Below, in pieces: positions 1 through 64,000 of a stretch of DNA of 64,000 bases. Position 1 is the stretch's first letter, and each line of letters opens with the position of its first letter. The notes beneath the pieces are model-generated. The model was not told the origin of the DNA. It was given only the letters and a program-made list of their open reading frames with translations, and did no database searches. The stretch is from Rhodocyclaceae bacterium (GTDB lineage: Bacteria > Pseudomonadota > Gammaproteobacteria > Burkholderiales > Rhodocyclaceae): assembly GCA_008080565.1 (NCBI GenBank), contig VIKE01000008.1:115709-179708 (forward strand), written 5' to 3'. A program made the position numbers and the translations under genes.

Positions 1-321
1 TACGGCAGCCAGGTGCCGGATGCCGCACTCAACTATGTCTGGGACAACCGCAACCCGATCGGTACCTTGCAGGACAATGCCTATACGGATCGAGCACGCA
101 TGCTGGTACTGCGCTCCGGCACTGGACAGGCTGGCACTTGGGTGCAGGAACGACGAAATATCCTGACGGATTTTCATAGGGCATTTGGCGAGATCAGTGG
201 CGAATTACGAGGACTGGCCATCGCTTCTGACACTGACAATACCGGCGAAGAAGCGCATGCCGGCTTTGCGGATTTCCGTTTTGTTGAAACGGAAGATGCC
301 TGCCCGATCACGAAAAATTGA
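1..321 (+). CDS. DUF3047-like protein, C-terminal part (5' end outside window)
   Basis: Frame open from base 1; YVWDNRNPIGTLQDNAYTDRARMLVLRSG...WVQERRNILTDFHRAFGE...IASDTDNTGEEAHAGFADFRF resembles DUF3047 proteins. Confidence 0.7.
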   Translation, partial: YGSQVPDAALNYVWDNRNPIGTLQDNAYTDRARMLVLRSGTGQAGTWVQERRNILTDFHRAFGEISGELRGLAIASDTDNTGEEAHAGFADFRFVETEDACPITKN

Positions 322-384
322 TCCGAGCTGTAAGAATTTGGGCCGGTGAACGACTAATAGAAGAAGCAAACACTTGAGGCAAAC

Positions 385-1230
385 ATGCTGGCATTCATAG
401 GCGGAACAGGAATTTACTCGATCGACGAAATTGCCGTCGTTGAGGAACTCGTTGTCGAGACACCGTTCGGCAACCCATCCGGTTCCATTGTTCGGGGCCA
501 CTGGAACGAACACGATGTACTTTTCCTGGCTCGACACGGTGCCGGACATCGGCTGCTGCCGCATGAAATCAACTACCGAGCCAATATCTTTGCCTTGAAG
601 CGCCTTGGTGCCACCCAGTTAATCAGTTTGTCGGCAGTTGGCAGTCTTGATGAAGCCATTGCGCCAGGTCATCTGGCGCTCCCCGGACAGTATTTCGACT
701 GGACGCGAGGAAAGCGGGAGGCGAGCTTCTTCGGTGCGGGTGTTGCCGGCCACATCTCGTCGGCGGAGCCGGTCTCCGGCGAACTTGTCGCCTGGATTGC
801 GCGAGCGGCAGGGAATCTGGGCCTGCCCTGCCACACGAATGTGACCTATGCCGGCGTCGAGGGGCCGCGTTTGGGCACGCGAGCGGAAAGCCATTTCCTG
901 CGCCAGGCGGGCTGCCAGATTGTCGGCATGACCAATGTGCCGGAAGCCTTCCTCGCCCGGGAAGCCCAGATCTGCTATGCCTCGATTGGCATGGTTACCG
1001 ACTACGACTGCTGGATGGACAACCCGGAAATGCACGTCAAGGCGACCGAAATCTTTGCCTTGTATGGGCAAAGCATCGGCAAGGCCATCAATCTGCTGCA
1101 ACATCTGATGCGGACGCCGCGCCCGGTTGAGGAAGTCGAAATCCGCCAGGCGCTGGCTGTTTCGATCCTGACACCGGATTCCGCGCTGACGGAACAACAG
1201 CGCCTGTGGCTTGAGATTCTCAGACGATAG
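385..1230 (+). CDS. MTAP-family purine nucleoside phosphorylase (S-methyl-5'-thioadenosine/thioinosine phosphorylase)
   Basis: IGGTGIY N-terminus, GVEGPRLGTRAE and GMTNVPEAFLAREAQICYASIGMVTDYD family motifs. Confidence 0.88.
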   Translation: MLAFIGGTGIYSIDEIAVVEELVVETPFGNPSGSIVRGHWNEHDVLFLARHGAGHRLLPHEINYRANIFALKRLGATQLISLSAVGSLDEAIAPGHLALPGQYFDWTRGKREASFFGAGVAGHISSAEPVSGELVAWIARAAGNLGLPCHTNVTYAGVEGPRLGTRAESHFLRQAGCQIVGMTNVPEAFLAREAQICYASIGMVTDYDCWMDNPEMHVKATEIFALYGQSIGKAINLLQHLMRTPRPVEEVEIRQALAVSILTPDSALTEQQRLWLEILRR

Positions 1231-1235
1231 AAGCC

Positions 1236-1934
1236 ATGAATACTCCCGCTCTCTCCATCATCATCCCCGTACTAAACGAAGCCAACGGCATCGTTCAAGT
1301 GCTCGAACGTCTGCAGGATTTTCGCAGCCAAGGTGCTGAGGTCATTGTGGTCGATGGCGGGAGTGCCGATGGCACGGCAGAGCGTGCCCGCACCCTGGCT
1401 GATTGTGTGACGACTTCCCTGCGTGGCAGAGGTCTGCAGATGAATGTCGGGGCAGCACTGGCCAAGGGTGAAATACTCTTGTTTCTTCATGCCGACACGC
1501 TTCTGCCGCCTTCTGCGCTGGCGTTGGTCAGCGAAGCAGTCAGTAACGGAGCCTGCTGGGGTCGCTTCGACGCTCGCATTGAAGGTTCGATTAGCGGTCT
1601 TGGCATGGTGGCATTCATGATGAACTGGCGCTCACGACTGACTGGCATTGCGACCGGAGATCAAGCCATATTCGTTACGCGCGAGGCATTCCAACGCCAC
1701 GGCGGATTCCCGGCTATCCCCCTGATGGAAGACATTGTATTTTCAAACTGGATGCGAGAAGAAGGAACTCCCGCCTGCCTCTCGGAAAAAGTCACGACCT
1801 CGGGTCGGCGCTGGGAAAAGCATGGCTTGTTGCGCACCATTCTGATGATGTGGTGGCTGCGCCTGCGATTTTTCCTCGGAGCCAGCCCGAATGATCTGGC
1901 GCGAGCGTATGGATATATTCCCCATGAAACCTGA
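1236..1934 (+). CDS. TIGR04283-type glycosyltransferase family 2
   Basis: SIIIPVLNEANGI, VDGGSADGT, GRGLQMNVGA, LHADT motifs. Confidence 0.88.
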   Translation: MNTPALSIIIPVLNEANGIVQVLERLQDFRSQGAEVIVVDGGSADGTAERARTLADCVTTSLRGRGLQMNVGAALAKGEILLFLHADTLLPPSALALVSEAVSNGACWGRFDARIEGSISGLGMVAFMMNWRSRLTGIATGDQAIFVTREAFQRHGGFPAIPLMEDIVFSNWMREEGTPACLSEKVTTSGRRWEKHGLLRTILMMWWLRLRFFLGASPNDLARAYGYIPHET

Positions 1935-2583
1935 AAACCTCCCACGTATCGAGGTAGCTATTCTGGCCAAGGCGCCGATTCCCGGGCTGGCCAAGACACG
2001 CCTGATCCCGCACCTGGGTGCTGACGGGGCGGCCGCTCTCCAACGCTGGTTATTGCAGCGTACGGTGGCTGCTGCCGTGGTCGCCGATCTTGGACCGGTC
2101 ACCCTGTGGTGCGCCCCGGACATTGACCACCCGGAGTTTGCCGTTTGCCGTGCATTTGGCACGGTGGCCTTGCGCCGCCAACCGGATGGCGACCTGGGTG
2201 AGCGCATGCATACCGCCATCGCTGCATCGTCGACGCCAGCGGGAACGCTGGTCATTGGCACTGATTGCGCGGTACTGACCCCTGGCCTGTTGCGCCAGGC
2301 AGCAGAAAGCTTGCAGCAGCTCGACGCGACGGTCGTGCCGGCCGAAGATGGCGGCTATGTCTTGATCGGGATGCGAGTAGCCGGCCGGCAGGCATTCCAC
2401 GAGGTGGAGTGGAGTACGGAGCGGGTGATGGCACAGACCCGGGCTCGCCTGATGGCCATGAATTGGCGATGGAGCGAGTTGCCTCCCCTGTGGGATGTCG
2501 ATCGCAAGGAAGACTTTGAGCGCCTGGCTGCACTCTTTCCGGATGTCTGCGCTCTTGATCTTCAGGCCGAGGCCCTCGCATGA
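1924..2583 (+). CDS. TIGR04282/DUF2064-type glycosyltransferase-like protein
   Basis: VAILAKAPIPGLAKTRLIPHLG, IGTDCAVLTPGLLRQA, AEDGGYVLIGM motifs; internal ATG at 1924 preferred over 1891. Confidence 0.82.
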   Translation: MKPENLPRIEVAILAKAPIPGLAKTRLIPHLGADGAAALQRWLLQRTVAAAVVADLGPVTLWCAPDIDHPEFAVCRAFGTVALRRQPDGDLGERMHTAIAASSTPAGTLVIGTDCAVLTPGLLRQAAESLQQLDATVVPAEDGGYVLIGMRVAGRQAFHEVEWSTERVMAQTRARLMAMNWRWSELPPLWDVDRKEDFERLAALFPDVCALDLQAEALA

Positions 2584-3722
2584 AACATTTGGTGCTGGCC
2601 GGCGGTGGTCATGCCCACCTGCATGTTCTGAAGGCCCTGGCTGCAGATCCCTGGCTGAACGTTCAGGTCACGCTGATTTCGCCCTACGCCCGGCAGATCT
2701 ATTCCGGCATGCTGCCGGGGTGGATGGCGGGTCATTACCGCCTGGATCAATGTGCCGCAGCCCTCGAACCGCTGCTCAAGGCAGCAAAGGTCCGTTTCAT
2801 CCAGGATAGCGTGAGCGGCATCAATGCCAAACGGCGGGTCATTCAAACCTTGCATTCCGGAGACATCACCTACGATGCGCTGTCATTGGATACCGGTGCC
2901 CAGGTCGATGCCTCCTGTCTGGCCGCCACCGGCGCCAAGCTGCTGACAATCCGCCCTATCGAGAGTTTTGTGGTGGACTGGATGCGGCAGGTCGAGCTTT
3001 TTAAGCAAATGGGAAAAGCCAGTCTCGCGGTCGTTGGCGGTGGTGCCGCCGGTGTCGAACTGGCGCTGGCAGCCCGTTATCGCCTGGGCCTCGAACTGGG
3101 TGCGAATAACGTCCAGGTGATACTGATTGCCGGATCGGGTCTACTGCCGGGGCATGGCCCCAGTATCGTCAGGCAAGTCACCGACACCCTGGCGCGTCGC
3201 CGGATCGAGGTCATTAGCGGATATGCGGCGGGATGTTCATCAGGCCTTCAGTTGAGCGACGGCACAACCATTCCAGTCGAGTGCGTCATCGCCGCCACCG
3301 GGGTCAAGCCGGCGGCATGGCTGGCAGAATCCAGACTGGCGTTGGCGCAAGACGGCTTCATTGCGGTGCAGGATGGTCAGCAAAGCGTCTCGCACCCAGA
3401 GGTCTTTGCTGCCGGCGATGTGGCATCACGCATCGACTCGCCGCATGCCAAGTCCGGCGTTTATGCCGTGCGTGCCGGCCCCGTCCTGGCTAGCAACCTG
3501 CATCGCATGCTGATGGGCCTCGCACCGCTGAGTTACCAACCGCAGAAGCGCAGCCTCTACTTGCTGGCCACCGGCCCCAAGGAGGCCATCATGTCCTGGG
3601 GCGGACTCTCGGCCGGTGGCAGCTGGGCCTGGAAATGGAAGGATTGGATCGACCGGCGCTTCATGAGGCAGTACGATCTGGCCCCGGAGACCGGAATGGG
3701 AGGAAAACGTGAGTCTGCTTAA
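2580..3722 (+). CDS. FAD-dependent oxidoreductase related to the N-terminal domain of SelD fusions
   Basis: LVLAGGGHAHLHVLKAL start, VVGGGAAGVELALA, AAGDVA FAD/NAD motifs. Confidence 0.82.
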   Translation: MKHLVLAGGGHAHLHVLKALAADPWLNVQVTLISPYARQIYSGMLPGWMAGHYRLDQCAAALEPLLKAAKVRFIQDSVSGINAKRRVIQTLHSGDITYDALSLDTGAQVDASCLAATGAKLLTIRPIESFVVDWMRQVELFKQMGKASLAVVGGGAAGVELALAARYRLGLELGANNVQVILIAGSGLLPGHGPSIVRQVTDTLARRRIEVISGYAAGCSSGLQLSDGTTIPVECVIAATGVKPAAWLAESRLALAQDGFIAVQDGQQSVSHPEVFAAGDVASRIDSPHAKSGVYAVRAGPVLASNLHRMLMGLAPLSYQPQKRSLYLLATGPKEAIMSWGGLSAGGSWAWKWKDWIDRRFMRQYDLAPETGMGGKRESA

Positions 3723-4605
3723 TGAAATCGGTCAGCTTTTCGGTGGTCAGGGGGCAAGGCGGGGCAATTACCAGGAAGACCTGTTACGCAGCCTGCTCGT
3801 TATGGCCTGGATGGTCGAGGCACGTGACCCCTATACCGGTGGCCATTTGTGGCGGGTTTCCCGGTTTTCACGCCTGCTGGCCAGCGAACTCGATTTGCCG
3901 GACAGTGATGTGGCGCGCATCAGCTTGGGCGGCTTCCTGCACGACCTCGGCAAGGTGGGCGTCCCGGATCAGATCCTGAACAAGAAAGACCGCCTCACCG
4001 ATGAAGAGTACGAAGTCATCAAAACTCATCCGGATGTCGGCTGGCGGATGCTGGCCGGGCACCCGTTGGCAAGGCTCGCCGAGACGGCAATCCGGGCACA
4101 CCATGAAATGCCGAACGGCAAGGGCTACCCGCGGGGTCTGGCCGGCTTGGATATTCCGCTCGATGCGCGCATTGTCGGCATCTGCGACGCCTTTGACGCA
4201 ATGACCAGTACCCGGCCCTATCGACGCGGCATGCCCATCGAGAAAGCACTGGCGATCATTGAGGAGAATCTTGGTGCTCAGTTCGATCAGGCTTTTGGCG
4301 AACGCTTTGTGGCGCTGGGCAAGGCAGGCGCGCTGCACCATATTGTTGGTCACAGTGATGAAGGTATTCCGCTACACGAATGCATGATGTGCGGTCCGAC
4401 GCTGGTCCTGCGCAAGGGGCAACAGACGGGCGATCATGTGTATTGCCGCAGTTGTACCGGCGAATATGTGACCACGCTGGAAGCCGGACAGTTGGTTACC
4501 AAACCCACCGGCAAGATGGGTAAGCCTCAGGACGTGGAACCGGAGGCCGATAACGAATTGATCAGTCGCCTGGTCCGTGAATCCGCTCATGCCCTCCTGG
4601 CATGA
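3709..4605 (+). CDS. HD-GYP domain phosphohydrolase
   Basis: GGHLWRVSRFSRLLA, LHDLGKVGVPDQILNK, HHEMPNGKGYPRGL; GTG start; C-terminal CxxC pairs. Confidence 0.9.
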   Translation: MSLLNEIGQLFGGQGARRGNYQEDLLRSLLVMAWMVEARDPYTGGHLWRVSRFSRLLASELDLPDSDVARISLGGFLHDLGKVGVPDQILNKKDRLTDEEYEVIKTHPDVGWRMLAGHPLARLAETAIRAHHEMPNGKGYPRGLAGLDIPLDARIVGICDAFDAMTSTRPYRRGMPIEKALAIIEENLGAQFDQAFGERFVALGKAGALHHIVGHSDEGIPLHECMMCGPTLVLRKGQQTGDHVYCRSCTGEYVTTLEAGQLVTKPTGKMGKPQDVEPEADNELISRLVRESAHALLA

Positions 4606-4621
4606 ATAAGATGGCATCTTT

Positions 4622-4858
4622 ATGGCATTTTTAAGCACACTCTTTCAAACGGCCTGTCAGCGTTCCATCGTTCAAGCAGCGATCAAGGTGGCCATTGTGG
4701 TTGGCACAATATTGAACCTGATCAACCAGGGTGGCCGGCTGCTTGATGGTCTACCGCTCTCCTGGTTTCATGTCGGCCTGAACTATCTGGTGCCTTATTG
4801 CGTATCCAGTTATAGCGCCGCGCGCAACGAAATGCGCCGCAGAGAGGAAAATGCATGA
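4622..4858 (+). CDS. NrtS-like small membrane protein
   Basis: 78 aa; IKVAIVVGTILNLINQGG...NYLVPYCVSSYSAARNE. Confidence 0.65.
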   Translation: MAFLSTLFQTACQRSIVQAAIKVAIVVGTILNLINQGGRLLDGLPLSWFHVGLNYLVPYCVSSYSAARNEMRRREENA

Positions 4859-5454
4859 ATGCAGTCGTGAACCTTTTGATTGACGATGGGTATCTGGACG
4901 AAATCCGTCGTGACATGATCAAGTTCGCCCATCTGCAACTGCGAGATGAGGCACAGGCTGAGGATGTGGTACAGGAAGCACTGGTGGCTGCTCTCGATAA
5001 CACCAGGGAATTTGCCGGTCGATCAGCGGTGAAAACCTGGATTTTCGCCATCCTGAAAAACAAGATCGTCGATCTGATCCGCCAGCAAGCCCGCACCACC
5101 AACGTCTCCGCGCTGTCGGCTGAAGAAGAAAGTCTGGATCAGGCATTCGAATCTCTGTTCAAGACCAATGCCCATTGGTCGCCGGGGGCACGGCCGAGCA
5201 ACTGGGGCGATCCGGAAGAGTCGCTACGCGAACAACGTTTCTGGGAGGTCTTTGATGCCTGTCTCAAGCACCTGCCGGAAAACACGGCCCGCGTCTTCAT
5301 GATGCGCGAATTCCTTGATTTCGAGACAGCCGAGGTTTGCCAGGAGTTGAGTCTCACGACAAGCAACTGCAATGTCATCTTGCACCGGGCGCGCAACGGA
5401 TTGCGGCGCTGTTTGGAATCAAACTGGTTTTCTGCTGGAGAGCAGCCATGCTGA
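4855..5454 (+). CDS. sigma-70 family RNA polymerase sigma factor (ECF-like)
   Basis: Region 2 AQAEDVVQEALVAAL..KTWIFAILKNKIVDLIR; region 4 LPENTARVFMMREFLDFETAEVCQELSLTTSNCNVILHRARNGLR. Confidence 0.9.
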   Translation: MNAVVNLLIDDGYLDEIRRDMIKFAHLQLRDEAQAEDVVQEALVAALDNTREFAGRSAVKTWIFAILKNKIVDLIRQQARTTNVSALSAEEESLDQAFESLFKTNAHWSPGARPSNWGDPEESLREQRFWEVFDACLKHLPENTARVFMMREFLDFETAEVCQELSLTTSNCNVILHRARNGLRRCLESNWFSAGEQPC

Positions 5455-5639
5455 GTTGCAAGGAAGTCACCCATTTGCTGTCCGAATCGCAGGACAGGAA
5501 ACTTACCTTGTCCGAGAAAATGCACTTGGAAATGCACCTGGCCATGTGCAAAGGGTGCACAAATTTCAAAAGTCAGATGAAATTCTTGAGAGAAGCGTGT
5601 AAACGCTATGTAAAAGCCAAGAGCAGCGTGGATGAATAG
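5448..5639 (+). CDS. zf-HC2-type anti-sigma factor
   Basis: ATG at 5448 overlaps the sigma-factor stop; MLSCKEVTHLLSESQDRKLTLSEKMHLEMHLAMCKGCTNF has an HxxxCxxC pattern. Confidence 0.75.
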   Translation: MLSCKEVTHLLSESQDRKLTLSEKMHLEMHLAMCKGCTNFKSQMKFLREACKRYVKAKSSVDE

Positions 5640-6211
5640 GCTGATAAAACTTGATTGACGCAAATTTTGGGTTGTTCGGTGAGGATAACTCTATATATTT
5701 AGCCACTACCTTCGCGAGGATTTACAGTCGAATGGCAGTTAACGGGCTTATTGCGACTGAAATGCTCACAAAGTAGAACGTTGAAGCCCTAGTTTCACGA
5801 AAAATGGCCCAACTCCAGAAAATATTGGCTTTCACAATCACTCCAGAATCGACGATCGTCATCTCAGGAGACATTAATCATCCCCGAAAATCCCCCCTCA
5901 ATTTCCTGGGCGGGATTTTTCTACAGCGTCGTTAGGAAAGGCAGAGGACTTGCCCGTAAGTTGTCTGCTGTAACGACTGCTGCAATCAGATACCTGCAGT
6001 TGAATCTGGAACACGCCGAATGACGGTAATGCACTGAGTACGCATTCGCCGAATAAGGAAGCTGCCGTTCGCCGAACTTTGGCACTGACCGGCAGGTATC
6101 CGGCCCATTGCTGAACGCCACGGAGCATCTACTGAATGGCGGCATTGGCCGAGGACTTGCCAGTGGACAGACGCCTGCTACGCCAGTTGTACTTTGTTTC
6201 CCGCCAGTTAA

Positions 6212-6815
6212 ATCACCCCCGGCAAAGCCGGGGGCCTATCACTGGGGCGCCTCAAAGGCGCTGGTAATTCAGGAGCCGCCCAAGGCGGCTACACCCCTAA
6301 TTTCACTTGGTCGTAGCGTTCATCTTCGTCTTCCTGATTACGGATGTAGGCTCTCACCATCGCCTCGCCCAACCCGACCGTCGAGACAAAATAGCCCCGC
6401 GCCCAAAACACTTCACCCGTAAAGTTTCGGGCTCGCCCTCCAAAATTTCTCGCTATCGCAATCGCGCTTTTGCCCTTGAGAAAACCGACCACATTCGACA
6501 CCGCAAACTTTGGTGGAATGCTGATGCAGATATGCACGTGGTCGCCCATCAGATGCCCCTCAACAATCTGCGACTCCTTTTGCTTCGCCAACTCGCGAAA
6601 TATCTCTCCAAGGTGCGGACGCAGCGCGCCAAATATCCGTTTCTTCCGCTTCTTCGGTATGAACACCACGTGATACTTACAGTCCCAGCGACTGTGGCTC
6701 AGGCTCTGATAATCTTGCATCGTGAATCTCCTTCTCTTGGTCGAGACAGAAGACTCACAACGACCGACGTATAGGTCAAACCTGGGTGAGTCCCCCGGCA
6801 GAGCCGGGGGATTAC
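6212..6815 (-). mobile_element. IS200/IS605-family element
   Basis: Y1 transposase ORF bounded by near-identical hairpins CCCCCGGCAAAGCCGGGGG (6216-6234) and CCCCCGGCAGAGCCGGGGG (6792-6810), with two further hairpins at 6247-6261 and 6274-6290. Confidence 0.78.
6289..6720 (-). CDS. tnpA: IS200/IS605-family transposase (Y1 HUH)
   Basis: CKYHVVFIPKKRKK, EGHLMGDHVHICISIPPK (HVH = HUH), NVVGFLKGKSA, YIRNQE. Confidence 0.93.
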   Translation of the reverse strand: MQDYQSLSHSRWDCKYHVVFIPKKRKKRIFGALRPHLGEIFRELAKQKESQIVEGHLMGDHVHICISIPPKFAVSNVVGFLKGKSAIAIARNFGGRARNFTGEVFWARGYFVSTVGLGEAMVRAYIRNQEDEDERYDQVKLGV

Positions 6816-6927
6816 CTCAATGATTTAGTCCCAAACAATGTGAACGGCAGACCAAGGCACGCAGGAGCCAACCTAGTCAAGGCTGACCTGCAGCAAACTG
6901 AGTGGTTGGCCTCTAGGCATGAAATTA

Positions 6928-8151
6928 TCAGCCACGATCCGATGGTGAAAAACCATCACGCGTTGGAAAATCCGCCATCGGAACGTCCGTCCGCCACGTC
7001 CACACCATCGTTTTTTCCGCTCTGATCGCCTTCTCTTTCGCATCCCGTTCTCCGGGAGCCATAAAGGGGCTCACCACATGTAGCGGCACCGGTGACGGCC
7101 CGGCATCCAGTAGTAGCGCGTTCGGAAATGGCGCGGCACTGCGGGCATCGTAGCGTAGCGGCTTGATGAAGCGACGCTGCTGCGCGACCAGGGCACCAAT
7201 CAGTGGAAGTTCATGCACACCCTCGATCGGTATCCACTGCTCGCTGGTCAGCATCAGGCTTACCGAATCAATCTCGTAGGTGTGTTCACGGCGGGCACAG
7301 ATCAGTGCGGCCATGACCAGCCTCACCGAGTGGCGAATGTCGGCATCGCGGGCCTCGAACAGTGGGGCGAAGACCCGTTCTATGCGTTCCCACGTACGGC
7401 CGGCGATCAGTAAGGGCGCATCCGGCATGTGGCGAATCCAGACCCGGTGCCCCTGGGCTGTTGCCTCGCTGGCCTTGTATTCGCCGATGACAACGGCCAG
7501 CGGCGCCTGGCCGTCGCGCGGGCCCAGCACCGCCAACTTCTCGCGGCGACGCTGGGCGGCTTCGGCCTTGCCGGACTCGCTGAAGGGCTCAGGGAGATAC
7601 AGGCGCTCGGCCAGTGGCACGCCCTTGACCGTGATTTCCTCGGCTGCCTCCAGAAGGTATTTACGCAGCACTCCCTGGTTACGCTTGCCGGCCATAGCCG
7701 GGCTCCAGCGGTTGAAGCCGGCGCGCTCGAACAGGAAGTGCATCAAGGCACGTAGCGACATGCGCCGCTGCGGCACGCCCACCTCTGCCACTTCCTGTGT
7801 TTCACCGCGCGGCACGCTGTGCCCGATCACCCGCATCCACGGAAAATCCACGCGCAGTTCGACCCGTCCCGGTTCAGTTTCCAGCACCACTTCGCCCAGC
7901 AGTTCACCGAGGCCCGATTGCCGGGCTTCCGGCTCGTAGGAAGGACAACCGGGATGGTGGGCGCTGCCGCTGTCCGGCATGCGTTTGACCACGAACAGGC
8001 TGTGGCGCGCCACATACATTTCCACCCCACCCGGCATGCACAAACAGCGTGGCCGTTCGAGGGTGTCATGAACCTGGGCCAAAGCGTCCTGCAACTGCGG
8101 ATCATCAGCGCCGATGACGCGGCCCTTAATGACAAAGCGCTGGAGGTCCAT
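6928..8151 (-). CDS. DUF1173-family protein (ICE-associated)
   Basis: MDLQRFVIKGRVIG...CLCMPGGVEMYVARHSLFVVKRMPDSGSAHHPGCPSYEP; start re-assigned to the ATG at 8151. Confidence 0.72.
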   Translation of the reverse strand: MDLQRFVIKGRVIGADDPQLQDALAQVHDTLERPRCLCMPGGVEMYVARHSLFVVKRMPDSGSAHHPGCPSYEPEARQSGLGELLGEVVLETEPGRVELRVDFPWMRVIGHSVPRGETQEVAEVGVPQRRMSLRALMHFLFERAGFNRWSPAMAGKRNQGVLRKYLLEAAEEITVKGVPLAERLYLPEPFSESGKAEAAQRRREKLAVLGPRDGQAPLAVVIGEYKASEATAQGHRVWIRHMPDAPLLIAGRTWERIERVFAPLFEARDADIRHSVRLVMAALICARREHTYEIDSVSLMLTSEQWIPIEGVHELPLIGALVAQQRRFIKPLRYDARSAAPFPNALLLDAGPSPVPLHVVSPFMAPGERDAKEKAIRAEKTMVWTWRTDVPMADFPTRDGFSPSDRG

Positions 8152-8167
8152 GGCGGTCAGACCTGAC

Positions 8168-9121
8168 TTAAACCAGTTCGTCGAGCAGTTCAGCCAGTGT
8201 CGGCTTCGGCCTGGGTAGCAGTTCCCGCACCGCGCTGCGCTCGCCGATACCCAGGATGGCGCCAACCTGATCCTCGTCGGCACCCCGCTCATACATCCGC
8301 GACATCACTGTCAGACGTGCCGACTGGGCGCTCAGGCCCTTGAGTTCGGCGTAGCGGAACAACTTGCGGTAAATCTCCAGCAGAGCCCGACAAACAAAGC
8401 GATTCTGCCCTGGCTCGCCGTTATTTGAAGCAATTCGGTAGGGTTCGCCGCTGGGCGACAGAAACAAGCGGCTGTCCGCACGTAACCCGCGGTAGCAATC
8501 TGACGCCCCGACGCCATGCCCGCACTCGCAGCGCTCTCGAAAATAGGCCGTCAGCGCCTCATCGAGCCGGCAACTACTGAAATAGAGTGGCCTCAATTTG
8601 CCGTTGATCGCCGCCTCGGCACGCAATTCCGATTCACGGCACACACTGCCGTCGGCATGCAGGTAGTCGCGCACCTCAAGCCGGGCGATTTCGAGAGGGC
8701 GCAGGCCGGTGGCAAACAGCATGTAGTAGAGGGCAAGGTCGTGCCAGGTGCGACTGGTACGGCCCTTGATGCGCACCGCGCCCTGGGCTACCTCTGCCGC
8801 TGACAATACGCGCGCCGGGCGGGAACCGACCGGCGGCAGCGGCTCAAATCCCCCCAGCGCGACCAGGATGGCCTCGCGATGCAGGCGCAGCCGGCGCACA
8901 AATGCGGCCCCCTCTTCCTTGAGACCGTCCACGCCCACGACCTGGGTGAGTTGGACGGCAACTGACTTGATGCGCCGCTCCACCGCCGTGCGCGAAATGC
9001 CGAAGCGCACGGCTACCGTCTCGTAGGTATCGCCGCCGATGACGGCACGCAGCATCTCAACCGATTGCAATGCGTTTTCGTGGTGCTTGCTGACCTCCTG
9101 GCTGTCTTGCATGACCTGCAT
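8168..9121 (-). CDS. divergent tyrosine-recombinase/integrase-like protein
   Basis: LALYYMLFATGLRPLEIARLEVRDYL fold signature; C-terminus lacks a clear HxxR...Y box. Confidence 0.6.
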   Translation of the reverse strand: MQVMQDSQEVSKHHENALQSVEMLRAVIGGDTYETVAVRFGISRTAVERRIKSVAVQLTQVVGVDGLKEEGAAFVRRLRLHREAILVALGGFEPLPPVGSRPARVLSAAEVAQGAVRIKGRTSRTWHDLALYYMLFATGLRPLEIARLEVRDYLHADGSVCRESELRAEAAINGKLRPLYFSSCRLDEALTAYFRERCECGHGVGASDCYRGLRADSRLFLSPSGEPYRIASNNGEPGQNRFVCRALLEIYRKLFRYAELKGLSAQSARLTVMSRMYERGADEDQVGAILGIGERSAVRELLPRPKPTLAELLDELV

Positions 9122-9355
9122 CTCCCATCATCTGTCGACCGACATCTTTCCGAATACTCAAGCGCCGACGCACCCGTTGCCAGGCGAAATCGCCGGGAAA
9201 GGTGCGGGATTTCGTCATCAGATCAAGAGCCCCATGCTCGGTAGAGACTCCCTGACCGGAGACGGTATGCACGCTTTGCGCGGTGGATCGATAGCGGCCC
9301 GGTTGCGGTGCAAACAACGCCGCTACGAGCCAATCTTTCATATTTGATTCGTGAA

Positions 9356-9631
9356 TCAGACCGGCGCCCCCTGCTGCGCGATCCAGCGGCGGATATCTTC
9401 GGCGCGCCAGACGGTCACTCGCTGCGAGAGCTTGACGGGGTCCGGAAAAGTACGCGCCTGGATGCGCCGCCAGAGGGTCGATTTGGAAATGGGGACGAAA
9501 GCCAGCACTTGGGGCTGACGCAGGAACCCGGTCTCGGGAAGCGTCAGGCGCGCAGTCGGCATGACTGGCGTAGTAGAAAGAGGGTTGGAGGTCGCCGCCG
9601 TAGCGGAGACCCTGGAACGGATTTTTGGCAT
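9356..9631 (-). CDS. AlpA-family transcriptional regulator
   Basis: FLRQPQVLAFVPISKSTLWRRIQARTFPDPVKLSQRVTVWRAEDIRRWIAQQ. Confidence 0.85.
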   Translation of the reverse strand: MPKIRSRVSATAATSNPLSTTPVMPTARLTLPETGFLRQPQVLAFVPISKSTLWRRIQARTFPDPVKLSQRVTVWRAEDIRRWIAQQGAPV

Positions 9632-9691
9632 GATCGAACCTCGTTGCAGCTGACGCTGTTAAAGGATATGACCTGCTCTGTAGAGGCCGCG

Positions 9692-10181
9692 CTAGGTCAG
9701 GATGGCGCGAGCCGATAGGGAACGCTGAACTCGACGGCATGCTGCGGGCGCCCCGGTCGCACAGCATGGAAGGATGAGCAAAAAATTGAATTCCACCCAA
9801 TGACGCCCAAGGGCGTCCGGCTCTGGAAAAATCAGTCGATCCACCACTGCGCCGCGCAGCACACGCGACAGCGGTTCGTCGGACAACAGGCAGGTATCGA
9901 CTGCAACGCCGCCACGAAAGCGGTAAAGGTGCGCATCGCGCCGGGTCAGGCTGACGTGGAACCTGGCTACACGATATGGGTGGCCGTGGGCCGACGCAAG
10001 AAGTTCCGGAAGCTGCCCGCTTAAAGAGGCCGCGCCGGCCAGCGATTGAAGATGGCACAGGTAGAGAATCCATTCCGGCCCGCCGAGATCAAGGTTGCGG
10101 TCCGAAAACCCGATCGCGGATAAAACTGCCCACGATCAGGCTTGCCTTGGCGAAAAGGGCCATGATTTGTGCTGGCGGCAT
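9692..10181 (-). pseudogene. Frameshifted hypothetical ICE gene
   Basis: Frame 1 from the ATG at 10181: MPPAQIMALFAKASLIVGSFIRDRVFGPQP*(10089-10091). Continues in another frame: DLGGPEWILYLCHLQSLAGAASLSGQLPELLASAHGHPYRVARFHVSLTRRDAHLYRFRGGVAVDTCLLSDEPLSRVLRGAVVDRLIFPEPD. Confidence 0.5.
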
Positions 10182-10598
10182 CTCACAGAACCTCTTGAAG
10201 TGTTTCAGGAAGATTCTGGGGAGGTGCTTGAAAGGCTTCCCGAACGCCATTGAAGGATCCGTTTCCTCCTGTCAGCAGAAATATTTGCTACTTCGAGCGT
10301 TTACCCAAGTGTTCACAACAGTTCTGTACTACCGACATAACGAATGCCCGATCATCGGCTCCAAGGTCGGAAATCCATGCGCCAAAGGTCGCTGTTTCAC
10401 TGACCTCGGCAGGTCCTTCTTTCGACAACAGGTCGCCAGCAGAACAGCACCGCCATCATGTTGTCCTCTTAATCGACAAGAATGACGGTCTCCGAAGCAT
10501 CAAAACAGGGTGTCTTATGTCGTTATTTGCACCTACATAGTTGTTGATTCCATCTCAGGAGAAACGGCAAAGGGAACCACGAGTAGCAAACATCGGTG

Positions 10599-11360
10599 CT
10601 AGTCGCCAACCGAAGGCGGGGCGCTTTCCAAGGCTTCGGATAATCGTGAGTCGGAGTTCATCTCTACCGGTTCTACCTCCCCCTCGCCTTCCACCCTGGG
10701 TTCGTCCGCACCCTCTACCACGACGGCCTCTTGCCGGCCATCCGCGCTTCGGCCTCCGCCATCGCGCGCGCCCATGGCGTTCATTCGCCGCCGCAGCCCC
10801 ATGGCAAAATTACGCGCGCCATTGGCGATGTCGCGCACTTGCCGTTTGAGGCTCGCCCGCTGGATATCCACTGCCTGGGTGGTGATCACTTCGTGGATTT
10901 CCAGGGTCTGCAACAATGGCATCAACTGATCGAGTTTGCCCAGCACCTCGAGAAAGCGGCGGCCGCTGGATGACAGCACATGAACTTCGACATCCAGCGG
11001 CACCGTGTCGTAGGTCGCCGTGCTGGTGATGGCGTGGGCTTTGAAGAGCACTTCTGCACCATCAATGGCCTTGTTCAAGTTCTCGCTTACCATGTCCATC
11101 TGGGTGCGGATGGTGTCCTCGATCTTGGCCACGTCCTCATGGTCCAGCCGGGTACGAGCAATAACCGAGATGAAGTGCGTGTTGAGTTGCAGGGTATTGA
11201 ACAGCCGCGCGAAGAAACGCTTGCCCTCGGCGCTAGTGAAGCGCGTAGGCATTTTCAGGCTGGCAGCTTCAACCCGCCGAAAATCAGCCTTGGCCTCCTT
11301 GGCGAGAATGCGGGCGTTGACGCCACCCTCATCTATCTTGACGATCTGGATCTCCGACAT
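10599..11360 (-). CDS. DUF1845/AcaB-like ICE protein
   Basis: Complete 253-aa ORF: TRFTSAEGKRFFARLFNTLQLNTHFISVIARTRLDHEDVAKIE. Confidence 0.55.
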   Translation of the reverse strand: MSEIQIVKIDEGGVNARILAKEAKADFRRVEAASLKMPTRFTSAEGKRFFARLFNTLQLNTHFISVIARTRLDHEDVAKIEDTIRTQMDMVSENLNKAIDGAEVLFKAHAITSTATYDTVPLDVEVHVLSSSGRRFLEVLGKLDQLMPLLQTLEIHEVITTQAVDIQRASLKRQVRDIANGARNFAMGLRRRMNAMGARDGGGRSADGRQEAVVVEGADEPRVEGEGEVEPVEMNSDSRLSEALESAPPSVGD

Positions 11361-11905
11361 GCCGTGCTCCTCGAAATACCGGGTTCGCAGCGATCTTCCG
11401 CAGAGGGCAGTTCATTCGCCACCGGAAATGGCCGACGCTTGAGGGGCCTTTCGGCATCGGGGCCGATTTGAGTGGATTTTTGGATTGACCAGGCCAATTC
11501 CGGCCACTACCTTTACGTCATGCAGTAGCTGGCCCTGCATTCAAACAAGGCAAGCCTTGGAGTTATCCGTTTGTCGCACACCGCTGAGTTTTGCCGGTGC
11601 GGCAAATGTCAGTCCTGCCGGTAGCGATTCCGCTGCCGATCACACCTGTGTCATTGAGGCAAGTTTTCGAGGCAATGGCGCGGCATTTCTGTTCCCGTTT
11701 CCCGGACGCCCTTCCCCCGAAAGCCTTCCTCGATCGGTCGCTGGCATACCGATCACGGCGGTTCGCACCGCCCGTTCAAGCCAGCCCTGGAGTTTTTTCT
11801 TCCCTTAACACCGTTCCGCCCCTGGCGGTTCGACAATTTCTCACCCCACGGGGGCATCTGCCCCTGCCGTGGTGCGCGCTGCCTCCATTTTTCCTGGAGC
11901 CAACG

Positions 11906-12484
11906 ATGCTGAATCAGAGCGTATCCCCCAAAGTTTCCCATCCCACGCCCGTGGGCCCCGTCTTCCCGCCCATCTTTCCCTCTTGGGCAGCCACCTCGCG
12001 TCACCGCCCGGCAGCGATTCCCGATCACGCCGCACTTGAGCAGATGCTCGACGACGCCGAGGCACCGGTCGAATGGAGCGAGGAAGACATCGTCTTCCTG
12101 CACTGGCGCCTGCTTGCGGAAGTCAGCCACCTGGCCGACCCCGCGACGCCCCTCGAAGAGAAGTTCGACACCTTGCGCTGGGTGTTCAGCGAGCGAGAAA
12201 AGGACGGTCTGCCGTTCTCTTTTGTCAGTTGCCTGCGCGTGGTCGGCTGCAGCCCGCTGTCGCCCATCGCCTATTGCGGATTGGTCGACGCCGAAGAAAT
12301 CCGCGACCACATTCGCCACAGCCTCAAAGCCTGGTTCAACGCCTCGCTTGAGCGTTATCCAGACTGGGTGCGCGACGCCGTCGTCCACAACCCCGCCTGG
12401 ATCGAAGCACGACTCGCCAAGAACCCCCAGTGGATCAACGAGCAGATCAAGCGGATGTCCGTGCAAGGCGACCTGTTCGCCTAA
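11906..12484 (+). CDS. hypothetical ICE protein
   Basis: ATG at 11906 after an RBS-like tcctggagcc; ordered Trp/Asp-rich C-terminal protein sequence. Confidence 0.6.
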   Translation: MLNQSVSPKVSHPTPVGPVFPPIFPSWAATSRHRPAAIPDHAALEQMLDDAEAPVEWSEEDIVFLHWRLLAEVSHLADPATPLEEKFDTLRWVFSEREKDGLPFSFVSCLRVVGCSPLSPIAYCGLVDAEEIRDHIRHSLKAWFNASLERYPDWVRDAVVHNPAWIEARLAKNPQWINEQIKRMSVQGDLFA

Positions 12485-12546
12485 TCCCGCCCAACTTTTT
12501 GGGCTTGCTGCCAACGCGCAAGCCCACCCTATTTGAAGGAGTCGTC

Positions 12547-12801
12547 ATGAGCACTTTCAAAGATGTCCTCTGCCTACTGGCGATCTTCATCCTCTACGGC
12601 ATCGCCGGACGTCTGGATTATGAAGACGCGGTTGGGCTGGAACAGATTCGCCAGGAACGGCTGCCTGCCGCTTGCCTGACAGATCCGCCGGCGGGCCACG
12701 AGGCACAGGCGCGGATCAACGAACAACGCGTTGATCTACCAGGCAAGGACATGGACCAACTGCCCGCCAATGGCCTGCCCTGCCCCCCGTCCGAGCTTTA
12801 A
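12547..12801 (+). CDS. small hypothetical protein with N-terminal TM helix
   Basis: MSTFKDVLCLLAIFILYGIAGRLDYEDA; aaggagtcgtc upstream. Confidence 0.5.
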   Translation: MSTFKDVLCLLAIFILYGIAGRLDYEDAVGLEQIRQERLPAACLTDPPAGHEAQARINEQRVDLPGKDMDQLPANGLPCPPSEL

Positions 12802-12811
12802 GGAGAGCGCC

Positions 12812-13129
12812 ATGTATGCCACAACGTATCTCGCCGGACGCGCGGCGCCCCTGCTGACCGTCCAGGCCCCCGAAGACATCGAGTTCCTCGTCAAGGAAAG
12901 CGAAGTCCTCACCGGCCGATCCGGTCGTATTTTTGTCATCGCCAGTGCCGACTGGCTGACTTACCGGGTGCACTGGCACCCAATCGGTCTGAAGGTCGAG
13001 CGTCTCGACGCGACCGGCCAGATCCTGAGCACTAGCTACCTGCTGCCCAAAGAATTCCGCCGGCACAGCCTGATGGAAGCCCTGACAGCCGGCCAACTGT
13101 TTACCCCGCCCGTCCGCCGTCTCGGCTGA
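12812..13129 (+). CDS. hypothetical ICE protein
   Basis: aaggagagcgcc RBS, MYATTYLAGRAAPLLTVQAPEDIEFLVKESEVLTG. Confidence 0.55.
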   Translation: MYATTYLAGRAAPLLTVQAPEDIEFLVKESEVLTGRSGRIFVIASADWLTYRVHWHPIGLKVERLDATGQILSTSYLLPKEFRRHSLMEALTAGQLFTPPVRRLG

Positions 13130-13199
13130 CGGGTCTTCTTCCCCCCTTGGCGGGCTAGTCCCGTCGGGACTGGTGCCGCCTGCATTCATGGAGCACATC

Positions 13200-14813
13200 A
13201 TGCAGATACAGGTTCGAATCAACGAGGAAGGCGCCTTGCGCAACCAGCGCTATGCCTTCACCGACCGCTTCACACTCGTCTCCGAGTTGTTGCAAAACGC
13301 CCGCCGTGCTGGGGCGACGCACATCGAAGTCGACTACGACGCCGGCACACAGATCCTGGTGGTCCAGGATGATGGCGGCGGTCTCGACGACTTCCAGAAA
13401 CTTCTGAGTTTCCACGAGTCGGGCTGGGATGATGCCACCAGTGCCGAGGAGCGCCCTTTCGGGGTCGGCTTCTCAAAGTGCCTCTATGCCGCGACGCGCT
13501 GCATCGTCGCCTCCCGCCATCAACGAGTCGATATGGACACCGCGGCGGCACTGGCCAAGGCGGCCATCGATGTCGAGCCCATAACCGAGGCGGTGACCGG
13601 CACCCGGATAGAACTGCACGGGGTCGATCTGCCCGACCTAGGCAATCGCATCGAGACCTTGTGCCTGGGTTTTCCGGTGGAGGTGCTGTTCAACGGTAAG
13701 CCGCTGACGCGCTGCTTTGCCGTCGCGAACCTGGCAACGATGGCGAGCCCGATGGGTACGGTTCATCTGACCGGGACGCGGGACGGCAAGTTCAGTTACA
13801 ACGCCCTGGTCTTTCTGCAAGGCTTCTGCGTCATGAAACCAAACTACGGCTCGTTCGACGAGGCCAATGTCGTACACCTGGATTCGCGCCAATTCATGGC
13901 GCGCCTGCCGGATCGCGACAAGTTGATCGACGAAGACGTCCAGAAAAAACGCATTGACGCGGAGTTGGCCGCCTGCTGGCGGCTGACGCTGGAAGTTGCC
14001 AAGGCCCAGCTTTCACCAGAGCGCTTCGTCGCAATCTACTACGCAGCAATGCGCGCCTGGGGACAGTTGGATCTGCTCAACGACCTCGATGTACTGCCGG
14101 TCGAGTTATTCGATGAAATCGTCGACTATCCGATCCAGGATGACGACCGCAGCTATGTCCGGCAAGTCGCCACGGCACCCACCCGGCAAACTGTCGAGAG
14201 CGGCGCGGTGACTCTGGTTTCCCTCGACTGGTTGGGCGACGACAACGCGGCACGCTGGATGCTGGCCCGGGCCAAAGGCTATCTAATCTTCGACTGGATA
14301 GGCCTGAGTTCCAATCACTGGGCATGGCGCCACGTGCGTTTCCTGGATCAGGAAACGGTTCAGGTCGAAGCGGTCTCCGAACAAATCCGCGTCCAGTTGG
14401 AAGGACGCTGGGTATGGCCCACCGTAATCCTATGCGACTCAGTGATCCTGCGAAGTACCAAGGATGTCGCCGAAATCACCGACGCGGGGGTCTGCCACGG
14501 AGACGTGCTGTACATCCCGGCCGGCGAGACCTCCGGTGAATCGGTGCGACAGGCCTCGTCCTTCATCGACGAGAACGATCAGTTCCTCGCCGCTGACCTG
14601 GACGCCGACCGCGATGCACTGACCGATTTGATCCGTCGCCTGCGTTCGGTCGATCCGGTGCAGACATTGGACTCGCTGTTGCAGGAGTTGCGGCTGGGCC
14701 GCTATCCCCTGCTCCATGGCAAGGCTTTCCAGGTCACCGTCGGCGTAGGCATAGCCCCCAGCTATTCGGTAGCCCTGCTCACCGAAGAAGGAGCATGCCA
14801 TGCAGAATCGTGA
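13200..14813 (+). CDS. GHKL (HSP90/MutL-like) ATP-binding protein
   Basis: LVSELLQNARRAGATHIEVDYDAGTQILVVQDDGGGLDDFQKLL...FGVGFSKCLYAATR (N and G1 boxes). Confidence 0.8.
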   Translation: MQIQVRINEEGALRNQRYAFTDRFTLVSELLQNARRAGATHIEVDYDAGTQILVVQDDGGGLDDFQKLLSFHESGWDDATSAEERPFGVGFSKCLYAATRCIVASRHQRVDMDTAAALAKAAIDVEPITEAVTGTRIELHGVDLPDLGNRIETLCLGFPVEVLFNGKPLTRCFAVANLATMASPMGTVHLTGTRDGKFSYNALVFLQGFCVMKPNYGSFDEANVVHLDSRQFMARLPDRDKLIDEDVQKKRIDAELAACWRLTLEVAKAQLSPERFVAIYYAAMRAWGQLDLLNDLDVLPVELFDEIVDYPIQDDDRSYVRQVATAPTRQTVESGAVTLVSLDWLGDDNAARWMLARAKGYLIFDWIGLSSNHWAWRHVRFLDQETVQVEAVSEQIRVQLEGRWVWPTVILCDSVILRSTKDVAEITDAGVCHGDVLYIPAGETSGESVRQASSFIDENDQFLAADLDADRDALTDLIRRLRSVDPVQTLDSLLQELRLGRYPLLHGKAFQVTVGVGIAPSYSVALLTEEGACHAES

Positions 14814-15810
14814 GTACGAAGCCCGTATCGAAGCGGTCAAGCAGCGTGCCCATGGCCGATGGACGGAGATACTGGCGAGCCTGGGGATCGATGAACGCAT
14901 CCTCAAGCGGCGCAATCTCCCTTGCCCCTTGTGCGGCGGCACGGATCGCTTCCAGTACACCGACAAGTTCGGCGAAGGGAACTATCACTGCCGCAGTTGC
15001 GGCCCGGGCGGCGGCTTCAAGTTGCTGCAGGCGCTCCAGGGCATTGATTTCAACACGGCATTGCGTGATGTCGAGCGTTGCCTGGGGATGATGCCGGTGA
15101 CGGCCCCCGTAAAGGTCAACGAGCCTTCGGCTGAGCGCATGCAGAAACTGGCCCAGCGTATCTGGCACGAGGCCAAACCGGTGACGGTTGGCGATGAAGT
15201 CGATCGCTACCTGACCAGTCGTGGCGTGGCGCTGCCGGTCTATCCGAAGGTGCTGCGTTTCCATCCGGCGCTGGGCTACTACCAGAAGGATGCCGACGGC
15301 AAATCGCACAAGGTCGCCGAGTATCCAGTCATGCTGGCCTGCATCCAGGGCGAGGATGGCCATGCAGTCACCTTGCACCGAACCTACCTCCAGGACGGCG
15401 CCAAACTGGCCGTACCAGATGCGAAGAAGGTGCTGTCTTCCGGCATCAACGGGGCCGCGGTTCGTCTCTTCGAGGCGACCGAGGACCTGGGGATCAGCGA
15501 AGGCATCGAGAAGAGCATCGCACTGTATCTGGCGACGGGACGGCCGTTCTGGGCCGGCTTGAACGCAGGCAATCTGGAGAAGCTGTGGATTCCCGACTCG
15601 GTTCGCCGGGTCTGGATCTACGCCGACAACGATGCCGACGGCGACTTCGCCGGCCAGGCCGGTGCCTTCGTACTGGCCCGGCGCCTGAAGCACGAAACGC
15701 ATCGCACAGGCAACCGTGACGTGCAGGTGTTTGTGCCCAAGGACGCTGGCGTGGACTGGAGCGATCTGTGGCTACGCCGCGTGCAGGCCTTGTCTGCACG
15801 GGCAGCTTGA
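14800..15810 (+). CDS. zinc-ribbon/Toprim DNA primase
   Basis: CPLCGGTDRFQYTDKFGEGNYHCRSCGPGGGFKLLQ zinc ribbon; ISEGIEKSIAL and VWIYADNDADGDFAGQ Toprim motifs. Confidence 0.88.
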   Translation: MQNREYEARIEAVKQRAHGRWTEILASLGIDERILKRRNLPCPLCGGTDRFQYTDKFGEGNYHCRSCGPGGGFKLLQALQGIDFNTALRDVERCLGMMPVTAPVKVNEPSAERMQKLAQRIWHEAKPVTVGDEVDRYLTSRGVALPVYPKVLRFHPALGYYQKDADGKSHKVAEYPVMLACIQGEDGHAVTLHRTYLQDGAKLAVPDAKKVLSSGINGAAVRLFEATEDLGISEGIEKSIALYLATGRPFWAGLNAGNLEKLWIPDSVRRVWIYADNDADGDFAGQAGAFVLARRLKHETHRTGNRDVQVFVPKDAGVDWSDLWLRRVQALSARAA

Positions 15811-15819
15811 GCAACCAGG

Positions 15820-15856
15820 GGGTGCGCCGCAGCAAGGCGCGCGCACCCGCCTTTTT
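15820..15856 (+). terminator. Rho-independent terminator candidate after primase
   Basis: GGGTGCGC-cgcagcaaggcgc-GCGCACCC followed by gccTTTTT. Confidence 0.6.
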
Positions 15857-16091
15857 AGTGGCGCTGCAGTGACATGCGGTGCCACTGAAAAGGTCATTTG
15901 CCCGACTGGTAGTTGTCACACCAGGCGATACCCCACGGTATCGCGAAGACAGCCCTGGAGTTCCGGTGCGATTCACCTCGCGCCCTATCTGGACCGGCAT
16001 TCGCCGGTCCGTCATCGACCCTGGCGGGGATGCGCATCCCCACCCGTGGGCAATGCCGTCTCCGCTTTTCTTTTCCGACAAGGAGATTGCT

Positions 16092-17134
16092 ATGAAAAAC
16101 GGACGTTCTCTGAGCGCCAACTACTTTCGAAGAAGGACTTGATCGTGCCCTCGGCACTGGTCCGCCATGCCACCGACGAGCAGGGCGAAACCCGCCTGAT
16201 CATTGAGGAAGGCAGCAACCCGGTACAGTATGGCGTCACGCCCCTGGCGCGGCGCCAGTTGGCGGACAAGCTGAAGATTCCGTATGCCTATTTCGAGCGC
16301 ATGCGTGAAGAGCTGCCCACCTTGCTCGATCGCAATGTAAACACCTGGCTGCAAAATGAGGAAGAGCGGCGCATGCTGCGTACCCTGGATGGTCAGGTAC
16401 GTGCGGTGTTGTCGGATCGCTACCGCCGCCTGGACAACTTCGACCTGGCCGAGAGCGTGCTGCCCATCCTGCAGCAGTTGCCTGAGGTCCGTTTCGAATC
16501 GGTCGAACTGACTGAGACCAAGATGTATCTGAAGTGCATCACGCCGCGCCTGAAATATGAGATGGCACCCGGTGATGTTGTGCAGGCCGGTGTCGTGATC
16601 TCGAACTCGGAGGTCGGCCAGGGCACGCTGTCAGTGCAGCCACTGCTCTTCCGGCTGGTGTGCAGCAATGGCCTGATCGTGCCTGATCGCTCATTGCGCA
16701 AGACGCACGTCGGTCGCGCGCTCGGTGGCGAAGATGAACGCATCCAGGTGTACCAGGACGACACCCTGCGCGCCGACGACAAGGCCTTTTTCCTGAAAGT
16801 ACGCGACGTAGTGCAGGCGGCCGTATCGGAAGCCACCTTCCGCCAGACGGCGCAGAAGTTGCAGAAGACGCTCAATATTCCGCTGGTGGGCGATCCGGTG
16901 AAGACGATTGAGGTGCTGGCCCAGCGCTACCTGCTGAACGAAGGCGAACGGGCCGGCGTACTGCGCCATCTGATCGCCGAGGGGGAGTTGTCGGGCTACG
17001 GTCTGGTCAATGCGGTAACGCACTACAGCCAGGAGGTCGAGGACTACGACCGCGCGACGGAATTCGAAGCCTTGGGCGGTCGGCTGATCGACTTGTCGGC
17101 CCACGAGTGGAAAGGACTGGCCGAAGCGGCCTGA
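16092..17134 (+). pseudogene. DUF932 protein with apparent -1 nt frameshift near codon 9-10
   Basis: atgaaaaacggacgttctctgagcgcc (MKNGRSLSA) is in frame 3; caactactttcgaagaaggacttgatc (QLLSKKDLIVPSALVRH...) continues in frame 2 to 17134. Confidence 0.72.
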
Positions 17135-17145
17135 TCCAGAAGCCT

Positions 17146-17188
17146 GTTGAAAGCCGGCCAGGACATTTGTCCTGGTTCGGCATTCAAC
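17146..17188 (+). terminator. Inverted repeat after DUF932 gene
   Basis: gttgaaagccggccaggac-attt-gtcctggttcggcattcaac; no strong U-tract. Confidence 0.4.
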
Positions 17189-17540
17189 TACTCAAAAGCA
17201 CCTTGATAACCCTGATTTTTCTGCAAATCGATTTCCGTGATTGACGAGCACACAAAATGTAGCAAGGCAGCAGGCCCCGCAATAGGGAAACAAATTGGAA
17301 AATTCGGCCACCGGCAGCAGCGGGCCCATAACCGCCTGATGTCAAATAAAAACCTTCCGGCGGTTTAGTGATTAGATAGCTGCCGCTCAGCGGCATCAAC
17401 TGTCGCCCGTTAATCCGCGATAGCAATGGGTGGAGATTACTATCGAAAAGGAATCAAACATATCCAAGGCTTTCACTGTGAACTTATTTTGACTCTCTCA
17501 AACTAGGCAACAAGGGATTTCCTGTAGAATAACATGCAAT

Positions 17541-17730
17541 TTAGGTGCCTTGCCTCACGTCTGTGGGGCGGGTGAAACGGGAAGCCGGTGACGTTCGAGC
17601 CAACAACTCAACCATTCCGGCGCAGCCCCCGCTGCTGTAAGCCTGACGAATTTGCCCTACGCCACTGTGTCCGCACGGGAAGGTTGGCAAACGAGGATGA
17701 AGGCGAGCCAGAAGACCGGCCTAAATCAAA
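17541..17730 (+). promoter_or_regulatory. Cobalamin riboswitch upstream of cbiM
   Basis: GGTGCC...GGGTGAAACGGGAAGCCGGTG...GCAGCCCCCGCTGCTGTAAGC...GCCACTG...CGGGAAGG...GAGCCAGAAGACCGGCC. Confidence 0.93.
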
Positions 17731-17871
17731 TGATGTGCCATTCCCCGGGGTGACGGGAGCGGTTCTGTTGATTTGCGCCTGTCTTTTCCGTTTCCGGCCG
17801 TCTCTTCCGATCTGCATTTTTCATAGCCCCAGCCTGGCACTTTTGGCCACTTCTCGCTGTGGGAGAGAACA

Positions 17872-18549
17872 ATGCACATTATGGAAGGCTTCCTGCCGCT
17901 CCAACACGCCGTCGGCTGGACAGTGGCGTCAGCCCCTTTTGTCGCCTGGGGCCTGCATGCCATCAAAAAACGCATCCACGAACAGCCAGAACAGCGCATG
18001 CTGCTTGGCGTTGCTGCCGCTTTCTCCTTCGTGCTGTCGGCCCTCAAGCTGCCCTCGGTCACCGGCAGTTGCTCGCACCCGACCGGCACCGGCCTCGGCG
18101 CCCTGCTCTTCGGGCCGGCCGCCATGGCGCCGATTGGCGCCGTCGTCCTGCTCTTTCAGGCCCTGCTGCTGGCCCACGGCGGGCTGACCACGCTCGGCGC
18201 CAACCTGTTTTCGATGGCCATCGTCGGCCCCTTTGTCGCGGCCGGCATTTTCCGCCTCGCCCGTGGCCTCAAGCTACCCTTTGCGCTCAGTGTATTTCTC
18301 GCCGCCAGCCTGGCTGACTTGATGACTTACGTAACGACCTCGGCGCAGCTGGCCTGGGCCTTTCCTGATCCGCTCGGCGGTTTTACGGCTTCGTTTGCCA
18401 AGTTCGCGAGCATTTTTGCGATCACCCAGATTCCCCTGGCAATCAGCGAAGGCCTGCTCACCGTGGTTATTTTCAACGCCCTCGCCCGCTTTAACCCGCA
18501 GGAGTTGCGCGACATGAAGCTGCTGCCGACCAACGAGGCACGGGCATGA
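17872..18549 (+). CDS. cbiM: Energy-coupling factor cobalt transporter CbiM
   Basis: [10 protein letters not shown]-terminus, [26 protein letters not shown]. Confidence 0.96.
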
Positions 18550-18908
18550 AACGCCACCAGAATTTACTGCTCCTGATCGCCGTCGTGCTGCTTGCTGCCT
18601 TGCCGCTGTGGCTGGTGCAGAAGCCCGCAGCGGATGCTGACGGCAAGGCGGCCGAGATTTTTGCCGGAGCCGACAACAAGGCCAAAGACCTGATCGGCGT
18701 CATCGCGCCGGACTACCGGCCGTGGTTCGAACCCATCCTCGAACCGGCCAGCGGCGAGATTTCTTCGCTGCTCTTTGCCTTGCAGGCCGCGCTGGGGGCC
18801 GGCTTCATCGGCTATTACCTCGGCGCTTCGGTGACCCGCGAAAAAATGCGGCGCGAGATGGCCGAACAAATGGCCAAACCACAGGAAAAGCAAACCCTTG
18901 CTGATTGA
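18546..18908 (+). CDS. cbiN: Cobalt transport protein CbiN
   Basis: Position after cbiM; N- and C-terminal [40 protein letters not shown]. Confidence 0.92.
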
Positions 18909-19638
18909 GCAGTCGGCTTACAGCAATCGCTGGCGCTACGTTTCGCCGGCGGCCAAGGGGCTTTTTGCCGCCTGTGGCTTTATTGCCATTTTTGCCGCCA
19001 AATCGCCGTTGACCGCAACACTGGTCGCCGGACTCTTGCTGCTGGTCACCCTGATCGGCGCCGGCATCACGCCCGGCCGCTATTTGCGTATTGCCACGCC
19101 GGCCCTGTTTTTTCTTGCCATGGGCAGCCTGTCGCTGGCCTTTGCGGTCGATGTCGGTGATGGCCAGCCATTGTTGCACCTCGCCCCGAACGGCCTGTCC
19201 AAACTGGCCGAAGTCGGCACGCGCTCGCTGGGCGCGCTGGCGGCGCTCCTTTTCCTCGTGTTGACGACACCGCTGGTCGACCTGATCGCCCTGCTCCGCC
19301 GCCTCAAAACACCCGAGTTGCTGCTCGAAATCATGGTGCTTTGCTACCGCATGCTCTTTGTTTTTTCCGCTGCCGTGCATGAAACATGGAACGCGCAATC
19401 GGCTCGTCTTGGTTATGCCAGCGCCCGGCTGACCGTCCGCTCACTGGGCGGCCTCGCTGCCAACCTGACGCTGCAGGTCTGGCAGCGCGCCCACGCCCTG
19501 CACCTGGCCGCCCAGGCACGCAATAACGATGGCCCGCTGCGCTTTCTCGAAGCGAGCTTTGCCAACAGTCGCCGCGATTGCCGCATTGCCGGGCTGGCCG
19601 GCGCCGGCCTGATCGCCTTTGCCGTGGGCATGGCATGA
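18898..19638 (+). CDS. cbiQ: Cobalt ECF transporter T component CbiQ
   Basis: Polytopic T component; LVDLIALLRRLKTPELLLEIMVLCYRMLFVF; YASARLTVRSLGGL. Confidence 0.93.
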   Translation: MLIEQSAYSNRWRYVSPAAKGLFAACGFIAIFAAKSPLTATLVAGLLLLVTLIGAGITPGRYLRIATPALFFLAMGSLSLAFAVDVGDGQPLLHLAPNGLSKLAEVGTRSLGALAALLFLVLTTPLVDLIALLRRLKTPELLLEIMVLCYRMLFVFSAAVHETWNAQSARLGYASARLTVRSLGGLAANLTLQVWQRAHALHLAAQARNNDGPLRFLEASFANSRRDCRIAGLAGAGLIAFAVGMA

Positions 19639-20513
19639 ACAGCCCACTGCTCGAGCTGAGCCAGGTCAGCTATCGTTATCCCGATGGCAGCATCGGTCTC
19701 GACGGCTGTTCGCTGCGCATCGCACGCGGCAGCCGCAATGTGCTGATCGGTGCCAACGGTTCGGGCAAAACCACTCTGTTTCAACACTGCAACGGCCTCT
19801 TGCGAGCGCAGTCCGGCGCTGTGCGCTATGGCGGCAAGGACATCGATTACGGCCGGGCTGGCCTGCGCGATTTGCGCGGCAAGGTCGGCATGGTTTTCCA
19901 GAACCCGGATCACCAGCTATTTTCAGCCAGCGTTCAGGAAGACGTTTCCTTCGGCCCGCTCAACCTGGGACTGGACATGGCGACGGTACGCCAGCGCGTC
20001 ACCGCCGCCCTGCAGGCAGTCGGCATGGCAGAACACGCCAACAAGGCCGTGCACAACCTGAGTTTTGGCCAGAAAAAACGCGTCTGCATTGCCGGCGTAC
20101 TGGCCATGGAGCCGGAACTGCTGGTGCTCGACGAACCGATGGCCGGCCTCGACCACGCCATGCAGAAAGAGTTGCTGGCGGTGCTCGATGGCCTGCACCG
20201 ACGCGGCATCACGCTGCTCTTGGCCACCCACAATATCGACTTCGCCTATCGCTGGGCCGAGCACATCCACCTGATGGCCGGCGGCCGCTGCACCGTTTCG
20301 CTGAACGCCAGCGAACTCGGCGAGCACGCCGCCGCACTTGCTGCGGTCGGCCTGCCCTTGCCGGAAGTCATCAACCTGCACAGGGGGCTGGTCGATTGCG
20401 GATTGTTGCCAGCCACGCCCGCCCCACGGTGCACCCACAGCCTGCTATCCATGCTGGCCAACGTGAATATTGCAAAGGAAACCCATGAAAAATTGCCGCA
20501 AATTCCGTGTTGA
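19635..20513 (+). CDS. cbiO: Cobalt ECF transporter ATPase CbiO
   Basis: IGANGSGKTTLFQHCNGLL, NLSFGQKKRVCIAGVLAMEPELLVLDEPMAGLD. Confidence 0.93.
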   Translation: MNSPLLELSQVSYRYPDGSIGLDGCSLRIARGSRNVLIGANGSGKTTLFQHCNGLLRAQSGAVRYGGKDIDYGRAGLRDLRGKVGMVFQNPDHQLFSASVQEDVSFGPLNLGLDMATVRQRVTAALQAVGMAEHANKAVHNLSFGQKKRVCIAGVLAMEPELLVLDEPMAGLDHAMQKELLAVLDGLHRRGITLLLATHNIDFAYRWAEHIHLMAGGRCTVSLNASELGEHAAALAAVGLPLPEVINLHRGLVDCGLLPATPAPRCTHSLLSMLANVNIAKETHEKLPQIPC

Positions 20514-20531
20514 CCGTAACACTTTCGTTTT

Positions 20532-21326
20532 ATGAGCGGAAAAATCTGGTTTGTCGGCGCCGGCCCGGGCGACCCCGACCTGATCACCGTCAAGGGCCGC
20601 AAGCTGCTGGAAGAATCGGGCGCCGTGCTCTTCGCCGGCTCGCTGGTCGATCAGGCGGCGACGCTATTCACGCCGGAAGGCTGCGACATCCGCGACTCCA
20701 AGGACATGACGCTGGAAGAGATGACCGACTGGCTGATCGCCGCCGCGGCCAAGCATAGAACCGTCGTCCGCCTGCAAACCGGTGACCCCGGCCTCTACGG
20801 CGCGTTGATCGAGATGACCCGGCCGCTGACTGCCGCCGACATTGAATGGGCCGTGGTGCCGGGCGTTTCCTCTGCCATGGCCTCGATGGCCGCGGCCGGC
20901 GAAACCTTGACCCTGCCCGAAGTCACCCAGACCGTGATCCTCACCCGCGTTGCCGGCCGCACGCCGATGCCGCCAGGTGAGGACCTCGAGTCGCTGGCCG
21001 CGCACAAAGCCACGCTCTGCATCTACCTGTCGATCACCTTGCTGCACAAGGTGCAGGAGGCGCTACTTGCCGCCGGCTGGTCGGAGGACTCACCGATTCT
21101 CGTCGTCCAGAAAGCCTGCTGGCCGGGCGCAGAGAAGATCGTGCGCGGCACGATCAAGGACATCAAACGCAAGTGTCAGGACGAGAAGATCGCCAGCCAG
21201 GCCATGATCATCGCCAGCCCGACGCTGGGCGCGGCAGACTGGCCGGACCTGATCCGCTCCAAGCTTTACGACCCGAGCTTCACCCACCGATTTCGCAAGG
21301 CGACCGAGAAACCCAATGACCAATGA
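20532..21326 (+). CDS. cobM: Precorrin-4/cobalt-precorrin-4 C11-methyltransferase
   Basis: VGAGPGDPDLITVKGRKLLEE, RLQTGDPGLYGALIEM, VVPGVSSAMASMAA. Confidence 0.94.
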   Translation: MSGKIWFVGAGPGDPDLITVKGRKLLEESGAVLFAGSLVDQAATLFTPEGCDIRDSKDMTLEEMTDWLIAAAAKHRTVVRLQTGDPGLYGALIEMTRPLTAADIEWAVVPGVSSAMASMAAAGETLTLPEVTQTVILTRVAGRTPMPPGEDLESLAAHKATLCIYLSITLLHKVQEALLAAGWSEDSPILVVQKACWPGAEKIVRGTIKDIKRKCQDEKIASQAMIIASPTLGAADWPDLIRSKLYDPSFTHRFRKATEKPNDQ

Positions 21327-22245
21327 CACCACCATCCTCCTCGTCGGCCACGGCTCACGCGGCCGCGAGGGCAACAAGGAAACGATCAATTTCGCCGCGC
21401 AGTGGCGCGAACTTCATCCCGAATGGCGGATTGAAGTCTGCTTTATCGAGCACGCCGATGTGCTGCTCGACGACGGGCTCGACCGCGCCACGCGCAATGC
21501 CACACGTGTCATCGCCATTCCCTTCATCCTGAATGCCGCCGGCCACGTCAAGATGGAATTGCCGCACGCGCTGGATGAGGCCCGTGAGCGCCACCCCGGC
21601 GTCGAGTTTGTCGTCACCCGCCACCTTGGCATGGGGCGCGAGATATTTGCTGTGCTGCAAGGCCAGCTTGACCGCCTGATGAAGCAGCTGGCGATGCCCG
21701 ATCCGATGACTACCGGCGTCGTGCTGCTTGGCCGCGGTTCGTCAGATGCCGGCGCCAATGGTGAGCTGGCCAAGATGGCGCGCTGGATTTTCGAGGACAA
21801 CGACCACGAACTGGTCGATCTGGCCTTTACCGGCGTCACCTGGCCGCGTCTGGAAACCGTCGTCCAGCGCCACGTCAAGCTGGGCATCATGCAGGTCGCC
21901 ATCATTCCGGTTTACCTGTTCACCGGCGTGCTCATCGAGCGCATCAAGGAACAGGTAGTACGCCTGCAACGCCAGTACCCGCAGGTCAGTTTCGCGCTCG
22001 GTACGCACTTTGGCTTCGACAAGGGCATTTTCGAACTGCTCGACGCCAAGATCGACGGCGAGCAACCTGAAGGCGGCATGCTCGAATGCGACGGCTGCAA
22101 GTACCGCGAAGCCGCCGAGGAAGAACATCTGCACGACCACAGCCACACGGCAACCGGTGCGGCAACGCCCGGCTGCGGCCATGCACTCGGCCACGACCAC
22201 GGGCATGCCCATGCCCACCCGAATTGCGATCACGCTCACGCCTGA
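21316..22245 (+). CDS. cbiX: Sirohydrochlorin cobaltochelatase CbiX (long form, His-rich tail)
   Basis: ILLVGHGSRGREGN, GRGSSDAGANGEL; CDGC and HLHDHSHT..HDHGHAHAHPNCDHAHA tail. Confidence 0.93.
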   Translation: MTNDTTILLVGHGSRGREGNKETINFAAQWRELHPEWRIEVCFIEHADVLLDDGLDRATRNATRVIAIPFILNAAGHVKMELPHALDEARERHPGVEFVVTRHLGMGREIFAVLQGQLDRLMKQLAMPDPMTTGVVLLGRGSSDAGANGELAKMARWIFEDNDHELVDLAFTGVTWPRLETVVQRHVKLGIMQVAIIPVYLFTGVLIERIKEQVVRLQRQYPQVSFALGTHFGFDKGIFELLDAKIDGEQPEGGMLECDGCKYREAAEEEHLHDHSHTATGAATPGCGHALGHDHGHAHAHPNCDHAHA

Positions 22246-22261
22246 GATCAGGGAGAAAACC

Positions 22262-22939
22262 ATGACCATCAATACCGCCACCGAACAACTGACCGCCGCC
22301 GGCCGTGCCATCGAACACGAATCCTTCGCCGTCATCGACGCCGAAGCCGGCCCGCACCATTACACCGCCGAGCAATGGCCGCTGGTCCGCCGGATGATCC
22401 ACGCCAACGCCGATTTCGAATTCAACGGTCTGACTGCCTTCCATCCGGAGGCGATGCGCGCCGGTTTTCAGGCGGTCTTGAAGGGCAACACGCCTATCGT
22501 CGCCGACGTCGAAATGATTTGCGTCGGCCTCTCCAAGCCGCGCCTCGCCCACTTCGGCCTGACTACCCATCACTACATTTCCGACGAGGATGTGATCGCC
22601 CAGGCCAAGCTAGAAAACAGCACCCGTGCCGTGCAGGCGATGCGCAAGGCGCACCGACTGGGCAAGCTCGACGGCGCCATCGTCGGCATCGGCAATGCGC
22701 CAACCGCGCTGATCGAACTGGTGCGCCTGATTCGCGAAGAAGGTGTGCGTCCGGCGCTGGTCGTTGCGATGCCGGTCGGTTTCGTATCGGCGGCCGAATC
22801 GAAGGATTTGATGATGACTGTCAACGACGTACCGTGGGTCGCCATCAAGGGACGCAAGGGCGGCTCGACGTTGGTCGTTGCCGCCATCCACGCCATGCTG
22901 TCGCTGGCCGAAGCCGAACAGAACAAGCAAGCGGCCTGA
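22262..22939 (+). CDS. cbiC: (Cobalt-)precorrin-8 methylmutase
   Basis: HYTAEQWPLVRRMIHANADFEF, VGIGNAPTAL, MPVGFVSAAESKDLM. Confidence 0.95.
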   Translation: MTINTATEQLTAAGRAIEHESFAVIDAEAGPHHYTAEQWPLVRRMIHANADFEFNGLTAFHPEAMRAGFQAVLKGNTPIVADVEMICVGLSKPRLAHFGLTTHHYISDEDVIAQAKLENSTRAVQAMRKAHRLGKLDGAIVGIGNAPTALIELVRLIREEGVRPALVVAMPVGFVSAAESKDLMMTVNDVPWVAIKGRKGGSTLVVAAIHAMLSLAEAEQNKQAA

Positions 22940-22946
22940 GCGAGCG

Positions 22947-24098
22947 ATGAACGAAGAAAGCAAACCGGCCAAAGTCCGCAAGGGCGATGGTCGGCGCGAA
23001 CGCGGTAACCGCACCGGCTTCACCACCGGCGCCTGCTCGGCGGCAGCAGCGCGGGCGGCAACGCTTGGCCTGCTCAACAGCGAAGTCGCTGAGACGGTCG
23101 TTTGCCGTCTGCCGAACGGCAGCGAGGTCAGTTTTGCCGTGACCGACGGCTACGTCGAAGAGGTCGCCGGGCTGTCCCACGCGGTTATCATCAAGGATGC
23201 CGGCGATGACCCGGATGCGACACATGGCGCGCACATGACGGCCGATGTCCGCATTCTCAAGCATCGCGCCGGCGAAGTGCTGCTCAAGGGCGGTTTTGGC
23301 GTCGGCGTGGTGACCAAGGACGGCCTCGGTCTGGAAGTCGGCGGCCCGGCAATCAACCCCGTTCCCCGGCGCAACATCATCGATAACGTGCGTGCGGTGG
23401 CCAGCGAACTACTTGACCACGACGGTCTGGAAGTCACCATTTCCGTGCCGCTCGGTGACGAAATGGCAAAGAAGACGCTGAACGCCCGACTTGGCATTCT
23501 CGGCGGCATTTCCATTCTCGGCACTACCGGCATCGTCCGACCCTACTCGACTGCCGCCTTCCGCGCTAGCGTCGTGCAGGCCGTCGATGTCGCCGCCAAG
23601 CAGGGCCAGACCAGCGTTATTTTCACCACCGGCGGGCGCACCGAAAAGTTCGCCATGCGCCAATTGCCGGAACTGGATGAATCCTGTTTCGTGCAGATGG
23701 GCGACTTCGTCAAGGCAGCCTTCAGCAGCGCCATTAAGCGTGAATTCCCCAAGGTTTACGTTGGCGCGATGGTCGGAAAGCTAACCAAAATGTGCCAAGG
23801 GCTATCCGTCACCCACGCCTGGAAAGCCGAAATCGACCGCGACATCCTCGCTGAATCGGCGCAGGAAGTCGGTGTGCCGGCTGATCTGGTCGAAGAAATC
23901 CGCGCCGCCGAGACCGCACGCTTTGCCGCTGAACGCCTCGCCGCCCTCGGTCTCGCCATCGATTTCCATCGGACGCTGGCCGCCAAGGCCATACGCAGCC
24001 TGAAAACCTGTTACCCCGGCAATTACCACCTGACCATCCTCGTTTGCGATTTCGAGGGTCGGTTCATTTGTCGACTGGATGAAGATGAAGCCCTCTGA
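22947..24098 (+). CDS. cbiD: Cobalt-precorrin-5B (C1)-methyltransferase CbiD
   Basis: GFTTGACSAAAARAA, GGPAINPVPRRNI, GILGGISILGTTGIVRPYS. Confidence 0.96.
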   Translation: MNEESKPAKVRKGDGRRERGNRTGFTTGACSAAAARAATLGLLNSEVAETVVCRLPNGSEVSFAVTDGYVEEVAGLSHAVIIKDAGDDPDATHGAHMTADVRILKHRAGEVLLKGGFGVGVVTKDGLGLEVGGPAINPVPRRNIIDNVRAVASELLDHDGLEVTISVPLGDEMAKKTLNARLGILGGISILGTTGIVRPYSTAAFRASVVQAVDVAAKQGQTSVIFTTGGRTEKFAMRQLPELDESCFVQMGDFVKAAFSSAIKREFPKVYVGAMVGKLTKMCQGLSVTHAWKAEIDRDILAESAQEVGVPADLVEEIRAAETARFAAERLAALGLAIDFHRTLAAKAIRSLKTCYPGNYHLTILVCDFEGRFICRLDEDEAL

Positions 24099-25371
24099 AC
24101 ATTGCACCCTGCTCGGCATACTCGACGACGGCTGGCCCGGTCTTTCCGATACTGCTCGCAAGCGCCTGGCTTCGGCTGATGTCGTGATTGGCGCCGGCCG
24201 CTCGCTGGAACTGGTACGCCCTTACCTCTCGACCACCGCCGTTTTGAAAGACATGGACGGCCTGCTCGGCCAGGTGCCCGGCTGGATCAGTGCCGCCCGT
24301 GAGGCAGGCCAGATAATCGTTGCGCTGGCTACCGGCGACCCGCTCTGCCACGGTATCGCCTCGTGGCTGACCACCAAACTGGGCCGTGGCGGTTTCGAGA
24401 TTCTGCCAGCAGTTTCCACCCTGCAACTGGCCTTCGCCCGTTTCAAAACGCCCTGGCAGGACATCATGATTTCGACCTGCCACAGCGCCGATGCCGGCGA
24501 GTGGTTTGTCGGCGCGACGCCGGCGCATGGCCTCTACAAGCTGATGCGGGCGATTGCCCTGCACCCGCGCGTGGCGCTGTTCACCGGCCCCGACAACAGC
24601 CCGGCGCGGCTGGCCCGGGCGCTGATTACCGCCGGCTATGGCGAGGAAGTGAAGCTGTCGATTGCCTGCCGCCTGCTGTTGCCCGATGAAGCGGTTTTCA
24701 CTGAACTTGCTGCGGTCGACGTCGCCAATCGGCAATTTCCTGAACCGAATGTCGTGCTCGTTGAACGCGCGCCGGATGCCGCCCGCCCGAGTTTTGGGCT
24801 GGAAGACCTCGACTACATCCAGCGTTCGCCGGAAAAAGGCCTGATCACCAAGCAGGAAGCGCGCGCCGTGTCGCTCGCCAAGATGCGCCTCAAGCCCGAT
24901 GCCATGGTCTGGGACATCGGCGCCGGCTCCGGCTCGGTCGGCCTCGAATGCGCCCGACTCGCGCCGCACGGCCATGTCTGGGCGATTGAAAAGAACGAAG
25001 GCGATGCCGCCAACGCGCGCGCCAACGCTGCACAGTTCCGCATCGGCAACTACACGCTGTTCGAAGGCAAAGCCCCGGCGCTACTCGACACCTGGCCGGA
25101 CCCGGACGCCGTATTCATCGGCGGTTCGGGCGGTGAACTCGCCGAGTTGATCAGCCTGATTCTCGGCCGCCTGAAACCGGGTGGCCGACTGGTGATGAAC
25201 TTCGTCACCATCGAAAACCTGGCTGTGGCGACTGCCGCCCTGAAAACCGCCGGTGCAGTCTGGGACGTCGTCCAACTGCAAGCCAGCCGCTCCCAACCGA
25301 TTCTCGACATGCACCGCCTGGCCGCCCAGAACCCGGTGTGGATTGTTACTGCCAGCAAGGGAAACGCATGA
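24079..25371 (+). CDS. cbiET: Precorrin-6Y C5,15-methyltransferase, CbiE-CbiT fusion (CobL)
   Basis: CbiE-like N half (LATGDPLCHGIASWL, EILPAVSTLQLAFAR); CbiT-like C half (GLITKQEARAVSLAKMRLKPDAMVWDIGAGSGSVGLE). Confidence 0.93.
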   Translation: MKMKPSEHCTLLGILDDGWPGLSDTARKRLASADVVIGAGRSLELVRPYLSTTAVLKDMDGLLGQVPGWISAAREAGQIIVALATGDPLCHGIASWLTTKLGRGGFEILPAVSTLQLAFARFKTPWQDIMISTCHSADAGEWFVGATPAHGLYKLMRAIALHPRVALFTGPDNSPARLARALITAGYGEEVKLSIACRLLLPDEAVFTELAAVDVANRQFPEPNVVLVERAPDAARPSFGLEDLDYIQRSPEKGLITKQEARAVSLAKMRLKPDAMVWDIGAGSGSVGLECARLAPHGHVWAIEKNEGDAANARANAAQFRIGNYTLFEGKAPALLDTWPDPDAVFIGGSGGELAELISLILGRLKPGGRLVMNFVTIENLAVATAALKTAGAVWDVVQLQASRSQPILDMHRLAAQNPVWIVTASKGNA

Positions 25372-26141
25372 GTACTTATGGAAAACTGATCGGCGCCTCG
25401 CTCGGCCCCGGTGACCCTGAACTGATTACCCGCCGCGCCTGGGCCGTGCTGCAATCCGGCGCGCGCTGGCTGTATCCGGTGAAGAAGGCCGAGGAATCGT
25501 CCTACGCGCTGTCCATCGTCGAACGCGGTGGTTTGCCGATTCCCGCCGATGCGGTTGAGCTCGTTTTCCCGATGACGCGCGATGCCGACATCCTCGCCAA
25601 GGCCTGGAGCCGCGCCGCCGTGCAAACCGTCGAACTACTGGCGCAAGGCCGCGATCTGGTCTTCCTCGTCGAAGGTGATGCCTCGACCTTCGCCACTTTC
25701 GGCCACCTTGCCCGCGTTGTTCGCGAGCTGGTTCCTGATGTGGAAGTCGAGACCATCCCCGGCGTCTCCTCCTTCGCTGCTGCCGCAGCGACTACCGGCG
25801 TCACGCTGGCCGAAGAAGACGAAACCTTCGCCATCATCCCCGCCGCTTATGGCGTCGAGATCATCGACCATCTGCTCGACGAATTCGACACACTGGCCCT
25901 GCTCAAGGTGAAGCCGCTGGTCGACGAAGTGGTTGAACTGCTCGAGCGGCGCGAACTGCTCACCACCTCGGTGTTCATCGAAAAAGTCGGTTCGCCGGAA
26001 GAACGCATCGTGCGCGATGTGGCCAGCCTGAAAGGCGAAAAGGTCAATTACCTGTCGCTGATGCTGGTGCAAAACCCCAAGCGCGTGCGTGGCGAATTGC
26101 GCCGCGGCTGCCGCAAACGCAAGGAAGCGGTTGATTCGTAG
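25368..26141 (+). CDS. cobI: Precorrin-2/cobalt-precorrin-2 C20-methyltransferase
   Basis: GASLGPGDPELITRRAWAVLQ, LVEGDASTFATFGHLAR, IPGVSSFAAAAAT. Confidence 0.93.
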   Translation: MSTYGKLIGASLGPGDPELITRRAWAVLQSGARWLYPVKKAEESSYALSIVERGGLPIPADAVELVFPMTRDADILAKAWSRAAVQTVELLAQGRDLVFLVEGDASTFATFGHLARVVRELVPDVEVETIPGVSSFAAAAATTGVTLAEEDETFAIIPAAYGVEIIDHLLDEFDTLALLKVKPLVDEVVELLERRELLTTSVFIEKVGSPEERIVRDVASLKGEKVNYLSLMLVQNPKRVRGELRRGCRKRKEAVDS

Positions 26142-26196
26142 ATTGTTACGGTCAACCGGAAAAAACACCCAAAATTAAAAAACGGACCCCAAGCCC

Positions 26197-27252
26197 ATGA
26201 AAATCGCAGTCGTTTCGATCACCAAACACGGCATCGCGCTGGCTAGCAAAGTCGTCGCCGCCCTGCCCGGCGCCCAGTTATTCACGCCGGAAAAATTCCG
26301 CAACGAAGCCGAAGCCGCCGCCCCAGGTGCCGCCCATTGCTACGAAGGCAAGGTCGGCGATCAGGTGCCGGCCCTGTTCGCCGCATTTGACGGCATTGTC
26401 GCCATCGTCTCGCTCGGCGCCGTCGTCCGCCTGATCGCGCCGCATCTCGGCAACAAGGAAACCGATCCGGCGGTCGTCGTCATCGATGAGGCCGGAAAAT
26501 TCGTCATCCCCATGCTTTCCGGCCACCTCGGCGGCGCCAATGGACTGGCCGGCCATCTCGCCACGGCACTCGGCGCGACGCCGGTGTTGACCACCGCTTC
26601 CGACGCCCGGCAAACGCTGGCCGTCGATCTGCTCGGCCGCGAACTGGGCTGGAAGTTCGAGGCGACCCACGACGAAATCGTTCGCTGCAGCGCCGCCGTG
26701 GTCAATGACGAAGCCGTCGCGCTGGTCCAGGAAGCTGGCAGCGATAACTGGTGGAGCGGCCACGCCAATGGCCGCAGTGGCCCGCTGGCCGCCAATATCC
26801 AGCGCTTTACACGGCTGGAAGAAGTGGACAGCGACAAGTTCGCCGCCGAACGCCGCATGAGAATCGCCCTTGGCCTCGGCTGTGACCGCGGCACGCCGGC
26901 GGCAAGCATTGCCCAATGCATCACTGAGGCGCTGACCGCTTGCGGCGCATCGCTCGCGGATGTTGAGGCAACGGCCAGCATCGACCTCAAGGCCAATGAA
27001 GTCGGGCTGCTCCAAGTCATTCACGAAAATGGCTGGGCCTGTACCTTCTACCCGGCGGCGGCGCTGGCTGCGGTCGACGTACCCAACCCGTCGGAAACCG
27101 TCCGCAAATTCACCGGCACGCCGTCGGTATCGGAAGCGGCGGCCCTGCTCGCGGCCAATGCCGACCCGTCCCACCTGATCATCGAAAAACACAAGTTGCG
27201 CGGCCCGGATGGGCGCAACGCCACTGTCTCCATTGCAAGGATGCCCCTATGA
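26197..27252 (+). CDS. cbiG: Cobalt-precorrin-5A hydrolase CbiG
   Basis: FDGIVAIVSLGAVVRLIAPHLGNKETDPAVVVIDEAGKFVIPMLSGHLGGANGLA; CobE-like C-terminus GLGCDRGTPAASI. Confidence 0.94.
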   Translation: MKIAVVSITKHGIALASKVVAALPGAQLFTPEKFRNEAEAAAPGAAHCYEGKVGDQVPALFAAFDGIVAIVSLGAVVRLIAPHLGNKETDPAVVVIDEAGKFVIPMLSGHLGGANGLAGHLATALGATPVLTTASDARQTLAVDLLGRELGWKFEATHDEIVRCSAAVVNDEAVALVQEAGSDNWWSGHANGRSGPLAANIQRFTRLEEVDSDKFAAERRMRIALGLGCDRGTPAASIAQCITEALTACGASLADVEATASIDLKANEVGLLQVIHENGWACTFYPAAALAAVDVPNPSETVRKFTGTPSVSEAAALLAANADPSHLIIEKHKLRGPDGRNATVSIARMPL

Positions 27253-28235
27253 ACGCCCCAGAAGCCATCAAGAAAACCGGAAAAATCATGCTTGTCGGCC
27301 TTGGCCCGGGCAGCAACGACCACCTGACCGCCCGCGCCCGCGCCGCGATTGCCGAAGCCGACACGATCATCGGCTACGTCACCTACATCCGCCTGGTCGC
27401 CGATCTGGTGGTTGGCAAGGAAGTCATCAAGAAGTCGATGACCGAAGAGTTGGACCGCGCCATTGAATCGCTCGATCGTGCCCGCCAGGGCAAGAAAGTA
27501 GCGCTGATTTCGTCCGGCGATGCCGGGGTTTATGGCATGGCCGGGCCGACCTTCGAGGTGCTGTTCCAAGCTGGCTGGACGCCGGATTCGGATATCGAGG
27601 TCGAGATCATCCCCGGTGCCTCCGCCATCAACACCTGCGCCGCACTGGTCGGCGCGCCGCTGACCCACGACTTCTGTGCCATTTCGCTGTCCGACCTGCT
27701 GACCCCGTGGCCGACCATCGCCCGTCGGCTTGACGCCGTGGCCTATGCCGATTTCGTCGTCGCGCTCTACAACCCGAAGAGCGGCCGCCGGACGCAGCAG
27801 ATCGTCGAAGCGCAGCGCCTGTTCCTGCGCCACCGCGACCCGCAAACGCCTGTCGCCATCGTCAAGTCCGGCTATCGCCCGAAGCAGCGCATTGAATTCA
27901 CGACGCTGGAGAAAATGAACGAATGCGACATAGGCATGCTGTCCACGGTGCTGATCGGCAATTCCAACACCTTCGTCAAGCATGGCCTGATGGTGACGCC
28001 GCGCGGCTACGCCAACAAGTACGCCGTTGAAGATGGCGAGCGCAACACGCACGATGGCGAACAGGCCGGCCGTTCGCTGTCCACCGGCCTCAATGGCTGG
28101 ATGGCGAGCATTCAGGCCAGCGGCAAAAGCGCCGCCGAACTGGCAGTTTTGCATCGCCTGCCAGAAGACTACATCGCCGCAGTTCTTCTCGCCGAAGTGC
28201 CAGAGGAAGGCGAAGCCAACGAAATCGAAGCCTGA
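27249..28235 (+). CDS. cbiH: Precorrin-3B C17-methyltransferase CbiH/CobJ
   Basis: LVGLGPGSNDHLTARARAAIAEADTIIGYVTY, ISSGDAGVYGMAGP, IIPGASAINTCAALVGAPLTHDFCAISLSDLLTPW; ~60 aa C-terminal extension. Confidence 0.94.
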   Translation: MNAPEAIKKTGKIMLVGLGPGSNDHLTARARAAIAEADTIIGYVTYIRLVADLVVGKEVIKKSMTEELDRAIESLDRARQGKKVALISSGDAGVYGMAGPTFEVLFQAGWTPDSDIEVEIIPGASAINTCAALVGAPLTHDFCAISLSDLLTPWPTIARRLDAVAYADFVVALYNPKSGRRTQQIVEAQRLFLRHRDPQTPVAIVKSGYRPKQRIEFTTLEKMNECDIGMLSTVLIGNSNTFVKHGLMVTPRGYANKYAVEDGERNTHDGEQAGRSLSTGLNGWMASIQASGKSAAELAVLHRLPEDYIAAVLLAEVPEEGEANEIEA

Positions 28236-28295
28236 CTTATTTGCATCAGCCACCGTCCGGCGTGGTTTTTCCAAAGAGTAAGGCCGGACAAAACG

Positions 28296-28480
28296 CAACA
28301 GGTGTCTTTGGTTCGATCATCGACCAAAGGTGAAACGGGAACGGGGTGCGCAGCACGTGATGCTGCTAATCCCCGGCTGCCCCCGCAACGGTAAGCGAGC
28401 GCGGGCGCGTCACAAGGCCACTGGGTAAAACCGGGAAGGCGACGCGTCAAGACTTGCGAGCCCGGAGACCGGCCAGTTGC
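28296..28480 (+). promoter_or_regulatory. Cobalamin riboswitch upstream of TonB receptor
   Basis: ACAGGTGTC...GGTGAAACGGGAACGGGGTGCG...CTGCCCCCGCAACGGTAAG...GGCCACTGGGTAAAACCGGGAAGGC...GAGCCCGGAGACCGGCC. Confidence 0.96.
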
Positions 28481-28612
28481 TTTCGTGCCAGCCACCCATT
28501 GGCTGGCAACTGCAATTGACTGTCTGCGGGGTTGCGGATGTCTGCGAAAAACCATGCCTGGGGGCGTGGGCCGCAGCATTCCTGGCGGACGGTCAAATTC
28601 TGGAGTTTGACC

Positions 28613-30706
28613 ATGAAACATCAGCTGTTTGTCCCATCACTAATTGCCCTTGCCCTGAGCGGCCTGAGCACCAGTTACGCCGCCGGCGTTCCCACCCTGC
28701 ACGAAGTCACCGTCAGCGGCGGCGCCCATGACCTGACCGGTGTTGCTGATTCGGCTACCGAAGGCACGGTCACCGGAAAACAATTGGCTAACCGCCCCCT
28801 GCTTCGCCCCGCCGAGGTTCTTGAAACCGTTCCCGGGATGATCGTTACTCAGCACTCGGGCGATGGCAAAGCCAACCAGTATTTCCTGCGCGGCTTCAAT
28901 CTCGATCACGGCAGCGACTTTTCCACGCAACTGATGGGTATGCCGGTCAATATGGTCAGCCACGCACATGGTCAGGGCTATATGGACCTCAATTTCCTGA
29001 TTCCTGAACTGGTCGACATTTTGAAATACCGCAAGGGCGCCTATGCCGCCGAAGATGGCGATTTTGCGACCACCGGCAGCGCCCGCATCGACTATCTGCG
29101 CCAGCTTGAGAAGAGTTTTGTCGACCTCAGCCTCGGCCAGAATATTTACCGTCGGCTGCTGGCGGCGGGCGGTCACAGCTATGGCGAGATCAACGTATTG
29201 GGCGCCATCGAGGTTGTTGGCAACGATGGCCCGTGGGATCAGCCGGAAAACCTCAAGAAGCACAACGGCGTGCTGCGCCTGACTTCAGGCTCTGCCGCCA
29301 ATGGTTTTTCCATCACCGGCATGGCCTATCAGGCCGACTGGACGGCGACCGAACACGTGCCGGAACGCGCCATTATCAACGGCGAGATCGGCCGTTACGG
29401 TGCCCTCTCTGCCAACGACGGTGGCAAGACGCACCGTTATAGTCTGTCCGGTGATTGGGTGAAGACCGATGCGCAAGGGGCCAGCAAGTTCAGCCTTTAT
29501 GTCATCGATTACGGCCTCAATCTGTTCTCGGCGCCTTCCGGCTACATCAGCGCTCCCCAGGGCGGTCAGCATGAACAGGCTGATGAGCGCACGGTTTGGG
29601 GTGGCCAGGCCAGCCGTAGCTGGTTGCTCGGGCCGAACTGGCAAGACACTGAACTGACCGCCGGGCTGCAATTGCGCCACGACCGGATCAGCAGCGTTGG
29701 CCTCTACAACACGGAAAACCGGCGGCAGACCAACACGGTACGCGAAGACCGCATCAACGAAACCGCCATCGCTGCCTTCTTCGATGCCCGCACGCAATGG
29801 ACGGATTGGCTACGCACCAACCTCGGCCTGCGCCGCGACCAGATTACGGCCAAAGCCACCACCCTCGGCGGCCAGTACAACATAGACAATGGCGGCACGG
29901 TTGATGCCGGGCAGACCAGCCCCAAGCTCGGTGTTGTCTTCGGCCCCTTCAATCTGCTCGGCCAGACCGAGTTTTATGCCAACTGGGGCCACGGTTTCCA
30001 CAGTAACGATGTGCGCGGCGCCACGGCACGCAGCAACCCGCAGGATGGTAGCGCCGCCGAGGCCGTACCGCTGATCGTCAAGGCTAAGGGCAGCGAACTC
30101 GGCATGCGCACCACGCCGCTGAAGGGCTGGAATAGTAGCCTTTCACTCTGGCAGATGGAACTGGCCTCAGAACTGGTTTTCATCGGCGACGAAGGGATTA
30201 GCGGACCGAAAGGTGCCTCGCAGCGCCACGGTGTCGAATGGTCCAACTACATCACCCCGGCTGATGGCTGGATCATCGACGCCGATCTGGCCTGGTCGCA
30301 GGCGCGTTTCAAGGAGGCCAACCCGGATAATGGCGGTCGCCATGTGCCAAACGCCATTCCGCTCACCGGCTCGATGGCCGTTACCGCTGATCGTGGTGGC
30401 ACGTGGTTCGGTGGCCTGCGCCTGCGTTACCTCGGCGCCTATGCGCTGGAAGAAACTGGCGAACAGAAATCGACTGCCTTCTGGATGATCAACCTGAAAG
30501 CCGGCTACCGCTTCAGCCCCAAATTGCAAGTGTCGCTTGATGTGCTCAATCTCTTCGACAAAAAGGCCAACGACATTGAATACTGGGGCGGTGCCTGTAC
30601 CCGTAACGAAACACTGGGCGGCGCGTGTGGTGGTGGTATCGACGGCAAGTTGGTGCACCCGTTGGAGCCACGCACTATACGCGTCGGTTTACGGATTGGC
30701 TTCTGA
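28613..30706 (+). CDS. TonB-dependent outer membrane receptor (riboswitch-linked)
   Basis: Signal peptide, plug domain RPAEVLETVPGMIVTQHSGDGKANQYFLRGFNLDHGSDF, C-terminal beta strand ending RVGLRIGF. Confidence 0.92.
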   Translation: MKHQLFVPSLIALALSGLSTSYAAGVPTLHEVTVSGGAHDLTGVADSATEGTVTGKQLANRPLLRPAEVLETVPGMIVTQHSGDGKANQYFLRGFNLDHGSDFSTQLMGMPVNMVSHAHGQGYMDLNFLIPELVDILKYRKGAYAAEDGDFATTGSARIDYLRQLEKSFVDLSLGQNIYRRLLAAGGHSYGEINVLGAIEVVGNDGPWDQPENLKKHNGVLRLTSGSAANGFSITGMAYQADWTATEHVPERAIINGEIGRYGALSANDGGKTHRYSLSGDWVKTDAQGASKFSLYVIDYGLNLFSAPSGYISAPQGGQHEQADERTVWGGQASRSWLLGPNWQDTELTAGLQLRHDRISSVGLYNTENRRQTNTVREDRINETAIAAFFDARTQWTDWLRTNLGLRRDQITAKATTLGGQYNIDNGGTVDAGQTSPKLGVVFGPFNLLGQTEFYANWGHGFHSNDVRGATARSNPQDGSAAEAVPLIVKAKGSELGMRTTPLKGWNSSLSLWQMELASELVFIGDEGISGPKGASQRHGVEWSNYITPADGWIIDADLAWSQARFKEANPDNGGRHVPNAIPLTGSMAVTADRGGTWFGGLRLRYLGAYALEETGEQKSTAFWMINLKAGYRFSPKLQVSLDVLNLFDKKANDIEYWGGACTRNETLGGACGGGIDGKLVHPLEPRTIRVGLRIGF

Positions 30707-30827
30707 AAAAATTATGGAATTTACAGAATCAATACATTTTTCAAACGATTTTTCTGGCCAATATCTACAACTGCGGAGTGTCAGGTTTTAGTTCAGAAAA
30801 GAGCCGTTTACTCAGGGAAAATTTTCC

Positions 30828-30847
30828 ATGAATGAATGAATGAATGA
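30828..30847. repeat. (ATGA)5 tandem repeat
   Basis: ccATGAATGAATGAATGAATGActc; also CCATGAA/TTCATGG inverted repeat at 30826-30857. Confidence 0.8.
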
Positions 30848-31215
30848 CTCTTCATGGCCGGACTGACACAGATACTTTCTTGGCGATCCGTATGAAATTC
30901 GTCTTTTGCGGCACACAATCGAAAATGAATCACGAAAATCAAATATCCGATTTTATTCACTGGGTCGCTCCAGCATGACGCGATAGTTAACCTGGCGCAT
31001 GCGCCATTCCTCAAGCGACAGCATCAATCAGCCCTTGAGTATGGCAAGACCATTACCCTTCAAGCTTTTCCGCAAATGCTATTGCCATTACCTGCCCATT
31101 CTAAATAGACTGCCCCTTGCTCTGACCAGGCTGGCGTGCCGGATCGCTCACGAAGGTTTCCGTCTCCAATGTCTGACGCTCGCATCCCAACAGGGGCCAA
31201 CTGGAGAACAGGATC

Positions 31216-31515
31216 ATGGGTCATGTGACGCTCACCGATGTCGAATGGATCAACCTGAATGTGCTTGCCGTCATTCGCGCCGGTCTACAACATGATCGGG
31301 CTTCAACCTGTTGCAAATTCGCACTCGACACAAAACTTGCCGACTACCTCAATGGCTTGAGCCTTGATGAGTTGTGGTCCCTTGTGCTCCATGTCGGCGA
31401 CACGACCCTGTTCCCGCCGCGTGCAGATCTGGTGACGCTGCTAAATACGCCGCGAGCCCTGGCAGGCCCCATGGCCATCATTCATCCGTCCGCACCAATG
31501 GAAATTCGGCGCTAG
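31216..31515 (+). CDS. FlhD-like transcriptional activator subunit
   Basis: VEWINLNVLAVIRAGLQHDRASTCCKFALDTKLADYLNGLSLDELWSL follows the FlhD plan; lies directly before an FlhC-like gene. Confidence 0.6.
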   Translation: MGHVTLTDVEWINLNVLAVIRAGLQHDRASTCCKFALDTKLADYLNGLSLDELWSLVLHVGDTTLFPPRADLVTLLNTPRALAGPMAIIHPSAPMEIRR

Positions 31516-31525
31516 GAAGACTCTC

Positions 31526-32166
31526 ATGTTGACCCGAGGCGACCGGCATTTGCACGCGATGCAACAGGCGAAGCAATTGGCTGCACTCGGCGCCCGCTTG
31601 AAAACGATTCACATCATGACCGGCATGCCACCGCGCCAGGTGCAGAGCCTTTTCTTCCCCGATGCACACACAATTCCCCGTGGTCGAGCCCCGGACTCGG
31701 CCGAGTGGTACCACGGCGCCAACCTCATATTGCGCACCGATGCCTGCCTCTCATTGGCGCCAAGTACCACCAGTTGCGCAGCCATGGCCTCACCGCCGCG
31801 GAAGCCTTGATCCTGGCTTATCGAGCCTATCAGTCGGTCACCCAAGCACCTTACCGGATCAGCCTGGACCGGGCTTTCAACCTTATCTCCTACGTCGACG
31901 GCATCTGGCTGGCCAGCGCACCAACGCTGACCGTCCTGACTTGTCCGGGCTGCGGTTGCGAGTTCATCGCAGCAGTCGGCACCACCCTCCACCCAGGCGA
32001 CGCCTGCCCCTTCTGTAAACTGCTTGAGCGATTTCACGTCGACCACCGCATCCAGGCATCTTATCCGGCCCGCCCACCCATCGATATGACCGCGCGCCAA
32101 CTGGGCATGCTCGCCCTCTTCCACAAGCTAAGCCCTGGTGCCGACGGCGATAACCCCACTGAATAA
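31526..32166 (+). pseudogene. FlhC-like transcriptional activator, frameshifted near 31747-31755
   Basis: N part: QLAALGARLKTIHIMTGMPPRQVQSLFFPDAHTIPRGRAPDSAEWYHGANLILRTDACLS. C part in another frame: LIGAKYHQLRSHGLTAAEALILAYRAYQS...SLDRAFNLISYVDG...CPGCGCEFI...CPFCK (zinc cysteines). Confidence 0.72.
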
Positions 32167-32192
32167 GCGCCGTTTCACCACGACAAGCAAAG

Positions 32193-33920
32193 TTGTTGAC
32201 CGAAGAATGGGGCACTTTACCTCCCGTGCAACAGCGCTATGCAGCCATGGCCGTAACACCAATCCCTGTCAGTTCCTACCCTGCCTCCGACCCGGGCTTT
32301 GCCGCCCTGTCAATCGATGAACTGCTGACCAGCGAAGCAGACCTGATCACGCGCATCAAGCTATGCTACGGCGCTGACCGAGAGAGTTTCGAGCGTGACG
32401 TGCTGACGCTGGTCCGGCGTTACGCCGCCTGCGTGCATCTGCTGCCGGCAACCCCCGACAATTACTTCAGCAAACCCGGCGGTCTGCTGCGACTCGGCCT
32501 CGAGACTGCCTTCTTCAGTCTGCAGGGCACCGATGCACACATCTTTTCGGGACGTATGAGCATCTCGGCACGTCGGCAGTTGGAGCCGCGCTGGCGCCAT
32601 GCAACATTCATCGCAGGGTTGTGCTGCGAACTGCATCGTTTGCTGAGTCATGTCATCGTCACCGATACCGTCGGAGAAGCGTGGCCAGCCTTCCTGCTAC
32701 CCTTGTCTGACTGGCTGGCGGACAGAGGCGCGGAGCGATATTTTCTGCGCTGGCGACCACAGGCCGTCGAGGCGCGGGGGCTGGGGCTGTTTGCACTGCC
32801 CCATGTAGTGTCCCCGGCGGTTATGGCCGATCTCTCCGAAGGCAACACGGTGATCGTGCCCCACTTGCTGGCCAGCATCAGCGGCATTCCGAGTTATCGC
32901 GAGCACAATATCCTCGACGAACTGGTCCGCCGCTCGCTGGCTCTGGTCATCGACCGCAACCTCGCTGCCAGTGCCGACCGCTACGGCTCACCGCAATACG
33001 GTTCGCATCTAGAACGCTATCTGGTCGATGCCTTGCGGCGACTGGCCAGCGGCAATTCGGCCTGGGTGCCCAATCGCGAGAAGTCTCGCCTGTGGTTCGG
33101 GCAAGACGGGCTATTCCTGATCTGGCCCGGCGCTGCAGAGGATATCCAGAAGCTGCTTGAGGCTGACCAATTGGCCGGCATTCCCAAGGCACCGGAAACA
33201 ATACTGGAACTACTGCTGGCCGCTGGCGTGTTCGAGGCGGCGAACGGTCGATCGACCTGGCAAATCAGGCCACCAGGTACCAAGACCCCTTTGGAAGCCG
33301 TCAAACTCTCGGCCCCTGGCATCCTTCTCACGGGTGTCGATCCCGCCCCCGTGGCCTTACCCGATACGCTGGAATGCAAGTTGCAACCTGCCCCTGACGC
33401 AAGCGCGCCGCGGACAACAGCCTCCGAACCTCCACCCTCCCTCATCAGTAGCAGTTCCCAGTTATCGCTGATACCCCAACCCGAGCCGCCCGCCGTAAAC
33501 GAAGCGCACATGGCATCAGGCGAGGAAATATCTCTCACTCAGACATTGGAGCCCATTTCGGCACCACTCCCCACAAGTTTCGCCTTACATGCCCCCTTGC
33601 GCCTGAACCCTGTCGTGCGTGACGCCCTGAGCAATGCCATTCGCACACTCAACGACGGCCAAGGTCCGGCCATGGTGTGTACCGTCGCCCAGGGCGTGTT
33701 CGTGCCTCTGGATGAGTTCGTCCGGCGCGGCGTCCAACCCTCTCTCGCCATGCGTACGCTCGCCGAAACGAACATGCTGGTGAAGCAGGGCCGCAACGGT
33801 CCGCCGACCCTGTCGCGCGAATTCAACGGCATCGTCACCATCGGCATCGTGCTCGACCCGCGTTACGTAAGTGGCCTTGATCTGACCGCTTTTGCTGCGC
33901 CAGCAGCGGAGCAAAGCTGA
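32193..33920 (+). CDS. traI: MobH-family relaxase (TraI_2 domain)
   Basis: GLLRLGLETAFFSLQGTDAHIFSGRMSISARRQLEPRWRHATFIAGLCCELHRLLSHVIVTDTVGEAWPAFLLPLSDWL; adjacent to traD. Alternative ATG at 32247. Confidence 0.88.
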   Translation: MLTEEWGTLPPVQQRYAAMAVTPIPVSSYPASDPGFAALSIDELLTSEADLITRIKLCYGADRESFERDVLTLVRRYAACVHLLPATPDNYFSKPGGLLRLGLETAFFSLQGTDAHIFSGRMSISARRQLEPRWRHATFIAGLCCELHRLLSHVIVTDTVGEAWPAFLLPLSDWLADRGAERYFLRWRPQAVEARGLGLFALPHVVSPAVMADLSEGNTVIVPHLLASISGIPSYREHNILDELVRRSLALVIDRNLAASADRYGSPQYGSHLERYLVDALRRLASGNSAWVPNREKSRLWFGQDGLFLIWPGAAEDIQKLLEADQLAGIPKAPETILELLLAAGVFEAANGRSTWQIRPPGTKTPLEAVKLSAPGILLTGVDPAPVALPDTLECKLQPAPDASAPRTTASEPPPSLISSSSQLSLIPQPEPPAVNEAHMASGEEISLTQTLEPISAPLPTSFALHAPLRLNPVVRDALSNAIRTLNDGQGPAMVCTVAQGVFVPLDEFVRRGVQPSLAMRTLAETNMLVKQGRNGPPTLSREFNGIVTIGIVLDPRYVSGLDLTAFAAPAAEQS

Positions 33921-35828
33921 ATGCTGGTGCGCCGCTACGAAATGCCCTGGCGCCGTGCTTATGAACTCTATGCCGGTATCGCCTGGTGGCTGGCGCTGCT
34001 CTATTTCGTGGGGGTAGGTGTAGTCGGCGCTCTTCCCCGCCAACTAGCACTGCCTCTGGCACTCGTCTGCTTTGCTATGGGCGTACGGCGGATCACCCAG
34101 GCCTTGCACATACTGATCTTGCGCGCGTCGCTGGGCGGACGCAGCATCGAAGTCATTGGCACGAATGCATTGGCCAAATGGTGCAAGGATCCGGCCTCCG
34201 TATTCATCGGATTCGGCTTCGAATGGCAGCCCGTCCATGCGCAGCGGCTCTATGAACTCGCCAAGATCGACTACCGGGAATACGCCGTGTCGCCACGCTT
34301 GCTAGAACTTTTGGGCTACGGCAGCAAACCACAGCCGGACGCCGAGATCGGTTTGCCCTACATCCACGGCGTTGAGCCAAAGGAAGGCCCCTTGCACCGG
34401 CCTCTACAGAACTTCGAGGGTGGCACGCTGCTGGTCGGCACCACCCAGTCCGGCAAGGGGGTCGCGCTGGCCAATCTGATCACCCAGGCGATCCGGCGCG
34501 GCGATGTGGTGATTGTCATCGACCCGAAGAACAGCCGCCGGTTGAAGCGTGTCGTCGAGCGTGCCTGCACTGATTACCGGGAGCCCGATACCTTCCTTGA
34601 GTTCCACCCGGCCTTCCCGGAACGGGGCGTGCGACTCGATTTTACTTTCAACTGGCAGAAACCCACCGAGATCGCTTCGCGCATCCAGTCCATCATGCCG
34701 CCGGACACGGCCGGGGCCTTCTCGGCTTTCGGCTGGGATGCGGTCAACGTCGTGGTACAGGGGCTGGTCGAAATTGAAGAGCGACCTAACCTGATGAAAC
34801 TGACCAAGTACATTGAGGGCGGCATCGATCCCGTGCTGGAGAGTTCGCTACGCCGCTACTTCGACCAAACCCTCGGGACCGATTGGCGTGAATTGCCCAA
34901 CATGAAGAAACTGTTGCATGAGGCCCAGCGCGGCAACCTCAAGCGACCGTCCGAGGCGGCTAGCGCCGATCTGATGGCCTTCGTCGCCTACTACGAGCAC
35001 CACGTCGCCCAGAACCTACGCAACAAGGTGATCGATGCTCAGGTACGGACCTTTCGCCACAACCGTGAGCATTACCAAAAGATCACCGCCAACCTGCTCC
35101 CTATCCTGTCGATGCTGACCTCCGGCGATCTGGGGCGCAGTTTATCTCCCGACCCCTTCGATGCAGACGATGCGAGGCCGATCATGAACTTCGAGAAAAT
35201 CGAGCGTGCCGGCCATGTGTTGTACATGTGCCTCGATTCGCTTCCCGATCCGTCCGTGGCTTCAGCCATCGGCGCCTTGGCGCTGGCCGACCAAGCGGCG
35301 CGTGCCGGCATGCGCTACAACCTGGGCATTTACCGGCGCATCGCGCTATTCGTCGATGAAGTGGCCAATGTGATCAATCAGCCGCTGATTGAAATCCTCA
35401 ACAAAGGTGCTGAGGGCGGCATCTTCACCACCTGCGCGATGCAGACCCTGGCCGACCTGGCCAAGCGGTTGGGTAGCGAGGATGCAGCACGCATGGCGCT
35501 GGGCAACCTCAACAACCTGATCGCACTACGCACCAAGGACCGGCCGACCCAGGACTTCGTCGTCGAAACCTTCGGCAAGACCGCGATTCATACGGTACGG
35601 GTAGGTCTGAGTCATGGTTCCGATGCCCACCTGGGCGACTTCTCGTCGACTTACTCGACTCAACTCTCTGAAAGCCTGGAGGAGATGGTGCCGGCCGATA
35701 TCTTGGGCAAGTTACCCAATCTCCAGTATTTCGCATCAGTGTCCGGCGGCCGGATCATCAAGGGGCGGTTTCCAATCATCGATCCCGATGCGGAGACGCC
35801 ACAAACGCCCACGAAGGTGGCCGCGTGA
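33921..35828 (+). CDS. traD: Conjugative coupling protein TraD (SXT/TOL subfamily)
   Basis: Walker A LLVGTTQSGKGVALANL, Walker B RIALFVDEVANVI, N-terminal TM helices. Confidence 0.93.
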   Translation: MLVRRYEMPWRRAYELYAGIAWWLALLYFVGVGVVGALPRQLALPLALVCFAMGVRRITQALHILILRASLGGRSIEVIGTNALAKWCKDPASVFIGFGFEWQPVHAQRLYELAKIDYREYAVSPRLLELLGYGSKPQPDAEIGLPYIHGVEPKEGPLHRPLQNFEGGTLLVGTTQSGKGVALANLITQAIRRGDVVIVIDPKNSRRLKRVVERACTDYREPDTFLEFHPAFPERGVRLDFTFNWQKPTEIASRIQSIMPPDTAGAFSAFGWDAVNVVVQGLVEIEERPNLMKLTKYIEGGIDPVLESSLRRYFDQTLGTDWRELPNMKKLLHEAQRGNLKRPSEAASADLMAFVAYYEHHVAQNLRNKVIDAQVRTFRHNREHYQKITANLLPILSMLTSGDLGRSLSPDPFDADDARPIMNFEKIERAGHVLYMCLDSLPDPSVASAIGALALADQAARAGMRYNLGIYRRIALFVDEVANVINQPLIEILNKGAEGGIFTTCAMQTLADLAKRLGSEDAARMALGNLNNLIALRTKDRPTQDFVVETFGKTAIHTVRVGLSHGSDAHLGDFSSTYSTQLSESLEEMVPADILGKLPNLQYFASVSGGRIIKGRFPIIDPDAETPQTPTKVAA

Positions 35829-36448
35829 TCCGCGCAGTTGCCATACTATCGCTGCTCATCCTGTTGATTCTGGTGTTGTACGTACCCTCGGCGCATCCGC
35901 CAGAACGATTCCTTGCCCAGTTGCGCGACGAACATCAGATAGCAACTGGGTATTGGGGCCTCCAGCCCGCCACGCATATGCTGGATCGAGCAGTAAGGAT
36001 GCAGGAAGCGACCGCCAATGTCACCCCAATTCCTGCCGCAAAGGATGCGCCTTCGAGATCTGCGGCAAATGGCGCAGTGTTGCTTGAAATGACCTCGGTC
36101 AACCAACGGCTCTTCAACAACCCCTACTTCCGCTCCGTCGATGCTGTGCTCCTGCTTGCCAGCTATCGACTGTCCACCGTGATCGAGTGGTTGCCATGGC
36201 TGCTCGTATTCATACTGGGCGCCCTTGCTGACGGTGGGTTCGCACGACTGATCAAGGCCAAGGAGTTCCTGCAGCACGATCCGGAAATGTACGCGCTATA
36301 TGCAAGCCTGGGGATCATCGTCATCTGCGCGAGCGTCATCGGTTTCGTCCTGCCGGTGACACTACATCCCCTGCTGCTGCCGAGCACGCCATTGATGATT
36401 GGTGTGCTGGCTGGCCGGGCACTGGGGTGTTTTCATAAGCGCGGATGA
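35825..36448 (+). CDS. ICE membrane protein, TIGR03747/DUF4400-like
   Basis: Polytopic, overlaps traD by 4 nt, MTSVNQRLFNNPYFRSVDAVLLLASYRLSTVIEWLPWLLVFILGALADGGFARLI. Confidence 0.78.
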   Translation: MIRAVAILSLLILLILVLYVPSAHPPERFLAQLRDEHQIATGYWGLQPATHMLDRAVRMQEATANVTPIPAAKDAPSRSAANGAVLLEMTSVNQRLFNNPYFRSVDAVLLLASYRLSTVIEWLPWLLVFILGALADGGFARLIKAKEFLQHDPEMYALYASLGIIVICASVIGFVLPVTLHPLLLPSTPLMIGVLAGRALGCFHKRG

Positions 36449-36580
36449 AACGCTAACCGAATATCCGCCGGGTGTCGGGCAATGCGGATGGCAATTAAGG
36501 CGATAACTCCATCCCCTCCGCTTGCAGCAATTTAAGTTTTTCGGACATGCGGTCGCTCCTTGGATCTGATTGATCCGGAC

Positions 36581-40098
<3,518 letters not shown>

Positions 40099-40107
40099 GG
40101 TGATGTC

Positions 40108-41634
40108 CTAGTGATCGTGGCTGGCGCCGGATTTACCCAGGTCGGCCTTGATCAGGAAGCTGTTTTGCGCTGCGTACTGCTCGCCCGCGTTGAGCCCACT
40201 GACGACTTCGGTGAATTTGCCGTCGCTACGCCCCAACTTCACGGGCCGCGCTTCCAGGTTGTCGCCGTAGCGGCCGAAGACGACGGTCCAATCGCGCACA
40301 CTCTGGATCGCCTCCGCCGAGACAGCCACCGGCACCTCGACCTCGTCGGCGACCACTTCGATGTTGACCGGCAGACCGGGACGCCAGATGCCTTTCGGGT
40401 TGGGCAGTACGACCCGCGCCTTTGCAGTCCGGGTCTGCTCTCCGATCAGCGAGCCAACGTAGGAGACCGTGCCGCTGCTCTCAGATTCGAATGCGCTCGC
40501 CTTGACGCTGGCTTTCTGGCCAACCTTGACGGTATTGAGGTCCTTGGCATGGATCGTCATCTCGGCCCACACCGTGGCCAGGTCGGCGATGATGAAGATG
40601 TTGGCGTCGTCCTTGACCGCCTCGCCCAAGGAAAGGTGCTTCTCGATTACGACGCCGTCGATCGGGGCGCGGATCTCGTAGCGCGTCAGATTGCCGCTCC
40701 CGCGCAGCTCGCCGCCGAGCGAAGCGAGTTTTTGTTGCGCGTTCTGGGTCGCAATCTCCGCTTCCTGTAGGGCGTTGCCGGCTTGCAGGTAATCCTGTTC
40801 GGCGGAAATCTTCTCTTCCCACAGTTTTTTCTCGCGGGCGTAGGTCGTACGCGCCAGCGTCAGGCGCTTCTGCGCGGCCAGCAGTTCGCTGCGCTGGTCG
40901 GCCAGCGCCTGGCTGGAAATCACGGCGAGTATCTGGCCCTTGCGCACCTGATCGCCGGCGTTGGCCGCCGCCGATTCGACGATGCCGGTCAGGCGCGGCA
41001 CGATGTGCACCTGGCGATCCTCGTTGAAGCGGATTTCACCGATCAGTTGCAGGGCGCTCTTGATGCGCGCCGGTCCGGCCGTCAGCACCTCGACCTGGTT
41101 CTGCTTGAGTTGTTGATCGGACATGACGACGCGAGCCTCGATCTGCTCGTAGGCAAAACGATACGGCTTGTCGCCGTACTGGGCTGCGATAGTTACGGTG
41201 AACGAATGCGGCTCTTCGACCACCGCATTACCCTTGAGGTAGTCCTTTTCCTTGACGAAACTGAAAGCCTGCGGCGGGCGCCCCAGGCGCTCGATGCTGA
41301 GACTGACCGGGCTGACCGCCGGGTCAAGCGCCTTGCCGTCCTGATAGGTGTAGACGCGAAACTCCGGCTCGACGCCTTGTTCGAAGATGGTGACCTCGAC
41401 ACCATAGCCATCCTGCGTGAACAGCTTCCCACCATGCGGACCTTTCTGGGGGGCACCCGCCTCATGGTGTTCTTCGTCGGCATGCGTGGCCGCTTCCGTG
41501 TGAGCGCCGTGGCCGTGCTCGTCGTTTTCCGGTTGCGACTTGTCGGTACCGAGGATCAGCCCGGCGAGTAGCACGCCGGCTGCGAGAACGCCGGCAATGG
41601 ACAGCGTTTGTTTGTTCTTGAAATCGATTTTCAT
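40108..41634 (-). CDS. czcB: CzcB/CusB-type efflux RND periplasmic adaptor
   Basis: His-rich N-terminus, GGKLFTQDGYGVEVTIFEQGVEPEFRVY, VHIVPRLTGIVESAAANAGDQVRKGQ. Confidence 0.92.
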   Translation of the reverse strand: MKIDFKNKQTLSIAGVLAAGVLLAGLILGTDKSQPENDEHGHGAHTEAATHADEEHHEAGAPQKGPHGGKLFTQDGYGVEVTIFEQGVEPEFRVYTYQDGKALDPAVSPVSLSIERLGRPPQAFSFVKEKDYLKGNAVVEEPHSFTVTIAAQYGDKPYRFAYEQIEARVVMSDQQLKQNQVEVLTAGPARIKSALQLIGEIRFNEDRQVHIVPRLTGIVESAAANAGDQVRKGQILAVISSQALADQRSELLAAQKRLTLARTTYAREKKLWEEKISAEQDYLQAGNALQEAEIATQNAQQKLASLGGELRGSGNLTRYEIRAPIDGVVIEKHLSLGEAVKDDANIFIIADLATVWAEMTIHAKDLNTVKVGQKASVKASAFESESSGTVSYVGSLIGEQTRTAKARVVLPNPKGIWRPGLPVNIEVVADEVEVPVAVSAEAIQSVRDWTVVFGRYGDNLEARPVKLGRSDGKFTEVVSGLNAGEQYAAQNSFLIKADLGKSGASHDH

Positions 41635-41642
41635 GGGGGGGC

Positions 41643-42959
41643 CTACGGGTTTGTGACGGCTGTGGCAGAGGGCGAACTGGTCGATGCCTCGCCGAGAATG
41701 CGTTCGATCTCGGCTGCGGACCGGTGCGCCTCGGCCAGCGCGCGCAGATACTGGGATTTGGCCTGAAATGAAGTACGCTGGGCATCCAGCACGTCGAGGA
41801 AGCTGAATTTGCCCAGTTCGAAGCCCTTGGTCGCGGCATCGTAGGCACTTTGCGCCCCGGGCAGGATCTCCCGCCGTAGCGACTCCGTCTCCCCACGTGC
41901 GGAATTCAGTCGCTCATAGGCCAGTGTCAGTTCGTTGGACAGGCGGATTTCGGTGGCCGACAGGTCGTCCCGCGCCTTGTCGGTACGGTGCAGTGCTTCG
42001 AGCAGGTTGCCCTGATTGCGGTCGAACACGGGGATAGGCATCGACAAGCCGAGAATCGCCTGATTTCTGCCTAGTTGTTCATCGCGTTTGGCGCCCAGGC
42101 TGACGGTCACGTTCGGAATGCGCCGGCTGCGTTCGATCTCGGCGAGGGCTTGCCGGCGGTCAACCTCGATTTATGCCCGTAACAGCGTGGGCGACGTGGC
42201 CAGGCGGACGTTCAAATCGGCCAGCGTGGGCAGCGGCGGCAAGGCATCCAGATCACCTTCGGCGCGCTCGAAACGGGGGGTCGGATTGCCCCAGGTGCCG
42301 GCGAGTCGCTTACGCGTTGTCGCCAGTTCACTGACTGCCAGCGTCAATTCAATCCGCACACCGGCTTCAGCCACGCGTGCCTTGGTTTCTTCGACCGGTG
42401 ACACCTTGCCTGCCAGAACCCGCCGCGCGGCGGCGCTGCTGGCGCGTTGCGCCAGTTCGACCGAGCCCTGCGCCAGGCGCAAACGCTCTTGAGCGACGAG
42501 CACATCGAAGAAGGCCGCCACCACGGCGGCGCGAATTTCGGCGCGCTTGGCGTCCAGTTCCGCCGATGCCGCATCGCGGCCGCGCTCGGCGGCATCGATC
42601 CTGGCTGCGCGCTTGCCTCCTAACTCGATCGGCTGGTTCACCTGCAAGGTCGTGGTCCGCGTCGCCTTCTGCGTATCCTCAATGAGCGTTGCAAGCTCCG
42701 GATTCGGGCGGACTTGCGCCTGAATGATCGTGGCTTCGGTCGCCTCCACTTCGCGCCTTGCGCCCCTCAGTTCCGGGCTGGCGCCAAACGCCATGGCCAG
42801 CGCCCTATTCAGGCTGAGCGGGGATGCCGGTTCAACGGCATGCGACGCCCTGACATTACCGATTTCGTCAGTGCCGTTGCGTCCGACATCGACCGTTTGG
42901 GCAAAAGAGGGGTTACATAACAGTGCCGCCAAACCAAGCGGCAATAAACGTCTTCGCAT
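41643..42959 (-). pseudogene. czcC: CzcC-type outer membrane efflux protein with in-frame TAA (42171-42173)
   Basis: ...LATSPTLLRA*IEVDRRQALAEIERSRRIPNVTVSLGAKRDEQLGRNQ... continuous in one frame except for one stop codon. Confidence 0.85.
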
Positions 42960-43055
42960 CGAACTCTCCAGAAATTACAGGATAAATTCGGCGAAACGGA
43001 GAGCGCTGGCTAAAAAGCGCGTGCTATTTTGAGAACTGGCATCCGTCCCGCCGTA

Positions 43056-43415
43056 TCAGGCGAGCGAGTACCAGTTGGGACGTTCTAGTCGATCCGGAGC
43101 GAGAGACGAATAAATCCGTTCGTCGCCGCGCAACGCAGGTAGCGTGGGCGGCACCGAGGCATGAACAACAAGCTCAGTCAGGAGTCCGAGGAAGCCGGAC
43201 AAATGGCAGTGATCATGCCCACAGTCGAGTTTCCCGGGCTGCTTGCCCGAGTTGGATTTTTCCGAAACCGCTTTGTGATCGTGATCGTGATGACCGAAGT
43301 GCTGCGCGGCTTTCCCCTGCTCGTGCCCGCAATAGTCTGACACCGCCGCCCAGGACACCTGGAGCGGGAGCAGACACAGCATAACGAGGATGAGAAAACG
43401 TCGCATTTGGAACAC
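43056..43415 (-). CDS. CzcI-like small metal-resistance periplasmic protein
   Basis: MRRFLILVMLCLLPLQVSWAAVSDYCGHEQGKAAQHFGHHDHDHK...CGHDHCHLSGF. Confidence 0.75.
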   Translation of the reverse strand: MFQMRRFLILVMLCLLPLQVSWAAVSDYCGHEQGKAAQHFGHHDHDHKAVSEKSNSGKQPGKLDCGHDHCHLSGFLGLLTELVVHASVPPTLPALRGDERIYSSLAPDRLERPNWYSLA

Positions 43416-43546
43416 TTTAATTACTACGGACTTGGTCTGTCAACCTGAAGGGGAGGATTGGCCTTCTGCTGCCTGGATGCACTGAGAAGAAAGGGTTTTG
43501 GCAAGATATGCAAGCTCTAGTCAGCAGGGACCAGCACTGCGGGACG

Positions 43547-44158
43547 CTACGCTAACTCCTGGCGAGCTTGCCGAAGTACGGAAAGCCCTGAGGATAGCGC
43601 CAGTCCGGCCATGATCGCCGCTACTATGAAATCCGGCCAGCCCATCCCGGTGCCGAACACCCCGGCGGCGGCCAACATCACCGCGACATTGCCGATTGCG
43701 TCGTTCCGACTGCACAACCATACCGAGCGCATATTGGCGTCGCCATCGCGGAAGGCGTAGAGCATCAGCGCCACCAGTCCGTTGGCCAATAGGGCCAGCA
43801 AGCCGATGGCGCCCATCGTCAGCGGTTCCGGAGTAACGCCGGAGAATGCGACCCAGATCGTTCGTGCGAACACGAACACGCCGAAACCGGCCATGGTCAT
43901 GCCCTTGAGCAGCGCGGCACGGGCTCGCCAAGTCAGCCCCATGGCGAGGACAGCCAATGAAATCCCGTAGTTCGCGGCATCTCCGGCAAAATCGACGGCA
44001 TCGGCCAGTAGCGAGACCGAACCGGACTGCAGGCCGCCGATGATTTCAACGGCAAACATGGCGGCATTGATCACCAGCGCAGCCCATAAGGCCTTGCGGT
44101 AGCGGGGCGGGATTGGCGTCGTCGGGGTGCAGGCGGTCTGACAATTGCAAGCGGGCAT
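43547..44158 (-). CDS. Cation diffusion facilitator family transporter
   Basis: ALWAALVINAAMFAVEIIGGLQSGSVSLLADAVDFAGDAANYGISL, SRNDAIGNVAVMLAA. Confidence 0.88.
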   Translation of the reverse strand: MPACNCQTACTPTTPIPPRYRKALWAALVINAAMFAVEIIGGLQSGSVSLLADAVDFAGDAANYGISLAVLAMGLTWRARAALLKGMTMAGFGVFVFARTIWVAFSGVTPEPLTMGAIGLLALLANGLVALMLYAFRDGDANMRSVWLCSRNDAIGNVAVMLAAAGVFGTGMGWPDFIVAAIMAGLALSSGLSVLRQARQELA

Positions 44159-44195
44159 GGCGAGCGCTCCTTTGAATCTGTAGCATGCATTACAC

Positions 44196-44216
44196 ACCCT
44201 GTAGTCGCTACAAGGT
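44196..44216. promoter_or_regulatory. MerR-type (CadR/PbrR) operator
   Basis: ACCCTGTAGTCGCTACAAGGT imperfect palindrome in the divergent CDF/MerR intergenic region. Confidence 0.75.
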
Positions 44217-44271
44217 CAAGCGCGTAAAATAAAGTTTCCCGAAATGCGAGGACCGCGAGAAAGATCAAATC

Positions 44272-44757
44272 ATGAGAATTGGTGAACTCGGGCAAGCCAC
44301 GGGTGTGGATGTCGAAACCATTCGCTACTACGAAAGAACAGGTTTGCTACCGGTACCGGCCCGTAATCCAAACGGCTACCGCGCCTATGCCCCTTTACAC
44401 GTGGAACGACTGGCCTTCATCCGCCATTGTCGGGCTTTGGATATTTCGCTGGCCGACATCCAGCGCTTACTGACGTTTGTTGCGCATCCGGAAAGCGATT
44501 GCCGCGATATCGACCAACTGATTGATGCGCAACTGGCCCGTGTCCAGGCTCGTTTGCAAAGCATGCAGGCATTGGAGCGCCAACTCACCGCCTTGCGCGG
44601 TCGTTGCGGCAACAGCCATCTGGCTGGAGATTGCGGGATTCTTCATGAGTTGGTCACGGCGGCCCAGCATGAAGCGTGTGTCTGTCATGGCGAATCACTG
44701 GTGACTCCCGTTGCGGCGGAGGCGGTCATTGCCCCTTCTGCACCCCGGGGCGCTTAG
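44272..44757 (+). CDS. cadR: Cd(II)/Pb(II)-responsive MerR-family regulator
   Basis: MRIGELGQATGVDVETIRYYERTGLLPVPARNPNGYRAY; conserved Cys residues including C-terminal HEACVCH. Confidence 0.88.
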   Translation: MRIGELGQATGVDVETIRYYERTGLLPVPARNPNGYRAYAPLHVERLAFIRHCRALDISLADIQRLLTFVAHPESDCRDIDQLIDAQLARVQARLQSMQALERQLTALRGRCGNSHLAGDCGILHELVTAAQHEACVCHGESLVTPVAAEAVIAPSAPRGA

Positions 44758-44761
44758 TCCC

Positions 44762-45808
44762 ATGCCTTGGCATCGCGGCATTGCCGTTGCCCTTACAGCA
44801 GCCAGTCTGTTTGGAATCGGTACCCCGTTATCTAAGCTGTTGCTGGCCCAGATCAGCCCCTGGCTGCTAGCAGCTCTGCTCTATCTCGGCTCTGGTATCG
44901 GATTATGGCTGGTGCGCCGGATTCGCCGGATGCCTGGAGTACATCTCGAATATCATGATTGGCGCTGGCTTGCTGCCGCCACTGTGGCCGGCGGTATCGT
45001 CGGCCCGGTAATATTGATGCTCGGCCTGTCGGCCATGCCGGCATCGGGTGTATCGCTGCTGTTGAACGCCGAAGGTGTGCTGACCGCACTACTTGCCTGG
45101 TTCGTCTTCCACGAAAATTTCGACCGCCGTATCGCCCTGGGCATGCTCGCCATCGTCGCCGGGGCACTGGTTCTGAGTTGGCCATCCGATGCGCAGTTCT
45201 CCGGGGCATGGCCCGCGCTGGCGATCCTGGGCGCCTGCTTTGCCTGGGCAATCGACAACAACCTCACGCGCAAGGTCGCACTGGCTGATGCCTCGTTCAT
45301 CGCCATGGTCAAGGGCTTGGTCGCCGGCACCACCAATCTCGCGCTGGCGCTTCTGGCCGGGGCGACCTGGCCGGTGCCCGAAATGGTCGTTCTGGCGGCA
45401 CTACTTGGTTTCGCCAGCTATGGCGCCAGCCTCACGCTCTTTGTCATCGCCTTGCGCCATCTGGGGACTGCCCGTACCGGCGCCTATTTTTCCGTGGCGC
45501 CATTCTTCGGAACGTTGCTGGCGATCCTGTTGCTCAACGAACCGGTGACGCCGCCATTGCTGGCGGCCGGGTTGCTGATGGCCTTGGGTGTATGGTTGCA
45601 TCTGTCCGAGCGGCATGAGCATGGACACCGGCACGAAGCCCTTGAGCATACGCATGAGCATGTCCATGGGGAAAGCGATGACCACCATGACCATGATCAC
45701 CCTGGGCTGGTGCTGCCCGGAACGCGCCATACCCATCGTCACCAGCACGCGCCGATCGAGCATACCCATTCCCACTTTCCCGATGCGCACCATCCGCACA
45801 AGCACTGA
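44762..45808 (+). CDS. DMT/EamA-family transporter with long His-rich C-terminal tail
   Basis: Ten-TM EamA pattern (ALTAASLFGIGTPLSKLLL...NAEGVLTALLAW...); tail HEHGHRHEALEHTHEHVHGESDDHHDHDH...HHPHKH. Confidence 0.85.
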   Translation: MPWHRGIAVALTAASLFGIGTPLSKLLLAQISPWLLAALLYLGSGIGLWLVRRIRRMPGVHLEYHDWRWLAAATVAGGIVGPVILMLGLSAMPASGVSLLLNAEGVLTALLAWFVFHENFDRRIALGMLAIVAGALVLSWPSDAQFSGAWPALAILGACFAWAIDNNLTRKVALADASFIAMVKGLVAGTTNLALALLAGATWPVPEMVVLAALLGFASYGASLTLFVIALRHLGTARTGAYFSVAPFFGTLLAILLLNEPVTPPLLAAGLLMALGVWLHLSERHEHGHRHEALEHTHEHVHGESDDHHDHDHPGLVLPGTRHTHRHQHAPIEHTHSHFPDAHHPHKH

Positions 45809-45817
45809 GAACAAGCA

Positions 45818-46144
45818 ATGATCAAAACCGGTCTGCTGTTTTTTGCCACCGCGCTGGCCGAAATCATCGGCTGCTTCCTGCCTTACCTTTGGCTGCGCAA
45901 GGAGGGCTCGCCCTGGTTACTGCTGCCCGCAGCCATCAGCCTCGCTGTCTTCGTCTGGCTGCTGACCTTGCATCCAGCGGCGAGTGGCCGGGTCTATGCG
46001 GCTTACGGTGGTGTCTATGTTGCGACGGCACTGCTCTGGCTGCGCGTGGTTGATGGCGTAAAACTGTCTGCATTCGACTGGCTGGGGGCTGGAATTGCCC
46101 TGTTGGGTATGGGCATTATCGTGAGTGGCTGGAAGGCGGCCTGA
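45818..46144 (+). CDS. YnfA family membrane protein
   Basis: [22 protein letters not shown]...[23 protein letters not shown]. Confidence 0.92.
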
Positions 46145-46209
46145 ATAAGGAGCTGATTCGAATAATGCATTTCCTTGACGATCAATCCAACAACCGTTAG
46201 ATTGTCGTT

Positions 46210-46878
46210 ATGAAAACCAAGCCCGCCAAATCTTACCTCTACGAACACGTCGCTCGCATCGGTAAAGCGCTGTCCAGCCCCAAGCGTCTGGAACTGCTCG
46301 AACTGCTCGCCCAAGGCGAAAAGCCCGTCGAAACCCTTGCTACTCAGGCTGATATTGATATGCGTCTGGCCAGTGCTCATCTGAAAGCACTGCGCGAAGC
46401 CCGTTTGGTCGAAACCCGGCGTGACGGCAAATACATCCACTACCGCCTGAGCGGCCCCGACGTCGCCCATCTGTGGGTCACGCTGCGCGAAACCGCCGAG
46501 GAACACCTCGTCGAACTGCGCGTTGCCCTTGAACAGATGGCCAGCGCACCGGACAGCCTCTGCTCGGAGAGCCGGGAAAGTCTGTTGCAAAAGGCCAAGC
46601 AGGGCGAAGTCATCGTCATTGATGTTCGCCCACCGGCTGAATACGAGGCCGGCCACCTGCCATTTGCCCGCTCCATGCCCTTGGGCGAACTGGAAAAACG
46701 GCTGGCCGATCTGCCGGCTGATTGCAGCATCGTTGCCTATTGTCGCGGACCGTTCTGTCTGATGTCCGACGAGGCCGTGAAGCTCTTACGCGCCAGGGGA
46801 TACAGCGCCCAGAAAATTACCGACGGTGTCAGCGAATGGGCCGCTGGCGGTCTACCCATCGAAACCAGCAAAAACTGA
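46210..46878 (+). CDS. ArsR-family regulator with C-terminal rhodanese domain
   Basis: HTH ALSSPKRLELLELLAQGEKPVETLATQADIDMRLASAHLKALREARLVETRRDGKYIHYRLS; rhodanese VIVIDVRPPAEYEAGHLPFARSMP...AYCRGPFCLMSDEAV. Confidence 0.9.
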   Translation: MKTKPAKSYLYEHVARIGKALSSPKRLELLELLAQGEKPVETLATQADIDMRLASAHLKALREARLVETRRDGKYIHYRLSGPDVAHLWVTLRETAEEHLVELRVALEQMASAPDSLCSESRESLLQKAKQGEVIVIDVRPPAEYEAGHLPFARSMPLGELEKRLADLPADCSIVAYCRGPFCLMSDEAVKLLRARGYSAQKITDGVSEWAAGGLPIETSKN

Positions 46879-46901
46879 TACCTACCAACGGAGGAACCCC
46901 C

Positions 46902-47271
46902 ATGAAATCATTGATCTCTGTCGTATCCGGCGTGCTCATCACCTTTTCCGTCAGTGCTACCGATGTCTCGATGGTAGTGCCTGGAGCCAAGGATGCCGAC
47001 GGCCGTGATTGCCAACACCTACCGCGTGCCGATTCAACTCTTGCCGTCTAGCCTGGCCCCTGGGCTTCCCGCGCCCGCCGTGTTCTACGGTACCCAGTTG
47101 ATCGTTGCCGATGGCAAGGATTTCAACGGTGCCGCCAGTTACCAGATCATCGCCGATGTGCTGGACATGGAAAGTGTCCCAAAGCAGAGCAAATCCGGCT
47201 TGCTATACCAAGACACCGTTCGCAAGGACTTCGATGCGCTGAAAGCCACCATCAAGGCGGGTGGCAAATAG
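46902..47271 (+). pseudogene. Possible frameshifted secreted hypothetical protein
   Basis: Signal-peptide-like MKSLISVVSGVLITFSVSATDVSMVVPGAKDADG in one frame, VIANTYRVPIQLLPSSLAPGLPAPAVFYGTQLIV... in another; switch near 46990-47005. Confidence 0.45.
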
Positions 47272-47302
47272 TTTTCCGTTACATCAACCAGGGAGATAGA
47301 CC

Positions 47303-47574
47303 ATGAACACGTTATTCGTCCTCAACGATGCGCCCTATGGGACAGAACGCAGCTACAACGCCCTGCGGCTGGCACGGGGGGCCAGAAGGTTCCCGAAGGC
47401 TATTACAACGCCGGCGACATGGTGCGTATGGTAGGCGGTGAGGTCTGTCTGTGTGGCACCTGCATGGATGCTCGCGGTATGACGCCGGACCAGGTGGTCG
47501 AAGGCGCCCGGCGCAGCACTTTGAAGGAACTCGCCGAGTGGACTGCCGCGGCGGACAAGGTGCTGGTTTTCTGA
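47303..47574 (+). pseudogene. DsrE-family protein with internal deletion/frameshift
   Basis: MNTLFVLNDAPYGTERSYNALRLA (frame 2) joined to GQKVPEGYYNAGDMVRMVGGEVCLCGTCMDARGMTPDQVVEGARRSTLKELAEWTAAADKVLVF (frame 1); the central beta-strand segment is missing. Confidence 0.75.
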
Positions 47575-47636
47575 TTGATCGATTGGGCAGTCTGGCACGC
47601 AAAAGCGACCAAGACTGCCTTGGAAACAGGCATTTT

Positions 47637-48755
47637 ATGAAATTTACCCCCTTGAGATTTCAGTCGGCATTGGCGGCTGGTGGGCTGGCATTGATGCCTT
47701 TTGTGCTCATGCAATTCACCTTTCCACGGCATGGAAAGCTCATCAGTGTCGATGACTTGGCCGGTCGGTTCGATCTAGCGACACTGTTTTTGGTTGGGGT
47801 CATGCTGGTCAGTACCCTGTTGCATTTCTATCTGGTCGTCAAGCTGTCGCGGGAGTTCATGCAATGGCGCAAATCCGGTGACGACATGCCGACATTCCTC
47901 GCTGACCCCGCAATCAATGTTGGCATTTTCTCGCCCGTCGTAGCGCTCGGCATGACGGTCAATGTTGTGCTCGGCCCGGTGGCTTTTTTCTTGCCCGGCT
48001 TTTCAGCGGCAGTGCCTTCATTGCTCAGCCTGGGTATCTACCCTTATGCCTTGCTCTTCCTACTCCTCCTGTACATGACAGTCGCCCTCGGCAAGACTTG
48101 GCTATTTCGTGATGGCAAGCCGATCACCTTCAACTACAACTGGCTGCTCGACGTATTCGCCTGGGGGATGGTCGCGCTGGCCGGATCTGGCGTCACCATG
48201 ACCGCCACTGACCCGCAAGTCACATTGGCCGGCAGCATTCTGACCTTATGCGCCATCAGCATTGGCCTCTTCATTTACGGGATCAAGGGCATTTATCTGA
48301 TTGTTGCCCAGATGACCCACGGTAATACCCCGGCCGATCCACTCAAACCGGCGCACTTCGTTGTCGTGCCGATTAACTGCCTGTTTGCGATCTCGATTTA
48401 CAAGATCGCGGCTTACACGAAGACCGCGCTGGGGATCGACATCACTTCACTCGCCTTCGCCTCAGTGGTCATTCTGTTTTCCCTGTCGCTATTCTGGATC
48501 GCACTGTGCAGCGTTGCCTTTCGGGATTGGTTTCGCTACCAATTTCCCAAGCCGGATTTCTATCCGGCGCAGTGGGGCTTGGTTTGTGTCCTGGTTGGCT
48601 TGGAAGTATTGGCGATTTACAACCATGTCAGCTACTACCCGTCGATCCTGTTTCTTGGCTTCTCATACCTGAGCATTGCCGTGGCCTGTGCCGTTTATGC
48701 ATTCGTTTTCCTGAAATTTAGCGGCTTCATCAAGCCGGCACCTGCCACTGCCTGA
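47637..48755 (+). CDS. Uncharacterised polytopic membrane protein
   Basis: About ten predicted TM segments; no family assigned with confidence. Confidence 0.75.
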   Translation: MKFTPLRFQSALAAGGLALMPFVLMQFTFPRHGKLISVDDLAGRFDLATLFLVGVMLVSTLLHFYLVVKLSREFMQWRKSGDDMPTFLADPAINVGIFSPVVALGMTVNVVLGPVAFFLPGFSAAVPSLLSLGIYPYALLFLLLLYMTVALGKTWLFRDGKPITFNYNWLLDVFAWGMVALAGSGVTMTATDPQVTLAGSILTLCAISIGLFIYGIKGIYLIVAQMTHGNTPADPLKPAHFVVVPINCLFAISIYKIAAYTKTALGIDITSLAFASVVILFSLSLFWIALCSVAFRDWFRYQFPKPDFYPAQWGLVCVLVGLEVLAIYNHVSYYPSILFLGFSYLSIAVACAVYAFVFLKFSGFIKPAPATA

Positions 48756-48801
48756 ACAGGCAAACCGAATTCAACAAACCAAACCTTAAAGGAGACAATA
48801 C

Positions 48802-49974
48802 ATGTCCAATAACAAGACCCATGGCCTCGCTACCCGAGCCATTCATGGCCATAGTGCCCGCGATGCTCATGGCAGCCCCCATATCCCGATTTACAACACC
48901 ACGACATTCGCCTTTCCCTCTACTGCTGACCTACTTGATGTGGTTGATGGCAGAAAGCCCGGCAGTCTCTATACCCGTTACGGGCTGAATCCGAGTATTT
49001 TTGCCCTGGAGGAAACGCTGGCCGGATTGGAGAATGCCGAGATGGCCTGGGCTTTCTGCTCGGGGATGGCGGCGGAAACTGCACTGTTCCTTACCCACGG
49101 ACGCGAAGGCGTCGTCTGCATTGGTGATGCCTATGGCGGCACGCTGGAACTGCTGGCCAGCCAGTTGCCGATGCTCGGGATCAAGACCCACCTGATACTC
49201 GGTAGCGAGATTGATCAATTGGATGCTTTGCTTGCTGAAGGCGCCAAACTGGTTTTCTTCGAGACGCCGACCAATCCGATGCTGGAACTGCTCGACATCC
49301 GTGCCATCGCCGCCATTGCCCATGCGCATGGCGCCAAGGTGGCGGTGGACAACACCTTCGCCTCACCGGTCAATCAGCGCCCGCTCGAACTCGGTGCCGA
49401 TTTTGTCGTGCATAGCGCTACCAAGTATTTGGGTGGCCACAGCGACCTGACGGCCGGCACGCTGATGGGCAGTAAGGCCGACCTAATGCCGGTCTGGAAC
49501 TGGCGCAAAAACCTTGGTTCGATGATCGCACCGGAAATTGCTTCGCTCCTTTCGCGTAGCCTGCGCACGCTGGTTGCCCGCGTGCAGCAACAGAACGCTA
49601 CTGCCCAGACAGTGGCGGAAGCCATGCTTAAACATCCGAAGATCGCCCGCGTCTATTATCCGGGGCTGCCGGAGTTTCCCGGTCATGCGCTGGCGTGTGA
49701 ACAGATGCACGGTTTCGGTGGCATGGTCAGCATCGACATCACGGGGACGGGCGACGATGCCACCCGCGTCGCGGACCGTTTGCGTCTATTTGCCCTGGCG
49801 CCGAGCCTGGGTGGTGCCGAAAGCCTGGTGACACAACCTTGTACGACTACCCATCACGGACTGGCTCCGGAAGAACGCCAACGACGCGGCATCTCGGATG
49901 CCATGCTGCGTTTGTCCGTCGGCCTCGAAGATGCGGCCGACCTGATCGCCGATCTGGAACAGGCGCTGGGATGA
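48802..49974 (+). CDS. Cys/Met metabolism PLP-dependent enzyme (methionine gamma-lyase-like)
   Basis: TRAIHGHSARDAHGSPHIPIYNTTTFAFPS, SATKYLGGHSDLTAG PLP lysine, SLGGAESLVTQP. Confidence 0.88.
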   Translation: MSNNKTHGLATRAIHGHSARDAHGSPHIPIYNTTTFAFPSTADLLDVVDGRKPGSLYTRYGLNPSIFALEETLAGLENAEMAWAFCSGMAAETALFLTHGREGVVCIGDAYGGTLELLASQLPMLGIKTHLILGSEIDQLDALLAEGAKLVFFETPTNPMLELLDIRAIAAIAHAHGAKVAVDNTFASPVNQRPLELGADFVVHSATKYLGGHSDLTAGTLMGSKADLMPVWNWRKNLGSMIAPEIASLLSRSLRTLVARVQQQNATAQTVAEAMLKHPKIARVYYPGLPEFPGHALACEQMHGFGGMVSIDITGTGDDATRVADRLRLFALAPSLGGAESLVTQPCTTTHHGLAPEERQRRGISDAMLRLSVGLEDAADLIADLEQALG

Positions 49975-50004
49975 AGGGGATGTCAGACGTGGCCGGGGGG
50001 GAAC

Positions 50005-50580
50005 ATGAAAGGACGTGAAAGCGGCATGCCGGAGGAGGCTTACTGGGCAACATTTTTCGACCCGGAAGCGGCTCTCGACCAACTGCTGATCCTGGGCAAC
50101 TCCCTCGGTCACACCGTAGAGTTTGGTTGTGGGTTCGGCACCTTTACCCTGCCGGCGGCCCGGCGAACGACGGGCATCGTCACCGCCCTCGACATCGAAC
50201 CGGAGATGGTCGAGGCAGTACGGCAAAAAGCCGATGTTGAGAAACTCGACAATATCCGGCCTGAAGTACGGGATTTCGTTGCCGACGGCACCGGGCTGGA
50301 AAACGCTTCGCAAGCTCATGCCATGATCTTCAACCTGTTGCATCTGGAGAACCCGGTGGCCTTGCTGCGTGAAGCGCATCGCGTGCTTGACGCCGGTGGG
50401 GTGCTCTCGGTGATCCATTGGCGTAGCGACATTGCTACGCCGCGCGGCCCATCGCTGGAGATTCGGCCAACTCCAGAACAATGCCAGGCATGGATGCAGG
50501 AGGCCGGCTTCAAGGCGATCCAAAGCGTTGATCTGCAGGCCAGTTGCCCCTATCACTTCGGCTTGCTCGGCCAGCGCTGA
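50005..50580 (+). CDS. Class I SAM-dependent methyltransferase
   Basis: TVEFGCGFGTFTLPAARRTTGIVTALDIEPEMVEAV. Confidence 0.85.
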   Translation: MKGRESGMPEEAYWATFFDPEAALDQLLILGNSLGHTVEFGCGFGTFTLPAARRTTGIVTALDIEPEMVEAVRQKADVEKLDNIRPEVRDFVADGTGLENASQAHAMIFNLLHLENPVALLREAHRVLDAGGVLSVIHWRSDIATPRGPSLEIRPTPEQCQAWMQEAGFKAIQSVDLQASCPYHFGLLGQR

Positions 50581-50620
50581 ATCAGTTTTACCCCAACGCA
50601 ATCAAAAAAGGAGACAAATC

Positions 50621-51079
50621 ATGTCAATCAAGCTGCTCCGCGCCGGTCTGCTGGCGCTCGTCGTACTTTCTGCACCGGCCATCGCCGACAACCGCGAAGA
50701 AGCGGTCAAGGCGATGGAGGAATACCTAGATTTTGTCGATTACGGCGGCGCCACCATGTTCCCGGAGCAGATCCCGCGTGAAGACTGGAAACGTTTTCAC
50801 ATCATCGATGCCCGCGACAAGGATCAATACGCGAAGGAGCACATTCCCGGCGCGGTCAATCTTGAATGGCGCCAGGTGATCGCGCAGCGTCAGTCGATTC
50901 CCAAGGACAAACCGGTGCTGATTTACTGCAACACCGGCAGCCTGTCGGCCCAGGCTGGTTTTGCATTACGTCTTGCCGGTTACGACAACGTGCGGATTCT
51001 GCAAGGTGGCTTTGCCGAGTGGAAAGCCAAGGGCGGGCTGGATGCCGCCAGCAAGGCAACTTCAGCGGCAAAGCATTAA
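50621..51079 (+). CDS. Secreted rhodanese-domain protein
   Basis: Signal peptide; FHIIDARDKDQYAKEHIPGAVNLEW...VLIYCNTGSLSAQAGFALRLAGYDNVRILQGGFAEWKAKGG, catalytic Cys in CNTGSL loop. Confidence 0.9.
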   Translation: MSIKLLRAGLLALVVLSAPAIADNREEAVKAMEEYLDFVDYGGATMFPEQIPREDWKRFHIIDARDKDQYAKEHIPGAVNLEWRQVIAQRQSIPKDKPVLIYCNTGSLSAQAGFALRLAGYDNVRILQGGFAEWKAKGGLDAASKATSAAKH

Positions 51080-51127
51080 TCCTGCTATTTACCAGAGAGG
51101 CAGAAGGCCTCTCTGGTAATAAAACAC

Positions 51128-51628
51128 TCAACCGCGCATCCACGGCCCACGACGGTCGAATACCTTGCGTTGCTCGGGTGTCAGCACCTCGTACAGTCCT
51201 TTCATGGCCTTGCTGACTTCCTCAAAACTGCGCTCACGTTCCTTGGCGAACTTGCTGGCCATATCCATGCGCTCGGGCATCGTTTTGGCGGAATCCGATT
51301 TTTCGTCAAACATCTCGCCCATCCGTTTGGCCTGCGCTTCCACCGACCCCGCAAAGGCATTCCAGGGTTTTTCCTGATCGGCTTGCAGTTTCAGTGATTT
51401 TTTGAGCATCTCCATTTGATTGCTCGCCATTTCCTCCGGTGAAAAAGCCGCATGGCGCGGGCCACCCCAGCCATGCCCCATCATCATGCCCGGGCCGTGA
51501 TTTGAGTAACCCGGTCCAAAATTGCCGCCACCACAACCGCCGGGGCCACCGGCCAGCGCGACAGAGGCAGAGATAAGTGAAACACCGGTCACACCGGCAA
51601 GGATCAGATTGCGAATAGAGGTTTTCAT
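51128..51628 (-). CDS. Spy/CpxP-like periplasmic protein
   Basis: Signal peptide; MKGLYEVLTPEQRKVFDRRGP (LTPEQ motif); helical charged core. Confidence 0.78.
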   Translation of the reverse strand: MKTSIRNLILAGVTGVSLISASVALAGGPGGCGGGNFGPGYSNHGPGMMMGHGWGGPRHAAFSPEEMASNQMEMLKKSLKLQADQEKPWNAFAGSVEAQAKRMGEMFDEKSDSAKTMPERMDMASKFAKERERSFEEVSKAMKGLYEVLTPEQRKVFDRRGPWMRG

Positions 51629-51789
51629 GGAAGTCTCCTGCGCTACGTAATTGCCACATGGCGAAACGAAGTTTGAGCGCCAGATGTAAGCAAGTTATGT
51701 CCAGACAGAGGGCTTTTGGTGAGCTACGGTGACAAGCTTCGCTTTGACACACTGTGTTACCAAGTCGCCCGGACAGGCCATCGCGCAAT

Positions 51790-51819
51790 CCCGAAAATGT
51801 ACTCACACCAATTTTCGGG
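51790..51819. promoter_or_regulatory. Perfect 9-bp inverted repeat upstream of cytochrome b561
   Basis: CCCGAAAAT-gtactcacacca-ATTTTCGGG, 8 nt before the ATG at 51828. Confidence 0.5.
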
Positions 51820-51827
51820 AGATTTCC

Positions 51828-52337
51828 ATGCAAGCCTTTCGCTACACCAAGCCCCAGGTCGCCGTTCATTGGCTGGCCGCTGCGCTGATCGCCTTCCTGC
51901 TCGTTACCGGCACGCTGGTCCTGGCTGATTTGCCGAACACCGTCGAGAAAATTGGCAACCTGCGGATTCACATGATGCTCGGCGGCCTGGCTGGCTTACT
52001 GATCATCAGCCGTATCGTCATGCGCCGCCGCTTCCCGGCACCACCAGCCCTGGCCGGGCACAAGCTGGCTCTGGCCGGACATCTGGCGCTCAACCTGATC
52101 ATCCTGCTGATGGTCTTCAGCGGCGTCATGCTCGGCTTGCAAAGCGGTGCCTTTGATGCGGTGTTTGGCAGTGGCGTCTTGCCCGAAGACTTCAAGCAAT
52201 TCACCCCGCGCAAGATTCACGGGCTGGCTTCGCGTCTGGCCATGGGGCTGATTGCCTTGCATGTGCTGGCCGCGCTTTGGCATCAGTTCATCGTCAAGGA
52301 CGGGCTGCTCACGCGGATGCGTTTTGGTGGCCGATAA
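51828..52337 (+). CDS. Cytochrome b561-family protein
   Basis: KPQVAVHWLAAALIAFLLVTGT; conserved His in four TM helices; KIHGLASRLAMGLIALHVLAALWHQFI. Confidence 0.88.
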   Translation: MQAFRYTKPQVAVHWLAAALIAFLLVTGTLVLADLPNTVEKIGNLRIHMMLGGLAGLLIISRIVMRRRFPAPPALAGHKLALAGHLALNLIILLMVFSGVMLGLQSGAFDAVFGSGVLPEDFKQFTPRKIHGLASRLAMGLIALHVLAALWHQFIVKDGLLTRMRFGGR

Positions 52338-52368
52338 GCCGCAGTCTCTATCAACAGCGAGTGCCTTG

Positions 52369-53550
52369 ATGAAAAAATTCTCGATGAATCGCAAACAGGC
52401 CATAGGTCTGGCGTTGCTCGTACTCATTGCTGTTGTCGCCGTCATGGTGCTGCGTGGCGGTGGCTCCGGCTCGGTACAGGTCAGTACGGCGCAAGTCATG
52501 CGTGGCGAACTAAGCCAGACGCTGTTCGGCATCGGCGTCGTTGAAGCCCAGCGCAATATTCTGGTTGGCCCGACAGTCGCCGGACGTGTCGCCAAGGTGT
52601 ATGTCGAACAAGGCGCCCTGGTTGAAGCCGGCACCCTGCTGGCCGAAATGGACCCGGTGGATTTGAACGAGCGCCTGACAGCTAGTCGTCAGGCCACGCT
52701 GCGCGCCAAATCTGCGGTCGCGGCTAGCCAGGCGCAAGCGCAGGAAGCGGAGAGCCGGCTGGCAACCGCCGGGGCCAACGCCAAGCGCTATGCCTCACTG
52801 CGCGAACGTGGTTTTGTCAGTACCGAGGCTGAGCGCAACAAGGGTCACGAAGCACGCGCCGCCGTGGCAGCCCTGCACGCCAGTCAGGCCAATATCGGCG
52901 TTTCCGGTGCCGATGCCGCCCGCCTGGCCGCAGAAGCAGCGGCGCTGGAAAAGCAGTTGGCCAATACCAGACTGATTTCCCCGGTCACCGGGGTGGTTAT
53001 CAGCCGCGATGTCGAGCCGGGTAGCACGGCGGTCGCCGGGCAGGCGGTCTTGCGTCTGGCCGAGAAAGATTCGCTGTGGCTACGCGTGCGCATCGACCAG
53101 GGGCGCTCGGCTGGCCTAGCCATCGGCCTGCCGGCAATCATCAAACTGCGCAGCCGTCCGGGTGAGCGCTTCAGCGGCAAGTTGGCACGCATTGAACAGT
53201 TGTCCGATGCGGTCACTGAAGAACGTTTGGTCATGGTCGCTTTTGATCAACCTCCGGCTGATCTGACGCTCAATGAAATGGCCGAGGTCGCTCTCTCCTT
53301 GCCAACGCGCAGCAACGCCTTGACCATGCCGCCGGCCGCGCTGGTCAGGCAGGCCGGTCAAACCGGCGTCTTTACGGTGGAAGGTGGCCGCGCCCGATTC
53401 GTTACGGTCAACGTCGGAATTCGCACCGAAAATGGGGTCGAGATTCTCGACGGTCTGGCCGAAGGCACGCAGGTCGTCACGCAAAAGGCCAAGCCGTTGG
53501 TTGATGGCGATAGGCTGCGCGTCAGCAGTGATAGCGGAGCGCGGCCATGA
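52369..53550 (+). CDS. HlyD/MacA-type efflux periplasmic adaptor
   Basis: VEAQRNILVGPTVAGRVAKVYVEQGALVEAGTLLAEMDPVDLNERL; NTRLISPVTGVVISRDVEPGSTA. Confidence 0.88.
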   Translation: MKKFSMNRKQAIGLALLVLIAVVAVMVLRGGGSGSVQVSTAQVMRGELSQTLFGIGVVEAQRNILVGPTVAGRVAKVYVEQGALVEAGTLLAEMDPVDLNERLTASRQATLRAKSAVAASQAQAQEAESRLATAGANAKRYASLRERGFVSTEAERNKGHEARAAVAALHASQANIGVSGADAARLAAEAAALEKQLANTRLISPVTGVVISRDVEPGSTAVAGQAVLRLAEKDSLWLRVRIDQGRSAGLAIGLPAIIKLRSRPGERFSGKLARIEQLSDAVTEERLVMVAFDQPPADLTLNEMAEVALSLPTRSNALTMPPAALVRQAGQTGVFTVEGGRARFVTVNVGIRTENGVEILDGLAEGTQVVTQKAKPLVDGDRLRVSSDSGARP

Positions 53551-54740
53551 TCAATCTGGCTGGTCGCGACATCGGCCATCATCTCGGGCGCTTTGTCTTT
53601 ACCGGCATTGGCCTCGGGCTGCTGATCGGAGTCACGCTAACCATGGCCGGCGTTTATCGCGGCATGGTCTCCGACGGCCAGGCGGTAATTGCCGCTTCGG
53701 GGGCCGATCTCTGGGTGGTGCAGAAAGATACGCTGGGCCCCTGGGCCGAACCCTCTTCGCTACGTGATGATGTGTATCGCACGCTCGCCGTCCTGCCGGG
53801 CGTCGTCGAAGCCGCCAACGTGGCTTACCTGACCATGCAGGTGCCGGTCAAAGGCAAGGATGTGCGGGTCATGCTGGCCGGCATAGAGCCGGGCGCACTG
53901 GGTGAACCGGCGCAAATCGTCAGCGGGCGGCCCTTGTTGAACAGCCATTACGAAGCGGTGGCCGATCAGGCAACCGGGCTGAGTGTCGGCGACAGCGTCA
54001 GCATTCGTCGCCATGACTACACCGTGGTTGGCCTGACGCGCCGCGCCACGTCATCCTCCGGCGACCCGATGCTGTTCATTCCGCTGAAAGATGCGCAGGA
54101 AGTCCAGTTTCTCAAGGACAACGACAGTCTGATCGCCGAGCGCGCACGTACTGCAGCCAACCCGTTGCTCAACCGCCCCGGTGTACCGGGCCTGCTCGAT
54201 GCCGTGCTGGCCAGTCAGACCACCAGCCACAACGTCAATGCGGTGCTGATCCGCCTTTCGCCCGGCTATCCCGCTGACGAAGTCAAGGCTGAGATCGGCC
54301 GCTGGAAGCATCTGACTGCCTGGACGCGCGCCGATATGGAAGACATTCTGATCGCCAAACTGATCGCCACCTCGGCCAAACAGATCGGTATGTTCCTGGT
54401 GATTCTCGCTATCGTCAGCGCCGCCATCGTCGCTTTCATCATCTACACCATGACCCTCAACAAGCAGCGCGAAATCGCCGTCCTCAAACTGATCGGCGCC
54501 CGCGATAGCAGCATCGCGCTGATGATCCTGCAACAGGCAATCGCCCTCGGGCTGATCGGCTACGCGGTGGGTCAGGTGTCAGCCACGTTGTGGGCTCCGT
54601 TTTTCCCGAAGACCGTGCTGCTCGAATCGGGCGATGCCCTGCGCGGGCTGGTCGTCACGCTGGTGGTTTGCGCCTTGGCCAGCGTGCTGGCGATCCGCGC
54701 TGCCTTGCGCGTCGATCCGGCCGATGCGATTGGAGGCTGA
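53547..54740 (+). CDS. FtsX/MacB-type ABC transporter permease
   Basis: N-terminal TM plus large periplasmic domain; C-terminal [32 protein letters not shown]. Confidence 0.9.
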
Positions 54741-54741
54741 G

Positions 54742-55315
54742 ATGAGCACAAACAACGAATCGGTCGCCATCCGTCTCTCCGGCCTGACCAAAACCTATGG
54801 CAGTGGCGAGAATGCGGTGCACGCCCTGCGTGGTGTCGATATGACCATCCAACGCGGCGAAGTCGTCGGCCTGGTCGGCCCCAGCGGTTCCGGCAAGAGC
54901 ACCTTTCGACGTTACCGACAACGTGGCGCTATTGCCTATGCTGGCCGGGCGGCCGAACGACGAAGCGCGCCAGCGCGCCCGCGAATTGATCGAAGCGCTC
55001 GATGTCAGTCACCGCGCCGGGGTGCGGGTAAACATGCTCTCCGGTGGCGAACAGCAGCGCGTCGCCATCGCCCGCTCACTGGTCAATCAGCCACCGGTCA
55101 TTTTGGCTGATGAGCCAACCGCGCCGCTCGACTCAACCCGCGCCCTCGCCGTCATGCGCATCCTCAACCAGATGGCACAACGCTATGGCGCAGCGATCAT
55201 CGTCGTCACCCATGACGAAAAAATCATCCCGACCTTCAAGCGCATTTATCACATCCGCGACGGGCGCACCGAAGAAGAGGCCGGTGAGGGTCGTGAAATT
55301 CCGGAAGAAGCCTGA
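54742..55315 (+). pseudogene. MacB/LolD-type ABC transporter ATPase with internal deletion/frameshift near 54903
   Basis: [13 protein letters not shown] (frame 1) runs directly into [32 protein letters not shown]...[29 protein letters not shown] (different frame); the Q-loop region is absent. Confidence 0.85.
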
Positions 55316-55320
55316 TCATC

Positions 55321-56646
55321 ATGAAAAATTTTCGCTCCCTCACCCTCGCTGCTACCTTTTGCCTGATCGGCAGCACGCAAGCCGCTGACCTACGCTCGGT
55401 TTATCAGGACGCGCTCGCCCACGATGCCCAATACGCTGCCGCCCAGGCCGCCTTGCTGGCCGGACGGGAAAAGCTGCCGCAGGGTCGCGCCGGCCTGCTG
55501 CCCAGCATCGCCTTGAGCGGCAACAGCACCTGGAACGAAACTGACGTTACCCGCAGCGTTGCCGGTGCACCGACCTTGCCGATCAACTACAACACCAATG
55601 GCTGGACACTCTCTCTAACGCAGCCCCTGTTCCGCTGGCAAAACTGGGTCAGCTACCAGCAATCTGAACTCTCGGTCGCGCTCGCCGAGGCGCAGTTCGC
55701 TGCCGCCAAGATGGATCTGGTCCTGCGCAGTGCGCAAGCCTATTTCGATGTTTTGCTAGCCGAGCATTCGCTAAGCACCACGCAGGCGCAAAAGGCCTCC
55801 ATTGGCGAACAGTTGGCCGCCGCCAAACTGAATTTCGATGTCGGCACGGCGACCATCACCGACACCCATGAAGCACAAGCCCGCCTCGATCTGGCCCTGG
55901 CGCAGGAGATTGCTGCGGTCAACGACCTGGAAGTCAAGAAATTTGCCCTGCAAACCCTGACCGGCAAAGGTCACGAAAAGCTGAAGCCCTGGCGTCGCCA
56001 GGTAACATTGAACGCGCCCCAACCCAACGACATGAATGCCTGGGTAGCGCTGGCCGAGAGCGATGCGACCAGCGTACGCATCGCCCAGGCCAACCTGGAA
56101 ATTGCCCGGCGTGAAGTCGACAAACAGCGCGCGGGACATTATCCGACGCTCGATCTGGTTGTCAGCCGTGGCCACAACGCCCTGGGCTATAGCGCCACCA
56201 CACAATCCGGCCTCGAAACGGAGTCGACCGCAATCGGCATTCAGCTCTCACTGCCGATCTTCTCCGGCGGGGCTGCTTCTTCCAAACAGCGTGAGTCCAG
56301 TGCCTTGCAGAACAAAGCCGGGGCCGATCTCGACGGTGCCAAACGCACCGCCGCCTTGACTGCCCGCCAGACTTATCTCGGCCTCAGCTCGGGCTTGCAG
56401 CAAGTCCGCGCCTACGAGGCCGCATTGATCTCTTCAAACTCGGCACTGGCCGCCAACCAGTTGGGCTATGAAGTCGGCACGCGGATCAATATTGATGTGC
56501 TCAATGCCCAAAGCCAGTTGTACGACACCACGCAAAAACTGGCCCGCGCCCGTTTCGACAGCTTGATGGCACTGCTCCGTCTGAAGCAGGCCGTGGGTAC
56601 GCTGAGCGAAGACGATATCGTGGCCCTGAACGCCCATTTGGAATGA
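55321..56646 (+). CDS. TolC-family outer membrane protein
   Basis: DLRSVYQDALAHDAQYAAAQAALLAGREKLPQGRAGLLPSIALSGNSTWN; C-terminal YEVGTRINIDVLNAQSQLYDTTQ. Confidence 0.9.
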   Translation: MKNFRSLTLAATFCLIGSTQAADLRSVYQDALAHDAQYAAAQAALLAGREKLPQGRAGLLPSIALSGNSTWNETDVTRSVAGAPTLPINYNTNGWTLSLTQPLFRWQNWVSYQQSELSVALAEAQFAAAKMDLVLRSAQAYFDVLLAEHSLSTTQAQKASIGEQLAAAKLNFDVGTATITDTHEAQARLDLALAQEIAAVNDLEVKKFALQTLTGKGHEKLKPWRRQVTLNAPQPNDMNAWVALAESDATSVRIAQANLEIARREVDKQRAGHYPTLDLVVSRGHNALGYSATTQSGLETESTAIGIQLSLPIFSGGAASSKQRESSALQNKAGADLDGAKRTAALTARQTYLGLSSGLQQVRAYEAALISSNSALAANQLGYEVGTRINIDVLNAQSQLYDTTQKLARARFDSLMALLRLKQAVGTLSEDDIVALNAHLE

Positions 56647-56667
56647 GGATCAGGTAGGCTATTTATC

Positions 56668-57393
56668 ATGAGTACCAATCAAGAACATTTGCTGATCGTT
56701 GATGACGACAAGGAAATCCGTAATCTGCTGACCGAGTATCTGGAGCAAGCAGGCTATCGGGTCAGTGCGGTTGGCGACGGCAAAGCTATGCGCCGCGCAC
56801 TAGAAGCTAACCGCATTGACCTGGTCATTCTCGACCTGATGCTGCCGGGTGAAGATGGTTTAACGCTGTGCCGTGAATTACGCGGCAAAACCAACCTGCC
56901 GGTGCTGATGTTGACCGCGCGTGGCGATGAAGTGGATCGCATCATCGGCCTTGAAATGGGCGCCGACGATTACCTCGCCAAGCCCTTCAACCCGCGCGAG
57001 TTGCTTGCCCGCATCAAGAGCGTGGTGCGCCGCGCCCAGGCGCTGCCGACCAATATGGAAACCGATAAGGTGCACACCCTGCGCTTCGCTGGCTGGACCC
57101 TTGATGTCGCCACGCGCAATGTCACGGCTGCGGATGGTTTGGTCGTGCCGCTATCCGGCGCCGAATATCGTCTGCTGCGGGTCTTTCTTGATCATCCACA
57201 GCGCGTACTGGCCCGTGAACAATTGCTAGAACTGGCCAACGGACGCGAGGCCATTCTGTTTGACCGCAGCATTGACGTGCTGGTTGGGCGGCTACGCAAA
57301 CGCCTGCGCGATGACAGCCGCGAACCATCCCTGATCAAGACCGTGCGTGGCGAGGGTTACGTACTGGCGGCATCGGTGGAGAGCGAGGCGTGA
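56668..57393 (+). CDS. OmpR-family response regulator
   Basis: LLIVDDDKEIRNLLTEYLEQAGY, LDLMLPGEDG, winged-helix C-terminus IKTVRGEGYVLAA. Confidence 0.93.
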   Translation: MSTNQEHLLIVDDDKEIRNLLTEYLEQAGYRVSAVGDGKAMRRALEANRIDLVILDLMLPGEDGLTLCRELRGKTNLPVLMLTARGDEVDRIIGLEMGADDYLAKPFNPRELLARIKSVVRRAQALPTNMETDKVHTLRFAGWTLDVATRNVTAADGLVVPLSGAEYRLLRVFLDHPQRVLAREQLLELANGREAILFDRSIDVLVGRLRKRLRDDSREPSLIKTVRGEGYVLAASVESEA

Positions 57394-58694
57394 GATTGCT
57401 GCCACGCTCCTTGTTCGGCCGTCTCATTCTCTTGATGGCCGGGGGACTCGTCCTGGCCCAACTGATTGGCGCCGCCATGCACATGGCCGAACGCCAGCGG
57501 ATGATCAGCACTACGATCAATGCCGAGTTCGCCCAGCGTGTCGCAGCAGTATATCGCGCTGTCGATAACCAGCCGCCCGCAGAACGTTCCCGACTGGTTC
57601 AATTGCTCAGTTCTCCCCGCCAGCAACTGAGCATTGAATCCAGCACTCCAACGGTGCCAGAAAGTCATTTTGCGGATAGTGAATTTCTGCCCCGGGTGCG
57701 TCAGGCGCTTGGCATGGCGATTAGTTTGCAACCGGTGGTGATCCCCCGACCGGGCACGTTCTCCTTCGATCTCTACCTAAAGCTGACTTCAGGAGACTGG
57801 CTGCGCATCCGGGGTCAGGCCCCTCAGGAAATCATCGCCTTGCCGCTGCATCATTTCATGACGCTGGGCGTGATGTTGCTCATGGTCTTCGTGCTGGTCT
57901 GGCTCACGGTTCGCATGACGGTACGGCCGCTCACCGATTTCGCTCAGGCAGCCCGCGCTCTGGGCGATGACCTGAAGAGCCCTCCGCTGCCGGAAAATGG
58001 CCCGCTGGAAGTACGTGCGGCAGCCCAGGCATTCAACACCATGCAACAGCGCATCCGCACTAGCATTGAGGAGCGCGAACGCTTTCTCGCTGCGGTGTCG
58101 CACGACCTGAAAACACCGGTGACCCGCTTACGCCTGCGCAGCGAAATGCTCGACGATCCAGATCTGCGCGAGCGCTTCGTCCGCGACCTCGATGAAATGC
58201 AGGGCATGCTCGGCACAGCGCTCGACTTTCTACACGGCAAAGCGGTCGATGAAACCATTCAGCCGCTGGACCTGACGGCACTGCTGGAAAGCATGGTGGA
58301 CGACTATGCGGAGATCGGCGAAATAGTCGGCCTGCAGGCGCCAGAATCCTTGCGTATTGAGGGTCGACCGCAGGCATTGCGTCGCGCCATCGGCAATCTG
58401 ATCGACAACGGACTGAAGTATGGCGGCAAGGTAAGTATCGAAGTCGTCCAGGATGCCGAACGCTTACAGATCGCCATCGATGACGATGGACCCGGCCTAC
58501 CGGAGGCTGAGTTGGAGCGGGTTTTTGAGCCATTCTATCGGCTGGAATCATCGCGTAGCCGCGAGACAGGCGGTGTTGGCCTGGGGTTGGCCATCGTCCG
58601 GCAGATTGCACGGGGACACGGCGGCAATGTGACGCTGGAAAATCTTGTCGGCGGCGGACTACGTGCGGTGCTATGGCTTCCGCTTGATAGGTAA
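57390..58694 (+). CDS. HAMP-containing sensor histidine kinase (EnvZ-like)
   Basis: FLAAVSHDLKTPVTRLRLRSEML H box; IGNLIDNGLKYG N box; DDGPGLPE, GVGLGLAIVRQIARGHGG. Confidence 0.94.
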   Translation: MRLLPRSLFGRLILLMAGGLVLAQLIGAAMHMAERQRMISTTINAEFAQRVAAVYRAVDNQPPAERSRLVQLLSSPRQQLSIESSTPTVPESHFADSEFLPRVRQALGMAISLQPVVIPRPGTFSFDLYLKLTSGDWLRIRGQAPQEIIALPLHHFMTLGVMLLMVFVLVWLTVRMTVRPLTDFAQAARALGDDLKSPPLPENGPLEVRAAAQAFNTMQQRIRTSIEERERFLAAVSHDLKTPVTRLRLRSEMLDDPDLRERFVRDLDEMQGMLGTALDFLHGKAVDETIQPLDLTALLESMVDDYAEIGEIVGLQAPESLRIEGRPQALRRAIGNLIDNGLKYGGKVSIEVVQDAERLQIAIDDDGPGLPEAELERVFEPFYRLESSRSRETGGVGLGLAIVRQIARGHGGNVTLENLVGGGLRAVLWLPLDR

Positions 58695-58783
58695 AGCGAC
58701 GGACTTACGCCATGGCCATTCCCCGAAGCTGGAGTTGATCTCCGGTTTCGTTTTTAGAAAATTGATCAAGACAAAAGACTGAT

Positions 58784-59524
58784 ATGAACAAGCTGATTGC
58801 CTTTGGCGAACACATCGATGGTTACGATATCCCTGTCCTCAACGAGCGGGAGGTGCGGGCAAGTGCCGGCATCCTGTTTTTTCTGGCACTGATTGCCTTC
58901 ATGAATGCCTGGCTGGTTGGTGATTTTCGGTTCACCCGGGTGTTTGTCGTGGCCTTCCTGATCGACTTTAGCGTGCGGATTTTCATTAACCCGAAATACG
59001 CGCCAAGTTTGGTTATTGGCCGTTTGATGGTGCGGAAACAGCAGCCTGAATACGTTGGCGCCCCGCAAAAGCGATTTGCCTGGGCCATCGGCTGGACGCT
59101 GGCCTTGGCCATGCTGTTCCTGGTGGTCATCAACCGCGTCATCGGGCCGATCAATCTGATCATTTGCTCGACCTGCCTTCTGCTGATGTTCTTCGAAACA
59201 GCCTTCGGTATTTGCATCGGCTGCAAGATTTACAATCTCTTTAGCCGACGCCAGGCCCAACTATGCCCGGGCGGAGTTTGCGAAGTGCGGACCGCCCTGC
59301 CGATTGGCACAGCGCAGCTTGCGGTAACGGTGCTGTTTTTCCTGGCGATGGCGTTTATTGGTCGCGACTTGCTAAGCGATACCCGTGATGCCGAGTTTCT
59401 ACAAAGCGAAGCGGCAACGACAACGGAGCAGGCCATCCCGGCCGGCAACGAATGCACGCCACCGGATTGGGCTGTCGCCATGGGCCACGCCGACAAGTGG
59501 AAACTGCACCACAACTGCAAATAG
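58784..59524 (+). CDS. DUF4395-family membrane protein
   Basis: VNEREVRASAGI-like start (VLNEREVRASAGILFFLALIAF), NPKYAPSLVIGRLMVRKQQPEYVGAPQKRFAWAIG, CIGCKIY. Confidence 0.85.
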   Translation: MNKLIAFGEHIDGYDIPVLNEREVRASAGILFFLALIAFMNAWLVGDFRFTRVFVVAFLIDFSVRIFINPKYAPSLVIGRLMVRKQQPEYVGAPQKRFAWAIGWTLALAMLFLVVINRVIGPINLIICSTCLLLMFFETAFGICIGCKIYNLFSRRQAQLCPGGVCEVRTALPIGTAQLAVTVLFFLAMAFIGRDLLSDTRDAEFLQSEAATTTEQAIPAGNECTPPDWAVAMGHADKWKLHHNCK

Positions 59525-59957
59525 CCAGAAGGACGGGCGTCAAGGAAAGTCCTGCAGGGATTCGTGGCGATTGGCAGACGGAGGATGTTCAATCCGTGGT
59601 ATTGGAGCGGTTAGGAAAACGTAACCCTTGATCATAGAGATTACGAACAGCGGCTAAGGGTAATTATGAAAAACCAATGGGGAAAGGGTTCGAGTTGCTG
59701 AGACGGCCTGGATGACATAGTTCGCTTGCATTCCATAATCTGCAATATGGGAGCTTTGTACAAGGCGAAAACGGTCAATTTAATTTCAGATGCCATAGCG
59801 TAGAAACATACCTTTCGTCGTATTTCAACATATTCGCTGGTAGCGAAATCCCTCCTATAAGAGCACCTTTCCCTGGAGACACGACAGCCAAGATTTCCTA
59901 TCCTCCAGCCATATGCTCGTATGAGCAATACGCCGCCACTGTATAAAGGTCAGCGCC

Positions 59958-60455
59958 ATGGTCACCGCCACACCGACGACTCACCAGCACGACATCGCAC
60001 CTCCATCACGGGGAAACGACTTGCAAGATGTCATCGAAACGCGCCTATGGCTTGAGGAACATGACTGGCTCTATGGCCTGCTGCGCAGTCAAGGCAATAT
60101 ATCGCCCACCTTCCGTTTCCCCGATCTCATTAGTAGCTGCGTTTCGTTGGTCTTCACGCATCAGGATGCCTCCGCACGCATCTTTCAGTTTCTCTGGACC
60201 GAACTGGTGCTTCGCGCCCCTCTGACAGCACGCCGCCGCGAATCAATGTGGCGGCAGCAATACCAGTTGTTATTGGACCTGCAACGTTCCCCTGCCAACC
60301 GGCATCCCAATCCAAAGTTCCAACTCGACCAGTTGACGACGGCCTGTGTCGCTCTGTGCAGAGCATGGGACGAGTCCGGCGCGGACATCCTGCGGCAGGC
60401 ACGTCACAACATGGCAACGCGTGCACATCATGAGCGGAAATCTCCACCTCGCTGA
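59958..60455 (+). CDS. Hypothetical ICE protein
   Basis: 165-aa ORF, coding-like composition, lies just before the transfer genes. Confidence 0.5.
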   Translation: MVTATPTTHQHDIAPPSRGNDLQDVIETRLWLEEHDWLYGLLRSQGNISPTFRFPDLISSCVSLVFTHQDASARIFQFLWTELVLRAPLTARRRESMWRQQYQLLLDLQRSPANRHPNPKFQLDQLTTACVALCRAWDESGADILRQARHNMATRAHHERKSPPR

Positions 60456-60627
60456 TACCTACGCCCCCAACGTCGCACACCACCAGTTCTAGATCCGCAC
60501 ACTCACCTCGCCCGGCTACCCCTCGGACCAACCCGACCCTGACCCTGACCGTCAGTCTCCACCGACGGCCCAGACCTCCGTACCCACCGATCAGTGGGTC
60601 ATTTCGGTCCCGTTGGAGAGTTGACTC

Positions 60628-61176
60628 ATGCGTCTGCTGGCTGTTGCTCCCTTTGCTGCTCTTGCCATTCTGGCAACCAAGCCCAGTTGGGCCCTAGCCT
60701 GCTGGGAAGAAGTTGCCCAGCGCTATGGTGTGTCGGCGAACCTGCTCTACGCGATTGCCCGTGTCGAATCGAATCTGAATGCGAAAGCGGTTAACCGCAC
60801 GCATGTACAGCGCACCGGTTCCTACGATATCGGCCTCATGCAGATCAACAGCGGCCATCTCTCAACCCTCGCACGCCACGGCATCCGTGAAACCGATCTC
60901 TTCGAGCCATGCACCAACATCCAGGTCGGCGCCTGGTTGCTGTCCGACCTGTTCTCTCGGCAGGGCGCGACGTGGGATACGGTCGGTGCCTACAATGCGG
61001 CCTGCTCTCAGCTCAAGGGCCAAGCCTGCACCAAAGCCCGCGCCCAATACGCCTGGCGGGTGTATCGCCAGTTGCCCACCCAACATAGCGGCCAACTCGC
61101 CGGAATAACAAAGAGGGGCAAACAGACGCCCCAAGGCGAGCCATTCGCCCTGATGTCGGTAAGGGTGGCGCCATGA
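60628..61176 (+). CDS. Lytic transglycosylase (SLT domain)
   Basis: CWEEVAQRYGVSANLLYAIARVESNLNAKAVN...SYDIGLMQINSGHL...LFEPCTNIQVGAWLL. Confidence 0.9.
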   Translation: MRLLAVAPFAALAILATKPSWALACWEEVAQRYGVSANLLYAIARVESNLNAKAVNRTHVQRTGSYDIGLMQINSGHLSTLARHGIRETDLFEPCTNIQVGAWLLSDLFSRQGATWDTVGAYNAACSQLKGQACTKARAQYAWRVYRQLPTQHSGQLAGITKRGKQTPQGEPFALMSVRVAP

Positions 61177-61832
61177 AGGCTGCCCTTCTCAACTACCACA
61201 GGCTCGGCCTCATTGGGTGCTGCACCCTCCTGGCTGCATCGTGCAGCCTATTCCATAGCGCGTCGCCACAGGATCAAACAAAGAGCACTGGTGACGCTGC
61301 TCCCGGACAACTGGCTCAACTCGATTTCGGCCGCCAAGCAGCATTCGGACACTGCGTACCGCCAGCCTGCCCAACCCGCACACCTAAAACCCTCGCAACG
61401 GATTCCTCAGTTCGAACGGTTGTTCGCGCAGCACCCTCCTCCCCGGCCCAGTCCATCCCCTCTGAACCGCTCACCCCGCCCACATCACCAAAGACCGACA
61501 CTTCGCGGACGATCATTGTCCAGTTTGGCCTCGGCAGCGCAAAGCTAAGCCCCGCTGCCCGTTCCAGCCTGAATGGGGCAATGAGCACCCTGCTGATTAT
61601 CGGTCGCACCGACAACACCGGGCCGCTGGCCTTCAACGAATCGCTGGCCCTCGCCCGCGCTCTGGCGGTTCGCGACCACCTGCTCAGCGCCCACCCGAGG
61701 CTGATGCCCACGCTGAGCGTCAAGGCGCGCGGTGCGTGCTGTTTCATCGCCGCGAACGACACCCTGGCCGGCCGTACGCAGAACCGGCGGGTGGAGTTGG
61801 TCTTTGATCTGCGCGACAAGGTGCAGCCATGA
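61173..61832 (+). CDS. OmpA-like lipoprotein
   Basis: Lipobox-like LLAASCSLF; IIGRTDNTGPLAFNESLALARALAVRDHLL...NRRVELVFD. Confidence 0.75.
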   Translation: MKAALLNYHRLGLIGCCTLLAASCSLFHSASPQDQTKSTGDAAPGQLAQLDFGRQAAFGHCVPPACPTRTPKTLATDSSVRTVVRAAPSSPAQSIPSEPLTPPTSPKTDTSRTIIVQFGLGSAKLSPAARSSLNGAMSTLLIIGRTDNTGPLAFNESLALARALAVRDHLLSAHPRLMPTLSVKARGACCFIAANDTLAGRTQNRRVELVFDLRDKVQP

Positions 61833-61966
61833 CACCTCAGCTTCAGTTGGCTGGCCTCCAACACCATTACCCGCCGAGCGCATGCGCTCTCACCCGCCGG
61901 CATGTCTATGCGCCCACCCGCCTTCCTACCCCCCATTCGTCATCACGCTTTTGTTCGGAGGTTCTC

Positions 61967-62317
61967 ATGAACGCTACAGCCCCTGTTTTTTTCCCTAACC
62001 TTGCCGCTCGCAAGCCGATGAACCTTACCGTACTGCTGGCAATGATCGCCCTCGGTCTCGGCATGGCCTTTCCCGGTTACGCCCTGGACCTGGTGGCCTT
62101 CACCGGCATCACCGGGCCGCTTACTTCAGCCCTGACCCAGATCGCCGCACTCGGTCCGGGGATCAAGGCCCTGGTCGGCTTCGTCGGTTTTGTCGTCGCC
62201 CTCATTTCGCTGTCCGCACTGCGCAATTTCGGGCCGGTCCTGTTCTACATCGGGCTGGCCATCTTCGCCGCCGTGGGTCTGGTGATCGCCGGCGCGATCA
62301 TGGGCGCGGTGATCTGA
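61967..62317 (+). CDS. Small membrane protein, candidate TraA-like pilin
   Basis: ATG at 61967 with ggaggttctc RBS; two hydrophobic stretches; encoded directly before traL-like. Confidence 0.55.
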   Translation: MNATAPVFFPNLAARKPMNLTVLLAMIALGLGMAFPGYALDLVAFTGITGPLTSALTQIAALGPGIKALVGFVGFVVALISLSALRNFGPVLFYIGLAIFAAVGLVIAGAIMGAVI

Positions 62318-62347
62318 AACGCCGACATCGACATCCTGGAGTCCGAT

Positions 62348-62624
62348 ATGCAAGCAGACACCTATATCCCGCGGCGTCTCGATGACCAATGGAAGATCGG
62401 CTTCTGGGATGTCGATGTTTTTCGTCGGCTATATGTCCGGCAGCAAGACCTCGTTCGCCGTCTGCATGGCGGCGGGCATCTTCGTTTCACGCTGGATCTC
62501 CCGCCTCAAGGCCGACAAGCACCCGGCCTTCGCCATCCACTGGCTGTACTGGCACCTGCCGGCCAGTCCGCTAACTACGATGCGCGCCACACCACCGTCT
62601 CATATCCGCCGCATGGTCGGCTGA
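62348..62624 (+). pseudogene. traL: TraL-like T4SS protein, frameshifted near 62416-62424
   Basis: MQADTYIPRRLDDQWKIGFWDVDV in frame 1, then FFVGYMSGSKTSFAVCMAAGIFVSRWISRLKADKHPAFAIHWLYWHLPASPLTTMRATPPSHIRRMVG in frame 2. Confidence 0.72.
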
Positions 62625-62641
62625 GCCAAGGAGAACAACCC

Positions 62642-63118
62642 ATGGACTTCGAACGACTCAACGGCGACATCAAGGAAATGCGCCGCCGCAACCGCGGGCT
62701 CGGTCTCGCCGTCGGCGTCCTGTTCTGGGTCACCCGCGACAAGGCGAGCAGCGAATACCTCGAGCAGATGGGCAGTTTCATCGCCTGGCTGGTCCTCGAC
62801 GTGACACCGGCCTCGATCGACTGGAAGAAGGAAATTCTGCTCGGCTACGTCGAACCGGAACAGTACGGCCCGCTGAAGACCCGCCAGGAAGTCGAAGCCG
62901 AACGCCTGAAGCGGATAAACGCCGCCACTGTCTTCGCACCCCAGCAACTGGTCCCCAGTGAAGAGGGACAAAGCGTCGTCATTCGTGGCCGCCTGCGCAC
63001 CCTGGTCAATGGCTTCGAGACGGCCAACGACCTCAAGGCCTATCGGGTCGAGTTCAGCTATGCCGGCGCACGCATGCATCTGAAAAGTTTCAAGGAGGTA
63101 GCCAATGTCGGCAACTGA
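62642..63118 (+). CDS. traE: TraE-like T4SS protein, apparently internally shortened
   Basis: DFERLNGDIKEMRRRNRGLGLAVGVLFW then VTRDKASSEYLEQMGSFIAWLVLDVTPASIDWKKEILLGYVEPEQYGPLKTRQEVEAERLKRINAATVFAP. Confidence 0.75.
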   Translation: MDFERLNGDIKEMRRRNRGLGLAVGVLFWVTRDKASSEYLEQMGSFIAWLVLDVTPASIDWKKEILLGYVEPEQYGPLKTRQEVEAERLKRINAATVFAPQQLVPSEEGQSVVIRGRLRTLVNGFETANDLKAYRVEFSYAGARMHLKSFKEVANVGN

Positions 63119-63989
63119 TACGCACCAAGATATATCCCACCCAGTTCTCGAGCCGGCGCCACGGCGTGGCTGGACGATGAGCGCTGTTCAAGTCATCGCC
63201 TTTTTCGCCCTTTTCGCCGCCATCACGGCCCCGCCCGCCCAAGCACTGCAACTCGTCGAGGCCAGCGACGGCGCATCGGTCGAAGCCATCCTGTCGATCC
63301 GGGAGCCGACCCGCATCCGCATCGAAGGGGCGTCGATCACCGATGTCTTTGGCAATATCCACTCGAGCCAATGCGGCATGGCGGCGGCACTTCCCGCCAG
63401 CCCGGGCATGGCACCAGCCGGAACTGGTTCATCACCGATCAATCCGGCCGGCGAGATCGCCCTGACCTGCGACCGCGACAAGGGCGAAATCTACGTCCGT
63501 CCGGTCGGCGATTCGGCCAAACCGACCAATCTCTTCGTCGCATCAGCCAACGCCACCTACACGTTACTGCTACGCCGTTCGGATACGCCGGCCGACACCA
63601 TCGTCATCCGCGACAGGACACCGAAGGCCTTGAAGCATGCGCCATCAGCCCCAGCCAGCCCGTCGCCCAACCAGGTACGGGCCATGAAGGCGCTGTTGGT
63701 GGCTATGGCTTCGGATCGGGTGCCGCCGGATATCCGGGTCGAAGAGACCCACGGCACGCTCCCGTTGTGGAACGAAGTACGATTTTCCCGGGTGCGCCAG
63801 TACGAGGGGCGCGGCCTGGTCGGCGAGAAATACCTGCTGCAAAACATCAGCGATGCTCCCATGGTGCTGGCCGAACCAGAATTCGACCGCGATCGGGGCA
63901 GCGTCACCGGTATCGCCGTCGAGCACCACAACCTTCGCCCTGGCGAGAGCACCAGCGTCTATGTGATCCGCCGCGGAGAAACGCCATGA
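63105..63989 (+). CDS. traK: TraK-like T4SS secretin-associated protein
   Basis: Signal-like TM, ALQLVEASDGASVEAILSIREPTRIRIEGASITDVFGNI; position after traE. Confidence 0.72.
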   Translation: MSATDTHQDISHPVLEPAPRRGWTMSAVQVIAFFALFAAITAPPAQALQLVEASDGASVEAILSIREPTRIRIEGASITDVFGNIHSSQCGMAAALPASPGMAPAGTGSSPINPAGEIALTCDRDKGEIYVRPVGDSAKPTNLFVASANATYTLLLRRSDTPADTIVIRDRTPKALKHAPSAPASPSPNQVRAMKALLVAMASDRVPPDIRVEETHGTLPLWNEVRFSRVRQYEGRGLVGEKYLLQNISDAPMVLAEPEFDRDRGSVTGIAVEHHNLRPGESTSVYVIRRGETP

Positions 63990-64000
63990 TTACGCCCCGT

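Follow-up and report, generated by a model that had tools for sequence, protein, structure and literature searches.

Does the flhDC-like gene pair of this conjugative element still encode a working transfer activator, or has the break in its flhC gene put the activator out of action? The window, by which we mean the whole stretch of 64,000 nucleotides from a Rhodocyclaceae bacterium that was analyzed here, carries an FlhD-like open reading frame and, behind it, an FlhC-like gene that is split into two halves in different frames, just as an earlier note on this DNA had described (Table 1). In terms of the Pfam FlhC model, positions 12-65 fall into the 5' half and positions 83-165 into the 3' half. 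The CPGCGC...CPFC cysteine cluster, which the same note had reported as retained, is found in the 3' half and its cysteines are invariant in the homologues. Over 75 residues, the 5' half shares 77-92% identity with relatives; the 3' half is 61-82% identical to close relatives. As detailed below, we think it likely that this locus represents a recent loss of function of flhC, the activator being of a known kind and the element that carries it being in decay.

Table 1 Features of the flhDC-like locus, its surroundings in the window and the tandem-FlhC proteins of relatives (coordinates are those of the window unless a locus is named).
Feature	Coordinates	Strand	Evidence or remark
Conserved upstream box 1, CCTTGNGTRTGGCAAG, possible operator arm	31033..31048	+	
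Conserved upstream box 2, AAATGCTATTGCCAT, possible inverted operator arm	31074..31088	+	putative function
flhD-like gene, intact, FlhD-type subunit, 99 aa	31216..31515	+	66-86% identity to ~22 close relatives
flhC-like 5' half	31526..31810	+	75 homologous residues, then 19 out of frame
flhC-like 3' half with four-cysteine zinc cluster	31705..32166	+	FlhC profile; homology from ~31753
Lesion site, two extra bases	31744..31756	+	DNA comparison with 22 close relatives
mobH relaxase gene	32193..33920	+	NCBIfam MobH 334 bits, cut-off 200
traD coupling protein gene, SXT-type	33921..35828	+	NCBIfam SXT_TraD 700 bits; 92% identity to close relatives
DUF4400-type gene after traD	35825..36448	+	30% to Piscinibacter plasmid DUF4400 protein; 74-78% to close relatives
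czcA-type efflux gene (cargo), broken mid-gene	36581..39743	-	halves are profile positions 1-510 and 519-1045, two frames
czcC-type gene (cargo) with in-frame stop	41640..42959	-	
ABC ATPase gene (cargo)	54727..55315	+	large internal deletion and frame change after Walker A
traL, broken	62348..62631	+	residues 1-24 and 25-99 in different frames, short deletion between
traE	62642..63118	+	internal in-frame deletion of ~31 codons
traK, complete up to contig end	63105..63989	+	62% to Piscinibacter TraK
Tandem-FlhC proteins	L019:7227-8444, L100:3577-4773, L105:3656-4783, L106:3659-4783		
Tandem-FlhC proteins, continued	L108:507-1634, L110:154-1266, L111:3668-4792, L113:3643-4776		

Because both flhC halves, scored singly, fall below the Pfam FlhC cut-off, homologues were used instead for the family assignment. 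These were collected by searching for the neighboring MobH relaxase in 85,462 genomes, which gave 80 loci, mostly from Rhodocyclaceae and Burkholderiales; a search of viral contigs for relatives found none. The intact FlhC homologue of locus L049 scores 39.8 bits against Pfam FlhC (PF05280, cut-off 27), 32 of the 35 FlhC family members match PF05280 at E ≤ 0.01, and a profile built from the 35 homologues finds the E. coli FlhC of PDB 2AVU (E = 2.9e-12) and the Cupriavidus FlhC of PDB 8J56 (E = 2.1e-11). The AlphaFold model of the L049 protein (pLDDT 84.6) matches 8J56 (E = 2e-7) and 2AVU (E = 2e-6), with a TM-score of 0.79 to the FlhC of 8J56 when normalized by the target, and the zinc cysteines C139, C142, C160, and C163 are invariant across the 35 homologues. 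The Pfam score of the intact homologues, the four cysteines and the three-dimensional fold all place the family with FlhC, and the relatedness of the full-length protein to FlhC, on which the earlier note had relied, is borne out. The FlhD-like protein is more diverged. It scores 15.6 bits against Pfam FlhD (PF05247), below the cut-off of 27, and the best member of its family also stays sub-threshold (E = 0.0007); its profile finds the FlhD of PDB 5HXG with E = 0.0023, and FlhD chains make up all ten top PDB fold matches of its model, with probabilities of 0.90-1.00 and weak E-values of 0.04-0.46. We conclude that the FlhC-like protein is a member of the FlhDC fold family and that its FlhD-like partner probably is one as well.

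The pair lies directly upstream of mobH-traD, a layout common to many betaproteobacterial elements, and the annotation of a Janthinobacterium lividum plasmid gives the order flhD-flhC-mobH-traD-DUF4400, which was also seen on a Piscinibacter plasmid. Since the FlhD partner is well conserved and the synteny with mobH-traD recurs in dozens of genomes, the split flhC is far more than a chance arrangement. The backbone genes of the window also recur in close relatives. In the left part, a cobalamin cluster and a TonB receptor gene come after the toprim and DUF932 backbone genes, and in the right part metal-efflux and other cargo genes precede traL, traE, and traK, the window ending exactly at the end of contig C69, inside the tra region. 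A phage-type integrase is encoded on C69, ~65 kb to the left of the window, and relatives are located on a chromosome (L058) as well as on plasmids (L018 and L019); the element is plausibly an ICE but may also be a plasmid. Contig C12, which starts inside traN, may be the continuation of C69. A TraC family search found no TraC on C69 or C12, and the only contigs with one, C99 and C131, hold other transfer systems. The cobalamin biosynthesis and cobalt-uptake cluster (17872-28235) and the TonB receptor gene (28532-30706), which lie between the backbone genes and flhD, were not seen at the corresponding place in the compared relatives and look like cargo. A TsoY-family gene in the window (47451-48755) matches the model named 'selenoprotein TsoY' with 308.7 bits.

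Which of the known activators does the pair resemble? The earlier note had named SetCD, AcaCD, and BisDC together. An FlhDC-like pair inside a conjugation gene module, here next to the relaxase and coupling-protein genes and likewise in the relatives, is what AcaCD and SetCD would lead one to expect, and this part of the assignment stands. AcaCD of IncA/C also consists of an FlhC-like and an FlhD-like subunit, encoded D then C on MOBH/MPF_F elements, and AcaC of pRA1 aligns with the FlhC family profile over 144 columns (hhalign E = 6e-8). However, sequence identity between AcaCD and the window pair is low, AcaD has no detectable sequence similarity to the FlhD-like subunit, and IncA/C places its genes in the order acr1-vcrx147-acaDC-acr2 and not directly in front of mobH-traD. 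SetCD of the SXT/R391 ICEs, and that of Rts1, is an FlhDC-related activator pair of conjugative elements as well, and the TraD beside the window pair is of the SXT subfamily; SetCD is under SetR, whereas no SetR-like gene was seen adjacent to the window pair. Flagellar FlhDC shares the fold and the zinc-cysteine cluster with the window family but only ~22-27% identity, and the window pair sits in a conjugation module. BisDC of ICEclc is also an FlhC-like activator of an ICE, but BisC belongs to the DUF2857 proteins and BisD carries a ParB domain, with no FlhD domain detected in it (PMC7423338). A Pfam search of the window pair and its homologues returned FlhC and FlhD only, with no DUF2857 or ParB domain, and these FlhC (PF05280) and FlhD-like domains rule out the BisDC type. 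By analogy, the pair would work most like AcaCD or SetCD.

The frame switch in flhC was placed at ~31744 by a coding-frame model written for this analysis. The alignment with homologues that the earlier note had proposed defines the indel as a CT duplication in CTCTC at ~31749-31753, a 2-nt excess that is private to the window copy in the comparison with 22 close relatives, and the 58 relatives in which the two halves could be located all encode FlhC in one open frame. The dN/dS of both flhC halves against the relatives is 0.05-0.17, the same as among intact copies, which argues that selection maintained the reading frame until a short time ago and that the lesion is recent. A second, intact copy of the window flhC was sought in the genome and none was found.

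Both frames are open on either side of the switch and overlap by ~100 nt, an arrangement that fits programmed ribosomal frameshifting, in which the ribosome would join the two frames into a full-length FlhC as a control step. We consider this way out, which the earlier note had left for the gene, extremely improbable: with 58 of 58 relatives in a single frame, none shares the frame arrangement, neither a strict X_XXY_YYZ slippery heptamer nor a homopolymer was found at the switch, and the product of a -1 slip would exceed the proteins of the relatives by one residue. The same single open frame in every relative speaks against a second reading, in which each half is translated on its own and the two polypeptides come together as a functional split FlhC. 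An in-frame GTG (31705) is available in the 3' half and both halves are conserved, but this GTG sits within the upstream reading frame and the recency of the lesion explains the conservation equally well, making a split FlhC highly improbable. It is also very unlikely that the fragments, either still translated and working as a split subunit or linked through low-level frameshifting, would let the element fire on rare occasions. In the assembled sequence, the frame is genuinely disrupted.

Could the two extra bases be an artefact of sequencing or assembly, with flhC intact in the organism? The assembly is a draft of 152 contigs with a contamination estimate of 6%, and both flhC halves still appear under purifying selection. 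Frameshift candidates are also raised assembly-wide, at 3.93 per 100 kb in the 1.09 Mb sampled from this genome; the figure for 0.8 Mb from a complete same-genus genome is 0.50 per 100 kb, so that the density here is ~8 times as high. The lesion itself, however, is a dinucleotide duplication and no homopolymer slip, and the core coding sequence that was aligned (~60 kb from 56 genes, a small sample) contained no clear uncompensated indel of 1-2 nt, the two clear cases being deletions of 8 and 46 nt; the many small gaps in the DNA alignments of core genes were compensated alignment noise, and only these two indels were kept. A first count had suggested excess stops in core orthologues, but on inspection these were mostly mis-set starts and an antisense ORF, and the count was dropped. 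Moreover, the in-frame stop in the czcC-type gene, the break in czcA and the deletions in the ABC ATPase gene, traL, and traE (Table 1) are damage that base-calling does not usually make. Together with the dinucleotide duplication and the core-gene deletions, they speak against erroneous base calls as what broke these genes in general, and we regard an artefactual flhC lesion as unlikely.

We favor decay, and since damage in the window does not clearly exceed that elsewhere in the genome, this decay appears to be genome-wide. The raised density of frameshift candidates, listed above on the side of an artefact, also counts toward a real mutation. Because the flhC break is one of many inactivating mutations in the element and the genome, it is better read as decay than as regulation; it is real as an observation and ordinary as a mechanism. 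The genome as a whole looks rich in recent pseudogenes. Near the end of the contig, the traL frame break and the traE deletion have put the traL start into one open reading frame with traE (62348-63118).

These results suggest the following picture. The locus would encode a heteromeric transcription activator of the FlhDC family that belongs to a betaproteobacterial MOBH/MPF_F conjugative element and, in the intact relatives, probably turns on transfer-gene promoters in the manner of AcaCD and SetCD. In the window copy, flhC appears to have suffered a recent two-base insertion. Judged from the sequence, the broken gene leaves a 94-residue fragment that lacks the C-terminal zinc-binding part, and no functional FlhDC complex would be expected from it; self-encoded activation of transfer is, by analogy with IncA/C, expected to be lost. 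In IncA/C, deletion of acaC abolishes transfer, and pAM04528 and pSN254, which were reported to be non-self-transferable, carry a frameshifted acaC (PMC4207636). To this extent we agree with the earlier view that the frameshift locks the switch off, as loss of the C subunit is expected to disable the activator, but its rank as the key event was overstated: the element also has damaged traL and traE genes, and no TraC was found for it on C69 or C12, so that the loss of flhC may matter little. The wider meaning of the locus is that an FlhDC-family activator is tied to widespread betaproteobacterial MOBH/MPF_F elements, in which the pair stands directly upstream of the relaxase and coupling-protein genes, and that, after acaC of IncA/C, there is now a second setting where a frameshift has cost an activator of this type its C subunit, the element in this case being in decay.

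Upstream of flhD, two conserved boxes (Table 1) form a TGGCAA/TTGCCA inverted core in most close relatives. The GTRTGGCAA core of box 1 is present in 20 of 21 compared loci and lies 126-183 bases before flhD in 19 of those. The boxes are a possible operator. We also considered the inverted repeat as an FlhDC box used across the element, but no further copies above chance were found within the window, and SetCD boxes are known to be strongly unlike FlhDC boxes (PMC4344509); we keep it as a lead only.

The same genome contains a second, diverged FlhD-FlhC pair (C126:19811-23257, locus L001) beside a gene for an S24-peptidase/HTH repressor, and this pair with its repressor gene resembles the SetR-SetCD arrangement. 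The L001 FlhDC might act in trans for the broken copy, with cross-activation unlikely at ~20-26% identity. In eight of the relatives, a single protein of ~370-400 aa contains two complete FlhC domains, one after the other (Table 1). In the four of these that were inspected, each domain has its own CxxC...CxxC, and the annotation of the L019 plasmid begins the gene at its second half. As FlhDC contains two FlhC chains, the tandem protein may be a fused FlhC dimer, and these two-domain proteins may serve structural biologists better than the broken flhC copy.
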